Below are positions 1 to 64,000 of a stretch of 64,000 nucleotides of DNA, in pieces. Every line of letters starts with the position of its first letter. The first letter of the stretch is position 1. The notes beneath the pieces were generated by a model. The model was not told the origin of the DNA and did not search any database. It saw nothing but the letters and a program-made list of their open reading frames with translations. The position numbers were made by a program, and so were the translations under genes. The DNA lies in contig NZ_JNXT01000009.1 of the NCBI RefSeq assembly GCF_000716675.1, forward strand, positions 109,467-173,466. Reading direction: 5' to 3'. Source of the DNA: Streptomyces alboflavus. Its GTDB lineage: Bacteria; Actinomycetota; Actinomycetes; Streptomycetales; Streptomycetaceae.

Positions 1-483
1 GTGCCTCGGCGCACCGAGGCTGATCCAGCGGCCGAGCTCGAACTGATCGCGTTCCTGATCGGTGCGTACGCCGACGAGGCAACAGTCGCGGCGTACGCTC
101 GCACCCAGCTTCCCCCGCACCTGGTTCCCGCTCACATCTCAGTAGTTGAACGGTTCCCGCTCACCTCGCACGGCAAGGTTGACCAAGCAGCCCTGCTCGC
201 ACTGGAGAGCCGCGAGCCTGTCGTCCCCGAGGAGGCGCAGGGCAGCGAGCTCGAAGTCAAGGTCGCGGAGGTCTACTGTGAGGTACTCAAAGTACCGACG
301 ATCGACCTGCGGACGGACATTTTCGCGCTGGGTTTCCACTCCCTGGCCGCGCTGCGGCTCGTCTCCCGTCTCAAGAGTGTGTTCGCGGTACAGGTCCCGA
401 TTGCCGAGTTCTTCCTGGACTCCTCGGTCACCAGCGCGGCCCGACTGATCGTGGCGGCGGGGGCCGACCAACCAGTCGGCTGA
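1..483 (+). CDS. NRPS C-terminal fragment: adenylation-domain end plus carrier protein (5' partial)
   Basis: This is the tail of a nonribosomal peptide synthetase (or free-standing A-PCP protein) whose beginning lies left of the window. Residues ~35-70 match the C-terminal subdomain of adenylation enzymes, with an A10-like core LTSHGKVDQAALL whose Lys normally contacts the acyl-adenylate. Residues ~75-155 form a carrier protein; LGFHSLAALRLVSRLK corresponds to the LGGxS(L/I) phosphopantetheine site, with Ser in FHS as the attachment residue. No thioesterase, condensation or reductase domain follows before the stop, so the chain must be passed on to another protein. The GTG at base 1 is probably internal rather than the real start. 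The next gene is convergent, so this is the end of its transcription unit. The domain assignment is solid; the product cannot be inferred. Confidence 0.85.
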   Translation: MPRRTEADPAAELELIAFLIGAYADEATVAAYARTQLPPHLVPAHISVVERFPLTSHGKVDQAALLALESREPVVPEEAQGSELEVKVAEVYCEVLKVPTIDLRTDIFALGFHSLAALRLVSRLKSVFAVQVPIAEFFLDSSVTSAARLIVAAGADQPVG

Positions 484-537
484 CTGCGTCATCGGCGCAT
501 ACGACCGAGGTGCGGCGCGGGTCGGTGTTCACCGGGT

Positions 538-3390
538 TCAGTGGTCGTCCAGGCTGGAGGGGCCGGAGGCGGTCTGGGTGAGGCTTCCGTTGAGCCAGGC
601 GGCGGTGAGTTCCCTCCGGGAGCGGGAGCCTGTGCGCTGGAACAGTCGCGTCAGGCGCTGTTCCACCGTTTTGGGGCTGCAGGCGAGTTCTGCGGCGATC
701 TGCCGGTTGCTCGCGCCGTCAGTGACCATGCGCACCAGCCTGATGTCGAGTTCGGTCAGCTTCTGCCGGCCTTGGCGGAGTCTCGGTACGGGGATGTCGC
801 GCTGCCGCGCGGCACGGGTGACCGCGGTGCGGAAAGGGCCTCCCAGGCCGAGGGTGTGAGCGTTGCCCACGGCCTCGGTCAGCCAGCGCCCGGGGTCGTC
901 GGCGACGTGTGTCAGGCACAGGCAGCAGAGGACGCTCAGGTGCACGTCGCCGCGGAGCTTGATCAACTGGTGGGCGGTCAGCGCGCTGTCCGCGTCGTGG
1001 TGCGCGATGCCGCGTGCGAGAAGGAGAGCCTCGTGGGTCATGGGAGTGGCTGCCTCATCGTGCAGGGTCTCCACTTCCTCCAGGGCCTGTTGGACCGCGT
1101 ACGGCTGATCCGCGTGGGCGGCGAGCGACAGGATGCGCAGCAGCAGCCGCTCGACACCGGCGAGGCGGCCGTCCTTTCGTGCCTGCCGAGCGTCGTGCCA
1201 GGCTTCCTCCAGCGCCTCCTCGCGTCGGCCCGACCAGTACCGGACCGCCAGCCGCGCGCGGGCGGCCAGAGGATGAGTGAGGGTGTCGGGGACCAGGTCG
1301 AGCCACGTTGTGGCGCGTGCGACGTCCCCGCGCGCGCAGTGGATCTCCGCGGTCAGTGCCCGTGGCAGGTGCGGGGTGCCCGCCGCTGTGTGGGTGCGGC
1401 TACGCACCTCGATGCGGCGGGCGGCCGCCAGAGCGGCGTCCCAGTCCCCTGACAGGTAGTCGCGCACCATGCCCCGGTACTGGACGGCGATGCCCTCGGG
1501 TGCCGCGACATAGCGGTCGCCGAGTACTGCCGCGAGAGCGCCGGCGAGGTCCGCGTATGCGGCGGCGCCGCGCAGCTGGTCCAGGGAGTGGTCGTCGATG
1601 GCGTCGGGGGGCATGTGCTGCCGCGCGCGGCTCAGTTCGGTGTGGCTGCCGACCGCGGCGGTCATCAGGTGGAGTTCGGTGGGCTTGGGCAGCGGCATGC
1701 GGCGGTGTCCAGGACCGGAGGTGTCCTGGATGTGGCGTGAGGCCTCGGTCGGCCGAGCGGACAGCGGGCCGATGCCGTAGAGGCCGCCGAGCGCCGCGAG
1801 TCTGGCCGCGGCGGGAAACCGGCCGGCGACCTTGCCCAGGCGACGGTGGACGCCATCGGCGCAAGGGGCCCGGTGTTCGTGAAGGGCTGCCCACACCCAC
1901 GCGGTGGCAACGCTCGACAGGCCGGCCGCTCTCTCGACGCCCTCGGTGTGTTCGGTGTGCGGTGGGTCCACGAGGTCGAGCAGCGGCTTGCCGAGCGCCA
2001 AGAGCCCTTCGTGGTCGCCGTGTCGCAGACTCAGGCTGCTCGCCTCGTGGAGCACACCGCGGACGCGCTGGTCCTGTGGTGCGAGCCGGTGAAGCGCGGC
2101 CGCGTAAGCGCGGGCCGATCGGGGCCAGTTGGTCCTGGCCTCCTGGCGGGCCGCGGCCAGCAGCAGCGGCACGGCGAGGGCATCGTCCAGGCGCGGGCCG
2201 GAGGTTGCGACGCGATCGGCGAGCCACGGGTAGGCGCGGCCGGTGCCTTCGGCACCGACCTTGTCCGCCAACCGCTTGATGTACCGAGCGGAGTTGCCCT
2301 GCAGGTCGCCCTGGACGGGCAGGGTCCGCAAGGCCGCGCGGAGCGCCGGGACGGCGAATGACAGGAGGCCCTGCGGGTCCACGGTCAGGATTCCGTGCTT
2401 GATCAGGCGGTCCAGTGCGTACTCGAGGGACCGGGCTCCGGCAGTTGGCATCATCGTGAAGGCGTCAACGACATGCATTTCGGTGTGCTCCAGTACACAG
2501 GCGGTGACGATCGCCGCCTTGATGGTCGTGGCGTCCGCCGGTGTGTCGGGCCATCCGAACTGGAGCAGCTCGGCCGTCCCGGTGGCCAAGCGCAGCTGTT
2601 CGTCCGGCAGCGTGAGGCATAACCGACCGTCGAGTTCCACCAGGTCCTGCTCGTCCAGCGCGTCGAGCACCGACAGCACGGCGCGGGGGTTGCCCGCCAG
2701 CGTGCCCAGCGCCCGCGACACGGCATCCGCCACCGCGGATTCGGCCGGACGGCCGAACCGCCGTGTGACGTGGACGTCGACGAGCGCGGCGACGTCGGCA
2801 GGCTGCAGCGGGAGCAGTTCCAGGACCTGGTCAGCCGCTGCCGTCAGCCGGGCGCGGCCGGGTTCCGCCGCGGGCCCCGGCCGCCCGGCCATCACCACGG
2901 GTACACCTCGCGGGCGGAAGACCCGCAGCAGCAGCGCCAACGCATCGGCACTGCGCTGCGGCATCCGCTCGACGCCGTCGACAACCAGCGCGAACGGGGT
3001 CTGGCGGAACGCCTCCATCAGTACCTCGGAGAAGGCGGACAGCGCGCTCGCCCAGCCCTCCCGCACGGCGGCGCGCACCTGTGCTCGGCGGGCCGCCGTG
3101 AGAGGCGGCAGGCAGCCGTCGGGATCCTCGACGGTCAGGCCGCAGCCCGTGTCGAGGACGAAAGCGTCGGCCGTGTCCTCGGAGTCTTCGTCTTCCCAGC
3201 CGAGCCTCACCACCGCGGTGCCGTCCTGGGCTGCCGCACGCTGCGCCTGCTCAAGCACCGCGGTCTTGCCCATCCCTGCCTCTGCGGTGACCAGCAGAAC
3301 ACGGGCCGCTTCACCGGTGGCGCGCAGGGCCTCCACTACGTCACGGACCGCGTCGTCCCTGCCGATGACCGCTCCACGCTGTTGCCGCAC
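538..3390 (-). CDS. LuxR-family regulator of the LAL type (large ATP-binding)
   Basis: A 950-residue LAL regulator, the class that often controls antibiotic clusters in actinomycetes. The N-terminal STAND-type ATPase has an intact Walker A (AEAGMGKT, residues ~36-43) and a Walker B-like FALVVDGVERMP. A long helical middle follows. The C-terminus is a LuxR/NarL helix-turn-helix (LTELDIRLVRMVTDGASNRQIAAEL..., last ~75 residues). Codon 257 is TTA (positions 2620-2622 on the plus strand read taa), so translation should depend on the bldA leucyl-tRNA in Streptomyces. The gene converges on the NRPS tail and diverges from a second LAL gene at 3653, which suggests the two form a regulatory pair for the metabolite locus. 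Direct targets are unknown. Confidence 0.88.
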   Translation of the reverse strand: MRQQRGAVIGRDDAVRDVVEALRATGEAARVLLVTAEAGMGKTAVLEQAQRAAAQDGTAVVRLGWEDEDSEDTADAFVLDTGCGLTVEDPDGCLPPLTAARRAQVRAAVREGWASALSAFSEVLMEAFRQTPFALVVDGVERMPQRSADALALLLRVFRPRGVPVVMAGRPGPAAEPGRARLTAAADQVLELLPLQPADVAALVDVHVTRRFGRPAESAVADAVSRALGTLAGNPRAVLSVLDALDEQDLVELDGRLCLTLPDEQLRLATGTAELLQFGWPDTPADATTIKAAIVTACVLEHTEMHVVDAFTMMPTAGARSLEYALDRLIKHGILTVDPQGLLSFAVPALRAALRTLPVQGDLQGNSARYIKRLADKVGAEGTGRAYPWLADRVATSGPRLDDALAVPLLLAAARQEARTNWPRSARAYAAALHRLAPQDQRVRGVLHEASSLSLRHGDHEGLLALGKPLLDLVDPPHTEHTEGVERAAGLSSVATAWVWAALHEHRAPCADGVHRRLGKVAGRFPAAARLAALGGLYGIGPLSARPTEASRHIQDTSGPGHRRMPLPKPTELHLMTAAVGSHTELSRARQHMPPDAIDDHSLDQLRGAAAYADLAGALAAVLGDRYVAAPEGIAVQYRGMVRDYLSGDWDAALAAARRIEVRSRTHTAAGTPHLPRALTAEIHCARGDVARATTWLDLVPDTLTHPLAARARLAVRYWSGRREEALEEAWHDARQARKDGRLAGVERLLLRILSLAAHADQPYAVQQALEEVETLHDEAATPMTHEALLLARGIAHHDADSALTAHQLIKLRGDVHLSVLCCLCLTHVADDPGRWLTEAVGNAHTLGLGGPFRTAVTRAARQRDIPVPRLRQGRQKLTELDIRLVRMVTDGASNRQIAAELACSPKTVEQRLTRLFQRTGSRSRRELTAAWLNGSLTQTASGPSSLDDH

Positions 3391-3652
3391 GGTGCCGCTC
3401 CGCTCGTTCTCCTGAACCCAGAGGGGAGATGGCTCTTAGAAACTTTCCGTTCCCTTTACCTGGCCGGAAATGAACGGCACTTCTGGAGCCAGAAGTTGGC
3501 GCGCACGGGCCCTGGCGGTCCACGGCGTGGCGACGACGCTCATCGTGTCCGCGTGCCGAAGACAGGCCGGGTGCGGTCACACCGCCGGAGGTGGCCGCGT
3601 TCCTGTCCGCCCGGGCATATGCCTGAACAAGGAATTACCGCACAGTGGCTGC
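3391..3652. promoter_or_regulatory. Divergent intergenic region between the two LAL genes
   Basis: This 262-bp stretch separates the starts of two divergently transcribed LAL regulators. It contains a relatively AT-rich core at about 3430-3480, where promoters are most likely. I could not find a convincing -35/-10 pair on either strand. If the rightward gene uses the more distal start at 3470, most of this region would be coding and would include an in-frame TTA codon at 3635. Confidence 0.3.
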
Positions 3653-6637
3653 GTGGCCGGACACCAACGAACGATCCGCTGGGGTACGCCCGCGGGCCTG
3701 GACCGCACCGACGAGCGTCTGATCGGCCGCGAGAGTGAGTCGGAGAAGATCCACGACTTCCTCAACGATCTCGACGGCCCGCGCCTGGTGCTCATCCGGG
3801 GCGAACACGGTGTGGGACGCAGTGTGTTCCTGAAAGCGGTCGGCGAACGACTGCGTGCACGAGGGACCGCCGTGCTTGCGGTGCACTGTGTTCCTGGCGA
3901 CGGTGAACAGCCTCTGCTGCTGGCCCTGCGGCTGGTCCTGGCGCTCGAAGAGCACCGATCCGCCTCGCCACGGCAGCGGCCGACCGGAGAACTGGTCACT
4001 CGGGCGCTGTCCGCTTTCGACAAGCGTGACCCGACGGCGATGCACGCGTTGCTGCACGCCTCCCTTGTCCATGCCACGCCGCTCGCCGTCATGGTCGACG
4101 ACGTCCAGCATGCCGATCCCGACTCCCTGGCCGTACTGTGCCGGATCGACATCTCGCGGCTCGCGCCCGGTGTCCGGCTGGTGGTTTCCGCGGTGCGGCA
4201 CGTCGCGCCGGGCCCAGGGCGCACGAGAGAGGGCGCGCCGGACGCCGTCGGCTCGGGCACCTCACGCCGTGGACGGAAGGCCAAGGAGGCCCGGGCGCCA
4301 GGCCGCGAGGGTCCGGCCGGGCTCCTGGAGCGGCTGGCCGGTGTCGAGGGGGCCCGCACGGTGGAGCTGTCCCCGCTGGGACCGGATGACGTCACCGCGC
4401 TGGTCGCGCGGTGGTTGCGGGCGAAGCCCGACGCCGTCCTCGCCCGGCAGGCAGGCGAGTTGACCCGTGGTATCCCGGGGGCGGTCGACGCCCTGCTCAC
4501 GGGCTGGACTCGCCGTGGCAGGATCCGGGTCGCCGACGGTCACGCCTTCCTTGGCGCGAGGACGCCGGTACCGGTGCTGCCGGACGACAACGCGTTCGTC
4601 ACGGCGGTGGACGCGCTGGGCGAGCCGTATCGTGCGGTGGCTGCGGCGTTGAGCATCCTGGGGCCGCTCGGCCGGCCGGCCCTGCAGCTGACCGCGGCGT
4701 GGGCCGGCCTGTCCACCGACGCTGCCTACGACGGGGTCCGCCGCCTGGTCGAGGCGGGCATCCTCGACCAGGTGCCCGGTCCGGACGGCGCCACGGCAGA
4801 GGGCTGGACGTTCCGGCTGCCGCTGACCGAGCACACCGTCCGGGAGCGGCTGAGCCCGGTGGACCGCAGCCGGTTGTCCGCCACGGCGGTCGAGGTCCTC
4901 TGGAAGGACGCGGACGCGGAGAGCGCCGGATGTGTGATCCGCCGGGCGCCGGGTCTTCTCGACGAGGCGAACGCTCTGGCCTACCGGGCAGACCGGGTCG
5001 CGGACGCGGGCAGCCGGGTGGACCGGGAGCGTGCGGTGGCCGAACTGACGGCTGCCGCACGGCGGATGTCTCCCGGCACCGGTGACGGGCGGGCTCTGCT
5101 GTGGTTGCGGGCGGCCCGTGACCTGACCGAGCACGCCGACGCCCGCGATCTCGTCCTCCAGGAGTACGGGACGACTGCCTACCTGGCCTGCGACTATCCC
5201 ACCGGACAGGCCGCCGGGGAATCGCTTCTGCGCGACCCGGGTCCGGCGCTGAGCGATCTCGATCTGCAGGAGGCCGCCTGCCTGGTGGTCGCGGTCACCG
5301 CCAACCAGCACGACTGGACCACCATGTCCCGCCTCGCCACCACCTACTGGTGGGACCGGCTGCCGATACCCGCCCTGGCCAAGGTGAGCGGCCAGGCCCT
5401 GGCCCTGTGCCACCTCTCGCGATGGCAGCAGGCGGCGGAACTGCTCCAGCGCACCGAGACGGTGTGGAACACCTGCCCACGCGCCCGCGCGGCACCCGCC
5501 CAGTTCAGCGCCCTGGCCGACCTGGCCATGGGCCGGCCGGAACCCTACCGGCTCGAACTCACCCTGCAGGACGCCCCCGAGCTGCCCCCCGGCAAGGTGT
5601 ACTACCTGACCGGCAGCATGATCGACACCCTGCTCACCGGCTACGACCTCGACGCGGCCACCACCCTGCTGGCCACCGCCGGCCTGACCGAACACATGCT
5701 GCCCCCGCTCAGCCAGTTCCTCTTCCACCACCTCAGCGGCCGATGGGACCAGGCACTGGACACGGCCCGCTGGCTCCTGGCCCACAACGAGATCCGGTCC
5801 ACCCCGGCCTCGGACCACTCCCTGCTCCCGGCGCGCACCGCCGCCATCCTCCTCGCTCAGGGCCGCCCCACCACCGCCCTGCACCTCGTCGAGGACATGC
5901 GCGGCCCCGACACGAGCCCGCCGCAATGCGCGCTGCACGCGTCGGAAGCCGAACTGCACATGGCCCTCGGCGACGTGGACGCAGCCGAGACAACACTGCG
6001 CCGCGGGCTGGCCGCCGCACGGGAGCACGACCAGATCTACGGCACAGAGGAGCTGTGGGCCCTGCTGGCCGAGGTGAAAGTCGAGGCCGGACGCACCGCC
6101 GAGGCGGCGAACTGCCTGGAGAGCCTGGGGCAGTTCGCCTCCCGGACGGGCAGCGGACGGGCACAGCTCAGGTACCTGCTGGCCTCGGCCCGGGTCCTGC
6201 GCCAACAGGCCCCCGACACCGCCCGCGACCACCTGCGCGAGGCGGTGAACCTGGCCCGCTCCCGCGGCCTGCCCTTCGAGACGGCGACCACCCTCCTGGA
6301 GGCCGCCGACGGGGGTGCGGCCCCGGGCAAGCCCCTGTACGAGGCATACGAACTGTTCGGCATGGCCGGTGCCACCCTGTGGCGCTTCCACACCAGGACC
6401 ATGCTGCGCGAGGCCGGACTCACCATCCCCGGCCGCAAGCAGGCCACCGCCGAGAACGACCACCTGCTCGCCACCTTGCTCGCCGAACAGCTCACCACCC
6501 GCCAGATCGCCACCATCCTGCGACTCCACGAGGACGCGGTCGTCGGACGCCTGACCCGGCTGCTCGCCCGCACCGGGAAGCGCTCCCGCACCGAACTCGT
6601 CACCGCCGTCCTCACGGGCACCCTCAACTCCCTCTGA
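3653..6637 (+). CDS. LAL-type LuxR-family regulator with a degenerate Walker A
   Basis: A second large LAL-like regulator (994 residues from this start). The ATPase module begins at RLIGRESESEKIHDFL. The P-loop reads GEHGVGRSV, with Arg in place of the catalytic Lys of GxxGxGK(S/T), while the Walker B region LAVMVDDVQHAD is well preserved. The C-terminus carries an atypical LuxR-like helix-turn-helix (TTRQIATILRLHEDAVVGRL). The reading frame is open back to an ATG at 3470. I prefer the GTG at 3653 because family members begin about 20 residues before the GRE motif; neither start has a clear ribosome-binding site, and the longer form would include a TTA codon. Divergent from the intact LAL gene at 538-3390, it may act as a partner that cannot hydrolyse ATP. 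Confidence 0.82.
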   Translation: MAGHQRTIRWGTPAGLDRTDERLIGRESESEKIHDFLNDLDGPRLVLIRGEHGVGRSVFLKAVGERLRARGTAVLAVHCVPGDGEQPLLLALRLVLALEEHRSASPRQRPTGELVTRALSAFDKRDPTAMHALLHASLVHATPLAVMVDDVQHADPDSLAVLCRIDISRLAPGVRLVVSAVRHVAPGPGRTREGAPDAVGSGTSRRGRKAKEARAPGREGPAGLLERLAGVEGARTVELSPLGPDDVTALVARWLRAKPDAVLARQAGELTRGIPGAVDALLTGWTRRGRIRVADGHAFLGARTPVPVLPDDNAFVTAVDALGEPYRAVAAALSILGPLGRPALQLTAAWAGLSTDAAYDGVRRLVEAGILDQVPGPDGATAEGWTFRLPLTEHTVRERLSPVDRSRLSATAVEVLWKDADAESAGCVIRRAPGLLDEANALAYRADRVADAGSRVDRERAVAELTAAARRMSPGTGDGRALLWLRAARDLTEHADARDLVLQEYGTTAYLACDYPTGQAAGESLLRDPGPALSDLDLQEAACLVVAVTANQHDWTTMSRLATTYWWDRLPIPALAKVSGQALALCHLSRWQQAAELLQRTETVWNTCPRARAAPAQFSALADLAMGRPEPYRLELTLQDAPELPPGKVYYLTGSMIDTLLTGYDLDAATTLLATAGLTEHMLPPLSQFLFHHLSGRWDQALDTARWLLAHNEIRSTPASDHSLLPARTAAILLAQGRPTTALHLVEDMRGPDTSPPQCALHASEAELHMALGDVDAAETTLRRGLAAAREHDQIYGTEELWALLAEVKVEAGRTAEAANCLESLGQFASRTGSGRAQLRYLLASARVLRQQAPDTARDHLREAVNLARSRGLPFETATTLLEAADGGAAPGKPLYEAYELFGMAGATLWRFHTRTMLREAGLTIPGRKQATAENDHLLATLLAEQLTTRQIATILRLHEDAVVGRLTRLLARTGKRSRTELVTAVLTGTLNSL

Positions 6638-6659
6638 CCTGACCTGACCTGACCTGACG
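6635..6659 (+). repeat. (TGACC)5 pentanucleotide tandem repeat at a stop codon
   Basis: Five consecutive TGACC-type units (the last is TGACG), beginning exactly with the TGA stop of the LAL gene. Two more TGACC units lie at 6665-6674. Every unit offers a TGA, so small slippage events would change only the non-coding tail. No hairpin is evident. The remaining ~250 bp up to the AraC start holds no gene I can support. Confidence 0.8.
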
Positions 6660-6924
6660 TGGCGTGACCTGACCGGGTCCTTGGCCCGCGAGCCACCCAC
6701 CCCTGCAGTCGTCCGACGAAGCTGGGCAGCGGACGCGACGGTTCGCGATCAGTTTCCCTGTACTTAGCCGCTGGACGACCGAGACAGCCTGCATGGCCGA
6801 TCACCCCTGCCAGCATGGTCACCGGCAGCGGCCGTGGCATTCGAAGGCGAATGCAGGCTCGCGCTCGGACCTGAGGAACCGCCGTCACTCCTCGTTTCCC
6901 CGACCCCAAGCAAGGGAGAACTAC

Positions 6925-7776
6925 GTGACCATTACGTGCCGGGACCAATCCTATCGGGAAATCGTTGTGGAAGAGCGAGCCGCTGGACACGACAGCGGCA
7001 CCTGGACCTACCAATTGCCGGACCAATGGTTCGGCATCGTCACGCCGATACGCGGTGTGTGTCAAATTGAAGGTCGAGAGAATCAAGGGTGGCTGCGTAC
7101 CACGCTCAGCCCTGGAGAGGTCTGCCGGGTCGCACCCAACAACTTGATCCGGATCAGCAGGACACCGCCGAGACGTCTCCCCTTCGAAGTCGTTTACATC
7201 CAGCTTTCCGTGGAAGTCCTTCAACGAGCACTGGACACGCACACCACCGCCCCTGTCCGTGATGTTTCGGAGTTACAGACACTGCGCGCCTTCGATCCGC
7301 ACGTCGCATCCATGGCGCAGACACTGCTTCACGCCCGAAAGACCGGTGCAGGAGAGCGCTTTGCCCTGAGTGCAGCCCATTATCTTGCTGAATATCTACT
7401 TCATCCAAGCCGCGACGCCTCGCCGCGCACCGGAGGTCTTAGCCCGGAACAGCTGCAAACGGTGACAACATTTATGAGCGCGAACTTCTCCTCGAGTATC
7501 ACGCTTGATCAGCTTGCCAAGGAAGCAGGACTCAGCCGGTACCACTTCCTGCGTCGTTTCTCCGCAGCCACCGGTAAGACCCCTCTGCAATACCTCACGG
7601 AGTTGCGCATCGAAGCTGCCTGCTATCTGCTCGCTGTAGACAATGACCCGGTATCTCAAGTCGGTAGGCGCTGTGGTTTCCCTAACCCGGAGCACTTCGC
7701 CCGCGTGTTCCGTAAGCACGTCGGATGCGCGCCGTCGCAATACCGGCAGCAAGGGCAGCGTGCCCCTTCCCCCTGA
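6925..7776 (+). CDS. AraC-family transcriptional regulator
   Basis: A 283-residue AraC/XylS-type activator. The N-terminal ~150 residues look like a cupin-type sensing domain. The C-terminal ~100 residues carry the two helix-turn-helix motifs, beginning ITLDQLAKEAGLSRYHFLRRF and ending with the signature region GFPNPEHFARVFRKHVGCAPSQYR. The frame is open from 6793, but the GTG at 6925 is preceded by a good GGGAGAA ribosome-binding site (6914-6920). An in-frame TTA codon (7273-7275) predicts bldA dependence. Its codons (ATT, TAT, GAA, TTG) are less GC-biased than those of its neighbours, which suggests acquisition from elsewhere. It probably belongs to the same regulatory set as the upstream LAL pair. 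Confidence 0.9.
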   Translation: MTITCRDQSYREIVVEERAAGHDSGTWTYQLPDQWFGIVTPIRGVCQIEGRENQGWLRTTLSPGEVCRVAPNNLIRISRTPPRRLPFEVVYIQLSVEVLQRALDTHTTAPVRDVSELQTLRAFDPHVASMAQTLLHARKTGAGERFALSAAHYLAEYLLHPSRDASPRTGGLSPEQLQTVTTFMSANFSSSITLDQLAKEAGLSRYHFLRRFSAATGKTPLQYLTELRIEAACYLLAVDNDPVSQVGRRCGFPNPEHFARVFRKHVGCAPSQYRQQGQRAPSP

Positions 7777-7842
7777 GCGGGTGTCACCGCGTCGGGCTGC
7801 ACGGCAGCAATGCCAGTACGACCGGCGCATTCGATCCGCGCC

Positions 7843-8256
7843 TTAGCCAGGGGGCGACTCGTCGGCGAGTCGGTTGCTGCGGTCGATCTCCGGCATGTGT
7901 GTCTCGGCCCAGGCCCGCAGGGCGGAGAGCGGCCTTTCGAGGGACAGGCCGAGTGCGGTGAGCCGGTAGTGGACGGCGGGCGGCACGGTGGGTTCCACTC
8001 GGCGCGCGACCAGGCCGTCGCGTACCAGGCTCTGCAGGGTGACGGACAGCATCTTCTGCGAGATGCCGGGGATGCGGCGCCGCAGTTCCGCGAAGCGGAG
8101 CTCGTCCGGGGCTTCTTCGGCCAGCACCTTGACCACCATCGACGTCCACTTGGTGCCGATGCGGTCGAGCAACTGGCGGACCGGGCAGCGCGGATCCAGC
8201 AGATCGCCCCGCTCACCGGGCCGCCGGCCGGGTTCGCCGGGCCTCGATGCGGTCAC
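7843..8256 (-). CDS. HxlR-family winged-helix regulator
   Basis: A 137-residue HxlR-type winged helix protein, with the typical early Cys (CPVRQLLDRIGTKWTSMVVKVL), the recognition segment FAELRRRIPGISQKMLSVTLQSLVRDGLV, and the wing PTVPPAVHYRLTALG. Proteins of this family usually sense redox or electrophilic stress and control a divergently encoded enzyme. Here the divergent neighbour is an alpha/beta hydrolase (8362-9255), and the shared intergenic region holds a perfect inverted repeat (8317-8329), which is the obvious candidate operator. The ATG at 8256 gives the family's usual length. Confidence 0.9.
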   Translation of the reverse strand: MTASRPGEPGRRPGERGDLLDPRCPVRQLLDRIGTKWTSMVVKVLAEEAPDELRFAELRRRIPGISQKMLSVTLQSLVRDGLVARRVEPTVPPAVHYRLTALGLSLERPLSALRAWAETHMPEIDRSNRLADESPPG

Positions 8257-8284
8257 TCGGGGCTCACCACCTGAAGGGAAAGTG

Positions 8285-8329
8285 CCGTCTTGGACGGACC
8301 AGATTAGTTCCCTAGCGTGACCTGGTCAC
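8285..8329 (+). promoter_or_regulatory. Candidate promoter and HxlR operator
   Basis: A -35-like TTGGAC (8290-8295) and a -10-like TAGCGT (8313-8318) are separated by exactly 17 bp and point toward the hydrolase gene. A perfect inverted repeat GTGACC-T-GGTCAC (8317-8329) covers the predicted start point. A second one, CCGTC-TTG-GACGG (8285-8297), covers the -35. Bound repressor at either site would block polymerase. Assigning the HxlR protein to these sites is an inference from position. Confidence 0.5.
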
Positions 8330-8361
8330 TGTTCCTCACCGAGCCACACCTGGAGCCTCCC

Positions 8362-9255
8362 ATGCCCGAACTGCGGCGCGTCCCCGTCAACGGTGTCGAA
8401 CTGAACGTCGCTCTCGCCGGATCGGGCCCGGCCGTACTGCTGCTGCACGGTTTCCCGCACACCTGGGAGCTGTGGACGGACGTCATGGCCGACCTGTCCG
8501 GCTGCTACCGCGTCATCGCGCCGGACCTGCGCGGGTTCGGCGCGAGCGGCCCGGCCGCGTCCGGGTACGACGCGGGCACCCTGGCCGAGGACGCCGAGGC
8601 GCTTCTCACCACGCTCGGCGTGTCCTCGGCCGCGGTGGTGGGCATCGACGCGGGTGCCACGCCGGCCTTCCTCCTCGCCCTGCGCCGTCCCGGTCTCGTC
8701 CGGCGCCTGGTCGTCATGGAGTCCCTCCTGGGCACGCTGCCCGGCGCCGAGGACTTCCTCGCCGACGGGCCGCCGTGGTGGTTCGGTTTCCATTCCGCCG
8801 CGCCCGGCCTCGCCGAGACCGTGCTGGAGGGCCACGAGGCCGACTACGTCGACTGGTTCCTGCGCACCGGCACGCTCGGCGACGGGGTGCGCCCCGAACT
8901 CCGGGACGCCTTCGTCCGCGCGTACACCGGCCGCCAGGCGTTGAGCCGCGCGTTCTCGTACTACCGGGCGCTGCCCGAGAGCGCGGCACAGATCGAGCAG
9001 GCGGTCGTCACCGCCCGACTGACGGTGCCTACGATGGCGTTGGGCGCCCGGCCCGTCGGCGATGCGCTGGAACGCCAGCTCCGCCCGGTCACCGACGACC
9101 TCACCGGACACGTCATCGAGGACTGCGGCCACATCATTCCGCTGCACCGCCCGCGCGCCCTGCTCGCGCTGCTGCGCCCGTTCCTTGCCGGTGAGGACAC
9201 CCAAGCGGCCCGACCGGGGCCGGGGGCTTTGTTGCGAGAGGGGGCGAAACGATGA
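8362..9255 (+). CDS. Alpha/beta hydrolase with an Asp nucleophile (epoxide hydrolase / haloalkane dehalogenase-like)
   Basis: A 297-residue alpha/beta-hydrolase. It has the oxyanion-hole motif HGFPHTW, the strand/loop DLRGFGAS and a nucleophile elbow reading VGIDAGA. The Asp in G-x-D-x-G is the hallmark of epoxide hydrolases and haloalkane or haloacetate dehalogenases, not of serine esterases. The catalytic His lies in DCGHIIPLHRP near the C-terminus. The frame is open from 8317, but the ATG at 8362 has a TGGAG ribosome-binding site 6 nt upstream. Its divergent HxlR neighbour probably controls it. The stop overlaps the start of the next gene by ATGA. Substrate unknown. Confidence 0.87.
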   Translation: MPELRRVPVNGVELNVALAGSGPAVLLLHGFPHTWELWTDVMADLSGCYRVIAPDLRGFGASGPAASGYDAGTLAEDAEALLTTLGVSSAAVVGIDAGATPAFLLALRRPGLVRRLVVMESLLGTLPGAEDFLADGPPWWFGFHSAAPGLAETVLEGHEADYVDWFLRTGTLGDGVRPELRDAFVRAYTGRQALSRAFSYYRALPESAAQIEQAVVTARLTVPTMALGARPVGDALERQLRPVTDDLTGHVIEDCGHIIPLHRPRALLALLRPFLAGEDTQAARPGPGALLREGAKR

Positions 9256-9818
9256 CGTGGCGTTCGGATGTGGCCGAGTTGCTGGCGGGGGCCGGCATCG
9301 TCGACGTGGACGTCGACGATGCCCTCGCGGACGAGCACGTCCGATCGGCCGCGTACCAACGCGTCGTCTCGGTGACGGCTGCCTCGCGGAGCCGCGACCG
9401 GGACCGCGCGATCGTCGCCACCATCCTGCGCGACCCCCACGAGATGGCGTCCAAGACGGCGGTGGTCGCCCTCGTGGACAGGATCGCGACGCAGGTGAGT
9501 GGTCCTGCCGCGTTCCGGCAGTGGTCGGCCGAACTGCTGCCGGAGATCGAGCGGTTCACAGCGGAGGGGCACCGCGACTTCATCCGCCGCCGCATCGACG
9601 ACTGGCTGTTCCACCTGTCCGTCGAGGACGGTCACGTGCCGACACCGGTCGAGTTGGCGAAGGTCACGTGCTGGATGCAGCGCGTCCTCGCCGAGCGGTC
9701 GACGTCACCGGAGGTGCTCGCCCTGCTCGCCGCGTCAGGCTGCAGCAAGAAGGTACGAAACATCGCGAAAGACCGGGCCGGAGTATCGCGAAAGACCGGG
9801 CCGGAATCCGCAGGCTGA
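9252..9818 (+). CDS. Conserved hypothetical protein, translationally coupled to the hydrolase
   Basis: A 188-residue soluble, mostly helical protein that I do not recognise. Its ATG overlaps the hydrolase stop by 4 bases (ATGA), so the two are cotranscribed and probably coupled in translation. No catalytic motif, signal peptide or membrane segment is evident; the centre is rich in Arg/Asp and Trp (RRRIDDWLFHLSVEDG). The last ~20 codons are made by a 23-bp tandem duplication, so the extreme C-terminus (KDRAGVSRKTGPESAG) is probably not functionally important. A role alongside the hydrolase is inferred only from coupling. Confidence 0.7.
   Translation: MTWRSDVAELLAGAGIVDVDVDDALADEHVRSAAYQRVVSVTAASRSRDRDRAIVATILRDPHEMASKTAVVALVDRIATQVSGPAAFRQWSAELLPEIERFTAEGHRDFIRRRIDDWLFHLSVEDGHVPTPVELAKVTCWMQRVLAERSTSPEVLALLAASGCSKKVRNIAKDRAGVSRKTGPESAG
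9762..9807 (+). repeat. 23-bp tandem duplication at the 3' end of a gene
   Basis: Two adjacent copies (9762-9784 and 9785-9807) beginning ATCGCGAAAGACCGGGCCGG and differing at one base. Because 23 is not a multiple of three, the second copy is read in a different frame. The duplication therefore replaced the original C-terminus of the 9252-9818 protein. Confidence 0.85.
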
Positions 9819-9986
9819 GAACGCGATGAGTCCATCGTGGCGATGGGCGGGCGCGGAGACTGCCGCACCCTCAAGCACCGCGCCATGCCCCACCGTCAGG
9901 CTGTGTGTATCACCCAGTGGGCCAATCGGTGGAAGGCGGAGCGGTCTCCATCGGTGAGGGCCCGCCGGCGCGGAAGGATGCGTTCC

Positions 9987-10262
9987 ATGCGAACCATGAA
10001 ACGCGTACTTCTCGCGGCCGCGGCCGCGTCGCTGCTGGTGGCGAGCCACAGCGCAACTGCCACGGCCTCCGCGCCCGCACCCACGCCCGTACGGTCCACG
10101 TCGGCAGCCGGGCCGGGCTGGCACCACGTGGCGGACTTTCCTCCGCACGAGGAGAACCGCTGTCATGAGCGCGGCCGGTGGTACCTGGAGAACGGCGTAC
10201 GCGCCTACGAGTGCCGGGCCGCCGGAGTCTGGCAGCTGTGGGTTCTCACCGAGCCCTCCTGA
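9987..10262 (+). CDS. Small secreted protein
   Basis: A 91-residue protein with a classical signal peptide: MRTMKR, a hydrophobic core LLAAAAASLLVA, then a cleavage region SHSATATASA. The mature part (~60 residues) is rich in aromatic residues and contains two Cys (NRCHERGRWY and YECRAAG) that could form one disulphide. ATGs occur at 9978, 9987 and 9996; I chose 9987 because the GGAAGG at 9972-9977 is 9 nt upstream. It is monocistronic. Function unknown; the pattern is typical of the many small extracytoplasmic proteins of streptomycetes. Confidence 0.7.
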   Translation: MRTMKRVLLAAAAASLLVASHSATATASAPAPTPVRSTSAAGPGWHHVADFPPHEENRCHERGRWYLENGVRAYECRAAGVWQLWVLTEPS

Positions 10263-10435
10263 CCGGGGTCGGGGCCGGATCGTAGCCCTCAAGGCGGCCG
10301 ACGCTCACCGGAAGGATCGCCCCGCTCGGTCAGTTGCCGGGAGGAGCAGCCAGCGCGTCGACCACTTGCCCGGCCCGCGTCTGCGCGGTGTCGCCGCGCC
10401 GATGAGTTTCCGGGACCGGGCCGGTCTGCACCCGT

Positions 10436-11305
10436 ATGGAGACTCACACCCTTGAGACCGCCGGCGCGGACCTCGTCCATGACGTTCGCGGGCCGCTGCC
10501 GACCACAGACGGACGCCCGCCGCTGTTCATGATCGGGCAGCCCATGGACGCCACCGGCTTCGTCGCGCTCGCCGCGCGCTTCCCCGAGCGGACCGTTGTC
10601 ACGTATGACCCGCGCGGGCTCGGCCGCAGCGTCAGGAAGGACGGGCGGGTCGAGTACGCGCCGCAGACTCTGGCCGCCGACGTGCACGCAGTCATCGAGG
10701 CGCTCGGGGCCGGGCCGGTCGAGATGTTCGCCAGCAGCGGCGGTGCGGTCGTCGCGCTCGCGGTCGTGGCGGCGTACCCCGCGGACGTGACCACTCTCGT
10801 TGCGCACGAGCCGCCGCTCATCACCCTCACGCCGGACGGCCCGGCTGCCGTGCGGGCGCGGGCGGCGGTCCGGGAGGCCTACGAGAAGCGGGGATGGGGG
10901 GCCGGGATGGCGGCGTTCGTGGCCATGACGTCGTGGGAGGGGGAGTTCACCGAGGCGTACTTCGCGCAGCCGGAGGCCGATCCCGCCGCGTTCGGGATGC
11001 CCGTGGAGGACGACGGCTCACGTGACGATCCGCTTCTATCCAGCCGGTCCTGGGCGGTCAGCAGCTATCGGCCGGACGTCGAAGCGATCACCGCCGCGCC
11101 GACCCGTGTCGTGGTCGCCGTGGGCGAGGAGTCCGTCGACGTGCAGACCGGACGCACCTCCGTCGCGACCGCCGAGCTGCTCGGGCTGCCGGTCACCGTG
11201 TTCCCGAGCCATCATGGCGGTTTCCTCGACGGAGAGTTCGGATATCCGGGGAAGCCGGACGAGTTCGCGCACCGACTGCGCCAGGTCCTCGACGGCGCCT
11301 CGTGA
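10436..11305 (+). CDS. Alpha/beta hydrolase (serine type)
   Basis: A 289-residue alpha/beta-hydrolase fold protein. The strand-4 region TYDPRGLGRS is followed by a nucleophile elbow EMFASSGGAVV (x-S-x-G with Ser). Candidate acid and His residues lie in the C-terminal third (VAVGEESVD and PSHHGGF). A short cap domain sits between residues ~140 and 200. It lacks a signal peptide and should be cytosolic. It stands alone, with a strong hairpin terminator directly downstream, so no pathway can be inferred. It could be an esterase, lactonase or C-C hydrolase. Confidence 0.82.
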   Translation: METHTLETAGADLVHDVRGPLPTTDGRPPLFMIGQPMDATGFVALAARFPERTVVTYDPRGLGRSVRKDGRVEYAPQTLAADVHAVIEALGAGPVEMFASSGGAVVALAVVAAYPADVTTLVAHEPPLITLTPDGPAAVRARAAVREAYEKRGWGAGMAAFVAMTSWEGEFTEAYFAQPEADPAAFGMPVEDDGSRDDPLLSSRSWAVSSYRPDVEAITAAPTRVVVAVGEESVDVQTGRTSVATAELLGLPVTVFPSHHGGFLDGEFGYPGKPDEFAHRLRQVLDGAS

Positions 11306-11330
11306 GCCTGCCGCCGGGCGAGTAGTTCTC

Positions 11331-11356
11331 CGGCCCCGGGTGCGTACCCGGGGCCG
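11331..11356 (+). terminator. Hairpin terminator after the alpha/beta hydrolase
   Basis: A perfect 11-bp stem, CGGCCCCGGGT (11331-11341) paired with ACCCGGGGCCG (11346-11356), with a 4-nt GCGT loop, 25 nt past the hydrolase stop. There is no U-run, as is usual in Streptomyces. Confidence 0.75.
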
Positions 11357-11577
11357 TTCGAGAATCCGCCGAGGCCGCGGCACCGCTGCCCTCGCGGTCA
11401 GGTCCTCGGCGCAGCGGGCGCGCGTCGAGTCGTCGTTGCCGGACCGGAAGCCGAAACGGCCTGGGCGTAGCGGTCCGCGGCGTTGTTCACTCGGGGCGAG
11501 GTGACCGGTGGGCGGCCGCCGAGTCCGCCGTGACGCACGTCACCGAGACGGTCCGCGGCGGGCGGACAGGAGGCGAC

Positions 11578-12303
11578 GTGGACCTTTCCCTACGCGCTCG
11601 CATACGAGCCGGTGACGCCCAGGCGTTCGCCCACCTCTTCCGGCAGCACGCGCAGGCCGTGCACGCTCACGCCGCACGGTGGCTCGGTGATCCGGGCCCG
11701 GCCGAGGACGTGGTCTCGCTGACCTTCCTGGAGGCCTGGCGGCTGCGGGAGAAACTCCTCGACGACGACGGCTTCGCCGCACGCGCCCCGCACAACGACC
11801 ACGACGACCACGACGACGGCCTGAGGGCCTGGCTGTTCGGGATCTCCACCAACGTGCTGCGCAACACCCGCCGCGCGGCCCGGCGGCACCGGGCAGCCCT
11901 CGATCGCCTCCCCGAGCGACGGCCCGGCACCGGGACGGTGCCCGACTTCGCCGACACCCTGATCAGCCGCATCGAGGACACCGAACGCCTCGCCGCCGCC
12001 ACGGCCGCCCTGCGACAACTGCGGCCCCGCGAACGCGAGGTCTTCGCGCTGTGCGTCTGGTCCGAGCTGAGCTACGCCGACGCCGCCGTGGCCCTGCGGG
12101 TGCCGGTCAGCACCGTGCGTTCCCGGCTCGCCCGCGCCCGGCAGCGCTTGCGGCGGCTGGCCGAGAGCGAACTGGCGCGCCGTACCGGAGCACCGGCCGG
12201 AAGGGACATGCCCGACGGAAGAACGAGACGCCTCCCCGCCCGCGGACAGGAACCGGATGACCGAGCCGCGACGGCCCGGTCGGCACAGGAGAGAGACCGA
12301 TGA
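11578..12303 (+). CDS. ECF-type RNA polymerase sigma factor
   Basis: A 241-residue sigma-70 family protein. Region 2 (FAHLFRQHAQAVHAHAARWLGDPGPAEDVVSLTF, residues ~15-50) is followed by an acidic His/Asp-rich linker, and region 4 (LRQLRPREREVFALCVW...SYADAAVALRVPVSTVRSRLARARQRL) lies near residue 150. I chose the GTG at 11578 because AGGAGG lies just before it; the frame is open back to a GTG at 11530. Its 3' end overlaps the next gene by ATGA. Sigma factors of this type are typically cotranscribed with a CU044_5270-like membrane protein, as here, which probably modulates sigma activity. Confidence 0.9.
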   Translation: MDLSLRARIRAGDAQAFAHLFRQHAQAVHAHAARWLGDPGPAEDVVSLTFLEAWRLREKLLDDDGFAARAPHNDHDDHDDGLRAWLFGISTNVLRNTRRAARRHRAALDRLPERRPGTGTVPDFADTLISRIEDTERLAAATAALRQLRPREREVFALCVWSELSYADAAVALRVPVSTVRSRLARARQRLRRLAESELARRTGAPAGRDMPDGRTRRLPARGQEPDDRAATARSAQERDR

Positions 12304-13229
12304 ATCCCACAGAACGCCAGGAGCTGGCCGGGCTGCTGCCGAGCCCCGGTGCCCCGGCCCTGTCGAGCGACCGGATGACGCAGATGGAGGCCCATCTCAT
12401 GCAGGAGATCACCAAGGAAGCCCCCGCTCCCAGTCCCACTCCCGCTCCCACCCCGCCCGGCTCCGGCCGGGTCCCGCCCCGGCGGCTGCGGCGGACGGTG
12501 GCCCTGCTGGCCGTACCCGTCACGGCCGCCGCCGTCCTCACCACCGTCCTCACCGTCGGCGGCGACGGTGAGGCCAGGCCCGCCACCGACTCGGAAGCCG
12601 TCGCGCTCCTCGACCGCATCGCCAAGGTCACCGCCGCCAAGAACGCTCCCCCTGTACGGGACGACCAGTACGTCTACACCCTCATCCAGGGCACCGACGA
12701 CTTGACGGACGAGGGCCTGGACCGCTTCCGTCGCGCGGACTGGCACGCCGTCGACGGTCGGCGTGACGGGCTCGCCCGCACTACCGTCCTGTCCGGCCCT
12801 TCCGGCAAGGGCACCACGGACATGCGGATCCAGGCCGACCCGAACGCCACCACGTACCGGGAGCTGCAGGCCCTGCCCACCGACCCCGGCGCGCTGTACG
12901 ACAAGGTCTGGTCGGAGACCGAGGGCCAGGGCCCCACCCATGAGGAAGCCGCCCTGGAGATGATCGGCAGCATGCTCGAAGGGGCCACCCTGCTGCCCGA
13001 CGTGGGTGCCACCCTCTACCGCGCTGCCGCCCGGATCCCGGGCATCACCGTGGTCGACGACGCCAAGGACGCGTCCGGCCGCCCCGGAGTGGGGCTCGCC
13101 TTCGGCGACGGCGATGACCGAAAGGTCTGGGTCTTCGAAGAGAAGAAGCTCACCTACCTCGGCTCGGAGGACGTCGCGCTCCTCGACGTCACCGTGGTCG
13201 ACCGCAAGGGGCAGAACCCGGCCGACTGA
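12300..13229 (+). CDS. CU044_5270 family membrane-anchored protein
   Basis: A 309-residue protein coupled to the sigma gene. A cytoplasmic N-terminus (~65 residues, with a Pro/Ser/Thr-rich stretch at 43-60) precedes one transmembrane helix (VALLAVPVTAAAVLTTVLTV). A ~220-residue extracytoplasmic domain follows, with QYVYTLIQ and the conserved late segment KVWVFEEKKLTYLG. The layout matches the CU044_5270 family that regularly follows ECF sigma genes in actinobacteria. It is presumed, though not shown, to act as anti-sigma or sensor. A very strong bidirectional terminator follows. Confidence 0.85.
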   Translation: MNPTERQELAGLLPSPGAPALSSDRMTQMEAHLMQEITKEAPAPSPTPAPTPPGSGRVPPRRLRRTVALLAVPVTAAAVLTTVLTVGGDGEARPATDSEAVALLDRIAKVTAAKNAPPVRDDQYVYTLIQGTDDLTDEGLDRFRRADWHAVDGRRDGLARTTVLSGPSGKGTTDMRIQADPNATTYRELQALPTDPGALYDKVWSETEGQGPTHEEAALEMIGSMLEGATLLPDVGATLYRAAARIPGITVVDDAKDASGRPGVGLAFGDGDDRKVWVFEEKKLTYLGSEDVALLDVTVVDRKGQNPAD

Positions 13230-13258
13230 TCGCCCGTACGACGCCGTGGCTGCACCAC

Positions 13259-13297
13259 CGGCCCCGGGGCACCGCGCCGCGCGGTGCCCCGGGGCCG
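13259..13297. terminator. Bidirectional terminator, perfect 18-bp stem
   Basis: Arms 13259-13276 and 13280-13297 pair without mismatch around a 3-nt loop; the core is GGCCCCGGGGCACCGCG. It sits between the convergent sigma operon and the TetR gene and can serve both. Confidence 0.85.
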
Positions 13298-13336
13298 ACG
13301 CGTGGCGCACACGTGGCCGGGGGCAACCACGGGGGG

Positions 13337-13969
13337 TCAGCCCGGCTCGGCGGCTCCGCCGGGGTCGCCGTGGTGCCGGTCGGCCAGGGCGATGATCCCT
13401 GCCGTGGCGGCGGTGGCGAGGTCGGTGACCATCGCGTCGTCGACGGGCAGGTTCAGGACGTACAGGGCGGACGCCAGGGAGCCGAGCAGCAGCAGGTGGG
13501 CCATCGCGGGGTCGACGGGTCCGGCCAGCTCACCGCGGGCCACAGCCTGGTCGACGATGTCGGCGAAGGCCGCCTGTTCCGCGGCCAGGAACGTGTCCTG
13601 GAACCGGGTGTCCAGTTCGGGGTTGACGGCGAGTTCACTGATCAGGGCCGGTGCCAGCTGCCGGGCTGCCGGGGCGGCCATGCGCACGTGAAACGCGCGG
13701 ACCAGCGCCAGCAGGTCCCCGTGCAAGGAGCCGGTGTCGGCCGGTGGAGGCAACTGCTGCTCGTGCATGGTGGCGACGAACGCCATCTCGGCCTTGGAGG
13801 CGTAGCGGCGGTAGATCGCCGCCTTGCCCACCCCGGCGCGTGCCGCGACCTGGTCGACGGTCAGGGCCGGGTAGCCGACTTCGTCGATCAGTTCACGCGT
13901 GCTCTGCAGGATCTTGTGATCGACGCGACTGTCTCGGGGGCGTCCACCCCGTTGCCTTCCCACGGTCAT
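13337..13969 (-). CDS. TetR-family transcriptional regulator
   Basis: A 210-residue TetR repressor. The N-terminal helix-turn-helix is clear (ILQSTRELIDEVGYPALTVDQVAARAGVGKAAIYRRYASKAEMAFVA). The all-helical ligand domain ends LADRHHGDPGGAAEPG. It faces away from a small membrane protein gene (14100-14522), the likely target. The 130-bp shared region contains direct GTATCG repeats in unusually AT-rich sequence. The ATG at 13969 gives a standard length for the family. Confidence 0.9.
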   Translation of the reverse strand: MTVGRQRGGRPRDSRVDHKILQSTRELIDEVGYPALTVDQVAARAGVGKAAIYRRYASKAEMAFVATMHEQQLPPPADTGSLHGDLLALVRAFHVRMAAPAARQLAPALISELAVNPELDTRFQDTFLAAEQAAFADIVDQAVARGELAGPVDPAMAHLLLLGSLASALYVLNLPVDDAMVTDLATAATAGIIALADRHHGDPGGAAEPG

Positions 13970-13991
13970 GCCTGCACTATACGGAACGAGA

Positions 13992-14011
13992 GTATCGAAA
14001 CTACGGTATCG
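13992..14011. promoter_or_regulatory. Candidate operator: direct GTATCG repeats
   Basis: GTATCG occurs at 13992-13997 and 14006-14011, 14 bp apart, in the divergent region between the TetR gene and the DUF6463-like gene. The surrounding 13975-14020 segment is notably AT-rich for this genome and should hold the promoters. The link to the TetR protein is positional. Confidence 0.35.
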
Positions 14012-14099
14012 GAATCACGGTTGCGCAGACCCTCGCCGGGCGGCGGCGGCCGTGGTGGAGCCGCCCTGTGCGGCTTCGCGACGAGAACGGAGAGTTCCG

Positions 14100-14522
14100 A
14101 TGATCAAGTGGGCTGGCTGGATCATCACGTTGTACGGAACCGCGCACACGGTCGGCGCCCTGACGGTCGAGAAGGCCGCGCGCCATGCCGGGACCTGGTT
14201 CAGCGGCGGCCTGTGGGACGAGGACCTCGCCGACATGAGCCCGGCGGGCAGCGCGTACTGGCTGAGCCTGGACAGCTTCGGCATACCGCTCGTCCTGATC
14301 GGCCTGACGGTGCTGTGGCTGGACCGCCGCGGCATCACCCCGCCGGCCTTCATCGCCTGGACGCTGGGGGCCTGGACGCTCGTCGACGCCGTGATCCTCC
14401 CGCTCACGCCCTGGCCGCTCTTCCTGCTCGCGTGCGCCCTGCTGCTGATCGGGGCCCGCCGCGCCCGCCGCGACAACCCCACGCCCGAGGTCGGCCTCGA
14501 TGAGCGGTACGAGACGCCCTGA
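14100..14522 (+). CDS. DUF6463-family membrane protein
   Basis: A 140-residue integral membrane protein with about four hydrophobic segments: WAGWIITLYGTAHTVGAL, the IPLVLIGLTVLWL region, AFIAWTLGAWTLVDAVIL and PLFLLACALLLIGA. The overall pattern (MIKWAG start, AHTVGAL, MSPAGSAYW, WLDRRGITPPAF) matches DUF6463 proteins as I remember them. The ATG at 14100 has a GGAGAG ribosome-binding site. Divergent from the TetR gene that probably represses it. These proteins lack a known function; a role in membrane stress or export is only a guess. Confidence 0.75.
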   Translation: MIKWAGWIITLYGTAHTVGALTVEKAARHAGTWFSGGLWDEDLADMSPAGSAYWLSLDSFGIPLVLIGLTVLWLDRRGITPPAFIAWTLGAWTLVDAVILPLTPWPLFLLACALLLIGARRARRDNPTPEVGLDERYETP

Positions 14523-14593
14523 CGCGGCCTCCTGGTGGGGCTGCCCCCGGCCGGTGGCGCGGCGTGCTCCACGGCGCCAGGGCGGTCAGTCGG

Positions 14594-14952
14594 CTACAGG
14601 CCGATGTCGGTGAGCCACTGGCGTGTGGTCCGGGGGGTGATGCCGAGGAGCTTCTGGGCGGAGTTCTCGGGGGATATCGCGTGGTCGGGCAGGGCGCTCA
14701 TGGCCTGGTAGAGACCGGCGACACCGGCGGCGGGCCCCTCGCCCAGCACCGGGGCGAGGGAGACCCGCATCTGTTCGGGCGTGATGGCCTCGAAGTCCAC
14801 GTGCCGGCCGAAGTGTGCGCCGAACGCCTCGGCCAGGTCCGGTCCGGTGATCGCCGGGCGCCGCGATACGCCTGGGGCAGGTCCTCCACGCTGGAGTAGC
14901 GGGCGGCCGCCACGCGTGCGCCCTCCACGACGGCGTCCGCGTTGCGGGTCAC
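14594..14952 (-). pseudogene. Remnant of an NmrA-like NAD(P)-binding protein (truncated, frameshifted)
   Basis: Only the C-terminal third of an NmrA/SDR-like protein remains. The upstream part reads ...VAAARYSSVEDLPQAYRG. The downstream part, in another frame, reads AITGPDLAEAFGAHFGRHVDF and then EAITPEQMRVSLAP...RQWLTDIGL. The frame break lies near 14860-14865. No Rossmann N-terminus precedes it, so the gene is both truncated and frameshifted and is presumed dead. Confidence 0.7.
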
Positions 14953-15185
14953 TGCGGTAACTGCCTTGCCCGCAGCGGCGAGCGCAGCGACGACAGGGGC
15001 ACCTGCCCGGGCCCTGACGGTGCCGGAGCCCGGGGCGGACGCCCCTGCTTGACGTACGTCCTCGCCCTCGGACTCACCCTCGGATCCGCGTCGGAATGGC
15101 GTCGTCGCGACCGCGGACCCGCAGGTCGGCGGCTGTGTGATGGCGGCGTCCCGGTGGGGGAGTGGTTGATGTAAGGATGGGGCCC

Positions 15186-15677
15186 ATGCAGAACGTTTAT
15201 TTCGACATCACCATTGACGGCAAGGACGCCGGGCGCATCGTCTTCCGGCTCTTCGACGACGTCGTGCCGGAGACGGCCCGCAATTTCCGTGAGCTCGCCA
15301 CCGGCCAGAACGGCTACGGCTACGCCGGGTCGGCCTTCCACCGTGTCATCCCGGAGTTCATGCTCCAGGGCGGCGACTTCACGCACGGCAACGGCACCGG
15401 CGGCAAGAGCATCTTCGGCGCGACGTTCGCCGACGAGAACTTCTCGCTGAAGCACGACCGGCCGTTCCTGCTGTCGATGGCCAACCGTGGCCCGGACACC
15501 AACAGCTCCCAGTTCTTCGTGACGACCGTCACCACCCCGTGGCTCGACGGCAAGCACGTCGTGTTCGGTGAGGTCGTCGAGGGCGAGGACCTCGTCAAGC
15601 AGATCGAGGCCCTCGGCTCCCGCGGCGGCGCCCTGAGCTCCGACGTAGTGATCAAGGCGAGCGGCACCGCCGCCTGA
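15186..15677 (+). CDS. Peptidyl-prolyl cis-trans isomerase, cyclophilin type
   Basis: A 163-residue single-domain cyclophilin that catalyses proline isomerisation during folding in the cytoplasm. The active-site motifs are intact: [16 protein letters not shown] (catalytic Arg and the QGGD core), the [15 protein letters not shown] loop, [20 protein letters not shown], and [12 protein letters not shown]. In place of the Trp involved in cyclosporin binding it has the common bacterial form. The ATG at 15186 is preceded by GGATGGGG. Monocistronic; a hairpin terminator follows. Confidence 0.95.
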
Positions 15678-15696
15678 GATCAGCGTCCGGCCAGGA

Positions 15697-15727
15697 GGTC
15701 GGCGGCGCCCTTCGGGTGCCGCCGACC
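15697..15727. terminator. Bidirectional hairpin terminator after the cyclophilin
   Basis: A 14-bp stem (GGTCGGCGGCGCCC with GGGTGCCGCCGACC, one G-T pair) and a TTC loop, lying between the convergent cyclophilin and small secreted-protein genes. Confidence 0.75.
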
Positions 15728-15753
15728 ACGGCGCCGCCGCCCTCCGAAGCTGT

Positions 15754-16065
15754 TCAGGGCGTACAGCTGACGGTCGCCTCGGCGCGGAACACATGGCCGA
15801 AGTTCGGATCGTTGAAGCTCTCGAACACCAGGGGCTCGCCGACGAGCGCACACGTGTAGAGCTGCTCGGCCCCGGCCGATGCCTCCGCGTCCCCGATGGC
15901 ACTCTCGATCGCCACCGCGGCAGTCGGCCCGCGACCACCGCCCGTGAAGAGCTTGGCCTGGGCGCCCGCGTCGGCCACGGCCAGTGGCGAGCCCACCAGG
16001 AGGACCGTCAAGGTGACTCCTGTGACGGCCAGTTGGCCCGTGGTGCGCACCTTCATCGCCCTCAT
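15754..16065 (-). CDS. Small secreted protein
   Basis: A 103-residue protein with a signal peptide (MKVRTTGQLAVTGVTLTVLLVGSPLAVADA, cleavage likely near residue 33). The ~70-residue mature part has two Cys (YTCALV and VSCTP) spaced to form a single disulphide, with a beta-rich pattern (PLVFESFNDPNFGHVFRAEATVSC). Starts at 16065 or 16056 are both possible. I do not recognise the family. It is isolated between the cyclophilin terminator and the oxidoreductase. Confidence 0.65.
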   Translation of the reverse strand: MRAMKVRTTGQLAVTGVTLTVLLVGSPLAVADAGAQAKLFTGGGRGPTAAVAIESAIGDAEASAGAEQLYTCALVGEPLVFESFNDPNFGHVFRAEATVSCTP

Positions 16066-16158
16066 CCCCTCCCTGATCGCTCACCGAATCGGGGTACTTG
16101 ACACACTACTGAACGAGGCCGAGCTGAACAGCGTCCCGACCGCCGCACGGCAGCGGGT

Positions 16159-17025
16159 TCAGCCGCGGAGGAGTTCGGCGACGTGGGCGTAGGAGTCGTC
16201 CCCGTAGCCGGCCGCCATGCCCCGGCGGGCGACGTCATGGGCGGCGGAGATCACCGTGCTGTCGACGCCGCGGCTGCGTGACGCCTCCCGGACGTGGGAC
16301 ATGATCGCCGCTGCCGAGCGGAGGTTGGAGCCCCCGGCGGGGTAGCTCCCGGAGTCGACCTGCTCCGCGAACGCGTCGATCACATCGGGCAGGAGCGCGG
16401 TGACGCCCTTGGCGTAGGGGGCCAGATCGGACGCGGTGACGCCCTCGGACCGGGCGAGGGCGAAGGCGTGGACGACGCCGGTCAGGGCCGTCCAGAAGAT
16501 GTCGAGCAGCGCTACGTCGTGCGCCCCGGCGTGGCCCGGATCGGTGCCCAGGTGCACGCAGGTGCCGCCGATGGCCTGGAGGGTGACCTGATGGCGCGCG
16601 TACAGGTCGGCCGGGCCGCTGTGCAGGACCAGCGTGGACGGGCCGCCGACGAGGTACGTCGGGACCATGATCGCGCCGTCGAGATAGCCGACGCCGTGCG
16701 CGTCCGCCCACGCGGCGGTCGCACGGGCGTCATCGGGGGTACCGGCGGTGAGGTTGACCAGCGTGCGGCCCTTGAGGGCGGCGGCGTGCGGGGTGACGAC
16801 CGCGCGGACGGCGTCGTGGTCGAGGACGCAGATCACCACGAGGTCGCTCGCCGCGATCGCCTCCGCGGCGGTCCCGGTCTCGACGGCACCGCTCTCCACC
16901 AAGCCGTCCGCCCGGCCAGGAGTACGGTTCCATACGGTCGTGGGATGGCCCGCGGCCAGGAACGCGGAGGCCAGGGACCGGCCCATCGGGCCGAGGCCGA
17001 GAACGGTGACGGGGGCAGCAGACAT
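16159..17025 (-). CDS. NAD(P)-dependent imine-reductase-like oxidoreductase
   Basis: A 288-residue protein of the 6-phosphogluconate/beta-hydroxyacid dehydrogenase superfamily. The N-terminal Rossmann motif is VTVLGLGPMGRSLASAF, with VWNRTPGRA suggesting NADP preference. NLTAGTPDDARATAAWADAHGVGYLDGAIMVP is the segment seen in bacterial imine reductases. The helical C-terminal domain (GHAGAHDVALLDIFWTALTG) completes the dimer fold. GGAG lies upstream of the ATG. Its start codon shares the palindrome CATG with a start on the opposite strand, where a frameshifted HxlR regulator begins; that protein was presumably its repressor. Confidence 0.85.
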   Translation of the reverse strand: MSAAPVTVLGLGPMGRSLASAFLAAGHPTTVWNRTPGRADGLVESGAVETGTAAEAIAASDLVVICVLDHDAVRAVVTPHAAALKGRTLVNLTAGTPDDARATAAWADAHGVGYLDGAIMVPTYLVGGPSTLVLHSGPADLYARHQVTLQAIGGTCVHLGTDPGHAGAHDVALLDIFWTALTGVVHAFALARSEGVTASDLAPYAKGVTALLPDVIDAFAEQVDSGSYPAGGSNLRSAAAIMSHVREASRSRGVDSTVISAAHDVARRGMAAGYGDDSYAHVAELLRG

Positions 17026-17047
17026 GGGGAACTCCGAGGTCGTGACG

Positions 17048-17424
17048 GTGACCGATTCGCACACGTGCGGGATGGGCGTGGCCGTCGGGGTGTTCGAGGG
17101 TAAGTGGAAGTCGTTCATCATGTGGGCGCTGTCCGAGCGTCCGCGCCGCTTCGGGGAGACCAGACGGCTGGTCACCGGCATCAGCGAGAAGGTGCTGACC
17201 CAGCAGCTCCGCGAGTTGCAGGCCGACGGATCGTGCACCGACAGGACTACGGCGAGGTGCCGCCCCGGGTCGAGTACGCACTGACCGAGCGGGGCCGACA
17301 GCTCTACGAACTCCTCGAACTGCTCTCGGCCTGGGGCCGGGACCACCTGGCCGCGAGGACAGGGCCGGAATCGGACGACGGACTTGGCGCGCCTCGACAA
17401 GACTTCCCGGTCACCGGTCCTTGA
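17048..17424 (+). pseudogene. HxlR-family regulator, frameshifted
   Basis: The first half reads in one frame (VTDSHTCGMGVAVGVFEGKWK, then RRFGETRRLVTGISEKVLTQQLRELQADG). The second half continues in the next frame (IVHRQDYGEVPPRVEYALTERGRQLYELLELLSAWG). Joined, they are a normal HxlR protein. The break is at about 17228-17232, consistent with loss of one base in a run of G. It is either a true pseudogene or a sequencing error. It diverges from the imine-reductase-like gene. Confidence 0.75.
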
Positions 17425-17602
17425 TCAAGTACGTACCTTCAGGTACGTGGTCCCGGCCCGCGCCCGGCCGCTCCGTGACGTCCGCAAGGCCCGGCGCGGA
17501 CGGGTCGCCCCGGCGGACGTGGGCGTGCCCGCCACCGGTCGGCGCCGGGTGGCGGGGCTGCGGCGTCGTCGTCGAGCAGACGATCACCGTGTATCAGGCG
17601 CC

Positions 17603-17629
17603 GGCCGGGAGGACGACGTCCTCCCGGCC
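17603..17629. terminator. Perfect 12-bp hairpin, bidirectional terminator
   Basis: GGCCGGGAGGAC (17603-17614) pairs with GTCCTCCCGGCC (17618-17629) around a GAC loop. It lies between the convergent HxlR remnant and the FN3 protein gene, 10 nt past the stop of the latter. Confidence 0.8.
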
Positions 17630-17638
17630 CTCGTCCCG

Positions 17639-18478
17639 TCAGCCGGAGGAGACTGGTACGTACGGGCTCTGCTGTCGCGACAGCGTGAGCCGCTTGCCCG
17701 CCAAGGTGGCGCTGCCGACCGTGGGGGCCTTGGGCGCGGTGGCGGACGTGACGGACTTGGTGCCCGTCACGGAGTTCGACGCCCCGGACTCGTTCCCGAC
17801 GGCGTCGATGCCCCGCACCTCGTACACGTACGTGAGACCCGCCTCGCCCTTGGTGTCACGGAAGGTGAGCGACGTCGTCGTACCGATCTTCGTGCGGTGG
17901 GCGCCCGGGCTCTCGGCGCGGTACACCGCGTACTTCACCGCGTCCGAGTCACCGCTGCGCCACGTCAGCGTCACACCGCGCTCGTCCTCGCGGACGCGGG
18001 TGAGGTCACGCGGCGCGAACGGTGCGACGGTGTCCCGGGTGCCGCGTCGGGGCTCGGTGTACGGCGAGACATGACCGGCGTTGTCCCGGGCGCGGACCTT
18101 GTAGGCGTACTCGACGTCGGGGTCGGCGTCGCCGTCGACGTACGAACCCGTGCTCACGGTGGCGAGCAGCGCGTAGGGACCGACCTCGTCCGGTCCGGTG
18201 CCCTCGGCCTCCGCGCGGTACACCTCGTAGGCGGTGGCCGCGGAGAGCGTGCCCCAGGACAGGGAGACGGCCTCACGCCCGGATGCGACGGAGAAGCCCT
18301 CGGGAGCGTCGTACAGGGGATTGTCGGGCTGGTCCGGATCGTCGCCGACACGGCCGGCGGAGCTGGCGGCCGCGTCCGGTACGGCGGCGTCGGCGGTGCC
18401 CCCTAACCCGAGCGCGAGGACGACGACGGCGGCCGCGGAGGCGATGACTGCGGGTCTGAGACGGTGCTGCTGAGACAC
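17639..18478 (-). CDS. Secreted fibronectin type III domain protein
   Basis: A 279-residue exported protein. The signal peptide (SQQHRLRPAVIASAAAVVVLALGLGGTADA) is followed by two tandem FN3 domains, at residues ~50-145 (PEGFSVASGREAVSLSWGTL...YAYKVRARDNAGH) and ~150-245 (RDLTRVREDERGVTLTWRSG...YVYEVRGIDAVGN). The C-terminal tail is short and degenerate. There is no catalytic domain, so it probably binds polysaccharide or cell-wall partners, as FN3 linkers in actinomycete hydrolases do. The frame is open far upstream, but the signal peptide fixes the start near the GTG at 18478. Confidence 0.82.
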   Translation of the reverse strand: MSQQHRLRPAVIASAAAVVVLALGLGGTADAAVPDAAASSAGRVGDDPDQPDNPLYDAPEGFSVASGREAVSLSWGTLSAATAYEVYRAEAEGTGPDEVGPYALLATVSTGSYVDGDADPDVEYAYKVRARDNAGHVSPYTEPRRGTRDTVAPFAPRDLTRVREDERGVTLTWRSGDSDAVKYAVYRAESPGAHRTKIGTTTSLTFRDTKGEAGLTYVYEVRGIDAVGNESGASNSVTGTKSVTSATAPKAPTVGSATLAGKRLTLSRQQSPYVPVSSG

Positions 18479-18675
18479 GGCTGGCGTTCCCTTTCCGGTG
18501 GAACTACGGGCAGGTGTACGTGAGTTACGGGAAGCAGTCGTGGGGGGAGAGTCGCTGGTGCTGTGGGGGCAAGGCACTGTAGCTGTATACGGCCGGGATG
18601 TGGGAGGCGGCGCGCGAGGGCGACCAGGGCTCCACGGGCCGGTGCCCAGGCCGCGCCAGGCACCCGCACGGTGCG

Positions 18676-19185
18676 TCACTGCCCGTCGTCGGCCCTTGTG
18701 GTCGGGGCCGTGTAGCGCCTCTTCGCCCACCAGGGCAGGGCGAACCAGCACAGCACGTACCAGACGAGGATGACGGCCACGAGGACCGGCGCGATCACGT
18801 CGTGCGTCGCGACGCGCAGGATCAGCAGGAGCGCGGAGGTGAGGGTGCACAGCAGCAGGACGAGGCCGACCATGGTGAGCCGGGATGCCCAGATCACCGC
18901 CTGTGGTTTGATGCGGCGCCCGCTGACCATGCGATGGAAGGCGACCGGTCCGATGAGGGCGCCCGTCGACGCCGACCCGAGGAGCACGGTCACGATGTAG
19001 ATCGTCCGGTCGGTGGTGGCAAGGTCGGGGAAGCGTGGGGTGAACACCACGGTGAGCAGGAACCCGAAGAGGATCTGTACGCCGGTGAGCGCGACCCGCA
19101 TCTCCTGGATGAGGTCCGTCCACCGCCGGTCCGCCCGCTGGTCGGATGTCTCGTCGCGCCCGCTCCGGGGGTGGTTCTGCGGCAC
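18676..19185 (-). CDS. DUF6328 family membrane protein
   Basis: A 169-residue protein with a charged N-terminus (~30 residues) and four hydrophobic helices: VQILFGFLLTVVFT, YIVTVLLGSASTGALIGPVAF, LTMVGLVLLLCTLTSALLLIL, VIAPVLVAVILVWYVLCWFAL. The segment DLIQEMRVALTGVQILFGFLL is the family signature as I remember it. It lies 30 bp downstream of the PLP decarboxylase-like gene on the same strand, so the two are probably an operon. Function unknown; the family recurs near general-stress genes in streptomycetes. Confidence 0.8.
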   Translation of the reverse strand: MPQNHPRSGRDETSDQRADRRWTDLIQEMRVALTGVQILFGFLLTVVFTPRFPDLATTDRTIYIVTVLLGSASTGALIGPVAFHRMVSGRRIKPQAVIWASRLTMVGLVLLLCTLTSALLLILRVATHDVIAPVLVAVILVWYVLCWFALPWWAKRRYTAPTTRADDGQ

Positions 19186-19215
19186 GGTTCCTCCTCGGCC
19201 TCGGCCGCCCAGCGG

Positions 19216-20682
19216 CTACTTGACCACGCGTACGGTGCCGAAGGCGGGGTCCGCGGCGTCGGGGAGGTGCATCCCGGCTGCCACACCGGTCCGCAGATAG
19301 GTCAGGACCGGTTCGGTGAGACGCTCGCCCGGCAGGATCGCCGGGATGCCCGGCGGGTAGGGAGTCACCATCTCCGCGGCCACGCGCCCCGCCGCCTGCT
19401 TGACGGGGACGTCCTCGGTCGGGGCGAAGAAGGCGTCCCGGGGCAGGCAGGCCTGTTCCATGCGCAGGCCGTCGGAGCTCGGCACCACCACGACCGGTGC
19501 CTTGTCCCAGCCGTCGGCGGTGTCCACGAGGTCGTGGAGCGCCCGCAGCAGGGGCTCCGTGGTGCGCCGGCTGTCGGCGTGGGTGATCTGCACGTTGATA
19601 CGGCGGTGGTCGGCGATGTGGACGTTGATGGAGCGGTGCTCCCGCAGCCAGTCGGCGGCCCGGTAGCCGGAGAGCGCGGGGCCGGACAGGTCGACGACCA
19701 CAGGCAGCGGGTCGAGGTCGTCCGCGCGGCCGGGGCCGCAGAAGTCCTGCGCGTCGTTCACATGGAGGCCGTCCATCTGTTCGATGGCCCGCCGGAGTTC
19801 ACCGGCGGTGGCGAGGGCGTGGCCGATCAGCTCGTGTCCGTGCAGCGCCATCTGGCGGCGCCAGCCGTCCATGGCCGCGTACACGAGGACCGACGGACTC
19901 GTCGTGCCCAACAGGTCGGCCCGGTTCTTGAGCACTTCGGGCTCGACGAGGCCGCCCTGGAGGTGGAAGACGGACCCCTGCTCCAGGCCGCTGCCCATCT
20001 TGTGGATGCTGGTCACGCAGACGTCCGCGCCCGCGTCCATCGCCCAGGCGGGAAGATCCTGGTGGAAGGGCAGGTGGGCACCCCACGCCTCGTCCACGAT
20101 CAGCGGCCGCCCATGGCGGTGGCAGACCTCGGCGACGCGGCGCAGGTCCGCGCAGCCGCCGTACGGGGTCGGGCTGGTGACCAGCGCGCCCCGGGCCCGG
20201 GGTGCGCGTGCGAAGGCGGCCGCGTACGCCTCGGCGGACGGCGGGTGTGCGAGGTGCCGTTCGTCGTCCCAGCGCGGTTCGATCCACACGGGTTCGATGC
20301 CGGACAGGATCAGCGCGGCGACCACGGACTTGTGGGCGTCCCGACTGATCAGGAGCTGCTCGCCGGGACCGGCGACGGACAGCATGGCCGCCTTGACCGA
20401 GAGGGAGCTGCCACAGGTGGTGAAGAACGTGTGGTCCGCGTGCACGGCGTCCGCCATCAGCTTCTCGGCGTCCTGGAGGTACCCGCCCCGCGTGCGCCGG
20501 TCGTCCAGGCCACCGGAGGCAAGGACATCGTGCTGGAAGACCTCCTGCCCCAGAAGGCGCCACACGTCGGGATCCACGCCCGCGCCCTGCTTGTGCCCCG
20601 GCGGTGTGAACGAGAGCATGCCCCGGCGTCGATGAGCGTCCACTGCCTCCACGACGGGGGCCCGTGAGTGATCGAGTGCCAT
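19216..20682 (-). CDS. PLP-dependent Orn/Lys/Arg decarboxylase-family protein (aminotransferase fold type I)
   Basis: A 488-residue PLP enzyme resembling the short, Bacillus SpeA-like amino-acid decarboxylases. It opens with RRRGMLSFTPPGHKQGAG (family signature PGHKxG), has FTTCGSSLSVKAAM (phosphate loop) and DEAWGAHLPFH (Asp contacting the pyridine N), and the Schiff-base Lys in TSIHKMGSGLEQGS. The ATG at 20682 has GGGAAGG upstream; the frame extends further, but the signature begins ~30 residues in, as expected. It probably makes a polyamine or a simple amine. It is paired with the DUF6328 gene. Confidence 0.85.
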   Translation of the reverse strand: MALDHSRAPVVEAVDAHRRRGMLSFTPPGHKQGAGVDPDVWRLLGQEVFQHDVLASGGLDDRRTRGGYLQDAEKLMADAVHADHTFFTTCGSSLSVKAAMLSVAGPGEQLLISRDAHKSVVAALILSGIEPVWIEPRWDDERHLAHPPSAEAYAAAFARAPRARGALVTSPTPYGGCADLRRVAEVCHRHGRPLIVDEAWGAHLPFHQDLPAWAMDAGADVCVTSIHKMGSGLEQGSVFHLQGGLVEPEVLKNRADLLGTTSPSVLVYAAMDGWRRQMALHGHELIGHALATAGELRRAIEQMDGLHVNDAQDFCGPGRADDLDPLPVVVDLSGPALSGYRAADWLREHRSINVHIADHRRINVQITHADSRRTTEPLLRALHDLVDTADGWDKAPVVVVPSSDGLRMEQACLPRDAFFAPTEDVPVKQAAGRVAAEMVTPYPPGIPAILPGERLTEPVLTYLRTGVAAGMHLPDAADPAFGTVRVVK

Positions 20683-20947
20683 GGTGCCTGCCTTCCCTGC
20701 TGAGAGCGTGGCTCTCACCTGCGGTACTCCGTGCTCGGCAGGAGAGCGCTGATGCCGTCCGCTGCGGCGAGGAGGCCGAGCCGACGCTGTCCGGCGGTTC
20801 CCAGGGCGTGGTGGTCATGGGCATGGTATCCGCGCGTCCGGGCGGCGGGGACTCGCGCGTACGGGTCGGCGATGGACGAACTGCCGTAGCGGGCCCGTTC
20901 GTGGCTCCGGCGGGGGCCGTGGCGCGCTCCGCCGTTCGTGCTTCCTG

Positions 20948-21193
20948 TCAGCGATGAGGGTTTCCCTGGTCGGGGTCGTCGTCGGGGGTCTGCCAGGTCT
21001 CGCCTCGCTGCGCTTCGCCGCCCGGGGGCCTGGTGCCGGGGGCGGGTGTGCTGCTTCGGGTGCGGCGGGCGGCGCGGCGGCGGCCTGCGACGAACATGGC
21101 GAGGAGGCCGACGACCACGACGACGCCGACGATGATGAGGACCAGCGAGGCGCCACCGGAGGCGGCCAGGACGGTGTGACTGTCAGTACGCAT
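20948..21193 (-). CDS. DUF6479-like small membrane protein
   Basis: An 81-residue protein with one transmembrane helix (ASLVLIIVGVVVVVGLLAMFVAG) after a short N-terminus (MRTDSHTVLAASGG). A basic, then Pro/Gly/Asp-rich hydrophilic tail (RRRAARRTRSS...DDDPDQGNPHR) follows. This layout matches small DUF6479 proteins found near stress genes in Streptomyces. A GGGTAC (21208-21203 on this strand) sits only ~10 bp upstream, with a GATT 13 bp further up. That spacing is one base short of the SigB consensus, so I do not annotate it as a promoter. Confidence 0.6.
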   Translation of the reverse strand: MRTDSHTVLAASGGASLVLIIVGVVVVVGLLAMFVAGRRRAARRTRSSTPAPGTRPPGGEAQRGETWQTPDDDPDQGNPHR

Positions 21194-21274
21194 TCCGGTG
21201 GTGTACCCGATCGTCGGCAAAAATCGCAGGGCCGGGCGAGTGGGAAACGCGGGACCGGACGGCCGCCGAGTGGT

Positions 21275-21299
21275 GATTGCGGAAGCTCGCAGGGGGTAC
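21275..21299 (+). promoter_or_regulatory. Candidate SigB-type promoter upstream of the DJ-1/PfpI gene
   Basis: GATT (21275-21278), a 15-bp spacer, and GGGTAC (21294-21299) fit the published Streptomyces SigB consensus GNNT-N14-16-GGGTAY. The expected start point is about 190 nt upstream of the gene at 21494, so the leader would be long. The rest of 21194-21493 contains no gene I can support. Confidence 0.45.
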
Positions 21300-21493
21300 C
21301 GGGGTATCTCCACGCGCGCTCGCGTGCCCGAGGGCGCACCCTTGAGGAACGGGTCCAAGGCACAGCCGGCTGCCGGGGCCGGAGGCGTCCGGGCGTGATC
21401 CGCTCCGGAGTGCGAGGACGGGCGTGCGAGGACGGGCGTGAGGACGGACCAGACACCTCACGAGGCCCGCGTGACGAGAGGAAGGCGCATCGC

Positions 21494-22090
21494 ATGTCCG
21501 ACAACAAGCCGCTCGACGGCCACCGTGTACTGGTGCTCGTCACCAACTATGGAGTCGAACAGGACGAGCTGCTGGTGCCTGTCCGCCGGCTACGGGAAGA
21601 CGGCGCGGACGTCACCGTGGCAGCCGTGAGTTCGGACCCCATCGCGACACTGGTGGGCGACCGGGACGCCGGCGAGACGGTCGAGCCGACCACCACGCTC
21701 GAGACGGTGGACCCCGGCGCGTACCAGCTGCTGCTGATCCCTGGCGGCACCATCAACGCCGACCAGCTGCGCCTGCAGCCCAAGGCTCTCGAGGTGATCA
21801 AGAAATTCGCGACGTCGGGCCGACCGATCGCTGCGATCTGCCATGGGCCCTGGGCCCTGGTGGAAGCCGACGTGCTGCGCGACAAGACCCTGACCTCCTA
21901 CCCCTCCGTTCGTACGGACGCCTGCAACGCGGGCGCCAAGAGCTGGGTGGACGAGGCGGTCGTGAGCGACAGCGCCAACGGCTACACCCTGGTCACGTCC
22001 CGGACGCCGAAGGACCTCGACGACTTCGTGCGCGAGGTCTCCAAGGCCTTGGCCGGCGAAGTCCCGATCACCGGCGAAGCGCGCCGCTGA
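21494..22090 (+). CDS. DJ-1/PfpI family protein (class I glutamine amidotransferase-like)
   Basis: A 198-residue single-domain DJ-1/PfpI protein. The nucleophile elbow AICHGPWAL holds the reactive Cys-His pair; the conserved acidic residue is probably Glu in the N-terminal YGVEQDELLVPVRRL segment. LLIPGG precedes the elbow. Members act as deglycases, chaperone-like stress proteins or proteases in the cytoplasm. GAGAGGAAGG lies upstream of the ATG. It is the first gene of a short run with the Rho_N-like gene at 22160, and a SigB-type promoter lies upstream, which fits a stress role. Confidence 0.88.
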   Translation: MSDNKPLDGHRVLVLVTNYGVEQDELLVPVRRLREDGADVTVAAVSSDPIATLVGDRDAGETVEPTTTLETVDPGAYQLLLIPGGTINADQLRLQPKALEVIKKFATSGRPIAAICHGPWALVEADVLRDKTLTSYPSVRTDACNAGAKSWVDEAVVSDSANGYTLVTSRTPKDLDDFVREVSKALAGEVPITGEARR

Positions 22091-22159
22091 GGCCGGGACC
22101 GCGACTCCGGGGGAGGGGCTCAGAAACAGAACAGCACAGATCAGAAGTGAGGACGGGTC

Positions 22160-22486
22160 ATGCCTGCTGGATCCAGCAAGAAGCGTGAACGGCAGTACGA
22201 GCACATCAAGGAGAGCGCGCAGGAGCGCGGGGCCTCCGCCGAGCGTGCGAAGGAGATCGCCGCGCGGACGGTCAACAAGGAGCGGGCGCGGGCGGGGGAG
22301 TCCAAGACGGCCAGCAAGACGTCGACGCGTGACAAGAAGTCGGCGTACCAGCGCGGCGGTGAACGCTCGCACAGCGGAGCGCAAGGCCCCACGCGCGACC
22401 AGCTGTACGAGGAGGCCAAGAAGAAGAACATCCACGGCCGCTCGTCGATGAACAAGCGGGAACTCAAGCAGGCCCTCGGCCACTAG
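22160..22486 (+). CDS. Small basic Rho_N/SAP-like protein (often annotated plasmid stabilization protein)
   Basis: A 108-residue, very hydrophilic and strongly charged protein (SKKRERQYEHIKESAQERGASAERAKEIA). Its C-terminus (RDQLYEEAKKKNIHGRSSMNKREL) resembles the Rho-terminator N-terminal/SAP helix-extended-loop-helix that binds nucleic acid. Proteins of this kind are annotated as plasmid stabilization proteins in streptomycetes, but nothing here suggests a plasmid. It lies 69 bp after the DJ-1 gene on the same strand and is probably cotranscribed. A 20-bp tandem duplication covers its stop codon. Confidence 0.78.
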   Translation: MPAGSSKKRERQYEHIKESAQERGASAERAKEIAARTVNKERARAGESKTASKTSTRDKKSAYQRGGERSHSGAQGPTRDQLYEEAKKKNIHGRSSMNKRELKQALGH

Positions 22487-22511
22487 TGAGTGCCCTCGGT
22501 CACTAGTGGGT
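22472..22511 (+). repeat. 20-bp tandem duplication spanning a stop codon
   Basis: Copies at 22472-22491 and 22492-22511 (GCCCTCGGCCACTAGTGAGT and a near-identical copy, 18 of 20 matching). Each copy contains a TAG in the gene's frame region, so the duplication leaves the protein unchanged. Confidence 0.85.
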
Positions 22512-22628
22512 GAGGAGCCGGAGCTCTCCGGGCCATCGACGTGTGCCGCTTCCTCGCTGGGCATCGCGTGTTCCACCACGGTGGGAGCGTCGCAGCGATG
22601 ACCCGAGGCGGGCCGGAGCTGCGCTCAC

Positions 22629-24452
22629 TCAAGGCCTCTCGGCCGCGCTGGGCCGGTCCTCGCGGTGGCGGCGGCCCGGCAGCATGTCCTGGACCTTGGC
22701 CTTGAAGCCCTGGCGGACCATGGCGGCGCGGTCGCTGTCGCCCTTGAGGACGGCGGCCGCGGCCGACTCGATCTGGTCGAGGGAGGCGTGCGGCGGGATG
22801 GGCGGTACCGCCGGGTCGGTGCGGAAGTCGATGACGCAGGGGCGGTCGGCGGTCAACGCCGCCTGCCAGGCGCCCCGCACGGCCTCCGGCTTCTCCACCC
22901 GCATGCCGTCAAGGCCCAGCGAGCGGGCGAAGTCGGCGTAGGCGACGTCGGGGAGCGACTGCGAGGGCAGGAACTGCGGGGCGCCGGACATGGCGCGCAT
23001 CTCCCAGGTGACCTGGTTGAGGTCCTGGTTGTTGAGGACGGCGACCACCAGGCGCGGATCGGCCCACCGCTCCCAGTACTTGGCGATCGTGATCAGTTCG
23101 GCCAGGCCGTTCATCTGCATGGCCCCGTCACCCACGAGCGCGATCGCCGGGCGGTCACCGTGCGCGAACTTGGCGCCGATCACGTACGGGACACCCGGCC
23201 CCATCGTGGCGAGCGCGCCGGAGAGGGAGCCGCGCATCGCGCCGCGCAGCCGCAGGTGGCGGGCGTACCAGTTGGCGGCAGAACCGGAGTCCGCCGCCAG
23301 GATCACGTCGTCGGGAAGCAGCTCGTCGAGCGTGTGCGCGACGTACTCGGGATTGATCGGATCCGCGCCGACCGCGGCACGCCGCTGCATGACGTCCCAC
23401 CAGCGGGCGGTGTTCCTCTCGATCTGCTTGCGCCAGCTGTGGCCCTCGGCGGGCCGCAGGAGCGGCAGCAGGCGGCGCAGCGTCTCGCGGGCATCGCCGA
23501 CCAGGTTGATCTCGAACGGATAGCGCAGGCCGACCATGTGCGGGTCGACGTCGATCTGCACGGCGCGCGCCTGGCCGAACTCGGGCAGGAACTGGGTGTA
23601 GGGGAAGCTGGACCCGATCACCAGCAGGGTGTCGCAGTCCCGCATCATCTCGTACGACGGCCGGGTGCCAAGGAGCCCGATGGCACCCGTGACGTACGGC
23701 AGGTCGTCGTCCAGGGTGTCCTTGCCGAGCAGCGCCTTCGCGACGCCCGCGCCCAATTGGTCGGCGACCTCCATGACTTCCTGCCGGGCCCCGCGCGCGC
23801 CCTGCCCGATGAGGACAGCGACCTTCTCGCCCTCGTTGAGCAGCGCGGCGGCGCGCTCGATGTCCTGGTCGGGCGGGACCGGTGCGGACCGGGTCATGCC
23901 CAGGCTGGAGGGCACCATCTTGAACGCGTGGTCGGGAGCGGAGTAGTCGAGCTCCTGCACGTCCGCGGGGACGATGACCGCCGTCACCGTACGGCGGGCG
24001 ATGGCGGTGCGCATGGCCCGGTCGAGCACGTTCGGCAGTTGCTCGGGGACCGTGACCATCGCGCAGAAGTCGGAGGCGACGTCCTTGTAGAGGCTCAGCA
24101 GGTCGACCTCCTGCTGGTACGAGCCGCCCATCGCGCTGCGGTCGGTCTGGCCGACGAGCGCGACGACCGGGACGTGGTCCAGCTTTGCGTCGTACAGGCC
24201 GTTGAGGAGATGGATCGCACCGGGCCCCGACGTGGCGGCGCACACGCCGACGCGGCCGGAGAACTTGGCGTAGCCGACGGCTTGGAAGGCGGACATCTCC
24301 TCGTGCCGGGCCTGGACGAACTCGGGCCTGTTGTCCGCTCGCCCCCAGGCGGCGAGCAGTCCGTTGATGCCGTCGCCGGGGTAGGCGAAGACGTGCTCCA
24401 CCTCCCAGGCGCGCAGCCGCTCCAGGATGTGGTCGGAGACCTTCGTCGACAT
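22629..24452 (-). CDS. Thiamine-pyrophosphate enzyme, pyruvate oxidase/dehydrogenase (PoxB)-like
   Basis: A 607-residue ThDP enzyme of the acetolactate synthase/pyruvate oxidase family. The N-terminal domain has the catalytic Glu in ARHEEMSAFQAVGYAKF. The central domain resembles the FAD/nucleotide-binding fold (VLIGQGARGARQEV, TLLVIGSSFPYTQFLP). The C-terminal ThDP domain carries the GDG...N motif (ALVGDGAMQMNGLAELIT, then VLNNQDLNQVTWEM). There is no membrane-binding peptide as strong as that of E. coli PoxB. It probably oxidises or decarboxylates pyruvate in stationary or stress conditions. GGAAGG lies upstream of the ATG at 24452. The small CsbD-like gene lies upstream on the same strand. 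Confidence 0.87.
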   Translation of the reverse strand: MSTKVSDHILERLRAWEVEHVFAYPGDGINGLLAAWGRADNRPEFVQARHEEMSAFQAVGYAKFSGRVGVCAATSGPGAIHLLNGLYDAKLDHVPVVALVGQTDRSAMGGSYQQEVDLLSLYKDVASDFCAMVTVPEQLPNVLDRAMRTAIARRTVTAVIVPADVQELDYSAPDHAFKMVPSSLGMTRSAPVPPDQDIERAAALLNEGEKVAVLIGQGARGARQEVMEVADQLGAGVAKALLGKDTLDDDLPYVTGAIGLLGTRPSYEMMRDCDTLLVIGSSFPYTQFLPEFGQARAVQIDVDPHMVGLRYPFEINLVGDARETLRRLLPLLRPAEGHSWRKQIERNTARWWDVMQRRAAVGADPINPEYVAHTLDELLPDDVILAADSGSAANWYARHLRLRGAMRGSLSGALATMGPGVPYVIGAKFAHGDRPAIALVGDGAMQMNGLAELITIAKYWERWADPRLVVAVLNNQDLNQVTWEMRAMSGAPQFLPSQSLPDVAYADFARSLGLDGMRVEKPEAVRGAWQAALTADRPCVIDFRTDPAVPPIPPHASLDQIESAAAAVLKGDSDRAAMVRQGFKAKVQDMLPGRRHREDRPSAAERP

Positions 24453-24560
24453 GGTGCTGACCTTCCGGTGGGGTGCTGAGGTGCTGGCGTCCGGGCAGGG
24501 CTGGGCCGGGCCGGGCGCGGGGGGATCTCGCGCGGCGCACCGCTGCGGCGGCACCAACGG

Positions 24561-24767
24561 CTACCGGTCCTTGTTGCCGCCGTTGCCGCCGTTGCCGCCG
24601 TGGCCGCCGTGGCCGCCCGTGCCGCGGCCCGCTGCCCGCCCGTCGTGGCTCTGTCGCTGCTTCTCGCGCTGTCCTTCGGCCCGTAGCCGCTCGTCGCCCA
24701 GCGCGATGCCGTCAGCCTCCTTCTTGCGGCCCAGCACCCGCTTGAACGCGGCCTTCATCCAGCCCAT
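24561..24767 (-). CDS. CsbD-like small stress peptide
   Basis: A 68-residue hydrophilic protein. Residues 1-45 (MGWMKAAFKRVLGRKKEADG, then ALGDERLRAEGQREKQ) resemble the CsbD core, in which (G)DERL-AEGK is conserved. The tail is a run of Gly-His/Asn triplets (GGHGGHGGNGGNGGNKDR). AGGTGG sits 6 nt before the ATG. CsbD-type proteins are general-stress proteins without known activity. Its location between the PoxB-like and CBS genes supports a stress assignment. The family match is partial and the low-complexity tail is unusual. Confidence 0.55.
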   Translation of the reverse strand: MGWMKAAFKRVLGRKKEADGIALGDERLRAEGQREKQRQSHDGRAAGRGTGGHGGHGGNGGNGGNKDR

Positions 24768-24947
24768 CCGTTGCCACCTGTTCCTTCGGCCGACCAGACC
24801 GACCCGGCCGGTGCGTGTGGCCCCCGGGTGCCCGGGCCGTGGCCTTCTACGCGGCGGGGTTCCCGCCGAAGTCCGCCGCCGTCCGGCTCTCCCGTTCGCG
24901 GGGTCCGGGCCGAGGGGGGTGGACGGAGCCGGGCGTTCCGGCGACGT

Positions 24948-24972
24948 GGATGGAGCGCGTCGGCTCGGGTAC
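24948..24972 (+). promoter_or_regulatory. Candidate SigB-type promoter for the CBS-hemerythrin operon
   Basis: GGAT (24948-24951), a 15-bp spacer and GGGTAC (24967-24972) give another exact match to GNNT-N14-16-GGGTAY. The predicted start point leaves a ~45-nt leader before the CBS gene at 25025. Confidence 0.5.
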
Positions 24973-25024
24973 CCGGGCCGTGCGGCGGTGGCGGACACCG
25001 CCGGAACCTGCCGAAGGAGGCACT

Positions 25025-25444
25025 GTGGCCCAGCAAGTGCGCGACATCATGACGGACACACTCGTCGCCGTCGAACCGCTCGCTTCGGTGCGCGAGGTGG
25101 CCCGCCTCATGCGTGACGAGGATGTCGGGGCCGTCCTCGTGACGGAGGGGGACGAGCTGCGCGGGCTGGTCAGCGACCGCGACCTGGTGGTGCGGGTGCT
25201 GGCCGAAGGAGCCGACCCGGACCGGACGACGGCCGTCGGCGTGTGCAGCGAGGCGGTGGTCACCGCGGGCCCGGACGAGCACCTCAGCCGGTTGGCGGAA
25301 CGGATGCGTGAGCACTCGGTCCGCAGGGTCCCGGTCGTCGACGGCGGCCGGGCGGTGGGCATCGTCGCCCTCGGCGACCTGGCCGTCGAACGGGACCCGG
25401 AGTCCGCGCTCGCGGACATCAGCGCGGCGAAGCCCAACCGATAG
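25025..25444 (+). CDS. Tandem CBS-domain protein
   Basis: A 139-residue protein made of two CBS motifs: VRDIMTDTLVAVEPLASVREVARLM...GLVSDRDLVVRVL, then VCSEAVVTAGPDEHLSRLAERM...VGIVALGDLAVE. Stand-alone CBS pairs bind adenine nucleotides and act as energy sensors. GGAGG precedes the GTG at 25025. The hemerythrin gene follows 58 bp later on the same strand, so the two should form an operon under the SigB-like promoter at 24948. Confidence 0.92.
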   Translation: MAQQVRDIMTDTLVAVEPLASVREVARLMRDEDVGAVLVTEGDELRGLVSDRDLVVRVLAEGADPDRTTAVGVCSEAVVTAGPDEHLSRLAERMREHSVRRVPVVDGGRAVGIVALGDLAVERDPESALADISAAKPNR

Positions 25445-25502
25445 CGGCCGGGCCGCGGAAGCGCACCACACCACACCCAGTCACAGTGAAGGGAGCCCTG
25501 CC

Positions 25503-26063
25503 ATGGGGCACGGCGGAAACGTGATCACGGAACTCACCATCGACCACCGCGAAGTCGAAGAACTCTTCGCGATGATCGAGGCCCAGCCGGTCGGCGACGA
25601 GCGGCACCGGAAGCTGGCCGACGAACTGACCATCGAGCTGGTACGCCACTCCGTCGCCGAGGAAGCCCACCTGTACCCGGCGGTCCGCGAGCACATCCCC
25701 GATGGGGACAAGATCGCGGACAAGGAGATCGCCGACCACGCGCGGGTGGAACAGCTCCTCAAGGACCTCGAAGGCCTCCACGCGAAGGAGCCGGACTTCG
25801 ACCACCTGGTGGCCAAGCTGAAACTCGACGTGAGCGAGCACATGCGCGACGAGGAGACCCGGCTGTTCCCGCTGCTGACCGCGGCATGGACGCCCGAGGC
25901 CCTGGACGACCTCGGCGACAAGGTCCGCACCGCGAAGAAGACGGCCCCCACGCGCCCGCACCCCTCCACCCCGTCCACCCCGCCCGGCAACAAACTGCTC
26001 AGCCCCGGCCTGGGGCTTGTGGACCGGGCCCGCGACCTGCTCACGGGGCGCGGCAAGGGCTGA
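25503..26063 (+). CDS. Hemerythrin HHE-domain protein
   Basis: A 186-residue hemerythrin-like four-helix bundle. The di-iron ligands are visible: His in TIDHREVEELF, His-Glu in VRHSVAEEAHLYPAV, His in EIADHARVEQLL, and His-(x4)-Glu in VSEHMRDEETRLFPLL. A Pro/Thr-rich tail (~50 residues) follows. Such proteins bind O2 or NO, or protect against oxidative and nitrosative stress. GGGAG lies before the ATG. It follows the CBS gene in the stress cluster. Confidence 0.92.
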   Translation: MGHGGNVITELTIDHREVEELFAMIEAQPVGDERHRKLADELTIELVRHSVAEEAHLYPAVREHIPDGDKIADKEIADHARVEQLLKDLEGLHAKEPDFDHLVAKLKLDVSEHMRDEETRLFPLLTAAWTPEALDDLGDKVRTAKKTAPTRPHPSTPSTPPGNKLLSPGLGLVDRARDLLTGRGKG

Positions 26064-26081
26064 GCGCGGCCGCGAGACGGC

Positions 26082-26170
26082 GCGGGCTTGTGCTCGCTTC
26101 GAGCAATGACGCGGGGCTTGTGCTCGTTTCAGGCCATGACGCGGGGCCTGTGCTCGTTTCAGGCAATGAG
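26082..26170. repeat. Three tandem 29-30-bp repeats overlapping a stop codon
   Basis: Units at 26082-26110, 26111-26140 and 26141-26170 share the core GTGCTCG(C/T)TTC and end in ...ATGA(C/G). The third unit contains the stop codon of the MerR-methyltransferase gene (26159-26161). They lie between convergent genes and may act as, or derive from, a terminator region. Confidence 0.85.
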
Positions 26171-27274
26171 CAGACGCAGCCCGAGATCCGCCGCCTCGCG
26201 GTCGGCGAGGTAGCCGTTGCGGTCGGCCCACCGGCCGGAGCGCAGGTCGGCGCGGAGGCTCTGGACCGCGCGTCGTTCGGATTCCGGGCCGACCCTCGTC
26301 CATACAGACATCGCGCGGCGGACGTGGTCCGCCAGGTACGCCTCCGGGCGGCGCCAGTACGCCTCGAACAGGCCGTCGGCGCAGTCCCACGGGACGGGTA
26401 CGGGCTCGGTGCGGGCGCCGATCGCGGCGGCCATTGCGGCGAGCGAGGGGAAGTCGGCGAGGACGTCGGTGAATTCGGGCAGGTAGTCGCGGGTGAGCCA
26501 GAACCGGTCCTGCCAGCGGGGCTCGTCGGTGTCGAAGGTGAGCACCACCACGCGCCGGGCGACGCGCCGCATCTCGCGCAGGCCCGCGACGGGGTCGCCC
26601 CAGTGGTGCACGGTGGAGACGGCCATCGCGGCGTCGAAGGAGCGGTCCTCGAACGGCAGGCGCTCCGCGGCGGCGGACACGCACGGCGCCGCGTCGGCGG
26701 GCCGCTGCGCCCGCATGACCGCCGACGGCTCCACCGCGGTCACGTCGCGGTCGACGGGCTCGTAGGAACCGGTGCCCGCCCCGACGTTCAGCACCGTCCG
26801 CGCGTCGCCGAGCGCGTCCCAGATCTGTGCGGCGATGCGCGGATCGGTACGCCGTGTCGCGGGGTAGGCGCCGCCGATCGCGTCGTACAGCCGTGCACCG
26901 AGTACTTCCAGTTGTTCCTCCGGCGTCACCTTCAGTCCCTTCGCCCGCGCGTCAAGTTCCTTGTCGATGGCGGTCACCATGGCGTCGGCGCGGTCGCGCC
27001 GTTCTAGGAGCAGGCCGCGCAGCCGGCGCAGGTGCGCGACCGCGTCGACGGACGCGTCGTCCACCAGCGCGGCGACCTCCCGCAGCCCGAATCCCAGTCG
27101 CCGGTACGCCAGTACCTCCCGCAGCCGCTCCACGTCGTCCGCCGAGTAGGCCCGGTACCCGGCGGCGGTCCGTGCCGACGGCCGTACCAGCCCGATCGCG
27201 TCGTAGTGATGCAGCGTGCGCACGCTCACGCCGGCCAGCTCGGCCACGTGTCCCACAGTCCAGTGATCTTCCAC
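26159..27274 (-). CDS. MerR-family regulator fused to an SAM-dependent methyltransferase
   Basis: A continuous 371-residue protein with two unrelated modules. Residues ~5-125 are a MerR winged helix plus dimer coiled coil (WTVGHVAELAGVSVRTLHHY, then GYRAYSADDVERLREVLAYRRLGF). Residues ~160-290 are a class I methyltransferase (TVLNVGAGTGSYEP motif I, AAERLPFEDRSFDAAMAV motif IV region). TipA-like regulators usually carry a ligand-binding domain here instead. I placed the start at the GTG at 27274 rather than the ATG at 27301, because a MerR-type promoter with its -10 at 27287-27282 lies immediately upstream, making the transcript essentially leaderless. It may methylate the inducer it senses; this is an inference. 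Confidence 0.85.
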   Translation of the reverse strand: MEDHWTVGHVAELAGVSVRTLHHYDAIGLVRPSARTAAGYRAYSADDVERLREVLAYRRLGFGLREVAALVDDASVDAVAHLRRLRGLLLERRDRADAMVTAIDKELDARAKGLKVTPEEQLEVLGARLYDAIGGAYPATRRTDPRIAAQIWDALGDARTVLNVGAGTGSYEPVDRDVTAVEPSAVMRAQRPADAAPCVSAAAERLPFEDRSFDAAMAVSTVHHWGDPVAGLREMRRVARRVVVLTFDTDEPRWQDRFWLTRDYLPEFTDVLADFPSLAAMAAAIGARTEPVPVPWDCADGLFEAYWRRPEAYLADHVRRAMSVWTRVGPESERRAVQSLRADLRSGRWADRNGYLADREAADLGLRLLIA

Positions 27275-27281
27275 GGCACCG

Positions 27282-27312
27282 ACTATGCGGCCTGACGTCA
27301 CGTGAGGGTCAA
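27282..27312 (-). promoter_or_regulatory. MerR-type promoter with a 19-bp spacer
   Basis: On the minus strand, TTGACC (27312-27307) and CATAGT (27287-27282) are separated by exactly 19 bp, the over-long spacing typical of MerR-regulated promoters. The 8-bp palindromes TCACGTGA and TGACGTCA overlap inside the spacer. The predicted start point coincides with the GTG at 27274. This suggests autoregulation. Confidence 0.6.
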
Positions 27313-27572
27313 GGGCCTGCTTCGCGGCTGCAAGAGGCGCAGCCGACGGGCGGGTTCCCCCGACACCGACAGCCGAGGATTGTTGTATGACTCACACAGT
27401 TGGGAGCGATTCCTCGCCATGATGCGGGGCGTCCCGCGCGCTCCCTCGGGTGCGCCGCTGAGCCGCGGATGCGGAATCTCCGGCTCGGCATGGGCATGAT
27501 GTGACGTCCGATGATGGCCGAAGGTGGCCCCTGTGGGGCAAAAGCCCCTGAGCGGCGTGTTTGCATGTGTTG

Positions 27573-29198
27573 ATGATCGCTGACTCGCAGGACATCGCCA
27601 CGCCCCGGACCTACGTGGACCGGATTCTGGAGCACTGGTACGAGGACGAGGGCGCCGAGGCACTCGTCCAGGGGACGCAGCGGCTGACCAGAGGGGAGGC
27701 CCGGCGGCGGCTGTTCGGTCTGGGGCACGCGCTGCGCGGGCAGGGGCTCCAACCCGGCGACGGCGTGGGGCTGTTCCTGGCGAACCGCGTGGACTCCGTC
27801 CTGGTGCAGCTCGCGGTGCATCTCATCGGCTGCCGCGTCGTGTTCCTGCCGCCCGAGCCGGGGCCCGGCGAACTCGCCGCGCTGGTCGAGCAGTCCCGGG
27901 CCCGCGCCGTGGTCACCGATCCGATGTTCGCGCGACGGGCCGCCGACGCCGCCGGGCGCAGCGTCCACGCACCCGCGCTGCTCAGCCTCGGCCCCTGCGA
28001 GCAGGAGTGCGCCGACCTGCTGTCGCTGGCGGCCGAGTGCCCCACGACGCGCCCCGCTGCCGTCCCGACCCCGGGACCGGACGAGGCCGTCACCGTCCTC
28101 TACACCGGCGGCACCCTGGGCCGCCCTAAGCTCGCCGCCCACAGCCACCGGCCCTACGAGATGCTCCTGGAGCCGGTGGCCGACGACCCCGAGGACTCCG
28201 GCACCGCGTTCTTCCCCGCCATGGACCCGGCCACGGACAGGGTGCTCACCGCCACCCTGCTCACGCACGGCAGCGGCCATCTCACCTCGATCCAGGCGCT
28301 GGTGACGGGGTCCGCCCTCGTCGTGCTGCCCGAGTTCGAGGCGGGCGCGGCCCTCGCGGCGCTGCGTGCGGAGCGGATCACCGCCACCATGTTCGTGCCG
28401 CCGATGCTGTACGCCCTCCTCGACCACCCGGAGTGCGTGCCGGGCGTCCTCCCGTCGCTGCGGCGGATCGTCGTCGGCGGCGCGGCCTCTTCGCCCAGCA
28501 GGCTGCAGCAGGCGGTCGAGGTCTTCGGGCCGGTGCTCAGCCAGGGCTACGGGCAGTCAGAGGCGCTCGGCATCGCCTCGTTCGGCGCGGAGGAGCTCGC
28601 CTCGGAGGGAGCCCGGCGGCCCGAGCTGTGGCGCAGCTGCGGTCGCGCGATAGCCGGCACCGACATCGAGATACGCGACACGGACAGCGCGGCGGCGCTG
28701 CCCGTCCGAGGAGTCGGTGAGGTGTGCGTCCGGGGTGAGACGGTGATGCTCGGCTACTACGAGGACCCGGCGCGCACCGCGGAGGCCCTGCACGACGGCT
28801 GGCTGCGTACCGGGGACATCGGCTACCTCGACGCCGACGGCTACCTCTATCTCGTCGACCGCGCCAAGGACATCATCGTCACCGGCAGCACGAGCGACAA
28901 CGTCTACTCCCGGGTCCTCGAGGACTTCCTGCTCACGCTGCCCGGGGTGCGCAACGCGGCGGCGCTGGGCGTGCCGGACGAGGAGTTCGGGGAGGCCGTG
29001 CAGATCTTCCTGGCCACGGCCGCGGGCGCGGACGTCGTCCCGGCGGCCGTCGGCGCGGCGGTGACCGCGGAGCTGGGGGAGCTGTACACACCCCGGAAGA
29101 CGGTCCTGCTCGACGAGCTGCCGACGACCAAGGTCGGCAAGGTGGACAAGAAGGCGCTGCGGGCCGCGTGGACGGGTGACGCGGTGGGCGCGCCGTAG
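27573..29198 (+). CDS. AMP-binding acyl-CoA synthetase / ligase-family enzyme
   Basis: A ~541-residue ANL-superfamily adenylating enzyme. Core motifs are visible but several deviate: the P-loop reads LYTGGTLGRPKLAAHSH instead of (S/T)SGTTGxPKG, A5 is GYGQSEALG, A7 is GWLRTGDIGYLD, and the hinge reads DRAKDIIVTGSTSDNVY. The final Lys motif TTKVGKVDKKAL is intact. It probably activates a carboxylic acid as an acyl-adenylate and transfers it to CoA or a carrier. Starts at 27561 (TTG), 27567 (GTG) and 27573 (ATG) are all possible without a clear ribosome-binding site. It stands alone, with no carrier or condensation gene nearby. Confidence 0.82.
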   Translation: MIADSQDIATPRTYVDRILEHWYEDEGAEALVQGTQRLTRGEARRRLFGLGHALRGQGLQPGDGVGLFLANRVDSVLVQLAVHLIGCRVVFLPPEPGPGELAALVEQSRARAVVTDPMFARRAADAAGRSVHAPALLSLGPCEQECADLLSLAAECPTTRPAAVPTPGPDEAVTVLYTGGTLGRPKLAAHSHRPYEMLLEPVADDPEDSGTAFFPAMDPATDRVLTATLLTHGSGHLTSIQALVTGSALVVLPEFEAGAALAALRAERITATMFVPPMLYALLDHPECVPGVLPSLRRIVVGGAASSPSRLQQAVEVFGPVLSQGYGQSEALGIASFGAEELASEGARRPELWRSCGRAIAGTDIEIRDTDSAAALPVRGVGEVCVRGETVMLGYYEDPARTAEALHDGWLRTGDIGYLDADGYLYLVDRAKDIIVTGSTSDNVYSRVLEDFLLTLPGVRNAAALGVPDEEFGEAVQIFLATAAGADVVPAAVGAAVTAELGELYTPRKTVLLDELPTTKVGKVDKKALRAAWTGDAVGAP

Positions 29199-29219
29199 CG
29201 GGGTGCCCCACCGGCCGCC

Positions 29220-29234
29220 CGGCCCGTCGGGCCG
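29220..29234 (+). terminator. Short GC hairpin after the AMP-binding gene
   Basis: CGGCCC-GTC-GGGCCG (6-bp stem, 3-nt loop), 22 nt past the stop. It is short but is the only candidate before the next gene. Confidence 0.4.
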
Positions 29235-29287
29235 ACGGGAACTGCGCCCGAGCCACGTAACGTCTCGGTCCTGGAACACATGACGGA

Positions 29288-30715
29288 ATGGGGCAGGTGG
29301 GGATGGAGTCGCTCGCGGAGCTGCTGGGAGAGCTGAAGGAGCGGTCCGGGCTCAGTTTCGGAGTGCTGGCCAAGCGGCTTCCCCTCAGCGCGTCGACGTT
29401 GCACCGGTACTGCAACGGCGAGGCGGTGCCGACCGAGTTCGCGGTGGTGGAACGCCTGGCCCGGATCTGCGGTGCGACGCCGCAGGAGCTGGTGGAGGTG
29501 CACCGGCGGTGGGTCCTGGCGGACGAGTACCGGGGGCGGAGAGCGGAAGCCGCGGCGGCTCCTTCGTCCGACGCCGAGGACGCCCTGCGGCCCGCGCGCC
29601 CTCCTCGACCCGCGAACGGCCCGCACCCCGCCGGGTCGAGCGCCCCGGAGCCCGACGCCGAGACCCTGTCCGGCCCGGGCTCCGCACCGCCCCCGGCGCG
29701 CAGGCGCCGCACCCTCGTCCTCGCGGCCGCCGTCGCCGTGGTCGTCGCCGTGGGCTCCCTCGCCCTCGCCCTCAACGGCGGCCGTGACGACGGCGCCGAC
29801 GACGACAAGAGCCGCCGGATCGCCGGGCCCACGGCCCCGCCCGACCTGAGCCCCAAGCCGTCCGATCCAACGGGAAAGAGCGCCGACAAGGACGAGCCCC
29901 ACGGCAAGGGCACGTCCCACGAGACGAATCCGCCCAAGGACCCCGAGGGCGAGGACAGCCCCCGGGACGAGGGCAAGTCCCCCGGGGTGGGCGTGAAGGT
30001 CGCACCCTCCGGCCCGGCCTCCCGGACGGGGAGCCCGCCGCTCGGTGCCTCCCGGGGCGACGGCAAGGGTCCCGCGTCCGGCGACCCCGAGGGCGAGGCC
30101 CCGGGCGCCGCCCTGACGGCGCGCACCAGGCCGTACGCCTACGAATACGAGGACGACTGCGTCGAGAGCTTCCTGGTGAACCGCGCGCCGGACAAGGTGC
30201 CCGCGATGCCCGCGCGGCAGGACGTGCCCGCCTGGGTGGGCGAACTCGGCGCCGTCTCGGCCCGCGAGCAGTACGTCGAGGTCACCGTGCAGGGCACGGG
30301 CGAGGAGCCGGTCGTCGTGAAGGGCATGAACGTCCGGGTGCGGTCCACCGGCGCACCGCCCGCCTGGAACAACTTTCTCGTCGGAACCGGCTGCGGCGAG
30401 GTGGTGGAGACCAAGTACTTCTCCGTCGACCTCGACGCCGCGGCGCCGCGCCTCACGCCGAGGGCGGACCAGGACGACTTCCCGTACAAGGTCAGCGAGA
30501 GCGACCCGCTGGTGTTCTACGTCACGGGCCGCGCCGAGAAGCACGACGTCCGCTGGTACTTGGAAGTGGAGTGGTCCCAGGGCGACCGGCACGGCACGCT
30601 CCGCATCGACGACCAGGGCAAGCCGTTCCGCACCAGCGGTGTGCGGGGGCGCCCCACGTACGAGTGGGGAGGTGCGGGCGAATGGCTCCGGGTCGGCGGG
30701 AGGAACGCCTGGTGA
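29288..30715 (+). CDS. Membrane-anchored XRE-type helix-turn-helix protein
   Basis: A 475-residue single-pass protein. The N-terminus is an XRE-like helix-turn-helix (LAELLGELKERSGLSFGVLAKRL, then LPLSASTLHRYCNGEAVPTEF). A Pro/Ala linker, one transmembrane helix (TLVLAAAVAVVVAVGSLALAL, residues ~140-160), a ~130-residue Pro/Gly/Lys/Asp-rich spacer and a C-terminal ~180-residue extracytoplasmic domain with two Cys (DDCVESF, GTGCGEV) follow. The topology is reminiscent of RodZ: cytoplasmic HTH, helix, external domain. Many actinomycete paralogs exist and their function is unknown. Starts at 29288, 29297 and 29303 are possible. Confidence 0.78.
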   Translation: MGQVGMESLAELLGELKERSGLSFGVLAKRLPLSASTLHRYCNGEAVPTEFAVVERLARICGATPQELVEVHRRWVLADEYRGRRAEAAAAPSSDAEDALRPARPPRPANGPHPAGSSAPEPDAETLSGPGSAPPPARRRRTLVLAAAVAVVVAVGSLALALNGGRDDGADDDKSRRIAGPTAPPDLSPKPSDPTGKSADKDEPHGKGTSHETNPPKDPEGEDSPRDEGKSPGVGVKVAPSGPASRTGSPPLGASRGDGKGPASGDPEGEAPGAALTARTRPYAYEYEDDCVESFLVNRAPDKVPAMPARQDVPAWVGELGAVSAREQYVEVTVQGTGEEPVVVKGMNVRVRSTGAPPAWNNFLVGTGCGEVVETKYFSVDLDAAAPRLTPRADQDDFPYKVSESDPLVFYVTGRAEKHDVRWYLEVEWSQGDRHGTLRIDDQGKPFRTSGVRGRPTYEWGGAGEWLRVGGRNAW

Positions 30716-30996
30716 CGGCCTGTTGCCGAGTCACCGGGGTGCCCGAGTAGGGTCGGAGGCTGCGTGACGGCTGACGGCCGCGTCCTGGCCTCCCGGCCCT
30801 TGCGGGGGCAGATGCGTACGGGACCGTCCCGGCCCCACCCGGGACGGGCCCCGGCGTGCGCGCGTGCGGGAGGACTCCGTGCGCGCCGGGCACCGGGATG
30901 CGGCTCCCGACGTCTCACGGGCAGTACTGCGGGCCCCCGGGTCCGTACCCCCCACACAAAGAGCCGCGCGTGCGCGGCCGCAGATCAGGAGCACCA

Positions 30997-31503
30997 GTGC
31001 AGGGCATCCCCCACATAGCCAGCACACCGCACGACGGGCGTTCGTCGCCCGTACCCCCTGCGCGCGGGGCGCGGCCCACGGGCCGTGACATGACGCCGCG
31101 CGTGCCGTACGAGGCCGCGACACCGCGCGTGCCGTACGAGGCGGCGACGCCGCACGCGGCCCCGGTGACGCGGCACCCCCGGGCCGCCGACCCGCAACTG
31201 CCCGTGTTCATCGACGAGTCGGGCTGGCGCCGACGGGCCCTGCAAGGGGTCGCGGTCGTCGTGAGCTGCGCCTGCGTCGGGTATCTGCTGTTCGTCGGCA
31301 CGCTGATGAGCGGGCTGCTGCGGCCCGTCGGCACGCAGCCGCCGAGCACGAACGAGTCGGTGCCCGCGGGACCCGACACCGGCAAGCGGGCGCAGCGCTC
31401 CGACGCGTCGGGGCGGACCGACGCCCACGCGGACCGCGACAGCCACCGCCGCCCGTCCTCCGGCAGATCCGTTCGACCCCCGGCCGGAGGCCCCGGGCAG
31501 TGA
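30997..31503 (+). CDS. matA: MatA-like membrane protein of the Mat polysaccharide locus
   Basis: A 168-residue protein with a disordered N-terminus (containing the duplicated nonapeptide TPRVPYEAA), one transmembrane helix (ALQGVAVVVSCACVGYLLFVGTL, residues ~82-104) and a polar tail. AGGAG lies 5 nt before the GTG at 30997. Its stop overlaps the start of the fused deacetylase/GT2 gene by GTGA. In streptomycetes matA and matB form exactly this arrangement and produce a poly-N-acetylglucosamine-type adhesive responsible for pellet formation. The symbol rests on gene order and on recognition of MatB next to it; MatA itself is poorly conserved. Confidence 0.65.
   Translation: MQGIPHIASTPHDGRSSPVPPARGARPTGRDMTPRVPYEAATPRVPYEAATPHAAPVTRHPRAADPQLPVFIDESGWRRRALQGVAVVVSCACVGYLLFVGTLMSGLLRPVGTQPPSTNESVPAGPDTGKRAQRSDASGRTDAHADRDSHRRPSSGRSVRPPAGGPGQ
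31093..31146 (+). repeat. 27-bp in-frame tandem duplication in matA
   Basis: Two copies (31093-31119 and 31120-31146) encode TPRVPYEAA twice in the disordered N-terminus; they differ at three synonymous positions, so the duplication is not brand new. Confidence 0.8.
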
Positions 31504-33602
31504 GGCGCGGCGCCGCTGTCCGCCGCCCGCCGCGCGGACACTGGCTCGTGCTCCTCCTCGTCCTGCTGGTGGTCGCCGTCACCCTCCTCTTCGAGGGCTG
31601 GACGACCCACCAGGTCGACGCCGCGCGCACCAAGCCGCCGTGCACCCGGCCGATCCCGCGCGCGGCGGACGACGGGAAGCCGCTGCTCCGGTTCGGCCCG
31701 AAGGGCGTCACCACCGCGGCCATGCCGCCGGGTACCGTCGCGCTCACCTTCGACGGCGGGCCCGACCCGGTGTGGACGCCGCGCCTGCTCGACCTGCTGC
31801 GCAGACACCAGGCGCGGGCGACCTTCTTCGTCTACGGCAAGGACGCCGCCCGGCACCCGAAGCTGCTGCGGCGGATCCTGTACGAGGGCCACGAGATCGG
31901 CTCGTACACCTACAGCGGCGGCGATCTCGGCGTAGCGTCGGCGCTGCGCGCCCGCCTGGAACTGTCGCTCACGCAGACCGCCCTCGCAGGCGCCGCGGGT
32001 GTCAACACCAGGCTGCTGCTGCTGCCGCACACCACGGCCGCGGACACGCTCTGCGGCCCCCAGTGGCCCGCGGCGAAGCGCGCCGCCGAGCAGGGGTACC
32101 TGGTGGTCGCGTCCGACTACAAGGACCGCAAGCCGTGGCGTGGCCTGGTGTCGCAGCACAGCCAGACCGACCTGGGCTACCGCGAGGCGCAGGACCTGCT
32201 GCGGGACCGCCGCGTGCAGCGGTTCACGACCATCAGCGGCGGACTCGGGCGGCCTTCGTTCGTCGACGCGGTCCCGGTCGCCGACGAGGTCAAGGGCGCG
32301 GGTCTGATCTGGTCGAAGAAGCTCGGGCAGGCCTTCCTCACCGTGATGGTGTGGACGCTGACCCTCGCGGGCACGCTCGGCGTCCTGCGGATGCTCCTGT
32401 TCACGGTGTTCGCCCGGCTCCACGTGCGCAGGCTGCACCGGTACCGTCCCGGCGCGCCACGGCTGCGCGAAGTGCGGGACCCGGTGACGGTGCTCGTGCC
32501 CGCGTACAACGAAGAGGCCGGTATCGCCTCCACCGTGTACTCGCTGCTCGCCTCCACCCATCCGCACTTCCAGATCATCGTGATCGACGACGGCTCCACC
32601 GACGCGACCGCCGACATCGCCGAGTCCATCGCCGACGCCGACCCGCGCGTGACGGTGATCCGGCAGCCCAACGGCGGCAAGCCGAGCGCCCTCAACACCG
32701 GCCTGGCGCACGCCCGGTACGACATCGTGGTGATGGTCGACGCTGACACGATCTTCGAACCGGAGGCCCTGGCCCGCCTCGTCCAGCCGCTCGCCCACCC
32801 GGCGGTCGGCGCGGTCAGCGGCAACACCAAGGTCGGCAACCGGCGCAGTCTGATGGGCAAGTGGCAGCACCTGGAGTACGTGCTCGGCTTCAACCTCGAC
32901 CGGCGGATGTTCGAGGTCCTGGAGTGCATGCCGACGGTGCCGGGGGCGATCGGCGCCTTCCGCAGGGACGCGCTGATGGGCGTCGGCGGTGTCAGCGACG
33001 AGACCCTCGCCGAGGACACCGACCTCACGATGGCGCTCTGGCGGGCCGGCTGGCGCGTCGTGTACGAACAGTCGGCGGTCGCCTGGACCGAAGTGCCGGG
33101 CACCCTCAGGCAGTTGTGGCGCCAGCGCTACCGCTGGTGTTACGGCACCCTCCAGTCGATGTGGAAGCACCGGCGCGCGGTGGTGGAGGTCGGCCCCGCC
33201 GGACGCTTCGGCCGCCGGGTGCTGCTCTACGTCACGCTGTTCCAGATCGTGCTTCCGCTGTGCGCGCCGGTCGTCGACATGTTCGCGCTGTTCGGGGCGC
33301 TGTTCCGCGACCCCGTGGAGGCTGCCCTCGTCTGGTTCGGGTTCCTCTCCGTGCAGCTGGTCACCGCCGCGTACGCGCTGCGGCTCGACCGTGAACGGCT
33401 GCGCGTGCTGTGGGTGCTTCCGCTCCAGCAGTTCGTCTACCGGCAGTTGATGTACCTGGTGGTCATCCACTCCGTGACCACGGCACTGCTCGGAACGCGG
33501 CTGAAGTGGCACAGCATGAAGCGCGCGGGGACCGCCGACCCGTATCTGCTCGAAGCGCCGCCCGACGAGACGCGGCGGAGCCTGCAAGGGAGCCGACCAT
33601 GA
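31500..33602 (+). CDS. matB: MatB-like fusion: polysaccharide deacetylase domain plus GT2 glycosyltransferase
   Basis: A 700-residue membrane protein. It has an N-terminal transmembrane helix, a NodB/CE4-like domain (residues ~75-260), two or more helices, and a processive family-2 glycosyltransferase (residues ~320-560: VPAYNEEAG, VIDDGSTD, DxD in MVDADTIFEP, EDTDLTMALWRAGWRV, and the QxxRW equivalent RQRYRWCYGT), followed by C-terminal membrane helices. Such MatB proteins make a PNAG-like extracellular polymer. The GT2 part looks fully active. The deacetylase part has lost its key residues: TFDGGP for TFDDGP, GSYTYSGGDL for GNHTYTHPDL, LLLLPHT for FRPPYG. It is coupled by GTGA and ATGA overlaps to matA and the LCP gene. 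Confidence 0.85.
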   Translation: MRRGAAVRRPPRGHWLVLLLVLLVVAVTLLFEGWTTHQVDAARTKPPCTRPIPRAADDGKPLLRFGPKGVTTAAMPPGTVALTFDGGPDPVWTPRLLDLLRRHQARATFFVYGKDAARHPKLLRRILYEGHEIGSYTYSGGDLGVASALRARLELSLTQTALAGAAGVNTRLLLLPHTTAADTLCGPQWPAAKRAAEQGYLVVASDYKDRKPWRGLVSQHSQTDLGYREAQDLLRDRRVQRFTTISGGLGRPSFVDAVPVADEVKGAGLIWSKKLGQAFLTVMVWTLTLAGTLGVLRMLLFTVFARLHVRRLHRYRPGAPRLREVRDPVTVLVPAYNEEAGIASTVYSLLASTHPHFQIIVIDDGSTDATADIAESIADADPRVTVIRQPNGGKPSALNTGLAHARYDIVVMVDADTIFEPEALARLVQPLAHPAVGAVSGNTKVGNRRSLMGKWQHLEYVLGFNLDRRMFEVLECMPTVPGAIGAFRRDALMGVGGVSDETLAEDTDLTMALWRAGWRVVYEQSAVAWTEVPGTLRQLWRQRYRWCYGTLQSMWKHRRAVVEVGPAGRFGRRVLLYVTLFQIVLPLCAPVVDMFALFGALFRDPVEAALVWFGFLSVQLVTAAYALRLDRERLRVLWVLPLQQFVYRQLMYLVVIHSVTTALLGTRLKWHSMKRAGTADPYLLEAPPDETRRSLQGSRP

Positions 33603-34852
33603 CAGACCCGCTCGACCAGCGGGCCGGGGACTGCCCGCCCGCGCGGGAGCCCGGCCCGCTGGAGGACGCCACCGCGCCCGATCCGGCTCAGCGCTTCACC
33701 GACCGCCCCAGCTCCCGCTACGGCCCCCGGCGCGCCCACGCCCGCCAGCCGAAGAGGAAGCGCCGACGGCTGCGGCGGGCCCTGCTCGTCCTCCTCGCCG
33801 TGGTCGTCGTCGCGGCGGGCGGCGCGTACGGATGGGCCGAGACCCGGCTCCGGCGTGACGTCGACCTCGGCGCGTACGGGGACCGGCCGCCGCCCGGCGA
33901 GGGCACCAACTACCTCATCGTGGGCTCAGACAGCCGTGACGGGCTCTCCGAGGGCGACGTGCAAGATCTGCGTGCGGGCGGGGGCGGCGGGCGGCGCACC
34001 GACTCGATGATGCTGCTCCACACCGGCGCCCACGGCACCAGCATGGTGAGCCTGCCGCGCGACTCCTGGGTCACCGTGCCGGGCCGCCTCGACACCCTCA
34101 CCGGCAAGATGAAGCACCCCGAGGGCGACAAGCTGAACGCGGCCTTCGCCTACGGCGGCCCCGAACTCCTGGTCCACACCGTCGAGAAGAACACCGGCCT
34201 GCGCATCGACCACTACGCGGAGATCGGTTTCGCCGGGTTCGTGAACATCGTCGACGCCATCGGAGGCGTACGCATGTGTCTGGACCGGGACATCAAGGAC
34301 AAGAAGTCGGGTGCCGACCTGCGCAAGGGCTGCCAGACCCTGGACGGCCGGCAGGCACTCGCCTTCGTGCGCCAGCGGCACCAGGAGCGGGAGGGCGACC
34401 TCGGCCGCTCCAAGAACCAGCAGAAGTTCCTCTCGACCCTCGCCCACCAGGCCGCCCGCCCCGGCACGCTCTTCGACCCGACGGAGATCGGCCCCGCCCT
34501 GCGGGCCGGCCTCGACACCCTCATCGTCGACAAGGACATGAGCCTGCGCGACCTCGCCACGATGTTCCGCGCCGTGCAGGGTGTCGCGGGCGGGAAGGGC
34601 AAGCAGATCAACGTCCCCGTGTCCGGTATCGGCGTCCCCACCTCCAAGGGCAACGTCCTGAAGTGGGACGCGAAGCGGTCCGCCCGCCTCTTCGCCGACC
34701 TGCGGCACGACCGGCCCGTGACGGAGACGGGGGAGACGTCCCGGCAGCGCGAGCGGGGCGGCAGGGACCGCCCCGCCGGACGGCGAGCCGGGGCAGTCGC
34801 CCCTCAGGACTGCTCCGGCACCAGGAACTCCCGCAGGTCCACGACCCCGTAG
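33599..34852 (+). CDS. LytR-CpsA-Psr (LCP) family polymer-cell wall ligase
   Basis: A 417-residue LCP protein that attaches glycopolymers to peptidoglycan on the outer face of the membrane. A basic cytoplasmic segment and one transmembrane helix (RALLVLLAVVVVAAGGAYGW) precede the catalytic domain. Conserved features are present: IVGSDSRDG, RTDSMMLL, SLPRDSWV, KLNAAFAYGGP and FVRQRHQEREGDLGRSKNQQ, which supply the Arg/Asp residues that bind the pyrophosphate-lipid donor and Mg2+. The ATG overlaps the matB stop (ATGA), so it is probably the ligase for the Mat polymer. Its last 49 bases overlap the convergent deacetylase gene. Confidence 0.88.
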   Translation: MTDPLDQRAGDCPPAREPGPLEDATAPDPAQRFTDRPSSRYGPRRAHARQPKRKRRRLRRALLVLLAVVVVAAGGAYGWAETRLRRDVDLGAYGDRPPPGEGTNYLIVGSDSRDGLSEGDVQDLRAGGGGGRRTDSMMLLHTGAHGTSMVSLPRDSWVTVPGRLDTLTGKMKHPEGDKLNAAFAYGGPELLVHTVEKNTGLRIDHYAEIGFAGFVNIVDAIGGVRMCLDRDIKDKKSGADLRKGCQTLDGRQALAFVRQRHQEREGDLGRSKNQQKFLSTLAHQAARPGTLFDPTEIGPALRAGLDTLIVDKDMSLRDLATMFRAVQGVAGGKGKQINVPVSGIGVPTSKGNVLKWDAKRSARLFADLRHDRPVTETGETSRQRERGGRDRPAGRRAGAVAPQDCSGTRNSRRSTTP

Positions 34853-35547
34853 CCCGCCGCCCCGATCGCGTCGAGGATCCGGGGGAGCGCCTGGGCGTCG
34901 AGCACGACCCCGCCGGTGCTGCTGCCCACGTGCATCTGGATGATCGCGCCGGGCGCGAGGGCGTCGACGGCCCGCTCGACCACCCGCTCCACGGTCATGC
35001 CGCGGCCCGGCCCCAGATAGCCGTTGGTGTCCGTGGTGAACTCGATCGCCGCGTACCCGAGAGCGTTGACGTCGGCGACCGACGCGGTCGTGGTGGAGCT
35101 GTAGGGGAAGCGGAAGAACGGCAGCGGCTCGGTCCCCGCCGCGGCCCGGATCGCCGCGTCGGCGCGGCGCACCTGCCGGTGGCGTGCGGCGGTGCTCAGG
35201 CCGTCGAAAGAGGGGTGGCTGTGGGAGTGGTTGCCGAGGCCGTGCTCGGCGCCCATGGCCCGCACCGCCGCGGGGTGGGCCTCGGCGTACTCCCCGGTCG
35301 GGAAGAACGTCGCCGCCAGGCGTCGGCGCCGCAGCTCGGCCAGGACCACGTCGACGCCCCGCTCGTCCCACGCCGCGTTGAAGGTCAGCGCCACCACCTC
35401 GCGTGCCGTGGGCAGCCGGCGGATCTCCCTGCCAAGCAGGGAGTCCGGCGGGTGGGGGCCCGCGGCCGCGGCCCGCCCCGCCGCCAGGGGCACGAGACCC
35501 GTGGCTGCCAACAACCCTGCCAGGACGGCCCGTCGTGTGGAGTCCAT
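34804..35547 (-). CDS. Secreted polysaccharide deacetylase (NodB/CE4 fold), Tat-type signal
   Basis: A 247-residue exported CE4-fold protein. The N-terminus MDSTRRAVLAGLLAATGLVPLAAG has a twin-arginine-like signal ending near AAAAG. The motifs are LTFNAAWDERG (motif 1, with Asn where the catalytic Asp usually is, but with AAW as in YlxY/PdaA-like members), GNHSHSHPSF (motif 2, metal His pair intact), FFRFPYSST (motif 3) and QMHVGSSTGG (motif 5). It probably binds metal; activity is uncertain. It is convergent with and overlaps the LCP gene, and could supply deacetylation that MatB's degenerate domain cannot. The frame extends upstream, but the signal fixes the start at 35547. Confidence 0.82.
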   Translation of the reverse strand: MDSTRRAVLAGLLAATGLVPLAAGRAAAAGPHPPDSLLGREIRRLPTAREVVALTFNAAWDERGVDVVLAELRRRRLAATFFPTGEYAEAHPAAVRAMGAEHGLGNHSHSHPSFDGLSTAARHRQVRRADAAIRAAAGTEPLPFFRFPYSSTTTASVADVNALGYAAIEFTTDTNGYLGPGRGMTVERVVERAVDALAPGAIIQMHVGSSTGGVVLDAQALPRILDAIGAAGYGVVDLREFLVPEQS

Positions 35548-35897
35548 GGTGCGTGAGTCTGCGGGCGCCAGAGCCCTCGCCCGTGCACGCCGTGCCGCGC
35601 AACCGGGTGGTCCCGGCGGCGCTCCGGCACGGGAAGCGCCGAGGTCGCCCGTGCGCGGAGACGCGGCCGACTCGGACTTGCATCCTCCGCTTCTCCGTGC
35701 CGCACGGGCCGCTGGCGCGGACTCGCGGTTCGACTGGCCGATAGGCATACATGTATGACTCGTTGGAGTGACGGTGCCCAGGGTTCGGTTTTCCGGTACC
35801 CGGGGCGGGCATCCCGTGGAGCGGCACGCTGTCGACACGCGACTCGGCCCACGCGGTTCGGCATCCGGAGCCAAGAGGCTCGCCAGGGGGTGGCTGG
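35548..35897. promoter_or_regulatory. 350-bp divergent region between deacetylase and P450, with a 12-bp palindrome
   Basis: No gene is supported here. The rightward half must hold the promoter of the P450-precursor operon. The most striking element is the perfect palindrome CATACATGTATG (35746-35757), AT-rich against a GC-rich background, 141 bp before the P450 start. It is a plausible operator. I could not match a clear -35/-10 pair. Confidence 0.35.
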
Positions 35898-37070
35898 ATG
35901 CACATGGGGGACAGGCGCCGGTTTCGGCAGGATCCGCTGGAATACCTCGAAGACCTCCGTCGCCGCAGCACGACGGGTCTGATTCCGCTCCCCTGGGGCG
36001 GCTGGTGCGTCAGCGACACGGAGCTGGCGCAGACGTTGCTGCGCAGCCCGGAGTACAACGGAGGCAGGTCGGGCTTCTTCGGCGCACTCCTGCCCACCCG
36101 CGACGCCCAGATCGAGGTCGGCCACGCGGTACGCGACCTGATGCGCGCCGGCGTACCGCACTACCGCGCCGCACTGACCCGTGCGGCGGCCGACCTCCCC
36201 GCCGTCGGCCGCTGGCCCGACGCCGGGACGCGGCTGGTCCACCGGGGCCTGGAGGACCTGCTGCTCCACCCCGAAACCCCCGCCCGCACCCGTGAGTTGA
36301 TGCGCCGGGCCGCGCTCGGCGGCGTGGCGGTCCGCGCGCCGCACGTGTGGCAGCGGGCCCGTGCGGAGGTGCTGCGCCCCCAGCTGCTCGCCGCCCTGAC
36401 CGAGGAGGCGGCGCACCGCAGGGAGGACCCCGCCCGCGAGCCCCGGGACGTCCTGGACGCCGTGCTCAGCGCGTGCCCTCCCGGTGAGACGGGCGACCGG
36501 ACCGTGGCCGAGCTGCATCTGATGATGTTCCGGGCGGTCATGGCGCCCCTCAGCTCCTCACTGGCGTGGTCCGTGCTCCTCGCGTGCCTGCGCCACCGGG
36601 CGGCCTCGCCCTGGCCGTGGCCCGCCGACGACATCGTGCGCGAGGCCCTGCGGCACCGTCCCATGGCCTGGATGCTAGGCCGCGTCCTCCCGCAGGCCGT
36701 CAAGCTCGGCGGCACCGCCTTCGAAGCGGGCGACCTCGTGTCCGTCAGCCCGTACCTGCTGCACCACGACACCCGCCACTGGGCCGACCCCGACGCGTTC
36801 CGGCCCGAGCGCTGGACCGGCACGGACACCCGGCACGGCCCCTATATCCCGTTCGGCGCGGGCCCCTTCACCTGCGCCGGCGCGGCGGTGGCGCACACGC
36901 TGATCACCGACTCGCTGACCGCCCTGTCCCGCGACGCCCACCTGACCGTCACGGGCGGCGACACCCGCCCGGCCATGGCCGAGGGCAACGTTCCCCGGCC
37001 GTTCACGCTCCGCCGCACGCTCAAGCCACCTGCCGAAGGCGACACCGGACCCGACACAGGAGGGAGGTGA
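35898..37070 (+). CDS. Cytochrome P450, probable RiPP cross-linking enzyme
   Basis: A 390-residue soluble bacterial P450. The haem-binding loop is FGAGPFTCAGAAVAH (Cys near residue 326) and the K-helix ExxR is EALRHRP (near residue 248). The I-helix segment reads FRAVMAPLSSSLAW: the usual (A/G)Gx(D/E)T oxygen-activation motif is replaced, as in some P450s that cross-link aromatic side chains. No ferredoxin gene is nearby. Six nt after its stop begins a 19-codon gene ending in WYWY, and the Shine-Dalgarno sequence of that gene forms the last P450 codons. The pair matches tryptorubin/cittilin/biarylitide-type systems, in which one P450 joins Trp and Tyr residues of a short core. ATGs at 35898 and 35904 are both possible. 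Confidence 0.9.
   Translation: MHMGDRRRFRQDPLEYLEDLRRRSTTGLIPLPWGGWCVSDTELAQTLLRSPEYNGGRSGFFGALLPTRDAQIEVGHAVRDLMRAGVPHYRAALTRAAADLPAVGRWPDAGTRLVHRGLEDLLLHPETPARTRELMRRAALGGVAVRAPHVWQRARAEVLRPQLLAALTEEAAHRREDPAREPRDVLDAVLSACPPGETGDRTVAELHLMMFRAVMAPLSSSLAWSVLLACLRHRAASPWPWPADDIVREALRHRPMAWMLGRVLPQAVKLGGTAFEAGDLVSVSPYLLHHDTRHWADPDAFRPERWTGTDTRHGPYIPFGAGPFTCAGAAVAHTLITDSLTALSRDAHLTVTGGDTRPAMAEGNVPRPFTLRRTLKPPAEGDTGPDTGGR
37063..37070 (+). promoter_or_regulatory. Perfect Shine-Dalgarno of the precursor peptide, overlapping the P450 stop
   Basis: GGAGGTGA is fully complementary to the 16S rRNA 3' end. It ends with the P450 TGA stop and sits 6 nt before the ATG at 37077. The upstream AGGAGGG extends it. 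This arrangement should give strong, coupled translation of the small peptide. Confidence 0.85.
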
Positions 37071-37076
37071 ACAGCA

Positions 37077-37136
37077 ATGGCCACGATGCGTCGCATCTTC
37101 ACCAACCAGCCGGCCCGCCGCTGGTACTGGTACTGA
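37077..37136 (+). CDS. Precursor peptide of a P450-modified RiPP (19 residues, ends in WYWY)
   Basis: The whole product is MATMRRIFTNQPARRWYWY, followed by TGA. It is too short for routine ORF calling, but it has the strongest ribosome-binding site of the region, 6 nt from its ATG, starts 6 nt after the P450 stop, and is followed 24 nt later by a perfect terminator hairpin. The likely leader is residues 1-15 and the core is the C-terminal Trp-Tyr-Trp-Tyr, possibly with the preceding Arg. Cores made almost entirely of Trp/Tyr at the extreme C-terminus are the hallmark of P450-cross-linked peptides (tryptorubin AWYIWY, cittilin YIYY). The product should be a small, rigid macrocycle with biaryl or C-N bonds. 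No protease or exporter is encoded nearby. Confidence 0.85.
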   Translation: MATMRRIFTNQPARRWYWY

Positions 37137-37159
37137 CCCTGACAGTGCCACCACACGGT

Positions 37160-37188
37160 GGCCCGGACGTCGCCCAGACGTCCGGGCC
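37160..37188. terminator. Perfect 12-bp-stem terminator after the precursor gene
   Basis: GGCCCGGACGTC (37160-37171), loop GCCCA, GACGTCCGGGCC (37177-37188). It begins 24 nt after the precursor stop and lies 30 nt from the stop of the convergent GTPase gene, so it can end both transcripts. Confidence 0.85.
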
Positions 37189-37218
37189 ATCCAGGCCGCT
37201 TGGCCCGACGGCCGCCGC

Positions 37219-38763
37219 TCAGCCGCGCAGACACCACTCGACGAACACCCCGATGCTGGGGTCCACACGCCCCCGCTCGTCCGCGACCGCCGCCGTGCAG
37301 AAGAACCGGACCTCGCCGAACTCGAGGTCCATCGCCCGCACCAGGTTCCGCAAGCCCAGCCGCTCGCGCAGCCACGTCCGGATGGCATCGCTGTCGTCCG
37401 GGGGGTCGGGCAGCAGGGCGGGCTGCCCGGCGAGGAGATCCCGCTTGCTGACGGCCACGGCGAGCCGCGCCTTGTCGAGACGCTTGCCCATCGTGTGGAC
37501 CGTCTGCACCGACGGAGAGAACACGTCCTCCGGGTCGACCGTCGACGCCAGCGTGCCGTCCACCGTCGGGCGCTCCGGGGTGAGGCGGGTCCAGAACGCG
37601 TCGACGGCCATCGGGTCCAGGACGAAGACGAAGGTGCGGGCCGCGCGGACATAGCGCAGCGCGTCGGTCTCCTCCCGGTTGACGAACCGCTCACCGGCCG
37701 TGTCGAAGACGTGCACGAGGCGCTCGGCGCGACCGTCGCCGAGCACGAACGAGTGGGCCCTGGGCAGCGTCTTCTGCGTGGGGCGGGTGTGGCCCCGGAT
37801 CTCCAGGACCTCGTTCAGGACCTGCTGGGCGGCGGTCGATTCGGGATCGGCGAGCCGGACCGCGGGGCCGCCGTCCGCCGCCGTGTCCTCCAGCGACTTC
37901 ACCATCGCGGCCATCAGCTGCGTCTTGCCCGCGGCCCGGCCGCCGACCAGCGGCAGGACCAGCTCGGGCATGTGTCCGGCGTCCGGATTCATCGGCTTGC
38001 CGCAGTGCTCGTGCGCGCAGTGACCTGCGAGGCGGGCGTCCCGGCTCATGAACAGCAGCAGGGTCGGTATCCGGCGGTCGCAGGCGCACCGGCGCCGGAA
38101 CAGGCCGAAGGTGCCCGGGCGGATGTCCGTGTGCCGCCGCCGACAGGACGGGTTCGGGCAGTCGTACGCGGGATGGGGGACGCGTTCGAAGCAGCTCGGG
38201 CACAGCATGCCCCGGGGCAGCCCGCGCAGGGCCATCACCGCGCGGTCGGTGCCCCGCAGGGCGAGCGCGGTCAGCCGGGCGCCGACGGTCAGCAGTCCCA
38301 CGCCGAGGGCCTGTACGGCGAAGAGCACGCCCCACAGCGGCAGCGTGACCGCGGCGCCGATGCCGAGGCCCAGGCAGAGGGTCAGGCCGTACGGGATCGA
38401 GGCGGCCCGGTGCACGGTCGGCGCGGTGAACTGGCGGTCGGTCACCCGGCGGTAGGCGTCCTCGACCGAGCGGACGTACAACCGCCGTCCCTGGGTCAGG
38501 AGTTGACGCAGGTCACGGACGGCGGGGCCGGAGAAGTAGTTGCGGTGGGCCAGTTCGTCGGCGGGGCGGTACGGCGGGACCGTCACGAACTCGGGGGTGC
38601 GCAGACGCAGCACTCCGTGCAGCAACTGGACGTAACGCCAAAGGAGTTCACTGACCAGGGCGGCCCCGCGCAGGACCGCGATCAGCGGGGCGACGAACAA
38701 ATAGAGCGCGAGCAGGACCAGATAGAGCGCCGGGACGACGATGAAGGTCAGGATCTCCGCCAT
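37219..38763 (-). CDS. Membrane-anchored zinc-ribbon GTPase (DO-GTPase2-like)
   Basis: A 514-residue protein, last of the ten-gene conflict operon. Two N-terminal hydrophobic helices (residues ~5-40) and a second pair (~125-165) bracket a cytoplasmic segment. Then come zinc ribbons (CPSCFERVPHPAYDCPNPSC; CACDRR; CAHEHCG) and a GTPase domain with P-loop LPLVGGRAAGKTQL, switch II HVFDTAGERF and the base-specificity motif AVSKRDLL. This architecture matches the GTPases described as double-GTPase 2 in NTP-dependent bacterial conflict systems, which pair with GAP1 proteins and a second GTPase, as here. It starts 7 nt after the GAP1-like stop. The role is inferred: membrane-associated signalling switch. 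Confidence 0.75.
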   Translation of the reverse strand: MAEILTFIVVPALYLVLLALYLFVAPLIAVLRGAALVSELLWRYVQLLHGVLRLRTPEFVTVPPYRPADELAHRNYFSGPAVRDLRQLLTQGRRLYVRSVEDAYRRVTDRQFTAPTVHRAASIPYGLTLCLGLGIGAAVTLPLWGVLFAVQALGVGLLTVGARLTALALRGTDRAVMALRGLPRGMLCPSCFERVPHPAYDCPNPSCRRRHTDIRPGTFGLFRRRCACDRRIPTLLLFMSRDARLAGHCAHEHCGKPMNPDAGHMPELVLPLVGGRAAGKTQLMAAMVKSLEDTAADGGPAVRLADPESTAAQQVLNEVLEIRGHTRPTQKTLPRAHSFVLGDGRAERLVHVFDTAGERFVNREETDALRYVRAARTFVFVLDPMAVDAFWTRLTPERPTVDGTLASTVDPEDVFSPSVQTVHTMGKRLDKARLAVAVSKRDLLAGQPALLPDPPDDSDAIRTWLRERLGLRNLVRAMDLEFGEVRFFCTAAVADERGRVDPSIGVFVEWCLRG

Positions 38764-38770
38764 CGCGGGC

Positions 38771-41215
38771 TCACCCCTCTTCCGGCCGGGGCGCGTCCGG
38801 TGAGCGCCGCTGGGTGAGCTTGCGGCTCCACTTCTTCACGCGGCCCCTGCGGCTCTCGGCGTACTCCCGATAGGTGTCGGCGAGCCCGGTGCTGTACGGG
38901 CGGAGCGCGCGGGCCAGGCGCTCCAGCTCGTCGGGCGGCCAGTGCAGCGCGACGTGGTGGCGCAGCGTCCGGACGGTCTCCAGCTGCGCGTGCGGCAGCC
39001 CGGACCGTTCGTCGTTGATCGCCACCACCCCGGTGACATGGCCGAACAGCACCTCGTCGGGTCGGCCGGAGGCGACGGCGGCATCCAGGACGGCGCGCAG
39101 ATAGCCGTCGGCCAGGGTGAAGCCGAACTCCCTGATGTCCGTGCGCAGGCGCGCCGGGTCCACGGGCAGCGGCAGCATGGCGGGGACGAGCCGGTGCCGC
39201 TTCAGGGCCAGGGGCGGCGCCCAGACCTCGATCTGCGGGATCCGGAACGCGCGGGCGAGCGCGGTGGCCTCGGTCGCCTCGCGCAGGACCGCGTCCAGCT
39301 GGAGAGTGACCTGCACGCACTCCTGCGTGACGGGCCGCAGCCAGGCGTAGCGGCCGGGCGCCGACAGCGTCTCGCACAGCACCAGGCAGGCCCGCAGGTC
39401 CCGTTCGTCCCTGATCTTCTGCTTCACCGCGCGGTCGAACCACTCGCCGACCGCATCGGTCACCGGCTCGTCCGCAGGCAGCCGACGGGCGATCACGGTG
39501 GCCTCCTCGTGCGTCCAGGTCGGCGACGGCTGCCGCCACAGCCCCCGCAGCAGCGCCGCGTCCGGCGCGGCCTCGTCGCGCGCCGCCAGGATCTGGAACA
39601 GCAACTCGATCGTGCGGGCGGGCTGCCGCTCGGCCTGTGCCACCCAGTAGTGCTCCAGGAGCCGCCCCCGCCCGGCGAGGTCGCGCTCGACCAGCAGATC
39701 GGCGGGGAACTGGGTGAACAGCTGCTCCTGGCCGCCCCGTTCGTCCAGGACCTCCTGCACCGCCGTCGTCAGCGCCGACCTGAACTCCGGGAGGGCGTGC
39801 ACGAGGCGGGCGACGTCCTCACGCAGCCCGGGGCCCGCGTCGCAGGAGCCGAGGAGCGCGCGGGCCAGGTCAAGGCTCTGGTCCACGACCAGATCCGGCG
39901 CCGGGTCGAGCCGCGCGCCCACCGCCCACAGCAGCAGCCGCACCCGCTGCAGGCTGGTGGCGGCCTCGTCGAGCAGCCACTGCCACAGGGCCGTGGCCCG
40001 CTCCCGCTCGGCGGGACGGGTGATCGGCACCGGGCCCGGCGCGTTCGGAACTCCGGTCATGTAGGCGCGGATCCGGGACTGGTGGAGCTTGCCCTCCAGC
40101 TCCTGGTGCAGCGCGGCGTCGCCGCCCGCCTCGGCGGCCGCGCTGAGCCGCGCGAGCTGGTCGTCGTCCAGGTCCCGGTGCCGGTGGTGGATGTCCGCCG
40201 CCACCGCCGCCCGGCGCGGCCCGAGATGATCGGCGCCGGGCAGCCAGTCGACCACCGCGCGGACATCGGCGTCGGTCAGCTCGATGCCGCCCGCCGCGGC
40301 GGCCGCCGCCACCGGAGCGTGCCAGTCGCCGAGCGCCCGCTCCTGGCCGTGCGTGTACTCGGCCGTCCAGGACCACACCGAGCGGATCGAGCCGACGCCG
40401 ATCCGGGTCAGCAGCCGGATCAGATGGTGCGTGGGCACCACGTCGGGGAAGCGGCCCGCGCGGAAGTCGAAGACGGTGTACGACTCCTCGTCGTCGGGCC
40501 CGAAGTCGGGGTGCGCCTCGGGCACCGTGCCGATCAGGTGCAGTCGGCTGCGGGTGGGCCGCAGGAGGTAGGTGGCGAAGGTGAGGGTGCGGGCCAGCGG
40601 GGGCGGCAGGAGGTAGGAGACGGCCGCGAACCAGTGGGCGATCCGGTCCGTCGTCTCGTCGATCACGACGACCGAGCCGTCCTCCGCGAGGGCCGCGAAC
40701 ACCGCCGCGAGGAGGGCGGGGAGCTGCTCGGCGCCCGGGTGCGCGCGCAGGAAGGCATGTGCCGCGCGCGGGGACAGCGGGCCGCGGGGCAGGGGCGCGG
40801 GCAACTCCGGGATCTCGGTCGTGTCGGCGATCCGGGTGGTCCACACCGGGGAGTCCCACAGCTCGATGGCGAGCGGACCGCCGCTCTGCCGCGCGCCCTC
40901 GTCCGCGCTGTGCAGGGCGTGGGCGAAGTAGTTGCCGAAGCGCCGCGCCGAGTCCCGGCCGACGTACCGCACGCACAGCGTGGTGGCACCGCCCCGGCGG
41001 TCCAGGGTGTGGCACAGGTTCACCGGGCAGCGGGCGAGCAGCTCCGGGGCGTCCGACTCCAGCAGGGAGCGCGGCGGTTCGTACCCGGCAAGGCCCTCCA
41101 CGCGGTGCCGGGTCTCGGCCGACACCTGCTCGCTGACCGCGTTGAACTGGAAGCCGGAGGAACCGCTGAGCCCGTGCTCGCAGGACGTGTAGTAGAGCTG
41201 CTGGAAGCCGCTCAT
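38771..41215 (-). CDS. GTPase-associated protein 1-like (GAP1 N2-M-C) conflict-system protein
   Basis: An 814-residue soluble protein. The first ~140 residues (GFQQLYYTSCEHGLSGSSGF, then FNYFAHAL-like HALHS) match the N-terminal GAP1-N2 domain as I remember it; a middle part and a long helical C-terminal half follow. No nucleotide-binding motif is seen. It sits between two GTPase genes: its start overlaps the upstream GTPase stop (ATGA) and its stop lies 7 nt before the next start. The consistent three-gene block suggests it regulates, or is regulated by, the two GTPases. The family name is from recollection of the Aravind group's classification and should be checked with an HMM. Confidence 0.7.
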   Translation of the reverse strand: MSGFQQLYYTSCEHGLSGSSGFQFNAVSEQVSAETRHRVEGLAGYEPPRSLLESDAPELLARCPVNLCHTLDRRGGATTLCVRYVGRDSARRFGNYFAHALHSADEGARQSGGPLAIELWDSPVWTTRIADTTEIPELPAPLPRGPLSPRAAHAFLRAHPGAEQLPALLAAVFAALAEDGSVVVIDETTDRIAHWFAAVSYLLPPPLARTLTFATYLLRPTRSRLHLIGTVPEAHPDFGPDDEESYTVFDFRAGRFPDVVPTHHLIRLLTRIGVGSIRSVWSWTAEYTHGQERALGDWHAPVAAAAAAGGIELTDADVRAVVDWLPGADHLGPRRAAVAADIHHRHRDLDDDQLARLSAAAEAGGDAALHQELEGKLHQSRIRAYMTGVPNAPGPVPITRPAERERATALWQWLLDEAATSLQRVRLLLWAVGARLDPAPDLVVDQSLDLARALLGSCDAGPGLREDVARLVHALPEFRSALTTAVQEVLDERGGQEQLFTQFPADLLVERDLAGRGRLLEHYWVAQAERQPARTIELLFQILAARDEAAPDAALLRGLWRQPSPTWTHEEATVIARRLPADEPVTDAVGEWFDRAVKQKIRDERDLRACLVLCETLSAPGRYAWLRPVTQECVQVTLQLDAVLREATEATALARAFRIPQIEVWAPPLALKRHRLVPAMLPLPVDPARLRTDIREFGFTLADGYLRAVLDAAVASGRPDEVLFGHVTGVVAINDERSGLPHAQLETVRTLRHHVALHWPPDELERLARALRPYSTGLADTYREYAESRRGRVKKWSRKLTQRRSPDAPRPEEG

Positions 41216-42399
41216 CCGCGGCCCGCCTTCGGCACCGACCCGAACTCGCTCAGCAGCCACAGCAGCGGGTCCGCCACCCGGTAGGGCTGGATGCCGGTGG
41301 CGGCCACGCGGGCCTCGGGCGTCGCGCTGCGGCCCAGCGCGGAGACGCCGAAGTAGCGGTAGCGGGCGAAGGTGTTCTCCAGGGACTGGTCGATGGGCAC
41401 GCCGTCCCACTCCTTGAGCAGCTGGCGCACCTCCTCGTGGACGCTGAGGCTGTCGCCGACGTCGAAGCGGCCGCGCGCGGGCGCGTGCGACCGCAGCGGG
41501 CTGCCGTTCTCCATCAGATGCCAGAAGGCGTCCATCTTGGAGAAGACCACCGCGATCGGGGTGTCTGTCTTCGCCGCCTTGCCGCCCCGCGCGGCGAGCA
41601 GCAGGCCGCTCACCCGGCTCAGCACGTTGATCGGCGGATCGATGCCGTCGGTGCCGGGCAGGGCGGTGCCGGGCGCCGCGCTGTCCCGGGCGCCCGGCAT
41701 CTGCAGCGGGTCGAGCAGCAGGATGATGCCGTCCGCGTTCGTCAGGTAGCGGGTGTTCAGCTCCACGCTCTCGCGGCTGTTGAAGTCCTCGCCCGCCGTG
41801 TCGAAGAACGACAGGACGCTGTGCTGCGGCCGCTCCCCGAACAGCGTCTTGCGGCGGAGCCCGAACCTGAACACCAGCGGGTCCACCCGGTTGGCGTTGG
41901 TCGTCGCGGTCTGCGTCGGCGGGAACATCTGCCGGTCGCGGTAGAGCCGGTCCTCGTACTCCGAGCTGTAGCGGCGCATGGTGGTGTCGTCCAGACCCAT
42001 CAGCGAGGCGCCGTAGGCCTCGCCGACCTGGTTGCGCATCTCGTGCAGGAGCACCGTCATGTAGATCGTCTTGCCGGAGGAGCGCGCGCCCACCATCGCG
42101 ATCAGCCGGTTCTCCACCATGCCGAACTGCACCGGCAGTTCGACGTGGCAGACCGGGCAGACGCGGTAGGTGGTCTCGCCGTCGCAGTCCGGGCACACCG
42201 CCGTCGACCTGCGCCCGTCGGCGGCGAAGTCCGGGCCCACGTCGTGGCTCGGACGCCTGCCGAAGCGCTCGTCGAGCACCGGGTCGCGGCGCCGCTGGCA
42301 CTGCTTGCGGGTGCGGCTGAGCCGGCTGTTGCAGCGGAACCGGATCTCGCGCGGGGCGAAGGTCTCGTAGCAGTAGGGGCAGGTGAGTCGTCTGGCCAT
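41212..42399 (-). CDS. Zinc-ribbon GTPase (DO-GTPase1-like)
   Basis: A 395-residue GTPase. Two Cys-rich zinc ribbons at the N-terminus (CPYCYETFAPREIRFRC and CPDCDGETTYRVCPVC) precede a GTPase domain with P-loop IAMVGARSSGKTIYM, switch II SFFDTAGEDFNSRE and VVFSKMDAFW as the NKxD-like motif. No membrane helix is present. It is the soluble partner of the membrane GTPase at 37219 and directly follows the Hsp70-like gene with no intergenic base (TGA-ATG). Confidence 0.77.
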   Translation of the reverse strand: MARRLTCPYCYETFAPREIRFRCNSRLSRTRKQCQRRRDPVLDERFGRRPSHDVGPDFAADGRRSTAVCPDCDGETTYRVCPVCHVELPVQFGMVENRLIAMVGARSSGKTIYMTVLLHEMRNQVGEAYGASLMGLDDTTMRRYSSEYEDRLYRDRQMFPPTQTATTNANRVDPLVFRFGLRRKTLFGERPQHSVLSFFDTAGEDFNSRESVELNTRYLTNADGIILLLDPLQMPGARDSAAPGTALPGTDGIDPPINVLSRVSGLLLAARGGKAAKTDTPIAVVFSKMDAFWHLMENGSPLRSHAPARGRFDVGDSLSVHEEVRQLLKEWDGVPIDQSLENTFARYRYFGVSALGRSATPEARVAATGIQPYRVADPLLWLLSEFGSVPKAGRG

Positions 42400-44049
42400 T
42401 CAGGTCACTCGCAGCCGGTGCAGCGCCGTGGGGCGCAGGTCGATGTCGGTGTCGGGGGCGTCCGCCGGGAAGCAGACGAGCCAGGAGGGGCCCCGGGTGC
42501 CGGGGAAGGGGAACTTCACGACGAGCGGGGCACCGGCGGGCAGGCGCTGGGCGGGCACTTCGTGCAGGACGGCGCCCTCGGCCGTGCTGGTGGGGCGGTA
42601 GCGGCCGAGCCCGTGGACGACGTGGACGGCGGGGAGGTCGCAGCCGGTCCGGGTGGCGAAGGCGACGGTCGCGTAGCGGGTGCCGTTGAGGCGGCGGCGC
42701 AGCGTCGGTTCGTACTCGACGATCGGCGGTTCGGCAGCGATCCGCAGGGACGCTGCGCCCTCGGTGTCGACGGCGGGGTCGGGGACCAGGGCCTCGACGG
42801 TGAGGGTGACGGCGCCCCGTCCGAGGCGGAGGTCCAGGCCGCCGTCGTGTTCGTAGACCCGGCGCTGACAGCGGATGTCGCCGTCGCGGGGGCCGTCGCC
42901 GCCGGCGCTCGCGTCCTCACGGCGCCAGCGGACCCGAGCGGTCAGGGCGGCGTCGGGCCAGGCCCAGAGGACGAGGAGGTGGTCGTCCCGGCGGATGGCC
43001 TGGAGCTGGGTCACGGGGACGGAACGCTGGCGGGGCGCCTCCGGCGACGGGGGCGGTTGGGGTGGGGGTTCGCCTGCGGCTTCTGAGGGTGGGGTCGGGG
43101 TGGGATCGGGGGTGGTTTCGGTTGGTGGTTGGCTGTGGGGTGGTGGGGGCTGGTCGCGCAGTTCCCCGCGCCCCTTCGGGGTGGTTTCGGTCTGTGGTTC
43201 GCTGCGGGGCGGTGGGGGTTGATCGCGCAGTTCCCCGCGCCCCTGGGAGGCCGTTGGTCCGCTGTCGGCCGGTGAGGGGTCCTCGCGGTCCTTCAGCGCG
43301 CTCGCAGGGGGGATGCCGTGTGGTTCGGGGTCTTCCGCCGGTGTGGGCCAGGCTCCCGGTTCCGGGTCCTCCAGGGGAGGGGGGAAGCCGGTGCTCGCCG
43401 GTGCCGGGCCGGTGGCGACGCGCAGGAGCCCGAAGTCCTCCAGGAGCAACAGGCCGTGCACGACGGCCAGTTCGGGTGTACGGCAGCGGACCGTCAGGCC
43501 CTGGGCCTCGGGAAGGCTCTCGACGTCCGCGCGGCGGGCGGGCGTGGCGTACAGGTCGCCGGAGAGGAGCACGGCGTCCGGGGCGGCCTCCGCCAGCTCC
43601 CGGGCCAGCGCCGCCAGGCCGTGGTCGTCGGCCAGTTGTGCCGTGCGCGTGGTGACGACGCGCACCGTCAGGTCCGGGGTGATGGCGAGGACCGTGAGGT
43701 CCACCGCCCCCGCCGTCTGGTCGGCCACCAGGACCGTGCGGTGCACGCCCTCGGCTATCGCGCCGTAGTGCAGGGCCGCCGCGACCGGCTCCGGCACGAT
43801 CCTGCTGACGCGCAGGCCGACGTCCTCGGCGGCCCGCCGCAGCCGCGCCTCGGCCCGGCGGTCGGCGGTCGCGGGCAGGGCGAGCGCCGCCTCCTCGTCG
43901 GTGGCTCCGGCGCCGAGCACGGCCAGCGCGGAGGCGGGGTCGGCGGCCACGTCCGCTCCGGCCAGGTCCGTCACCGTCACGGTGGGGCGGCCGTCCGGGG
44001 CGAGGCGGCCGACGCGGGCGACGCGGAGGCCGATGGCGATGGCGAGCAT
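42400..44049 (-). CDS. Degenerate Hsp70/actin-fold protein of the conflict operon
   Basis: A 549-residue protein. Residues 1-220 resemble a trimmed Hsp70 nucleotide-binding domain: ATADRRAEARLRRAAEDVGL, then RIVPEPVAAALHYGAIAEG, which corresponds to the Hsp70 segment IxEPxAAAxAYG. The N-terminal phosphate-1 loop is poor (MLAIAIGLRVARVG). A Pro-rich linker (~220-340) with a 23-residue tandem repeat follows, then a C-terminal beta-rich domain (~200 residues) of unknown type. Such Hsp70-like proteins accompany kinases, vWA and AAA proteins in predicted actinobacterial conflict operons. Translation is tightly spaced with both neighbours (4 nt and 0 nt gaps). Confidence 0.65.
   Translation of the reverse strand: MLAIAIGLRVARVGRLAPDGRPTVTVTDLAGADVAADPASALAVLGAGATDEEAALALPATADRRAEARLRRAAEDVGLRVSRIVPEPVAAALHYGAIAEGVHRTVLVADQTAGAVDLTVLAITPDLTVRVVTTRTAQLADDHGLAALARELAEAAPDAVLLSGDLYATPARRADVESLPEAQGLTVRCRTPELAVVHGLLLLEDFGLLRVATGPAPASTGFPPPLEDPEPGAWPTPAEDPEPHGIPPASALKDREDPSPADSGPTASQGRGELRDQPPPPRSEPQTETTPKGRGELRDQPPPPHSQPPTETTPDPTPTPPSEAAGEPPPQPPPSPEAPRQRSVPVTQLQAIRRDDHLLVLWAWPDAALTARVRWRREDASAGGDGPRDGDIRCQRRVYEHDGGLDLRLGRGAVTLTVEALVPDPAVDTEGAASLRIAAEPPIVEYEPTLRRRLNGTRYATVAFATRTGCDLPAVHVVHGLGRYRPTSTAEGAVLHEVPAQRLPAGAPLVVKFPFPGTRGPSWLVCFPADAPDTDIDLRPTALHRLRVT
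43111..43248. repeat. 69-bp in-frame tandem duplication containing a GC-rich repeat element, inside the Hsp70-like gene
   Basis: Copies at 43111-43179 and 43180-43248 encode two 23-residue Pro/Gln-rich units (GRGELRDQPPPP...TETTP). Each includes the motif CGCGCAGTTCCCCGCGCCCC (minus strand GGGGCGCGGGGAACTGCGCG), which I recognise as a very common dispersed element of Streptomyces genomes. It appears to have been captured as coding linker and then duplicated. Confidence 0.75.
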
Positions 44050-44053
44050 GTGG

Positions 44054-46168
44054 TCAGCCCTCCCCTTCCCCGGTCCCGGCCCGCGGCTCGTCGGCCCTGA
44101 CCCACGGCGTGCCGTCGGCGTCGACGCCGAGCCGGATCCGGCTGCCCGGGGCCGGGCGGCGGGCCAGGAAGTGGGAGACCACGGCGGCCCGCAGCCGCTC
44201 CAGTTCGTTGCGGATCTGACGGCCGCCGTACGCCTGGTGCTCCGGGTCGCTCATCCGCTCGGTGATCCAGGGGTGCAGGCTGTCGGGGTCGGGGGCCAGC
44301 TTGACCTGGTGGCGTTCGCGGACGGACTCGGTGAGCTGGTCGAGGAGCCGGTCGGCGATCCGCACGATGTGCTCGCGGCGCAGCATGTCGAAGACGACCA
44401 CGCCCGGCTTGAGCCGCCCGTAGATCTCCGGCCGCCCGATCGCCCGGAACTTCTCCTCCACGGCCCGCGTGAAGTGCGCCTCCAGGGCCGCGTACGGCAC
44501 GTCCTCGTCGCCTTCGGACAGCAGGTCCTGGACCGCGTCCGCGCCCGTGTTGGAGGTGAAGATGATCAGGCACTGGGAGAAGTACGCGGTCTGGCCGCGG
44601 CCGTCGGTGAGGCGGCCGTCCTCCAGGATCTGGAGGAACTTGTCCAGGACCCGCGGGTGCGCCTTCTCGATCTCGTCGAAGAGGAGCACGCTGAACGGCC
44701 GTTCCTGGACGCGCCGGGTCAGCTCGCCGCCCTGCTCGTGGCCGATGTAGCCGGGCGGTGCCCCGGCGAGCCGCTCCGCCGCGTGCTCCTGCTGGTACTC
44801 GCTCATGTCGAAGCGGGCGTACGCGCTCTGGTCGCCGAACATCAACTCGGCCACGGCCTTGGCCAGTTCGGTCTTGCCGACGCCGGTGGGGCCGACGAAG
44901 AAGAAGGCGCCCCGAGGGCGTGCGGTGCCGGAGCCGCCGAAGTCCACGCCCACGTAGGCGGACCGGAGCGCGGCGGCCACCGCCTCGACGGCCGTGGACT
45001 GGCCGACCACCCGGTCGCCCAGGACGTCGGCCGCCCGGGCGACGGTGTCCCGGTCGAGCTGGGTCCAGGGGTCGACGCTCACATTGAGCCGGTGCAGTTC
45101 CAAGAGCTTGTCCGGTTTCTGGAGGGGTGCCTCGCGCAGCCACGAGGTCCGGGCGAGCGCGTCGATGTCCCAGCCCCGCATGCCGTCGGTCGCGCCGACC
45201 AGGGCCTCCAGGTCGTGCCGGGTGGCGTTCGTGGCGCCGTTGAAGTCGCCGCGCAGCCAGGTCAGCCACAGGCGGCGCTCGCTGGGGTCCGGCGGGCCGA
45301 CGTGCAGGGTGGCGATCCGGGGATCCTCCAGGTGGAACCAGCCGGGCAGCCGGCCGACGTCACCCACCGCGCACAGGACGGCGTTGCGGGCATGCGGACG
45401 GCGGCCCGCCTGGGCCACGTGCGCGGGCACGGCGTCCGTCATCGCGGCGCGCAGACGGAGGTAACCGGCGTTCGACTCGGGCTGGCCGGGCGGGAGGTGG
45501 TGGTCGACGTCCTGGAAGACGAAGGCCGTGGCCGCGTCGGGGGACGCGGCGAGCCGGTGCGCGACGGCGACGGCGTCGTCGAAGGCGCGCGGCGGGGCGC
45601 CCGGGCGCGGCGCGAGCAGGCTCGACCGGTCGCGGCGGCGTTCGGCGCCGCGCTGGGTGCGCGCGTCGGACCGTGGCCGGCCGTCCTCGGGGGCGCGTGA
45701 GTCGGCCTGGGTCCGGTCGTCTTCGAGGGGGCCCGATGCGGCCCCCGCCCGGCCGTCGTCGGGGGCGCCCGACGCGGCCCATGGCCGACTGCCTCCAGGC
45801 GCGCGGGAGTCGGACCGCCGGTCGGCCCCGGGCGCGGCCGGTCCCGCGCTCCTCGTGCCGCCCCCCGGCCGGTCCGCCGCCAGCCGCGCGAAGCGTTCCG
45901 CGTGGCCCGGCAGCGGGAACGTGAGCCCGGCCACCGGATCCCACCAGCCCACCACGTCGGCGCCGCGCACCTCGAGCACCCCGGCGACCAACTCGCGGAA
46001 GGAGGCGGGCCGGTCCTCGAACCACCAGCGGTCCCGGATCTGCCCGCTGATGACCACCTGCCGGCCGCGCCGCAGCTCCCAGCCGAGCGACACCGCCCAC
46101 AGCGGCATCATGCCGTCGGCGGTGACGGGCCCCGTACCGTCGTCCTTGCCGAAGTCGATCGCGCTCAC
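44054..46168 (-). CDS. ClpB-like AAA+ ATPase of the conflict operon
   Basis: A 704-residue AAA+ protein. The C-terminal half is a full ClpA/ClpB D2-type module: Walker A FVGPTGVGKTELAKAVAEL, pore-loop segment APPGYIGHEQGGELT, Walker B SVLLFDEIEKAHPRVLD, sensor 1 FTSNTGAD, and the C-terminal small domain. The N-terminal ~110 residues resemble a second, nucleotide-free AAA or CbxX-like domain (WAVSLGWELRRGRQVVISGQIRDRW) followed by a repetitive acidic linker. So only one ring should hydrolyse ATP. The GTG at 46168 overlaps the previous stop. It may unfold or remodel partners in the same operon. Confidence 0.85.
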   Translation of the reverse strand: MSAIDFGKDDGTGPVTADGMMPLWAVSLGWELRRGRQVVISGQIRDRWWFEDRPASFRELVAGVLEVRGADVVGWWDPVAGLTFPLPGHAERFARLAADRPGGGTRSAGPAAPGADRRSDSRAPGGSRPWAASGAPDDGRAGAASGPLEDDRTQADSRAPEDGRPRSDARTQRGAERRRDRSSLLAPRPGAPPRAFDDAVAVAHRLAASPDAATAFVFQDVDHHLPPGQPESNAGYLRLRAAMTDAVPAHVAQAGRRPHARNAVLCAVGDVGRLPGWFHLEDPRIATLHVGPPDPSERRLWLTWLRGDFNGATNATRHDLEALVGATDGMRGWDIDALARTSWLREAPLQKPDKLLELHRLNVSVDPWTQLDRDTVARAADVLGDRVVGQSTAVEAVAAALRSAYVGVDFGGSGTARPRGAFFFVGPTGVGKTELAKAVAELMFGDQSAYARFDMSEYQQEHAAERLAGAPPGYIGHEQGGELTRRVQERPFSVLLFDEIEKAHPRVLDKFLQILEDGRLTDGRGQTAYFSQCLIIFTSNTGADAVQDLLSEGDEDVPYAALEAHFTRAVEEKFRAIGRPEIYGRLKPGVVVFDMLRREHIVRIADRLLDQLTESVRERHQVKLAPDPDSLHPWITERMSDPEHQAYGGRQIRNELERLRAAVVSHFLARRPAPGSRIRLGVDADGTPWVRADEPRAGTGEGEG

Positions 46169-47574
46169 GGCGCCGACCACCTCCAGGAGCTCTCCCGGGG
46201 CAGCGGCTCGGCGCGTCGGCCCGGCGGTTTGCCGTCCCAGGTGAGCTCACCCGGCACGAAGCCGTCGTCACCGCCCAGCGCCTCGTGCACCCGCTCCAGG
46301 AGCGCCTCGGTGGTGTCGCACACCGGCTCGTCCCGCGAGGCGTGCAGCGTCACGTCGGGCTCGCCCTCCACGCGGTACACGAGGACGGGCGTGCCGTCGT
46401 CCTCGACGCCGACCGTGGTCTCGTACCTCGCCCCGGTCGGCCGCGTGAAGTGCAGCCGGAAGCCGCCCCCTTCGTCCTCGCCGCCCTCGAAGGCGAACCC
46501 CTCGCCGGTCATCGCGTCACGGAGCGCCGCGACCAGGTCCCGGCTCCGCTGATACGCGAGCTCCAGCTCGTCCAGGCGCCGCTCGGCGTCGGGGAGGCGG
46601 TGCTCCAGGTCGGCGACGGCCGTCAGGGCCTCGGCCGCGGAGCGCGCGGTGAGCTGCTCGGTCGCCGTGCGCAGGGCGTCGCCGATCTCGTCGGCGAGCC
46701 CGGGGTCGCCGAGTTCGGCGGCGGTCTCGACGACGGCCCGGGCCGCCGGGCGCACGACGTCGAGCCGCTCGGCGGCCTCGGTGAGGGCCTGCTCCAGGGC
46801 CGCTGCCGCGGCGTCGGCGCGCTGTCGCTCCGCCGCCTCGCGCTCCTGTTCCTGTTCCTGTTGCCTTGCCTCGCGCTCCTGTTCCGCCCGGGTGTTCCGC
46901 TCGGCGGCTGCCCGTGCCTCCGTGACCGTCGCCACATGCCGGGCGAGGGCGTGCTCGACCGTGCCGAGCAGGGCGTCGAAGCGGACCCGCCGGTCCGGAC
47001 CGGCGGCCACGCGCAGTTGGTCGAGCAGCTCCGTGCAGCGCCGGTGCCCGTCCGCGTCGAGGGCGGCGCCGTCCGGGCCGGTCGCGGCGAACCCGCGCTC
47101 CAGGCCGGCGAGGACGGAGGCGGGGTCGTCCGCGGCGCTGTCGGCGGCAGCGGGGCGCAGGCTGACGACCCGGCCGCGCAGGCGCTCCACCGCGTCCCCG
47201 AGCTGCTCGCCGCGGGCGACCCGGCCCCGCAGTGCTGCCAACTGCCCCTCCAGGGAGCTGACATCGGCCCGCGCCCCGGACCGCTGGGCCTCCTCGATGA
47301 GCGTCCGCACCTCGTCGAGGGCGCGCTCGTCGGCCCGGCTCTGCTCCGCCCGGGCGAGGGCGAGGCGGGCGGCACGCTCCGCATCGCGCCGGGCGGCCGA
47401 CTCGGCGTCCCTGCGGGCGAGGTCGGCCCGCCGAGCCGCCAACTGGGCGCGCTGGTCCGCCCGTTTGCGTTCCCTGGCCCGGCGCTCCTCGGCCCGGCGG
47501 CGGCGCTCGGTCGCCTCCCGCTGGGCGTACAGCACGCCGATGCGGACGCTGCTGTACTTCGGTGATCCACTCAT
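46165..47574 (-). CDS. Long coiled-coil protein of the conflict operon
   Basis: A 469-residue protein dominated by heptad-rich Arg/Ala/Glu coiled coil (residues ~20-345: ERRRRAEERRARERKRADQR and EQEREARQQEQEQEREAAER). It ends in a ~100-residue globular beta domain (RLHFTRPTGARYETTVGVED, then LVYRVEGEPDVTLHASRDEP). It has no signal or membrane segment. Its start overlaps the radical SAM stop (ATGA) and its stop overlaps the ClpB-like start (GTGA). It probably scaffolds a complex. I do not recognise the C-terminal domain. Confidence 0.72.
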   Translation of the reverse strand: MSGSPKYSSVRIGVLYAQREATERRRRAEERRARERKRADQRAQLAARRADLARRDAESAARRDAERAARLALARAEQSRADERALDEVRTLIEEAQRSGARADVSSLEGQLAALRGRVARGEQLGDAVERLRGRVVSLRPAAADSAADDPASVLAGLERGFAATGPDGAALDADGHRRCTELLDQLRVAAGPDRRVRFDALLGTVEHALARHVATVTEARAAAERNTRAEQEREARQQEQEQEREAAERQRADAAAAALEQALTEAAERLDVVRPAARAVVETAAELGDPGLADEIGDALRTATEQLTARSAAEALTAVADLEHRLPDAERRLDELELAYQRSRDLVAALRDAMTGEGFAFEGGEDEGGGFRLHFTRPTGARYETTVGVEDDGTPVLVYRVEGEPDVTLHASRDEPVCDTTEALLERVHEALGGDDGFVPGELTWDGKPPGRRAEPLPRESSWRWSAP

Positions 47575-48251
47575 CGTTCCCTCCGTGCCTCGGTGTGCAG
47601 CACGAACCCCCGCGCCGCGAGCCGGTCCTCAAGTCTTCTCCGGAATCCGGGAGTCGGCGGCACGCCCGCCCAGGAGAGCGCTCCGTCCGACTCCACGGAC
47701 ACCTCGACCCCGGCGGTGCTGTCCGGCTCGGCCAGGCTCCGGGCGTAGCGGTCGGTGAGCGGGACGAGGCGCTGGTTGTCCGAGCCGCGCCAGCGCAGGC
47801 TGCCGTGCCGCGCCGCGACGTAGGGCCCGTCGACCAGCAGGTCGAGCCGCTCGAGGAGGGCCAGCCGGTCCGGCCCGCCGCGCCGCAGCGCCTCGTGGCG
47901 GAAGCCGGAGTACGCCATCGCGCCGAAGTCGGGCCGCCGCTCCCGTACCGCGTCGAGCAGCGCGGCCAGGGCTTCGGCCTGGCTGAACGGCTCACCGCCG
48001 GAGAGTGTGACGCCCTCGATGTCCTCCAAGTGGCAGAGCCAGTCCGTGAGGTCGGTGACCGTCCGGCTGGTGCCGCCCTCGAAGGGCAGGGTCTCCGCGG
48101 CCACGCAGCCGTGGCAGCGCAGCGGGCAGCCCTGCACCCAGACGACCGCGCGGACGCCGGGGCCGAGGACCGTGCAGCGGTCCAGTGTCCGGGCGACGGA
48201 TATCAGGGTTTCCTCGCGCGAGCCGTGCCGTGGCTGGGGGAGGGCCGTCAT
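47571..48251 (-). CDS. Radical SAM protein, NrdG-like activating-enzyme type
   Basis: A 226-residue single-domain radical SAM protein. The [4Fe-4S] motif is VQGCPLRCHGC (Cx3Cx2C) and the SAM-binding strand reads GVTLSGGEPF. LLVDGPYV and SDNQRLVPL are typical of anaerobic ribonucleotide-reductase activases. No glycyl-radical enzyme is present, so it must modify another partner, possibly a component of this operon. GGAGGAAGC precedes the ATG. It lies between the kinase and the coiled-coil gene with overlaps on both sides, so it is an integral part of the system. Confidence 0.87.
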   Translation of the reverse strand: MTALPQPRHGSREETLISVARTLDRCTVLGPGVRAVVWVQGCPLRCHGCVAAETLPFEGGTSRTVTDLTDWLCHLEDIEGVTLSGGEPFSQAEALAALLDAVRERRPDFGAMAYSGFRHEALRRGGPDRLALLERLDLLVDGPYVAARHGSLRWRGSDNQRLVPLTDRYARSLAEPDSTAGVEVSVESDGALSWAGVPPTPGFRRRLEDRLAARGFVLHTEARRER

Positions 48252-49300
48252 GCTTCCTCCCGCGGCTGGTCGGGGTAGCTGTCGGAGCCCTGTTCGGCCT
48301 GGTCGCACCACGGGCACCACGGTCGTTCCACGGTGTGGACGTGACGGGCGTTCACCGCGCACACGCGCAGTCGGCCGGGGGTCAGCTCGGCCGCGAGCGC
48401 CTCGGCCCACGCGGCCGCCGTCGGACGGTGGGCCGGGTCCGTGAACGCCCTCCGGAAGAGTTCCGTGAGGCGTCTCGGCAGCAGGTCGGCGGGCGGCACG
48501 GAGCGGGGAAGCAGCACCGACGTGCGGTCGACGATCCGGCAGCGGCCGTGGAGGACGTTGTCGTCGTACGACCGGTAGTCGCCGCCGTCCGCCGGGTGAC
48601 CGGCGAAGGGGTGCAGCCCGGCCAGGAGCAGCTGGTGCACGAGGACGGCCAGGGCGAAGTCGTCGGACGTGGTGTCGGGCGGCGCGGCGGTGGCCGTGCC
48701 GAGCCGCTCGGGGGCCGTGTAGCCGGGGGTGCGCATCCGGCCGGGGAACAGCTCGCGGCCGTCCCGGAACTGCCAGGAGTCGACGTCCGCCATGCCGACC
48801 CGGCCACCCTCGTCGACCCACAGGTTGTCGGTCTTGAGGTCGCCCACCACATAGCCCTCGGCGTGCAGTTCGCCGAGGAGCCGGGCGAGGGCGAGGGCGG
48901 CGCGCAGCGCGGTGGCCCAGGTCGCCCGGGGCAGGAAGGCGCGCCGGGCGGAGGTGCTGAGGAGGTGGCTGAACGGCTGGTAGGCGTGGCGCATGTCGGG
49001 CATCACATAGCCGTCGACGCGGTCCGCGGCGGCGCCGGCGGCCGTGCGGACCTGGACCAGCGGCCAGGCGAGGCGGACCGGGGTGCCGGAGAGCAGGCCG
49101 ACGGTGCGCGGTTCGCGGCGCTGGCGCACCAGGCGGGCCACGCGGCGCCGGTAGGCCTCGGGTTCGGGCGGGTCGGGGACGAGCTTCGCGACGAGGGGGC
49201 GGGTGTCGTCCACGCCGTACACGAACCCCTCCGAGCCGCTGCCGATCTGCTCGGTGAGGCGCCATGTGTGTCCGTGACCGGACACCACTGTCAGTCCCAC
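48248..49300 (-). CDS. Serine/threonine protein kinase of the conflict operon
   Basis: A 350-residue Hanks-type kinase without membrane helix or extracellular domain. It has glycine loop EQIGSGSEGFVYGV, VAIK-like Lys in LVAKLVPD, catalytic loop YVVGDLKTDNLWV (Asp, Lys and Asn present, HRD Arg missing), and ADVDSW in place of DFG. Thr/Tyr-rich activation segment RTPGYTAPERLG follows. A short C-terminal Cys pair (WCPWCDQ) may bind zinc. I chose the GTG at 49300, because AAGGAGG sits 6 nt upstream; the GTG at 49306 would overlap the phosphatase stop. It is paired with the PP2C gene directly upstream. Confidence 0.87.
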   Translation of the reverse strand: MGLTVVSGHGHTWRLTEQIGSGSEGFVYGVDDTRPLVAKLVPDPPEPEAYRRRVARLVRQRREPRTVGLLSGTPVRLAWPLVQVRTAAGAAADRVDGYVMPDMRHAYQPFSHLLSTSARRAFLPRATWATALRAALALARLLGELHAEGYVVGDLKTDNLWVDEGGRVGMADVDSWQFRDGRELFPGRMRTPGYTAPERLGTATAAPPDTTSDDFALAVLVHQLLLAGLHPFAGHPADGGDYRSYDDNVLHGRCRIVDRTSVLLPRSVPPADLLPRRLTELFRRAFTDPAHRPTAAAWAEALAAELTPGRLRVCAVNARHVHTVERPWCPWCDQAEQGSDSYPDQPREEA

Positions 49301-49302
49301 GC

Positions 49303-50493
49303 TCACCCTCCTTCGACCAGAGCACACACGACGGTCAGGTCGTCACCGGTGCGCCCGGCCTCGGGGCCGGACAGGCGTCGGCGGAGCGGCTCGGCGTCCC
49401 CGTGGTTCTCGCGGAGCGTGGCGGCGAGGCCGAGGAAGAAGCCCGCGGCCGGCAGCGGTCCGACGTCCGGAGGGAGCCGGTGGACGGCGGGGTGGTCGAG
49501 GGCGAGGGCGGCGCAGCCGTCGGTGGACAGGACCACTCCGGCGAGGTCCGGCTCCCAGACGGCGAAGGTACGCACGCGCAGGGCCGCGCCGGGGGAGGAG
49601 AGGAAGGCGGCCGGGGCGGCGGGTGGGGGCAGGACCAAGTGGCAGCGGTCGTCGCGCGTCAGCAGGGTGCCGAAGCCGTCGCCCAGCGAGACGAAGGCCA
49701 CCCAGGGCGGGGCGACGACGGCCGCGGTGAGGGTGGCGGCCAGCGCGCCCAGGTCTGCCGCGACCGGGTCCGCGCTCACCGTGCGGGTGGCCGCTGAATC
49801 CGCGCGCGAGCCTCGCAGACAGGGGTCAGCCGAGTCCGCTCCAGGGCCTGACACCCCCGCCGCCGCACCGGTGCCCGCTGTGCCCGCGTCCGCGCCCGGC
49901 ACGCGCGAGCCGGCTGCGCTCGAGTCTGTAGCTGGCGCGCGCGAGTCGGCTGCGCTTGAGTCTGCGCCTGGTACGCGGGAGTCCGGTGAGTCTGTGCCTG
50001 GTACGCGGGAGTCCGGCGCACTCGCGTCCGTCCCCAGTGCGCGAGGGTCCGCCGTGCCACCGCCCGTGTCCAGTGCGTGGACGTCAGCCGATCCCGCCCT
50101 ACGGCCCGACGCCCACGCCATCGCGCCGGTGCCCGCCGCACCCGCACCCGCATCCGCGCCCGGCGCGCCGGAGTCGGCTCCACCCGCGCCCGCCCCCAAC
50201 ACCCCCGTCGCCGCCCGCAGATACTCCTCGATCACCCTCCTCCCACGCCCCGCGACCCACCGTGTCCACGCCTCCGGCGGCTCCTGTGCGTCCGGTATGC
50301 CCTCCGTCAGCAGGCGGCACGCCGCGTCGACCGCGATGTGGGCGCCGAGGGCGCTGCGGTCGCGGCTGCCCGCGCCGTCGGACACGGCGAGGACCGCAGT
50401 GCCGCCCAGGTCGACCGCCTTGAACGCGTCCTGGCAGCCCTGTCCGCGCGCAAGATGGGCGGTGCCCTGGACGGAGGCGCCCGCGACGATCAC
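49303..50493 (-). CDS. PP2C-type protein phosphatase with a long repetitive insertion
   Basis: A 396-residue PP2C-like phosphatase. The catalytic fold is split. The N-terminal part has the metal Asp in AVSDGAGSRDRSALGAHIAV; the C-terminal part has FVSLGDGFGTLL, VVLSTDGCAAL and TGDDLTVVCAL (metal Asp residues). Between them (residues ~95-240) is a low-complexity Ala/Gly/Asp/Ser insertion of tandem repeats, probably a flexible loop. It should reverse the action of the adjacent kinase. Its ATG overlaps the VWA stop (ATGA). Confidence 0.85.
   Translation of the reverse strand: MIVAGASVQGTAHLARGQGCQDAFKAVDLGGTAVLAVSDGAGSRDRSALGAHIAVDAACRLLTEGIPDAQEPPEAWTRWVAGRGRRVIEEYLRAATGVLGAGAGGADSGAPGADAGAGAAGTGAMAWASGRRAGSADVHALDTGGGTADPRALGTDASAPDSRVPGTDSPDSRVPGADSSAADSRAPATDSSAAGSRVPGADAGTAGTGAAAGVSGPGADSADPCLRGSRADSAATRTVSADPVAADLGALAATLTAAVVAPPWVAFVSLGDGFGTLLTRDDRCHLVLPPPAAPAAFLSSPGAALRVRTFAVWEPDLAGVVLSTDGCAALALDHPAVHRLPPDVGPLPAAGFFLGLAATLRENHGDAEPLRRRLSGPEAGRTGDDLTVVCALVEGG
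49790..50215. repeat. Degenerate tandem repeats in the PP2C gene
   Basis: This ~425-bp stretch consists of imperfect repeats encoding units such as DSRVPGTDS and GADSSAADS. The clearest is a 30-bp pair at 49958-49987 and 49988-50017. All copies keep the frame. Length polymorphism between strains is likely. Confidence 0.75.
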
Positions 50494-51260
50494 CGGAGGT
50501 CACTCTCCAGCCGGTCCATGCGGGCGAGCCGGGCGGCGCGGTCGTTGACCTGTTGGTGGACGAGGTCCGCGTCCTGGTCCGGGCTGCTGTCGTCCGTGCT
50601 CTGGAACAGCAGATCGAGGATCCGGCCGAAGTCGAGGTCCGCCAGGGGGGACGTGGCCTTCGGCGCGAGGACCCGGAGCATCGGCAGGTCGGCGCCGTGC
50701 ACCCCGATCACCTGGAAGACCCACTCGCCCCGCACCTCGCCCTGCCGCACCCGTCCCGCCGTGCCTTCCAGAGCGGCCGCGTCCAAGGGGCGGCCCCGGG
50801 CGTCGCTCGGCGCGCCGTCGGTGAGGACCCACACGAAGGGGCGCCGGACCGGTACCCGCTGCCGTTGCAGGGCACGGTAGCGGGCGCGGGCAAGATCCAG
50901 GGCCGTCTCCACGGCGTCCGTCAGGCGGGTCAGCCCCTCGGCGCGCAGCGTGGGCGGGCGCATGCTGTCCACCGGGACGAAGAGCCGGTCGGCATCCGCC
51001 TCCTCGACCGGGACGAGGCGGCCGGGTCCCGGGTCGTGGACGCGCACGGCGGAGTCGAAGGTGAGGAGGCAGACCTCGACGCGGGTGCGCAGCCGCTCCT
51101 GCGCGCGGACCCCGTCGAACCAGCGGGTCAGCGCCCGGTTCAGCTCGTCGATCCGCGGGTGCTCCTCGGGGCGCCCCATGGACGCGGAGGTGTCGAGGAG
51201 CAGGAGCACGGGCTGCCGTTCCTCGTACCCGCTTCCGAATCCGATGCCGTCGACGCTCAT
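50490..51260 (-). CDS. VWA (von Willebrand factor A) domain protein
   Basis: A 256-residue cytosolic VWA protein. The MIDAS metal site is complete: LLLDTSASMG, the Thr in GLTRLTDAV, and VLTDGAPSD. A ~40-residue helical tail follows. VWA proteins in such operons act as metal-dependent adaptors that bring ATPases to targets. The ATG overlaps the stop of the tiny upstream gene (ATGA), and its own stop overlaps the PP2C start. Confidence 0.88.
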   Translation of the reverse strand: MSVDGIGFGSGYEERQPVLLLLDTSASMGRPEEHPRIDELNRALTRWFDGVRAQERLRTRVEVCLLTFDSAVRVHDPGPGRLVPVEEADADRLFVPVDSMRPPTLRAEGLTRLTDAVETALDLARARYRALQRQRVPVRRPFVWVLTDGAPSDARGRPLDAAALEGTAGRVRQGEVRGEWVFQVIGVHGADLPMLRVLAPKATSPLADLDFGRILDLLFQSTDDSSPDQDADLVHQQVNDRAARLARMDRLESDLR

Positions 51261-51472
51261 GCGGCCGCTCCCTCCGTGTCGTCGGCGCGGGCCACGAGCC
51301 GCCGCCGTTCGGGATCGTGGCGCACGGTGACGGCCGTGCCCGGCGGCAGCCCCGCGGGCTCGGGCACCATGCGCAGCAGCACCCCGTCAACGAGTACGTA
51401 CGTGTCGGGCGCGGGCCAGGTCACCGTGCGCCCGGCGCGGCCGTCCGCCCATGCGGCCATCCCCCCGGTCAT
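51257..51472 (-). CDS. Small protein, first gene of the ten-gene conflict operon
   Basis: A 71-residue, beta-rich hydrophilic protein (TYVLVDGVLLRMVPEPAGLPP, then TVTVRHDPERRRLVARADD). It may be a small OB- or SH3-like barrel. The ATG at 51472 has no strong ribosome-binding site; the frame continues upstream to a GTG near 51530. Its stop overlaps the VWA start by ATGA, so it leads the operon. Not recognised. Confidence 0.6.
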   Translation of the reverse strand: MTGGMAAWADGRAGRTVTWPAPDTYVLVDGVLLRMVPEPAGLPPGTAVTVRHDPERRRLVARADDTEGAAA

Positions 51473-51687
51473 AGGGTCACGGTAGGTGGCTGGGGCCCCA
51501 ACATGCGTCGTCCTTACGTGAATTGACACAGCGTCATCGGTGGGCGGGGCGGGCACGGGCCGCCCGGGGAGGCTCCCCCGATGTGTTGTCCCCGGGCGGT
51601 CCGCCCCTTCAGTGAAGCGGACCGGCCGGGCGCGGACTGGTCGCGTCCCGGTCGGGTCCTGGCCGGGCGGCGCCTCTGGTGCCGGTC
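51473..51687. promoter_or_regulatory. Probable promoter region of the ten-gene conflict operon
   Basis: This 215-bp gap between the RES gene and the small first gene of the downstream block is the only sizeable break in ~19 kb. It contains the hairpin terminator at 51556-51603 and, downstream of that on the minus strand, ~80 bp that should hold a promoter. I see no clean -35/-10 match. Confidence 0.35.
51556..51603 (-). terminator. 15-bp-stem hairpin terminator between the RES block and the ten-gene block
   Basis: CGGGCCGCCCGGGGA (51556-51570) pairs with TCCCCGGGCGGTCCG (51589-51603), with one G-T pair and an 18-nt loop. It would end the CHAT-antitoxin-RES transcript and separate it from the downstream operon. 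Confidence 0.6.
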
Positions 51688-52365
51688 TCACCGGCGCAGT
51701 GGCTCCCTGACCGCCGAACGCAGCGGTTCGAGGAGCTGGTTGACCTCCTTGATGCCGTCCGGGGAGCCGAGGTCCGGGATGCCGCGGAACGGCAGGGCTT
51801 CGAGGGCGCCGTCCGCGCGGTCCGCGAGGCGGTCCCCGAAGAGCACCAGGGCCTGCTGGGACGGATTGCGGCGCGACTCCCAGATCATGCCCACGGCCTC
51901 GGGCGCCTGGGCCCGGATCTCCCGCGCCCAGGTCCGTGTGCGCGCGTAGTGCTCGGGCCCCTCCCTCTCCAGCAGGAAGGTGTCCTGGCAGACGGCGGCG
52001 AGGGCCGCCCCGGAGCGCAGCGAGACCAGCCTCAGCTCGCAGCGGGTCCGCACCACGTGCAGCGACTTGCCCCGTACCCACGGCCAGGGGACCAGCCGCA
52101 TGCTGGTCTCCTTGTCGAAGTCGATCGAGCGCAGCAGGGTCTCGGCGAGTGCGGTCTCCGGGTCCGTCGCGGCGTACAGGCAGGGGTAGGGGTCCTCCGG
52201 TGTGCCGTGGAAGCGGCCGGGCGCGCGGTCCCGCGCGTCGAACGGCTTGAACTGCTCGGCCGCGAACCGGGACGAGTGCATCCGCCACAGGTGGGAGCCC
52301 GCGGGCAGCACCTCCCAGTGCGGCTGGAAGCGGTATGCGGAAGGCGAGGTGGTCGCGTCGTGCAT
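51688..52365 (-). CDS. RES-domain protein, probable NAD-targeting toxin
   Basis: A 225-residue RES-domain protein. The family's Arg-Glu-Ser region is recognisable: LWRMHSSRFAAEQFKPF, then APGRFHG (Arg), CLYAATDPETALAETLL (Tyr and Glu), and a later Ser in RLVSLRSGAAL. RES toxins such as MbcT degrade NAD+ and stop growth. Directly upstream, and overlapping by one base (TGATG), is a gene whose C-terminus looks like the Xre/MbcA/ParS antitoxin domain, giving the standard antitoxin-toxin order. The unusual feature is the CHAT protease gene upstream of both. It could be the effector of the whole array. Confidence 0.8.
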   Translation of the reverse strand: MHDATTSPSAYRFQPHWEVLPAGSHLWRMHSSRFAAEQFKPFDARDRAPGRFHGTPEDPYPCLYAATDPETALAETLLRSIDFDKETSMRLVPWPWVRGKSLHVVRTRCELRLVSLRSGAALAAVCQDTFLLEREGPEHYARTRTWAREIRAQAPEAVGMIWESRRNPSQQALVLFGDRLADRADGALEALPFRGIPDLGSPDGIKEVNQLLEPLRSAVREPLRR

Positions 52366-53057
52366 CAGCTTCCCTCCGCCAGCACCAGGGCCGCGCCCAC
52401 CAGTTCGCGGTCGGGACGGATGCCGAGGAGATCGGCGGGCGGACCTCCGCCCAGCCAGGGATTGCGGCTCAGCCACCACTCGGCGGCTCCCCACGGGTCC
52501 GCGTCGGCGAGCAGCACCCGGTTGACCTCGAGGACGACCTCGTGCGGCCCCCCGCCGCCGGGCTCGAACTGGAACTCCGGGTAGCGGTCGCCGAGATCGG
52601 GGTCGGCGAGCCGGATCAGCTCGGGGGGCGGCGCCGCACCGGCGCACCGCGTGCGGACCTCGGCGGCCGACAGGGCGGGCGCGCGCAGCAGCCGGTCCTC
52701 GGCGGCGGCGATGATGGCCGCGGTGTCGGGCGGCGGATCCGGTGGGGCCGCGATCCGCGCGAGCAGCACCCGCGTCCGCAGCACGGCGAGGTCGCCGACC
52801 GGGGCCGTACCGGTGAGCCGGACGGCGTCCAGGGCCTCGCGGACCGGATGGCCGAACGGCAGCGGCACCAGGGCCAGGCGTACGTTCTGGAAGGCGCGGC
52901 GGACGGCCCGGGCGTCGCTCGTCGGGGTTTCGGCGAGCGCGCGCAGGCGGGTGAGCAGCAGTCTGTACTGCTCGTCGCTCAGCCGCTCGCGGACGCTGTC
53001 CAGGTGTTCGTGGACGAGACGGAGCACCTTCGCCCCGCCGTCCTCTCCCTGGTTCAT
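52365..53057 (-). CDS. Protein with a C-terminal MbcA/ParS/Xre-like toxin-binding domain (probable RES antitoxin)
   Basis: A 230-residue protein. The last ~60 residues (HEVVLEVNRVLLADADPWGAAEWW, then LSRNPWLGGGPPADLLGIRP) resemble the DUF2384/MbcA toxin-binding domain, which plugs the active site of RES toxins. FPEFQF-like RYPEFQFEPGG just before is also typical. The N-terminal ~120 residues are helical and contain no obvious helix-turn-helix of the Xre type. It starts inside the CHAT stop (ATGA) and ends one base into the RES start. If it is the antitoxin, it is the natural substrate for the CHAT protease encoded with it. Confidence 0.7.
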   Translation of the reverse strand: MNQGEDGGAKVLRLVHEHLDSVRERLSDEQYRLLLTRLRALAETPTSDARAVRRAFQNVRLALVPLPFGHPVREALDAVRLTGTAPVGDLAVLRTRVLLARIAAPPDPPPDTAAIIAAAEDRLLRAPALSAAEVRTRCAGAAPPPELIRLADPDLGDRYPEFQFEPGGGGPHEVVLEVNRVLLADADPWGAAEWWLSRNPWLGGGPPADLLGIRPDRELVGAALVLAEGS

Positions 53058-56000
53058 GCGCTCTCCTCTCCCCGGCCTGGGTGGCCCTGATGGATGAACG
53101 CGGCCCAGACGGCGGGCCGTTGCAGGTCGGTGCGGCGCACGTCCGCCCGCAGCTCGGAGCTCAGACAGCCCGGGTCCCGCCGCTCGGGGTCGAGCATCCA
53201 CAGCTGCGCGGCCCGCAGCGCGTCGACCGGGCTGAGCCCGGCCCGCAGATGGTGGTGGAAGACCGTCATCAGGAGCATCGAGGCGCCGTCCCGCGCGGTC
53301 CACCGCGACCCCACGACATCGCGTGCGCCGCCCGAGACGAACGCGGTGGTGAGGGTCAGGGCCTCGTCGTGGTCGCGGGTGCTCAGGTCGGTCTCGCAGG
53401 CGCTCAGGACGATCAACGGGCCGTCCGGAGCGCCCCGTTCGGCAGGCTGCGGGCGGTCGAGGAGGCGCGTCACGGTCAGCCGGCCGACCTCCTCGCCGGG
53501 CTCGGTGGGGGCGAGGTGCAGGGCCGACTCGGTCGGCGACGTGCCCGCCATGCCGTGCGTGGCCAGGTGGACCATCGAGTGGTCCTGGCCGAGCAGGGCG
53601 AGGAGCTGGTCGGGGGTGCCGGCCGGCACCGAGTCGGGCGGGAGCGTGGCGAAGTCGCCGTACAGCCGCGCCCCCGGGTAGAACGCGTGGCGCAGCCCCA
53701 GGACCTCCAGTTCGGCGTACGTCAGCGAGATGCTCGGGTCGGCCACCATGGCCGGGGCCGAGACCGGGTCGCGCGGCGCGCGTCTCGCCGTGCGCAGGAA
53801 CTGGCTGCCGGAGGCGGCGTAGCTGATCACGAGGGCCTGGCAGAGGTAGGCGTAAGGGGCGTCGGCGGGGAAGCGGGCCGCGTGCCAGGGGACGATGCCG
53901 AGCCGCCCGCAGGGGACCAGGACGACCCGGGGAACACGGTCCCTCGCGTCCTGCGGGAGGTGTTCGGCGAGGCCGGGCAGGACGTGGGCGAACACCTCGT
54001 ACGCCCAGTCGCACAGGCCGGCGAGGGCCTCCTCCCAGACGCGTTCGGCCGTCTCGTCGACGTGGTCCGTTGGCCGGGCCGCGGCCGCGTCCAGGTACCG
54101 CTCCAGCGGGGCGCTCCGCGCGGCGGAGAGCACGGGCAGCGGGCCCACGCCGACGCCGATCTCGGGGCCCACGGCCAGCACCATGCCGGGGGCCTCGCCG
54201 TCGCTGCCGGGCACCAGATAGATGAGCGCGTCCGCACCGGCCTCGCCCACGCCGTCCGCGAGTTCGCGCAGGGTGGGGACGGACAGGAGCCCGCCGTCCT
54301 CCCGGTAGCCGAGGGCTTCGAGGGCCTGGCGGCGCAGGGTGCTCGGGAGCGCGGCGGGCAGCTCGGCGCCGTCGGCGGCGCCGGACCTCCGCCAGGCGGC
54401 GGCGAGTTCGTGATGCCCGCGCTCCGCAAGCAGCTCCGGTACGTCCCGGGAGGTGGCCGCGGCCTGCAGCACCAGCGCCCTGCCCCGTTCCAGGGCGGTC
54501 ACCGCGTCGTCCACCCGCTCGTGCGCCGCGGCCCACAGAGCGGCCCGCAGACCGAGCGAGGCGCCGGTGCGGGCGGTCGTCAGCCGGTGTTCGGCACCGC
54601 GCTGGAGGAGGACGTCGGCGGCGAGGGTGGTCATGGCCTCGTTCGCCGTGTCGGTGACGGCGTCCGCGTCGGACTTGTTGTGCTCCCGGTGCCAGCGGGC
54701 GCGGTAGGCGTCGGCGAGGGACCACAGGGAGTCGGCGGCGACGCGCGGGGCCCGGCCGTCCCTGATGTGCTCGCGGAGCCGTTCCAGTGTGGTGATGAGG
54801 GCATCGAGGTCCGCGGGGTCCTTGGTGAAGTCGTGGCGCATGCCGAGGCGGGTGGCGGCGGAGTGCAGCCGGTCGGCGGGCGCGTCCGGCGGCGGCACCT
54901 CCCGGTCCGGGACGCCGGTGGCGTCGCCGTTGAGGTACGCCCGCATGGCCGCGGCCTCGGGGGCCATGGCCGCGAGGACGTCGTCCCCGATCGGGAGCTT
55001 GCTGTTGCCCGCGGCCGTCCTGCCCTCGTCGAGGTCCGCGAGGCCGTCGAGGAGCAGTTCCTTGTCCCTGGTGCACCGGCCGAGCATCATGCGGGCCATG
55101 GCGCGGGCCAGGACGGCCACCGCACGCAGCGCGTGGTCGTCGGGGACGGTGTCGGCGAAGGCCTCGGCCCTGGACAGCAGGGCGCGCAGCCGGTCCACGT
55201 CCTCGGTCTGCGCGGCGGTGCGGGCCTCGGTCATCAGGTCCATCGCCTCGGCCATGACGGGGAAGAGGTCGGCCATCGGGTTCCCGCTCTGCGACTTGCG
55301 CCGCAGGTAGTCGGTGACCGTGCTGGTGTGTGCGAGGCCGAGGGCCTGGTCCTGAAGGGTGCCTCCGGCGCCCTCGCTCACGCCGAGCAGCAGCGCCATC
55401 AGCCCGTCGAGGGCATCCTTGTCCGGCATGTCGTCGGGCAGCCCGTCCCGGGCCTCGCGCAGCCGCCCGAGCTGCTGGTTGAGCGCGGCCGGGTCGCCGC
55501 CACCGGCATGGTTCACGAAGTCGACGGACGTCGTCTGGACGGCCTGCCAGGCGGTGAGGAGCCGACGGACCTCCTCGGGGGTACGGGGCGTTGCCGGGGT
55601 GTCGCGGTCGGCGGGGGTGCCGGCGTCCGCGGGGGCCGGGGACGGCGGGGAGCCGGGCTCGGTCTCGGTGTCCGGGGCCGGGGTGCGGGCGTCCGCTGTG
55701 GCGGCGGGGCCCGGGGCGTGTGCGTCGGTCTTGGCGGCGGCGGGCGGGGGGTCGGCGGCGGGGGCCGCAGTGCCGTGCGTGGACCGTTCGCCCGCGTCCG
55801 TGCGGCGCGCCGTGCCCGGACCGGCCTGCGGGCCCGCGCCGCCGGTCATCGCCGTCAGCAGCTGCGTCATGGTCTGCCGCAGCTGTTCGCTGCCCGGAAG
55901 CCCGTCCTCGGGTACGAGGTTGCTGAACAGCTCGGTCAGCCCGGCGGCCGAGGGCCGGGCGTGCAGGTCGCGCACCTGCCGCAACTGCGCCAAGGTCTCC

Positions 56001-56533
56001 GGCGGCAGCGGGAGTTCGGCGGCTTCGGTCACCAGCTCCTGGACCTCGGCCGCGAACGCGGCCATCCCGCTCGGCCCCTTCCGCATCATCATGTCGAACA
56101 TGGCGGTCGCGTCCGGCTCCGGCGCGAGCCCGCCCAGCATCTCCTGCAGCGGCATCGCGTGCGTCAGCAGGAACAGTGCGGCCCACCGCCGGTCCTCGAC
56201 GCGCGCCGGGGCCCCGAGCGGCGTCGCCGGGTCCCGTGCCGCCCGCAGCAGCGTGTGCGCCCGCTCCCGGTCCTCGGGTGTGCCGCCCCCGGCGGCGTGG
56301 CGCAGGGTGAGGGCTCCGCCGAGCCATACCGTCACCGAGCCGCGCAGCTCCGGATCGTGGTCCAACAGGTGGGAGAGCGCGTCGAGTTCGGCGATCGACT
56401 CGTCGTGGGCGCGCCCGGGAGCGGCGACCGTCCCCGGTGCAGGAAGGAGCGCCCTCGCCCGCTCGACGGCGTCACCGGCCCAAGCCCGCACCGCCTGGAC
56501 GCCACCGCTCTCCTCTACTTCCCCCACCGGCAC
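53054..56533 (-). CDS. CHAT-domain (caspase-like) protease with a long helical repeat region
   Basis: A 1159-residue protein. The first ~830 residues are helical, TPR-like repeats with a low-complexity acidic/Pro insert near residues 215-325. The C-terminal ~320 residues form a CHAT domain of the caspase/separase clan: VHLATHGMAG supplies the catalytic His (about residue 993) and IVLSACETDLS the Cys (about residue 1046), followed by FVSGGARDVVGSRW. CHAT proteases act as activated executioners in bacterial defence, for example with Craspase and in gasdermin systems. Its stop overlaps the antitoxin-like start (ATGA), making a three-gene CHAT-antitoxin-RES unit. Confidence 0.88.
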   Translation of the reverse strand: MPVGEVEESGGVQAVRAWAGDAVERARALLPAPGTVAAPGRAHDESIAELDALSHLLDHDPELRGSVTVWLGGALTLRHAAGGGTPEDRERAHTLLRAARDPATPLGAPARVEDRRWAALFLLTHAMPLQEMLGGLAPEPDATAMFDMMMRKGPSGMAAFAAEVQELVTEAAELPLPPETLAQLRQVRDLHARPSAAGLTELFSNLVPEDGLPGSEQLRQTMTQLLTAMTGGAGPQAGPGTARRTDAGERSTHGTAAPAADPPPAAAKTDAHAPGPAATADARTPAPDTETEPGSPPSPAPADAGTPADRDTPATPRTPEEVRRLLTAWQAVQTTSVDFVNHAGGGDPAALNQQLGRLREARDGLPDDMPDKDALDGLMALLLGVSEGAGGTLQDQALGLAHTSTVTDYLRRKSQSGNPMADLFPVMAEAMDLMTEARTAAQTEDVDRLRALLSRAEAFADTVPDDHALRAVAVLARAMARMMLGRCTRDKELLLDGLADLDEGRTAAGNSKLPIGDDVLAAMAPEAAAMRAYLNGDATGVPDREVPPPDAPADRLHSAATRLGMRHDFTKDPADLDALITTLERLREHIRDGRAPRVAADSLWSLADAYRARWHREHNKSDADAVTDTANEAMTTLAADVLLQRGAEHRLTTARTGASLGLRAALWAAAHERVDDAVTALERGRALVLQAAATSRDVPELLAERGHHELAAAWRRSGAADGAELPAALPSTLRRQALEALGYREDGGLLSVPTLRELADGVGEAGADALIYLVPGSDGEAPGMVLAVGPEIGVGVGPLPVLSAARSAPLERYLDAAAARPTDHVDETAERVWEEALAGLCDWAYEVFAHVLPGLAEHLPQDARDRVPRVVLVPCGRLGIVPWHAARFPADAPYAYLCQALVISYAASGSQFLRTARRAPRDPVSAPAMVADPSISLTYAELEVLGLRHAFYPGARLYGDFATLPPDSVPAGTPDQLLALLGQDHSMVHLATHGMAGTSPTESALHLAPTEPGEEVGRLTVTRLLDRPQPAERGAPDGPLIVLSACETDLSTRDHDEALTLTTAFVSGGARDVVGSRWTARDGASMLLMTVFHHHLRAGLSPVDALRAAQLWMLDPERRDPGCLSSELRADVRRTDLQRPAVWAAFIHQGHPGRGEESA

Positions 56534-56635
56534 TCCTCACGTCCCGAAGATCTCAACAGCCCGTCGCGGACTCCATGATGACGAGATGTCAGCCACGGCG
56601 GAGCCCGATCGCCGAGCTTTTCGTCCGGCGCCCGG

Positions 56636-57247
56636 TCAACGCCCCGAACTCGCCCGGAACGCGCCCGGACCGGTGGGGTCGGAGTGTGGTCCGGGGGCGG
56701 TGGCGGGGCCGGACCGGGACGGCCCCGAGGCGCCGAGGTCCGCGCGCATCCCGCGCCGCAGCTCCCGCAGCCGTTCCCACAGCGCGTCGATCTCCCCCTG
56801 CGCGACGTCGAGCGAGTCGTCCGGCCGGGGCACGCCGTCGTCCAGGCGCCGCAGCAGGCCGTAGAGGGCGCCGAGCGCGTGGGTGGCCTCTCCGGCGAGG
56901 GCGAGCAGCGGGTCGGGCAGCCGCATCTGGGCCTCCGCGTACACGTCCCGGTGCAGGTCCCGGGCCTCGATGAGGCGCTGTCGCGCCGCGCGCGGGTCCT
57001 CCGCGCGGGTCAGGGCGTGCGCCTGGTCGGTGAGGGCGGCCAGGTACTGGCGGGACGCGGTGTTGAGCGCGATGCAGCAGGCGCGCCGTTCCTCGGTCTC
57101 CCTGGCCCATGCCCGGGTCCGTTCGGCACGCTCCTGTTCGCGTTGCCGGCTCCGCTCGGCCGCCCGCTGGGTGAGCAGGGCCGACAGGAGGGTCCCGACC
57201 ACTCCGACGGCCGCCACGATCGGCGCGCCCGCACCCGTGATGTCCAT
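56636..57247 (-). CDS. Small membrane-anchored protein of unknown function
   Basis: A 203-residue protein. It has an N-terminal transmembrane helix (APIVAAVGVVGTLLSALLTQ, residues ~8-28), then a long Arg/Glu-rich helix (RAAERSRQREQERAERTRAWAR) and a helical cytoplasmic domain (residues ~45-180). The tail is Pro/Gly-rich. Proteins of this form are frequent in streptomycetes and unassigned. GAAGGCGAGGG lies upstream of the ATG at 57247; the frame continues upstream without a better start. It lies 102 bp before the CHAT gene on the same strand and might be cotranscribed. Confidence 0.7.
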   Translation of the reverse strand: MDITGAGAPIVAAVGVVGTLLSALLTQRAAERSRQREQERAERTRAWARETEERRACCIALNTASRQYLAALTDQAHALTRAEDPRAARQRLIEARDLHRDVYAEAQMRLPDPLLALAGEATHALGALYGLLRRLDDGVPRPDDSLDVAQGEIDALWERLRELRRGMRADLGASGPSRSGPATAPGPHSDPTGPGAFRASSGR

Positions 57248-57399
57248 GGCCCTCGCCTTCGTGTCGCCGCACCCCTCCAGCGAACCGGCGCCGTCCCTCC
57301 CGGGGAACCCCACGACCGAAGGTCACCCGGTCTTCGCCCGGATCCCGCCCGGTGGCACGAACGACGGGCCGAGGCCCTCCGTCTCCTCGACGGCGAGCG

Positions 57400-58032
57400 T
57401 CACCGGTCCCGGCGGGCGGGCGCGGCGTCCGTTCCTGCGAGCGTCGACCGCAGGGTCCCGGCCCACCAGCGGAGCGTCCGCTCGCGCGCGGCCGCGTCCA
57501 GACCCGCGCTCCTGCGGAACTCGGCGCCGAACAGGGGCTCCATCGCGACGGCTTGGTGCAGCGCGGCCACCGCGAGCTGGACGGTCTCGCGGGCCGGGGG
57601 CGTCCGGCCGGTGGCGGCGCAGGTGGCCCGCGCCGCCGCGTGCAGGCGGTCCACGGCCTCGTCGAGCAGTCCGCTTCCGGTGTCCCGCCACCCCGACTGG
57701 TGCAGGGCGACGGCCAGTTCGGCGTAGCCGTCGGCGTAGGGCGCGGACAGGACGCGCACCAGGTCGGCCGGGTCGGCGGGTCCGTCGGTCCAGGTGTCGA
57801 GGGCGGCGCGCAACTCGGACTTGAGCTTCCTTCCGCCGAAGCGCAGCAGCGCCGACAGCAACTGTTCGCGGTTGCCGAAGTGGTGGTTGACCGCGGCGTC
57901 GGACACCCCGACCGCGGCGGCCACGGCCCGCACCTGCACGGCCGCCGGGCCGCCCGCGGCGAGCAGCGCGCCCGCGGCCTCCAGGATCAGCCGCCTGGCC
58001 TCGTCGGGTGTACGTCGTCTACGGGCAGCCAT
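57400..58032 (-). CDS. TetR-family repressor
   Basis: A 210-residue TetR regulator. The N-terminal helix-turn-helix is RRLILEAAGALLAAGGPAAV, then RAVAAAVGVSDAAVNHHFGN. The C-terminal domain (VDRLHAAARATCAATG...) resembles TetR_C_33-type ligand domains. It diverges from an alpha/beta hydrolase gene. The 70-bp gap is filled by a perfect 22-bp inverted repeat that contains a complete operator in each arm, so autoregulation and control of the hydrolase are very likely. Confidence 0.92.
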   Translation of the reverse strand: MAARRRRTPDEARRLILEAAGALLAAGGPAAVQVRAVAAAVGVSDAAVNHHFGNREQLLSALLRFGGRKLKSELRAALDTWTDGPADPADLVRVLSAPYADGYAELAVALHQSGWRDTGSGLLDEAVDRLHAAARATCAATGRTPPARETVQLAVAALHQAVAMEPLFGAEFRRSAGLDAAARERTLRWWAGTLRSTLAGTDAAPARRDR

Positions 58033-58040
58033 CCGGCCAG

Positions 58041-58091
58041 CTTACCTTGACGGTCCAAGGTAAGAGGCCTACCTTGGACCGTCAAGGTAAG
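58041..58091. promoter_or_regulatory. Symmetric double operator with divergent, mirror-image promoters
   Basis: Arms 58041-58062 and 58070-58091 are perfect inverted copies (22 bp each, 7-bp spacer). Each arm is itself a palindrome of form TACCTTG-N6-CAAGGTA (58043-58062 and 58070-58089). On the plus strand TTGACG (58047-58052) and TACCTT (58070-58075) are 17 bp apart, a good promoter for the hydrolase. By symmetry the same promoter occurs on the minus strand (TTGACG 58085-58080, TACCTT 58062-58057) for the TetR gene. Each operator overlaps the -35 of one promoter and the -10 of the other. Confidence 0.75.
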
Positions 58092-58102
58092 GGGGTGTCG
58101 CG

Positions 58103-58999
58103 GTGAAAGGGGGTGCCGCCGTGAACGGACCGACCTCGGTCCCGTCGATGACCGATCTCGCGGCGTCGCTGGGCGTGCGGATCCACGATCCGGCGCCGCC
58201 GCGCGACGTGTACTGGACCCGTGCGGGCTGCCGGTCGCACGGATTCGACTGGGGCGGCCCGGGCCCCGCGGTGCTGCTCCTGCACGGCGGCGGACTGAAC
58301 GCCCACACCTGGGACTTCGTCTGCCTCGGCCTGCGCGGGGCCGCCCGGCTCGTCGCACTGGACCTGCGGGGCCACGGCGACAGCGACTGGTCCGACGACT
58401 ACCGGATCGGCGCGATGGCCGAGGACGTCGTCGCCGCGGCCGACCGCCTCGGCTTCGACCGCGTGCGGCTCGTCGGCATGTCCCTGGGCGGCGTGGTCGC
58501 CGCCCAGGTCGCCGCCGCGCACCCGGGCCGCGTCGAGCGCCTGGCGCTGGTCGACGTCGCCCCCGGCGTCGACTTCGACAGCACCGAGCGGGTACGGACC
58601 TTCATGGCGGGACTCGGCCCGGTCGACGCCATCGACACCGTGGTGGACGCCGCGCTGCGCGTCAGCCCGCGGGCCGACCGCGCCCGCGTCACGTACCGGA
58701 TGCGCGCCCTGTTCCGCCGCGCGCCCGACGGCGGGTGGGTGCCGAAGGGCGATCCGCGTCCGCCCGACTTCCCCGCCATCCTCGCTGCCATCGACCGACT
58801 GGCCGCCCAGCTCACGGGCCTGCCGGTGCTCCTCGTGCGCGGCGGGCGCAGCAGGGTGCTCCCGCAGTCCACCGCGGAACGCCTGATCGCGCGCGTGCCC
58901 GACGGCGAACTCGTGGTGGTGCCGGACGCGGGCCACAACGTGCAGGAGGACGACCCGGCCGCCCTCATCACCGCGCTCCGCGCCTTCCTGACGCGCTGA
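58103..58999 (+). CDS. Alpha/beta hydrolase (serine type), TetR-controlled
   Basis: A 298-residue alpha/beta-hydrolase. Motifs: oxyanion region LLLHGGGLNAHTWDF, DLRGHGDSDW, nucleophile elbow LVGMSLGGVVAAQVAA (G-x-S-x-G), and catalytic His in VPDAGHNVQEDDP. The acid is probably in VDVAPGVD or later. No signal peptide. GTGs at 58103 and 58121 both have a strong purine-rich Shine-Dalgarno 7 nt upstream. The divergent TetR and the double operator suggest induction by its own substrate, perhaps an ester, lactone or aromatic ring-cleavage product. Confidence 0.88.
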   Translation: MKGGAAVNGPTSVPSMTDLAASLGVRIHDPAPPRDVYWTRAGCRSHGFDWGGPGPAVLLLHGGGLNAHTWDFVCLGLRGAARLVALDLRGHGDSDWSDDYRIGAMAEDVVAAADRLGFDRVRLVGMSLGGVVAAQVAAAHPGRVERLALVDVAPGVDFDSTERVRTFMAGLGPVDAIDTVVDAALRVSPRADRARVTYRMRALFRRAPDGGWVPKGDPRPPDFPAILAAIDRLAAQLTGLPVLLVRGGRSRVLPQSTAERLIARVPDGELVVVPDAGHNVQEDDPAALITALRAFLTR

Positions 59000-59144
59000 C
59001 CGCGGGGTACACACCCCCGGCCGGCTCTCGCCCCGGACACCGAACCATGCGCCGGACGCCCACCGGTGAACCACTGCCCGTGGCCGATGCGCCTCAGGGG
59101 TCCGCCCTGACCGCCTCGATGACACACACGGGGCCCGCCGCGAT

Positions 59145-59792
59145 TCACAGGCTCGCGCGCGTGAACATCAGGTGGGTGACTCCGCTGGGCGTGGAGACGG
59201 CCTCGACCTCGTAGTCCTTCTCCAGGCCCTCCAGGCCGTCCCAGAGGCGCACGCCCCGGCCGAGCAGGATCGGGACCACCACGAGGTGCATGTGGTCGAC
59301 GAGACCCGCGGTGAGGAAGTCGCGGATCGTGGTGGGCCCGCCGCCGAGGCGCACGTCCAGGCCGCCCGCGGCCGCACGGGCCCGTTCGAGCGCCTCGGCG
59401 GGCGAGGCGTCGAGGAAGTGGAACGTCGTGCCGCCCTCCATCTCGATCGAGGGCCGCGGGTGGTGGGTGAGGACGAAGACCGGCGTGTGGAACGGCGGGT
59501 TGGGACCCCACCAGCCCTTCCACTGCGGGTCCTGGTGCCAGCCGGGATGGCCGAACTTCCCGGCCCCCATGATCTCGGCGCCGATCCCCGGGGCGAACAG
59601 CCGCACGAGCGCGTCGTCGACACCGCGCGTGCCGCCTGTCCGGCCCAGCATCGCGCGGCCCCACTGGGTGGAGAACATCCAGTCGTGCAGGCGTTCCCCG
59701 GCGTGGCCGAACGGCGCTTCGAGGCTCTGGCCCTCGCCGGTCGCGAAACCGTCGAGGGAGAGGGAGACGTGCTGGACGCGGACGAGTGACAT
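59145..59792 (-). CDS. Dihydrofolate reductase-fold (RibD C-terminal) protein
   Basis: A 215-residue protein of the bacterial bifunctional deaminase-reductase C-terminal family. Typical features are VRVQHVSLSLDGFATGEGQ at the N-terminus, EIMGAGKFGHPGW and PVFVLTHHPRPSIEMEGGTTFHF, then VRLGGGPTTIRDFLTAGLVDHMHL, which contains the GGxxT nucleotide-phosphate loop, and VVPILLGRGVRLWDG. It should bind NADPH, but true DHFR or RibD function is unlikely. The frame extends upstream; the ATG at 59792 has GGAAAGGAAA before it. It lies 90 bp downstream of the DUF1838-like gene on the same strand and may share its transcript. Confidence 0.88.
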   Translation of the reverse strand: MSLVRVQHVSLSLDGFATGEGQSLEAPFGHAGERLHDWMFSTQWGRAMLGRTGGTRGVDDALVRLFAPGIGAEIMGAGKFGHPGWHQDPQWKGWWGPNPPFHTPVFVLTHHPRPSIEMEGGTTFHFLDASPAEALERARAAAGGLDVRLGGGPTTIRDFLTAGLVDHMHLVVVPILLGRGVRLWDGLEGLEKDYEVEAVSTPSGVTHLMFTRASL

Positions 59793-59882
59793 GACGGGGT
59801 TTCCTTTCCTGTCCTGCGGTCGGTCGCGTCCCATGGTCGGTGCGTTCCCGCGGCCGGGAGCGGCACCGGAGCGGCGTGGCGG

Positions 59883-60629
59883 CTACTTCGGCGGGTTGAG
59901 CTTCTTGAAGTACGTCCAGCTGGTCTCGTTCGGCTCGCTCCACTCCTTCGGGGCGTGGGCGAACTTCGGCTGGTGGTCGGCGATGTACGCGCGGGTGCGC
60001 GCGGGGACCTCTTCGTACGAGGCGAGCTTGCGGCCCCGGCAGTGGAAGGTGAGACCTCCGGGCCGCCGGCCGCGGGCCATCCAGGGCATCCACGGGGACA
60101 TCCGCGTCCACGACATGGTCGCCGGGACGCTGGGCGCCGGACCCGCCAGGTCGGCGCGGTCGGCGAAGAACTGGAAGAGCTCCAGGGCCTTGTACGTGTC
60201 CCCGGCCGAGTGCAGCGGATACTGGGCCACCGGCAGGGGCGAGGGGTAGGACAGCGGGATCTCCAGGCTGAAGCAGACCTGGCCGCCGAGCTCCGTCGTC
60301 GGTATCGGGAAGGGACGCCACTTCTGGTTCGCCGGGTCGTTCCAGATGTGCACCACCGGCAGGTCCTGCCAGGTCTGAAGGATCTCGCGGGTGCCGGGGT
60401 CCAGGAAGAAGGCCGCCTCGCGGGTCAGCAGTCGGTACGCGTCGGGACCGGCGTCGGCGTCCTCGACCAGGCGGGCGACGTTGAGCCCCTCGAAGCCGAA
60501 CACACGCCGGTAGGGCTCGTCGGGCGCCCAGGTGTACACGTCCCCGGACCACCAGTACGTGACCTCCTCGCCGTCGAGCGAGGCGCGGGTGCGGGCGAAG
60601 GAACGGAGCAGCTCTGCGGGAGTCGTCAT
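59883..60629 (-). CDS. DUF1838 family protein
   Basis: A 248-residue soluble protein matching the DUF1838 pattern: EEVTYWWSGDVYTWAPDEPYRRVFGFEGLNVAR early, FFLDPGTREILQTWQDL in the middle, then CFSLEIPLSYPSPL and SWTRMSPWMPWM, and a closing TSWTYFKKLNPPK. The Trp/Tyr-rich composition and the PWMxM segment are characteristic. The frame is open upstream but the ATG at 60629 suits the family length. Function unknown. It diverges from the gene at 60993 across a 363-bp gap. Confidence 0.83.
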   Translation of the reverse strand: MTTPAELLRSFARTRASLDGEEVTYWWSGDVYTWAPDEPYRRVFGFEGLNVARLVEDADAGPDAYRLLTREAAFFLDPGTREILQTWQDLPVVHIWNDPANQKWRPFPIPTTELGGQVCFSLEIPLSYPSPLPVAQYPLHSAGDTYKALELFQFFADRADLAGPAPSVPATMSWTRMSPWMPWMARGRRPGGLTFHCRGRKLASYEEVPARTRAYIADHQPKFAHAPKEWSEPNETSWTYFKKLNPPK

Positions 60630-60992
60630 ACGGACCACTCTGCGCGGTCGCGCCCTGCCGGGCTCAGCCGGGGCGCGATCGGCCGGAAAGAGTCGGGAAG
60701 ATCCGCACCACGCGGCGCACACGCGGGAGTGCGCGCCCCACGCCGACGCCTGCCGCCCCGGTCGCCCGCGCATCCGCCCCCCGGCCGGTTCCGGACCCGC
60801 TCCCGGGTCGATTTCGGGCCAAGGGTCCCGGCTTTTCGGGCCAAGCCCCCCGACTCCATGAGAAGGTGACCTCTTTGACGCCGACCGTCGGCAGTTTGCT
60901 GATCCCCCTTGGGGCGGAAGGGTTCTGACCTGGGAGACTCAAGCGTTCACGGACCATACTGGTCGGGCCCCGATCACCCACAGAACGATTCC
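60630..60992. promoter_or_regulatory. 363-bp divergent region with a 12-bp direct repeat
   Basis: No gene is supported. TTTCGGGCCAAG occurs at 60812-60823 and 60834-60845, 22 bp apart (two helical turns), a plausible binding site for a dimeric regulator. A TTGACG at 60875-60880 could be a -35 for the rightward gene, but no good -10 follows at 16-18 bp. Confidence 0.35.
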
Positions 60993-62138
60993 ATGGCCAA
61001 AAACACCACCTCATCGACCACCGCCCCCGACACCGCGTGGCTGGGTCGCGGGCGCCACCTCGGGCCCGAGCCCGAGCAGGACGTCCGGCGCAACCTGATC
61101 GCCCTCAAGGCGGCCGGGGTGCTCGACGACTTCCTGGACCTCGAACCGGCCGAGGCCGCACGCGCCACCGTGCTGCACCCCCGGGACGAGTCCGCCGACC
61201 CCGGCCCCCTCGCCCGCCGTCTCTTCGAGGCCCGCTGGCGCGTGGACGACGACGTCACGGTGCGCGCCCAGCTCACCACGTACGACCCGGAGAGCCGCCG
61301 CAAGGAAGGCGACGGCGTGACCTGGATCCTCGCCGCCGAGGCGGACCGGGCGTGGGACGCGCGCTGGCCCTCGCCCGCCACCATGTTCTGGCCCGACAGC
61401 GAGCAGGTCCCCTGGGACCACGACACGGTGCCCGACGTGCGGCTGCGGGCGGCGAACCACCTGCCGAAGGACGACGACGAGCTGCGCCGCCGGCTGCGGG
61501 ACTGCACCCGGCAGAGCTGGTTCGTGCACGTCGTGGTGCACGAGGCGATGACGCCGGACACGGTCGGGCAGCAGCCGATCGCGACGTTCCTGCCGCCGGG
61601 CCTGCGGCACCGGGTGATCGAGCACCGGGGCACGCCCGAGCAGGCGCAGATCGCCGACTTCGCGATGAAGCGGGAGCTGGGCGTGCGGATGCCGCGCGGC
61701 GGCGCCGTCGTCCTGGCCATGGACCCGCCGGGCGAGGGCTACGACGCGGACCGCTTCACGGTGCGCAGCGTGTTCCTCGACGGCTCGGAGCCGACCGAAC
61801 TCCTGGAGCGGATCAAGGAGTTCGCCGCCCTGCCGCGACCGCTGCCCGCCGAGGCCGAGCGGGCCCTGACACGGCTGCGCCAGGGCTGGCACCTGCTCAC
61901 CCCGGACGAGGAGCTGACGCACGCCCAGGGCATGGTCACCAAGTACGCCGAGGCGCTCGACGCCATGACGAAGTCCCGTGACCTGTACCGCGAGGCGGCC
62001 GAGGCCGCACAGGCCGCGCTCGCCGAGGTGTCCGGCGGCGACGGCGCGGCCCTGCCGACCGCGGCCGCCAAGGCCGACGGCTCTCCGCTGAAGGCTCTCT
62101 CGAAGGCGTTCGGACGCTTCCGGGACCCGAAGAAGTAG
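60993..62138 (+). CDS. Conserved hypothetical protein (actinobacterial)
   Basis: A 381-residue soluble protein that I do not recognise. The N-terminal ~30 residues are low in complexity (KNTTSSTTAPDTAW). The middle contains two clearly patterned segments, EARWRVDDDVTVRAQLTTYD and ESWFVHVVVHEAMTPD-like SWFVHVVVHEAMTPDTVGQQ, suggesting an alpha/beta domain. The last ~70 residues form a coiled coil (MVTKYAEALDAMTKSRDLYR) and a basic tail (KAFGRFRDPKK). No catalytic motif is evident. It ends 27 bp before the convergent amidohydrolase stop. Confidence 0.7.
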   Translation: MAKNTTSSTTAPDTAWLGRGRHLGPEPEQDVRRNLIALKAAGVLDDFLDLEPAEAARATVLHPRDESADPGPLARRLFEARWRVDDDVTVRAQLTTYDPESRRKEGDGVTWILAAEADRAWDARWPSPATMFWPDSEQVPWDHDTVPDVRLRAANHLPKDDDELRRRLRDCTRQSWFVHVVVHEAMTPDTVGQQPIATFLPPGLRHRVIEHRGTPEQAQIADFAMKRELGVRMPRGGAVVLAMDPPGEGYDADRFTVRSVFLDGSEPTELLERIKEFAALPRPLPAEAERALTRLRQGWHLLTPDEELTHAQGMVTKYAEALDAMTKSRDLYREAAEAAQAALAEVSGGDGAALPTAAAKADGSPLKALSKAFGRFRDPKK

Positions 62139-62165
62139 GGCCGGGGCCCCAGCGGCAGCCGGGTG

Positions 62166-64000
62166 TCAGGGCGCGTTCGCTCCCGTCAGGAGCGGTGAGT
62201 ACGACGGCCTGACCGGCGGCAACGGCGGGTTCAGCGCCGCGTGTTCGGCGGCGCCGTGGACCACGCGGCCGCCGACCATCGTCAGGACCGACGCCATCTC
62301 CGGGATGCGCTCCGCGGGCACGGTGAGGTAGTCCTCGCGGAGCACGGCCAGGTCGGCGTACCTGCCGGGGGAGAGGGTGCCCTTGTCCCGGTCCTCGTCG
62401 GCGAGGGCGGCGCTGCCCTGGGTCAGCAGGCGCAGCGCGGTGATCCGGTCGAGCCGGTGCTCGGGCGGGTGCAGGACCTGTCCGCCGACGCTGCGCCCCG
62501 TCACCAGCCAGTGCAGCGCGCGCCAGACGTTGTCGCTCGCCACGCGGGTCGCGTCGGTGCCGAGGCCCACGGGGACGCCCGCCCGCAGCATGCGGCGCAC
62601 GGGCGGGGTGTGCGCGGTGGCCGCGGCGCCGTAGCGCGCCATGAAGGTCTCGCCCTGGAAGGCCATGCGGTGCTGCACGGCGATCCGACCGCCGAGGCGG
62701 GCCACGCGGTCGATGCTGCGGGCGCTGATCGTCTCGGCGTGGTCGAGGATGAACGGGACGTCCGGGCCGCCCCGCCCGTGGACGTCCTCGATGACGTCGA
62801 GGAACCTCTTGATCGACTCCTCGTACGTGGCGTGCAGCCGGAACGGCCAGCGCCGCTCGCCCAGGAAGGCGAGGACGCCGCGCAGCTGGTCCGCCATCGT
62901 GTCGGGCAGCCGGGGCCGCGGCTCCTCGAAGTTCTCGAAGTCGGCGGCGGAGTAGGCGAGCATCTCCCCGGCGCCCAGCATGCGCAGCATCCCGTCCCCG
63001 TCGCCCGGGGACACCAGGTCCGCCATGCGCCGGAAGTCCGCGAGTTCGTCGCCGGGACGCTGCGTGAAGACGTGGTAGCCGATCCTCGCGGTGAGCTGTC
63101 CCGCGCGGTGCAGGCGGCCCACGACGTCGTAGTCGTCGGGGAACGTCTGGTGGCCGCCGCCCGCGTCCATGACGCCGGTGACGCCCCGGGCGTTGAGGTG
63201 GCGCAGATAGTGCCGTGTCGACACCGACTGGTCCGCGGGGGACAGGCCGGGCAGCCGGGCGAGGGTCGAGTGCAGCAGGGTGGCGCTCGGCCTGGCGATC
63301 AGGAGCCCGGTCGGGTTGCCCGCCGCGTCGTGCTCGATCTCCGAACCGGGCGGCGCCGGGGTCGACTTGGTGAAGCCGAGGATCCGCAGTGCCGTACGGT
63401 TCAGGAGGGCGCGGTCGTACAGGTGGAGCAGGAACACGGGCCGGTCGGGCGCCGCCGCGTTCAGTTCGGCGAGCGTCGGCAGGCGGCCGTCCGCGAACTG
63501 GTGCCGGGTGAAGCCGCCGACCACCCGCACCCACTGGGGCGGCGGCGTGTGCTCGGCCTGGTGGCGGATCAGGCGCAGGGCCTCGGCGACCGACCGGACC
63601 CCGGCGAGCGACAGCTCCTGGGTGTAGCTGAGCCCTTGCCGGATGAGGTGGGTGTGCGAGTCGGTGAGCCCGGGGATGACGCGGCGCCCTCGCAGGTCGA
63701 TCAGCCGGGTGTGGTCCCCGGCGAGACGGCGGATCCGGGCGTCGGGGCCCACGGCGAGGACTCTGTCTCCGCGCACGGCGAGGGCGGTGGCCTCGGGGCG
63801 GCGCGGGTCGAGCGTGGTGACACGGCCGTTGTGGAGGACCGTGTCGGCGACGGGGCGCTCGCCGCGGTCACGGGCCGCGGCCGCGCCCGGCGCGAGGACC
63901 GGGACGGCGGCGGTGGCGGCGGTGGCCGCGAGCGCGGCGAGGGTCTGCCTGCGGGTGGTGTGCGGGGTGGGCGCGGTGCGCGCAGTGGGCGGGGTGGGCG
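62166..64000 (-). CDS. YtcJ-like amidohydrolase, Tat-exported (5' end beyond window)
   Basis: The frame stays open to the right edge, so the true start is outside. The visible part (~610 residues) begins in a probable twin-arginine signal (TTRRQTLAALAATAATAAVP). It continues DTVLHNGRVTTLDP and the amidohydrolase core: metal-binding GLTDSHTHLI, LHATYEESI, ILDHAETIS and the catalytic Asp in GLGTDATR. The closing YADLAVLREDYLTVP belongs to the small beta-sandwich. The YtcJ group hydrolyses N-acyl or amide bonds of unknown substrates. Extracellular location is inferred from the RR signal. Confidence 0.85.
   Translation of the reverse strand, partial: PTPPTARTAPTPHTTRRQTLAALAATAATAAVPVLAPGAAAARDRGERPVADTVLHNGRVTTLDPRRPEATALAVRGDRVLAVGPDARIRRLAGDHTRLIDLRGRRVIPGLTDSHTHLIRQGLSYTQELSLAGVRSVAEALRLIRHQAEHTPPPQWVRVVGGFTRHQFADGRLPTLAELNAAAPDRPVFLLHLYDRALLNRTALRILGFTKSTPAPPGSEIEHDAAGNPTGLLIARPSATLLHSTLARLPGLSPADQSVSTRHYLRHLNARGVTGVMDAGGGHQTFPDDYDVVGRLHRAGQLTARIGYHVFTQRPGDELADFRRMADLVSPGDGDGMLRMLGAGEMLAYSAADFENFEEPRPRLPDTMADQLRGVLAFLGERRWPFRLHATYEESIKRFLDVIEDVHGRGGPDVPFILDHAETISARSIDRVARLGGRIAVQHRMAFQGETFMARYGAAATAHTPPVRRMLRAGVPVGLGTDATRVASDNVWRALHWLVTGRSVGGQVLHPPEHRLDRITALRLLTQGSAALADEDRDKGTLSPGRYADLAVLREDYLTVPAERIPEMASVLTMVGGRVVHGAAEHAALNPPLPPVRPSYSPLLTGANAP

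Follow-up and report, generated by a model that had tools for sequence, protein, structure and literature searches.

The window, which is the whole stretch of 64,000 nucleotides analysed here, belongs to a 9.7 Mb genome of Streptomyces alboflavus and carries a cytochrome P450 gene followed on the same strand by a very short ORF that ends in WYWY. The following features are located there (positions are those of the window).

35898..37070, + strand: cytochrome P450 gene (390 aa; PF00067), with an alternative ATG at 35904
36540..36569, + strand: I-helix stretch MAPLSSSLAW, from the alignment with family, hyalucidin-type and TrpB-type rows
36849..36881, + strand: heme-binding loop PFGAGPFTCAG with Cys326, read in the sequence
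37059..37067, + strand: strong Shine-Dalgarno sequence GGAGGGAGG for the peptide gene, located in the last three codons of the P450, read in the sequence
37077..37136, + strand: precursor peptide gene, MATMRRIFTNQPARRWYWY and stop, downstream of the P450 in 29/29 loci
37089..37124, + strand: leader motif RRIFTNQPARR with the first core Trp, from the motif scan with controls
37122..37133, + strand: predicted core WYWY, invariant in 10/10 WYWY loci, with predicted limits
37159..37189, + strand: 13-bp hairpin, a likely terminator shared with the convergent gene, from stem and folding energy; no T run

The P450 gene matches PF00067 with 85.2 bits (cut-off 22.8) and ends with the TGA at 37068-37070. 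The closest database P450, which has 388 aa and is also from Streptomyces alboflavus, is 98% identical to it. Cys326 is invariant across the 89-row P450 alignment, and the I helix is devoid of the usual acid-alcohol pair, as it is in the TrpB-type and hyalucidin-type rows aligned beside it. After a spacer of 6 nt the peptide ORF begins with the ATG at 37077 and ends with the TGA at 37134-37136, and its 19 codons encode MATMRRIFTNQPARRWYWY; this order of P450 gene, 6 nt and small ORF, as the original prediction had it, is read directly in the sequence. The arms of the hairpin occupy positions 37159-37171 and 37177-37189 around a loop of 5 nt, and RNA folding of 37137-37200 gives -37.8 kcal/mol (z -5.0). 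A perfect 12-bp-stem terminator had been proposed at this place: the perfect stem is there and has 13 bp, whereas its role as a terminator can only be called likely, because it is not followed by a T run and the intrinsic-terminator scan of the locus returned no match. Perfect stems of at least 6 bp within 80 nt of the peptide stop are present in 18 of the 27 family loci and in 9 of the 10 in the WYWY group, counts that have no control set beside them.

On one side the two genes are bordered by a divergent polysaccharide deacetylase gene (34804-35874, - strand), beyond which a single ORF (31500-33602, + strand) fuses a polysaccharide deacetylase domain with a family-2 glycosyltransferase; an LCP-family gene (33410-34852) is located beside this fusion. 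On the other side a convergent GTPase gene opens a run on the - strand (37219-50493) that looks like a GTPase-centred system, with Double-GTPase 2 proteins at 37219-38763 and 41212-42399, GTPase-associated protein 1 at 38771-41215, and also an Hsp70-like protein, an AAA ATPase, a Fer4_12 protein and a PP2C phosphatase. Domain annotation of the window neighbours revealed no protease, methyltransferase or exporter gene adjoining the cassette, which agrees, together with the comparison of nine loci, with what had been predicted. In that comparison (window, L003, L004 and six 17-kb stretches, L058-L063; flanks of 2-8 kb, ORFs of at least 100 codons) all gene groups common to at least five of the nine loci overlie the P450 or, in L003 and the window, are linked to frames that overlap it. 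No neighbour besides the P450 region is common to all nine, and the downstream GTPase genes are shared with the window by the S. flavofungini locus only. Therefore, the unit consists of the P450 and the peptide, and it is differently placed in different species.

Relatives of the P450 were drawn from 392 genomes of the genus, 297 of the family and 394 of the class, together with GTDB contigs and a plasmid collection, samples that overlap one another; a second draw of 393 genomes of the genus returned 10 matches, nine of them already known. The P450 family is present in 12 of the 392 sampled genomes of the genus, the genome of the window included. The 27 family loci carry P450s about 48-100% identical to that of the window (L026 by pieces). 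L009, L021, L031 and L032 were left out of these 27 owing to distant or unrelated P450s, as were L030, which is the same locus as L026, and the 12 hyalucidin-type loci. In L020, L039 and L040, whose frames were read directly, the peptide is present in all three. The P450 of L026/L030 (G088:C1:5867261-5867899) looks shortened, since the match covers residues 105-218 and 279-379 only, within one 299-residue frame; the WYWY peptide gene is intact there. In L041 (G426, 1275-2657, reverse strand) the P450 match is split over two frames that overlap, apparently through a frameshift or an error of assembly, and this accounts for the 163-nt gap to the peptide at that locus.

A scan of the 300 nt downstream of the P450 found, in 27/27 family loci, an ORF of 17-26 residues that carries the ungapped motif [RKH]R[IV][FLI]xxxPxxxW. 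The same motif was detected in 0/27 downstream stretches on the other strand, in 0/27 stretches upstream of the P450 on either strand and in none of 5,400 shuffled regions, the shuffles keeping base composition only. Since the motif was written after the 27 peptides had been seen, L064 and L065, which were fetched later and are the only held-out loci among the 29, serve as held-out tests; both carry it (MIAKIRRILSNTPAPYWAGTGGSWY in L064, MMAIIRRILTNTPPLIWNPKDPW in L065). Two simpler explanations were rejected: a chance ORF by the presence of the motif in 29/29 loci and its absence from the controls, and a precursor located upstream of the P450 by the 0/27 upstream stretches. An SD-like string precedes the peptide ORF in 26 of 27 loci, and in 19 of 27 the gap between the P450 and the peptide is at most 7 nt or the genes overlap.

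The original prediction had raised the questions of whether a small ORF ending in Trp or Tyr is conserved at orthologous loci and whether its codons are under selection. The peptide ORF with the motif is kept in all 27 loci and the WYWY core is invariant in 10 Streptomyces loci, the P450s of which are 64-80% identical to that of the window (one of them, in L026, broken). Over 16 codons of these 10 loci the pooled pairwise pN/pS, computed from non-independent pairs, is 0.19. For the 12-codon motif in the 27 loci the in-frame pN/pS of 0.67 stands against 0.85 and 1.68 in the two other frames; at such divergence this is a weak signal. The NCBIfam models gave no match to the three family precursors scanned, a 20-residue WYWY orthologue standing in for the window peptide. 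Judged from its conservation in sequence, the small ORF of the window is a genuine gene. The prediction of a minimal cassette of P450 and precursor, the precursor downstream and its aromatic core at the C-terminus, is borne out by the sequence and the 27-locus scan, and on these comparisons the P450 and the 19-codon gene are taken to be a genuine two-gene RiPP cassette that represents a distinct branch of P450-cross-linked RiPPs.

AlphaFold2 was run on a read-through fusion of the P450 and the precursor (89 alignment rows; 83 of the 120 relatives listed were used). The P450 part of the fusion model is good (mean pLDDT 86.1, pTM 0.87); the peptide is disordered and unplaced, with pLDDT under 50 at residues 397-412, and for this reason the model is uninformative on peptide docking. 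Fold searches with the window P450 returned the general P450 fold only among the best 50 matches listed in each. The best PDB sequence match, 9ulw, named 'Cytochrome P450' (E 2e-22, residues 11-374), is absent among the matches listed in the fold searches. The undocked peptide of the model, the hairpin after the ORF and the fact that no product is known for the cassette would agree with a P450 whose substrate is a small molecule and not the peptide, in which case the peptide or its DNA would have another role, such as expression control. We consider this highly improbable: residues are kept while synonymous codons change, the Trp pair described below is retained at varying spacing, and the same logic of P450 plus peptide is present in the tryptorubin- and hyalucidin-type relatives. 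Moreover, the peptide would be a poor leader peptide for the P450, because its ORF comes after the P450 gene.

In a tree of 63 P450 sequences, from which L026, L030 and L041 were left out owing to broken or split P450 frames, the window P450 and 24 further P450s of the family share a clade with 100/100 support, and the nine WYWY rows form one clade within the tree (100/99). The neighbouring clade (98/93) consists of P450-1 of the WYxYHHI-type (hyalucidin-type) loci. Seven TrpB-type P450s, from loci found via the AWYIWY pattern with KSLK leaders, form a separate and more distant 100/100 clade; the proposed comparison with TrpB-type enzymes thus leaves the window P450 outside them and nearest to the hyalucidin-type P450-1. 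A single deep row, L021, joins the family at weak support (88/62). In this locus (G184; P450 identity 34-37%) a precursor-like MRKFIRRLQDVTAKQAWRIW is located downstream, with a Trp spacing of 3 and outside the family motif.

The cores of the clade that holds WYWY are WYWY, WIWH, WFWV, WFWG, WNWA and WKW. Those of the other clade are WEPDVWL, WEPNVWL, WDPPVWL, WNPKEHW, WNPKDPW, WNPKDPWR and WSSSGSDWE, with two exceptions to the long spacing, namely WNW (L008, weak support) and WFRAS (L020); loci outside the tree have WNPRAPW (L041), WAGTGGSWY (L064) and WNPKDPW (L065). Of the 29 precursors, 28 retain the Trp pair, at a spacing of 2 in 16, 5 in 5, 6 in 5 and 7 in 2, and it is lacking only from WFRAS. 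In 13 of 29 the two Trp are the sole Trp/Tyr/Phe/His residues of the core (e.g. WKW, WNW, WNWA, WEPDVWL), and a terminal Tyr is found, beyond WYWY, only in WAGTGGSWY. The I-helix motif follows the class of the core: [A/V/S]P is present in the WYWY clade and GN, RN or GP..GY in the other, and the exceptional WNW locus also carries the motif of its own, long-spacing clade.

As the Trp pair is the substrate feature common to the family, a Trp-Trp bond is predicted. Bonds of this kind made by P450s (i,i+3), and Tyr-Trp bonds (i,i+2, Tyr-x-Trp), have been published (PMC11002830). We hold it to be fairly probable that the P450 of this two-gene RiPP cassette recognises the RRIF-x-N-x-P leader and joins Trp(i) of WYWY to Trp(i+2) as a small ring. 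Against this count the missing Trp pair of WFRAS (L020), the place of WNW (L008) in the long-spacing clade, the weak pN/pS signal over the 27 loci and the unplaced peptide of the fusion model. Moreover, the residue at i+3 of WYWY and WIWH is aromatic too, and known enzymes link such a residue to Trp (PMC11002830, PMC12352619). In the same cassette the main bond of WYWY could instead connect Trp1 and Tyr4 (i,i+3), giving a cyclic tetrapeptide in which Trp3 is a spacer or takes part in a second bond. This is the main rival since ScaB joins Trp1 and Tyr4 in WxxY cores (PMC12352619); PMC11002830 describes bonds from Trp(i) to Tyr or His at i+3, and the last Tyr of WYWY is invariant in the 10 loci, with His at i+3 in WIWH. 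On the other hand, an aromatic residue at i+3 is lacking in WKW, WNW, WNWA, WFWV and WFWG, therefore Trp1-Tyr4 cannot be the family-wide bond, and we regard it as unlikely to be the main one in WYWY.

The proximity of the hyalucidin-type P450-1 clade, the nearest named one, raises another alternative for the same cassette, namely Trp-Tyr chemistry of the kind suggested by the benzofuranoindoline in the title of the hyalucidin A paper (Yin et al. 2026, cited in PMC13417212), or several bonds as in tryptorubin, whose enzymes set several bonds in one core (PMC11450843). However, a second P450 is present in 12/12 hyalucidin-type loci and none adjoins the cassette here, and Tyr, Phe and His are all missing from 13 of 29 family cores; we regard this alternative as distinctly improbable.

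Returning to the predicted Trp-Trp bond, the following course of events is proposed. Both genes are on one strand and the ribosome-binding site of the peptide is in the last P450 codons, as the sequence gives it, and the genes are probably co-transcribed and translationally coupled. The leader, by its conservation, is the likely recognition element. The P450, having no acid-alcohol pair in the I helix, would perform radical coupling rather than hydroxylation, and additional Tyr bonds are possible in the WYWY-type members. Finally, the cell's own peptidases would likely cut near the ARR/W junction and release cross-linked WYWY or RWYWY. A wider reading, possible rather than probable in our estimate, would be that of a separate P450-RiPP family with its own RRI[FL]xNxP leader, whose homologous enzymes close Trp-Trp rings of stepwise size, from Trp-x-Trp, with three residues and here within WYWY, to Trp-x4-6-Trp, and whose I-helix motif next to the heme (AP versus GN..GY) would track the ring size; one enzyme family would then make a natural ring-size series.

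P450-cross-linked RiPPs are a known and growing kind: a review (PMC12299652) credits Liu 2024 with 1,057 clusters sorted into 11 categories and Nam 2023 with 19 new ones. What appears to be new here is the family's own leader, its P450 clade, the downstream precursor and the predicted type of bond. The family may already be listed, uncharacterised, in genome-mining studies. In the open literature, the core and leader strings of the family returned nothing relevant, the only match being one unrelated antimicrobial-peptide paper, and the combination of Trp-Trp, P450 and ribosomal peptide gave an unrelated match only; the search covered open papers, and absence from print is not claimed. Genes as short as the 19-codon precursor are often passed over by gene callers, so the product class is easily missed although the family occurs in 12 of 392 sampled genomes of the genus, and the leader motif offers a direct handle for mining it. 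The likely product would belong to a kind of natural product that has been little explored. Should the Trp-Trp reading hold, Trp-x-Trp and the longer rings would be linkages not met in the open literature covered, and a fixed leader combined with changing Trp spacing would make it possible to study how macrocycle size is set by a P450.

Among the known systems, the hyalucidin A family has the nearest named P450 clade, and it resembles the window family in the short precursor located downstream of the first P450 in its 12/12 loci and in the I helix without the acid-alcohol pair. It differs in its second P450, in its leader and in the WYxYHHI-type end; in the window a GTPase gene occupies the place of the second P450. 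The second P450 of the hyalucidin-type loci agrees with the title 'Tandem P450 Catalysis' (Yin et al., Angew 2026, cited in PMC13417212). Two of the 12 WYxYHHI-type precursors were scanned, both WYLYHHI, and both pass the cut-off of NCBIfam NF053510, the hyalucidin A family; this model gives no match to the 20-residue WYWY orthologue or to the WIWH and WEPNVWL precursors. P450-RiPP loci of three different kinds coexist in the genome G048, one from this family, one of the hyalucidin type and one of the tryptorubin type (L018, L028, L049).

The original prediction had placed the cassette with the tryptorubin and biarylitide systems, an assignment contradicted by the missing KSLK motif, by a P450 outside the clade of the seven TrpB-type enzymes and by a precursor of 19 residues versus five. 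Atropopeptides (tryptorubin A) share with it the two-gene unit of P450 and precursor and the Trp/Tyr-rich C-terminal core (PMC11450843), and they are defined there by a class P450, a KSLK leader and Trp at core position two. KSLK is present in 7/7 AWYIWY reference precursors and absent from the window peptide and the 27 family precursors, the P450 clade differs, and Trp stands at position two of the window core only if the core, whose limits are predicted, is read as RWYWY. Since the system thus falls outside the published definition, it is not an atropopeptide, and membership of the tryptorubin group was rejected on the KSLK motif and the P450 clade. The precursor is located upstream in the atropopeptide loci and downstream in the window family; the gene order, predicted to be reversed, is indeed so relative to 7/7 tryptorubin-type loci, but it is not unique, as the 12 hyalucidin-type loci have it likewise.

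Biarylitides also combine one P450 with a very short precursor, a pentapeptide with aromatic residues at positions 3 and 5, and have YxY-type aromatic pairs at i,i+2 (PMC13417212), whereas the window precursor has 19 residues and a Trp pair in place of Tyr/His pairs. The MRYLH pattern gave 4 matches in 199 genomes, without a clear P450 partner; one P450 upstream of such a match, in L054, entered the tree only as 'other', MRYLH reference enzymes being otherwise unused. A P450-made Trp-Trp bond is described for cihunamide, strecintide and scabrirubin (PMC11002830, PMC13250620, PMC11450843). In cihunamide (PMC11002830) and scabrirubin (PMC11450843) it spans i to i+3, a spacing present in 0/29 family cores. 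Taken by its gene architecture, the cassette would fit the cyptides, the superfamily of P450 biaryl-linked RiPPs.
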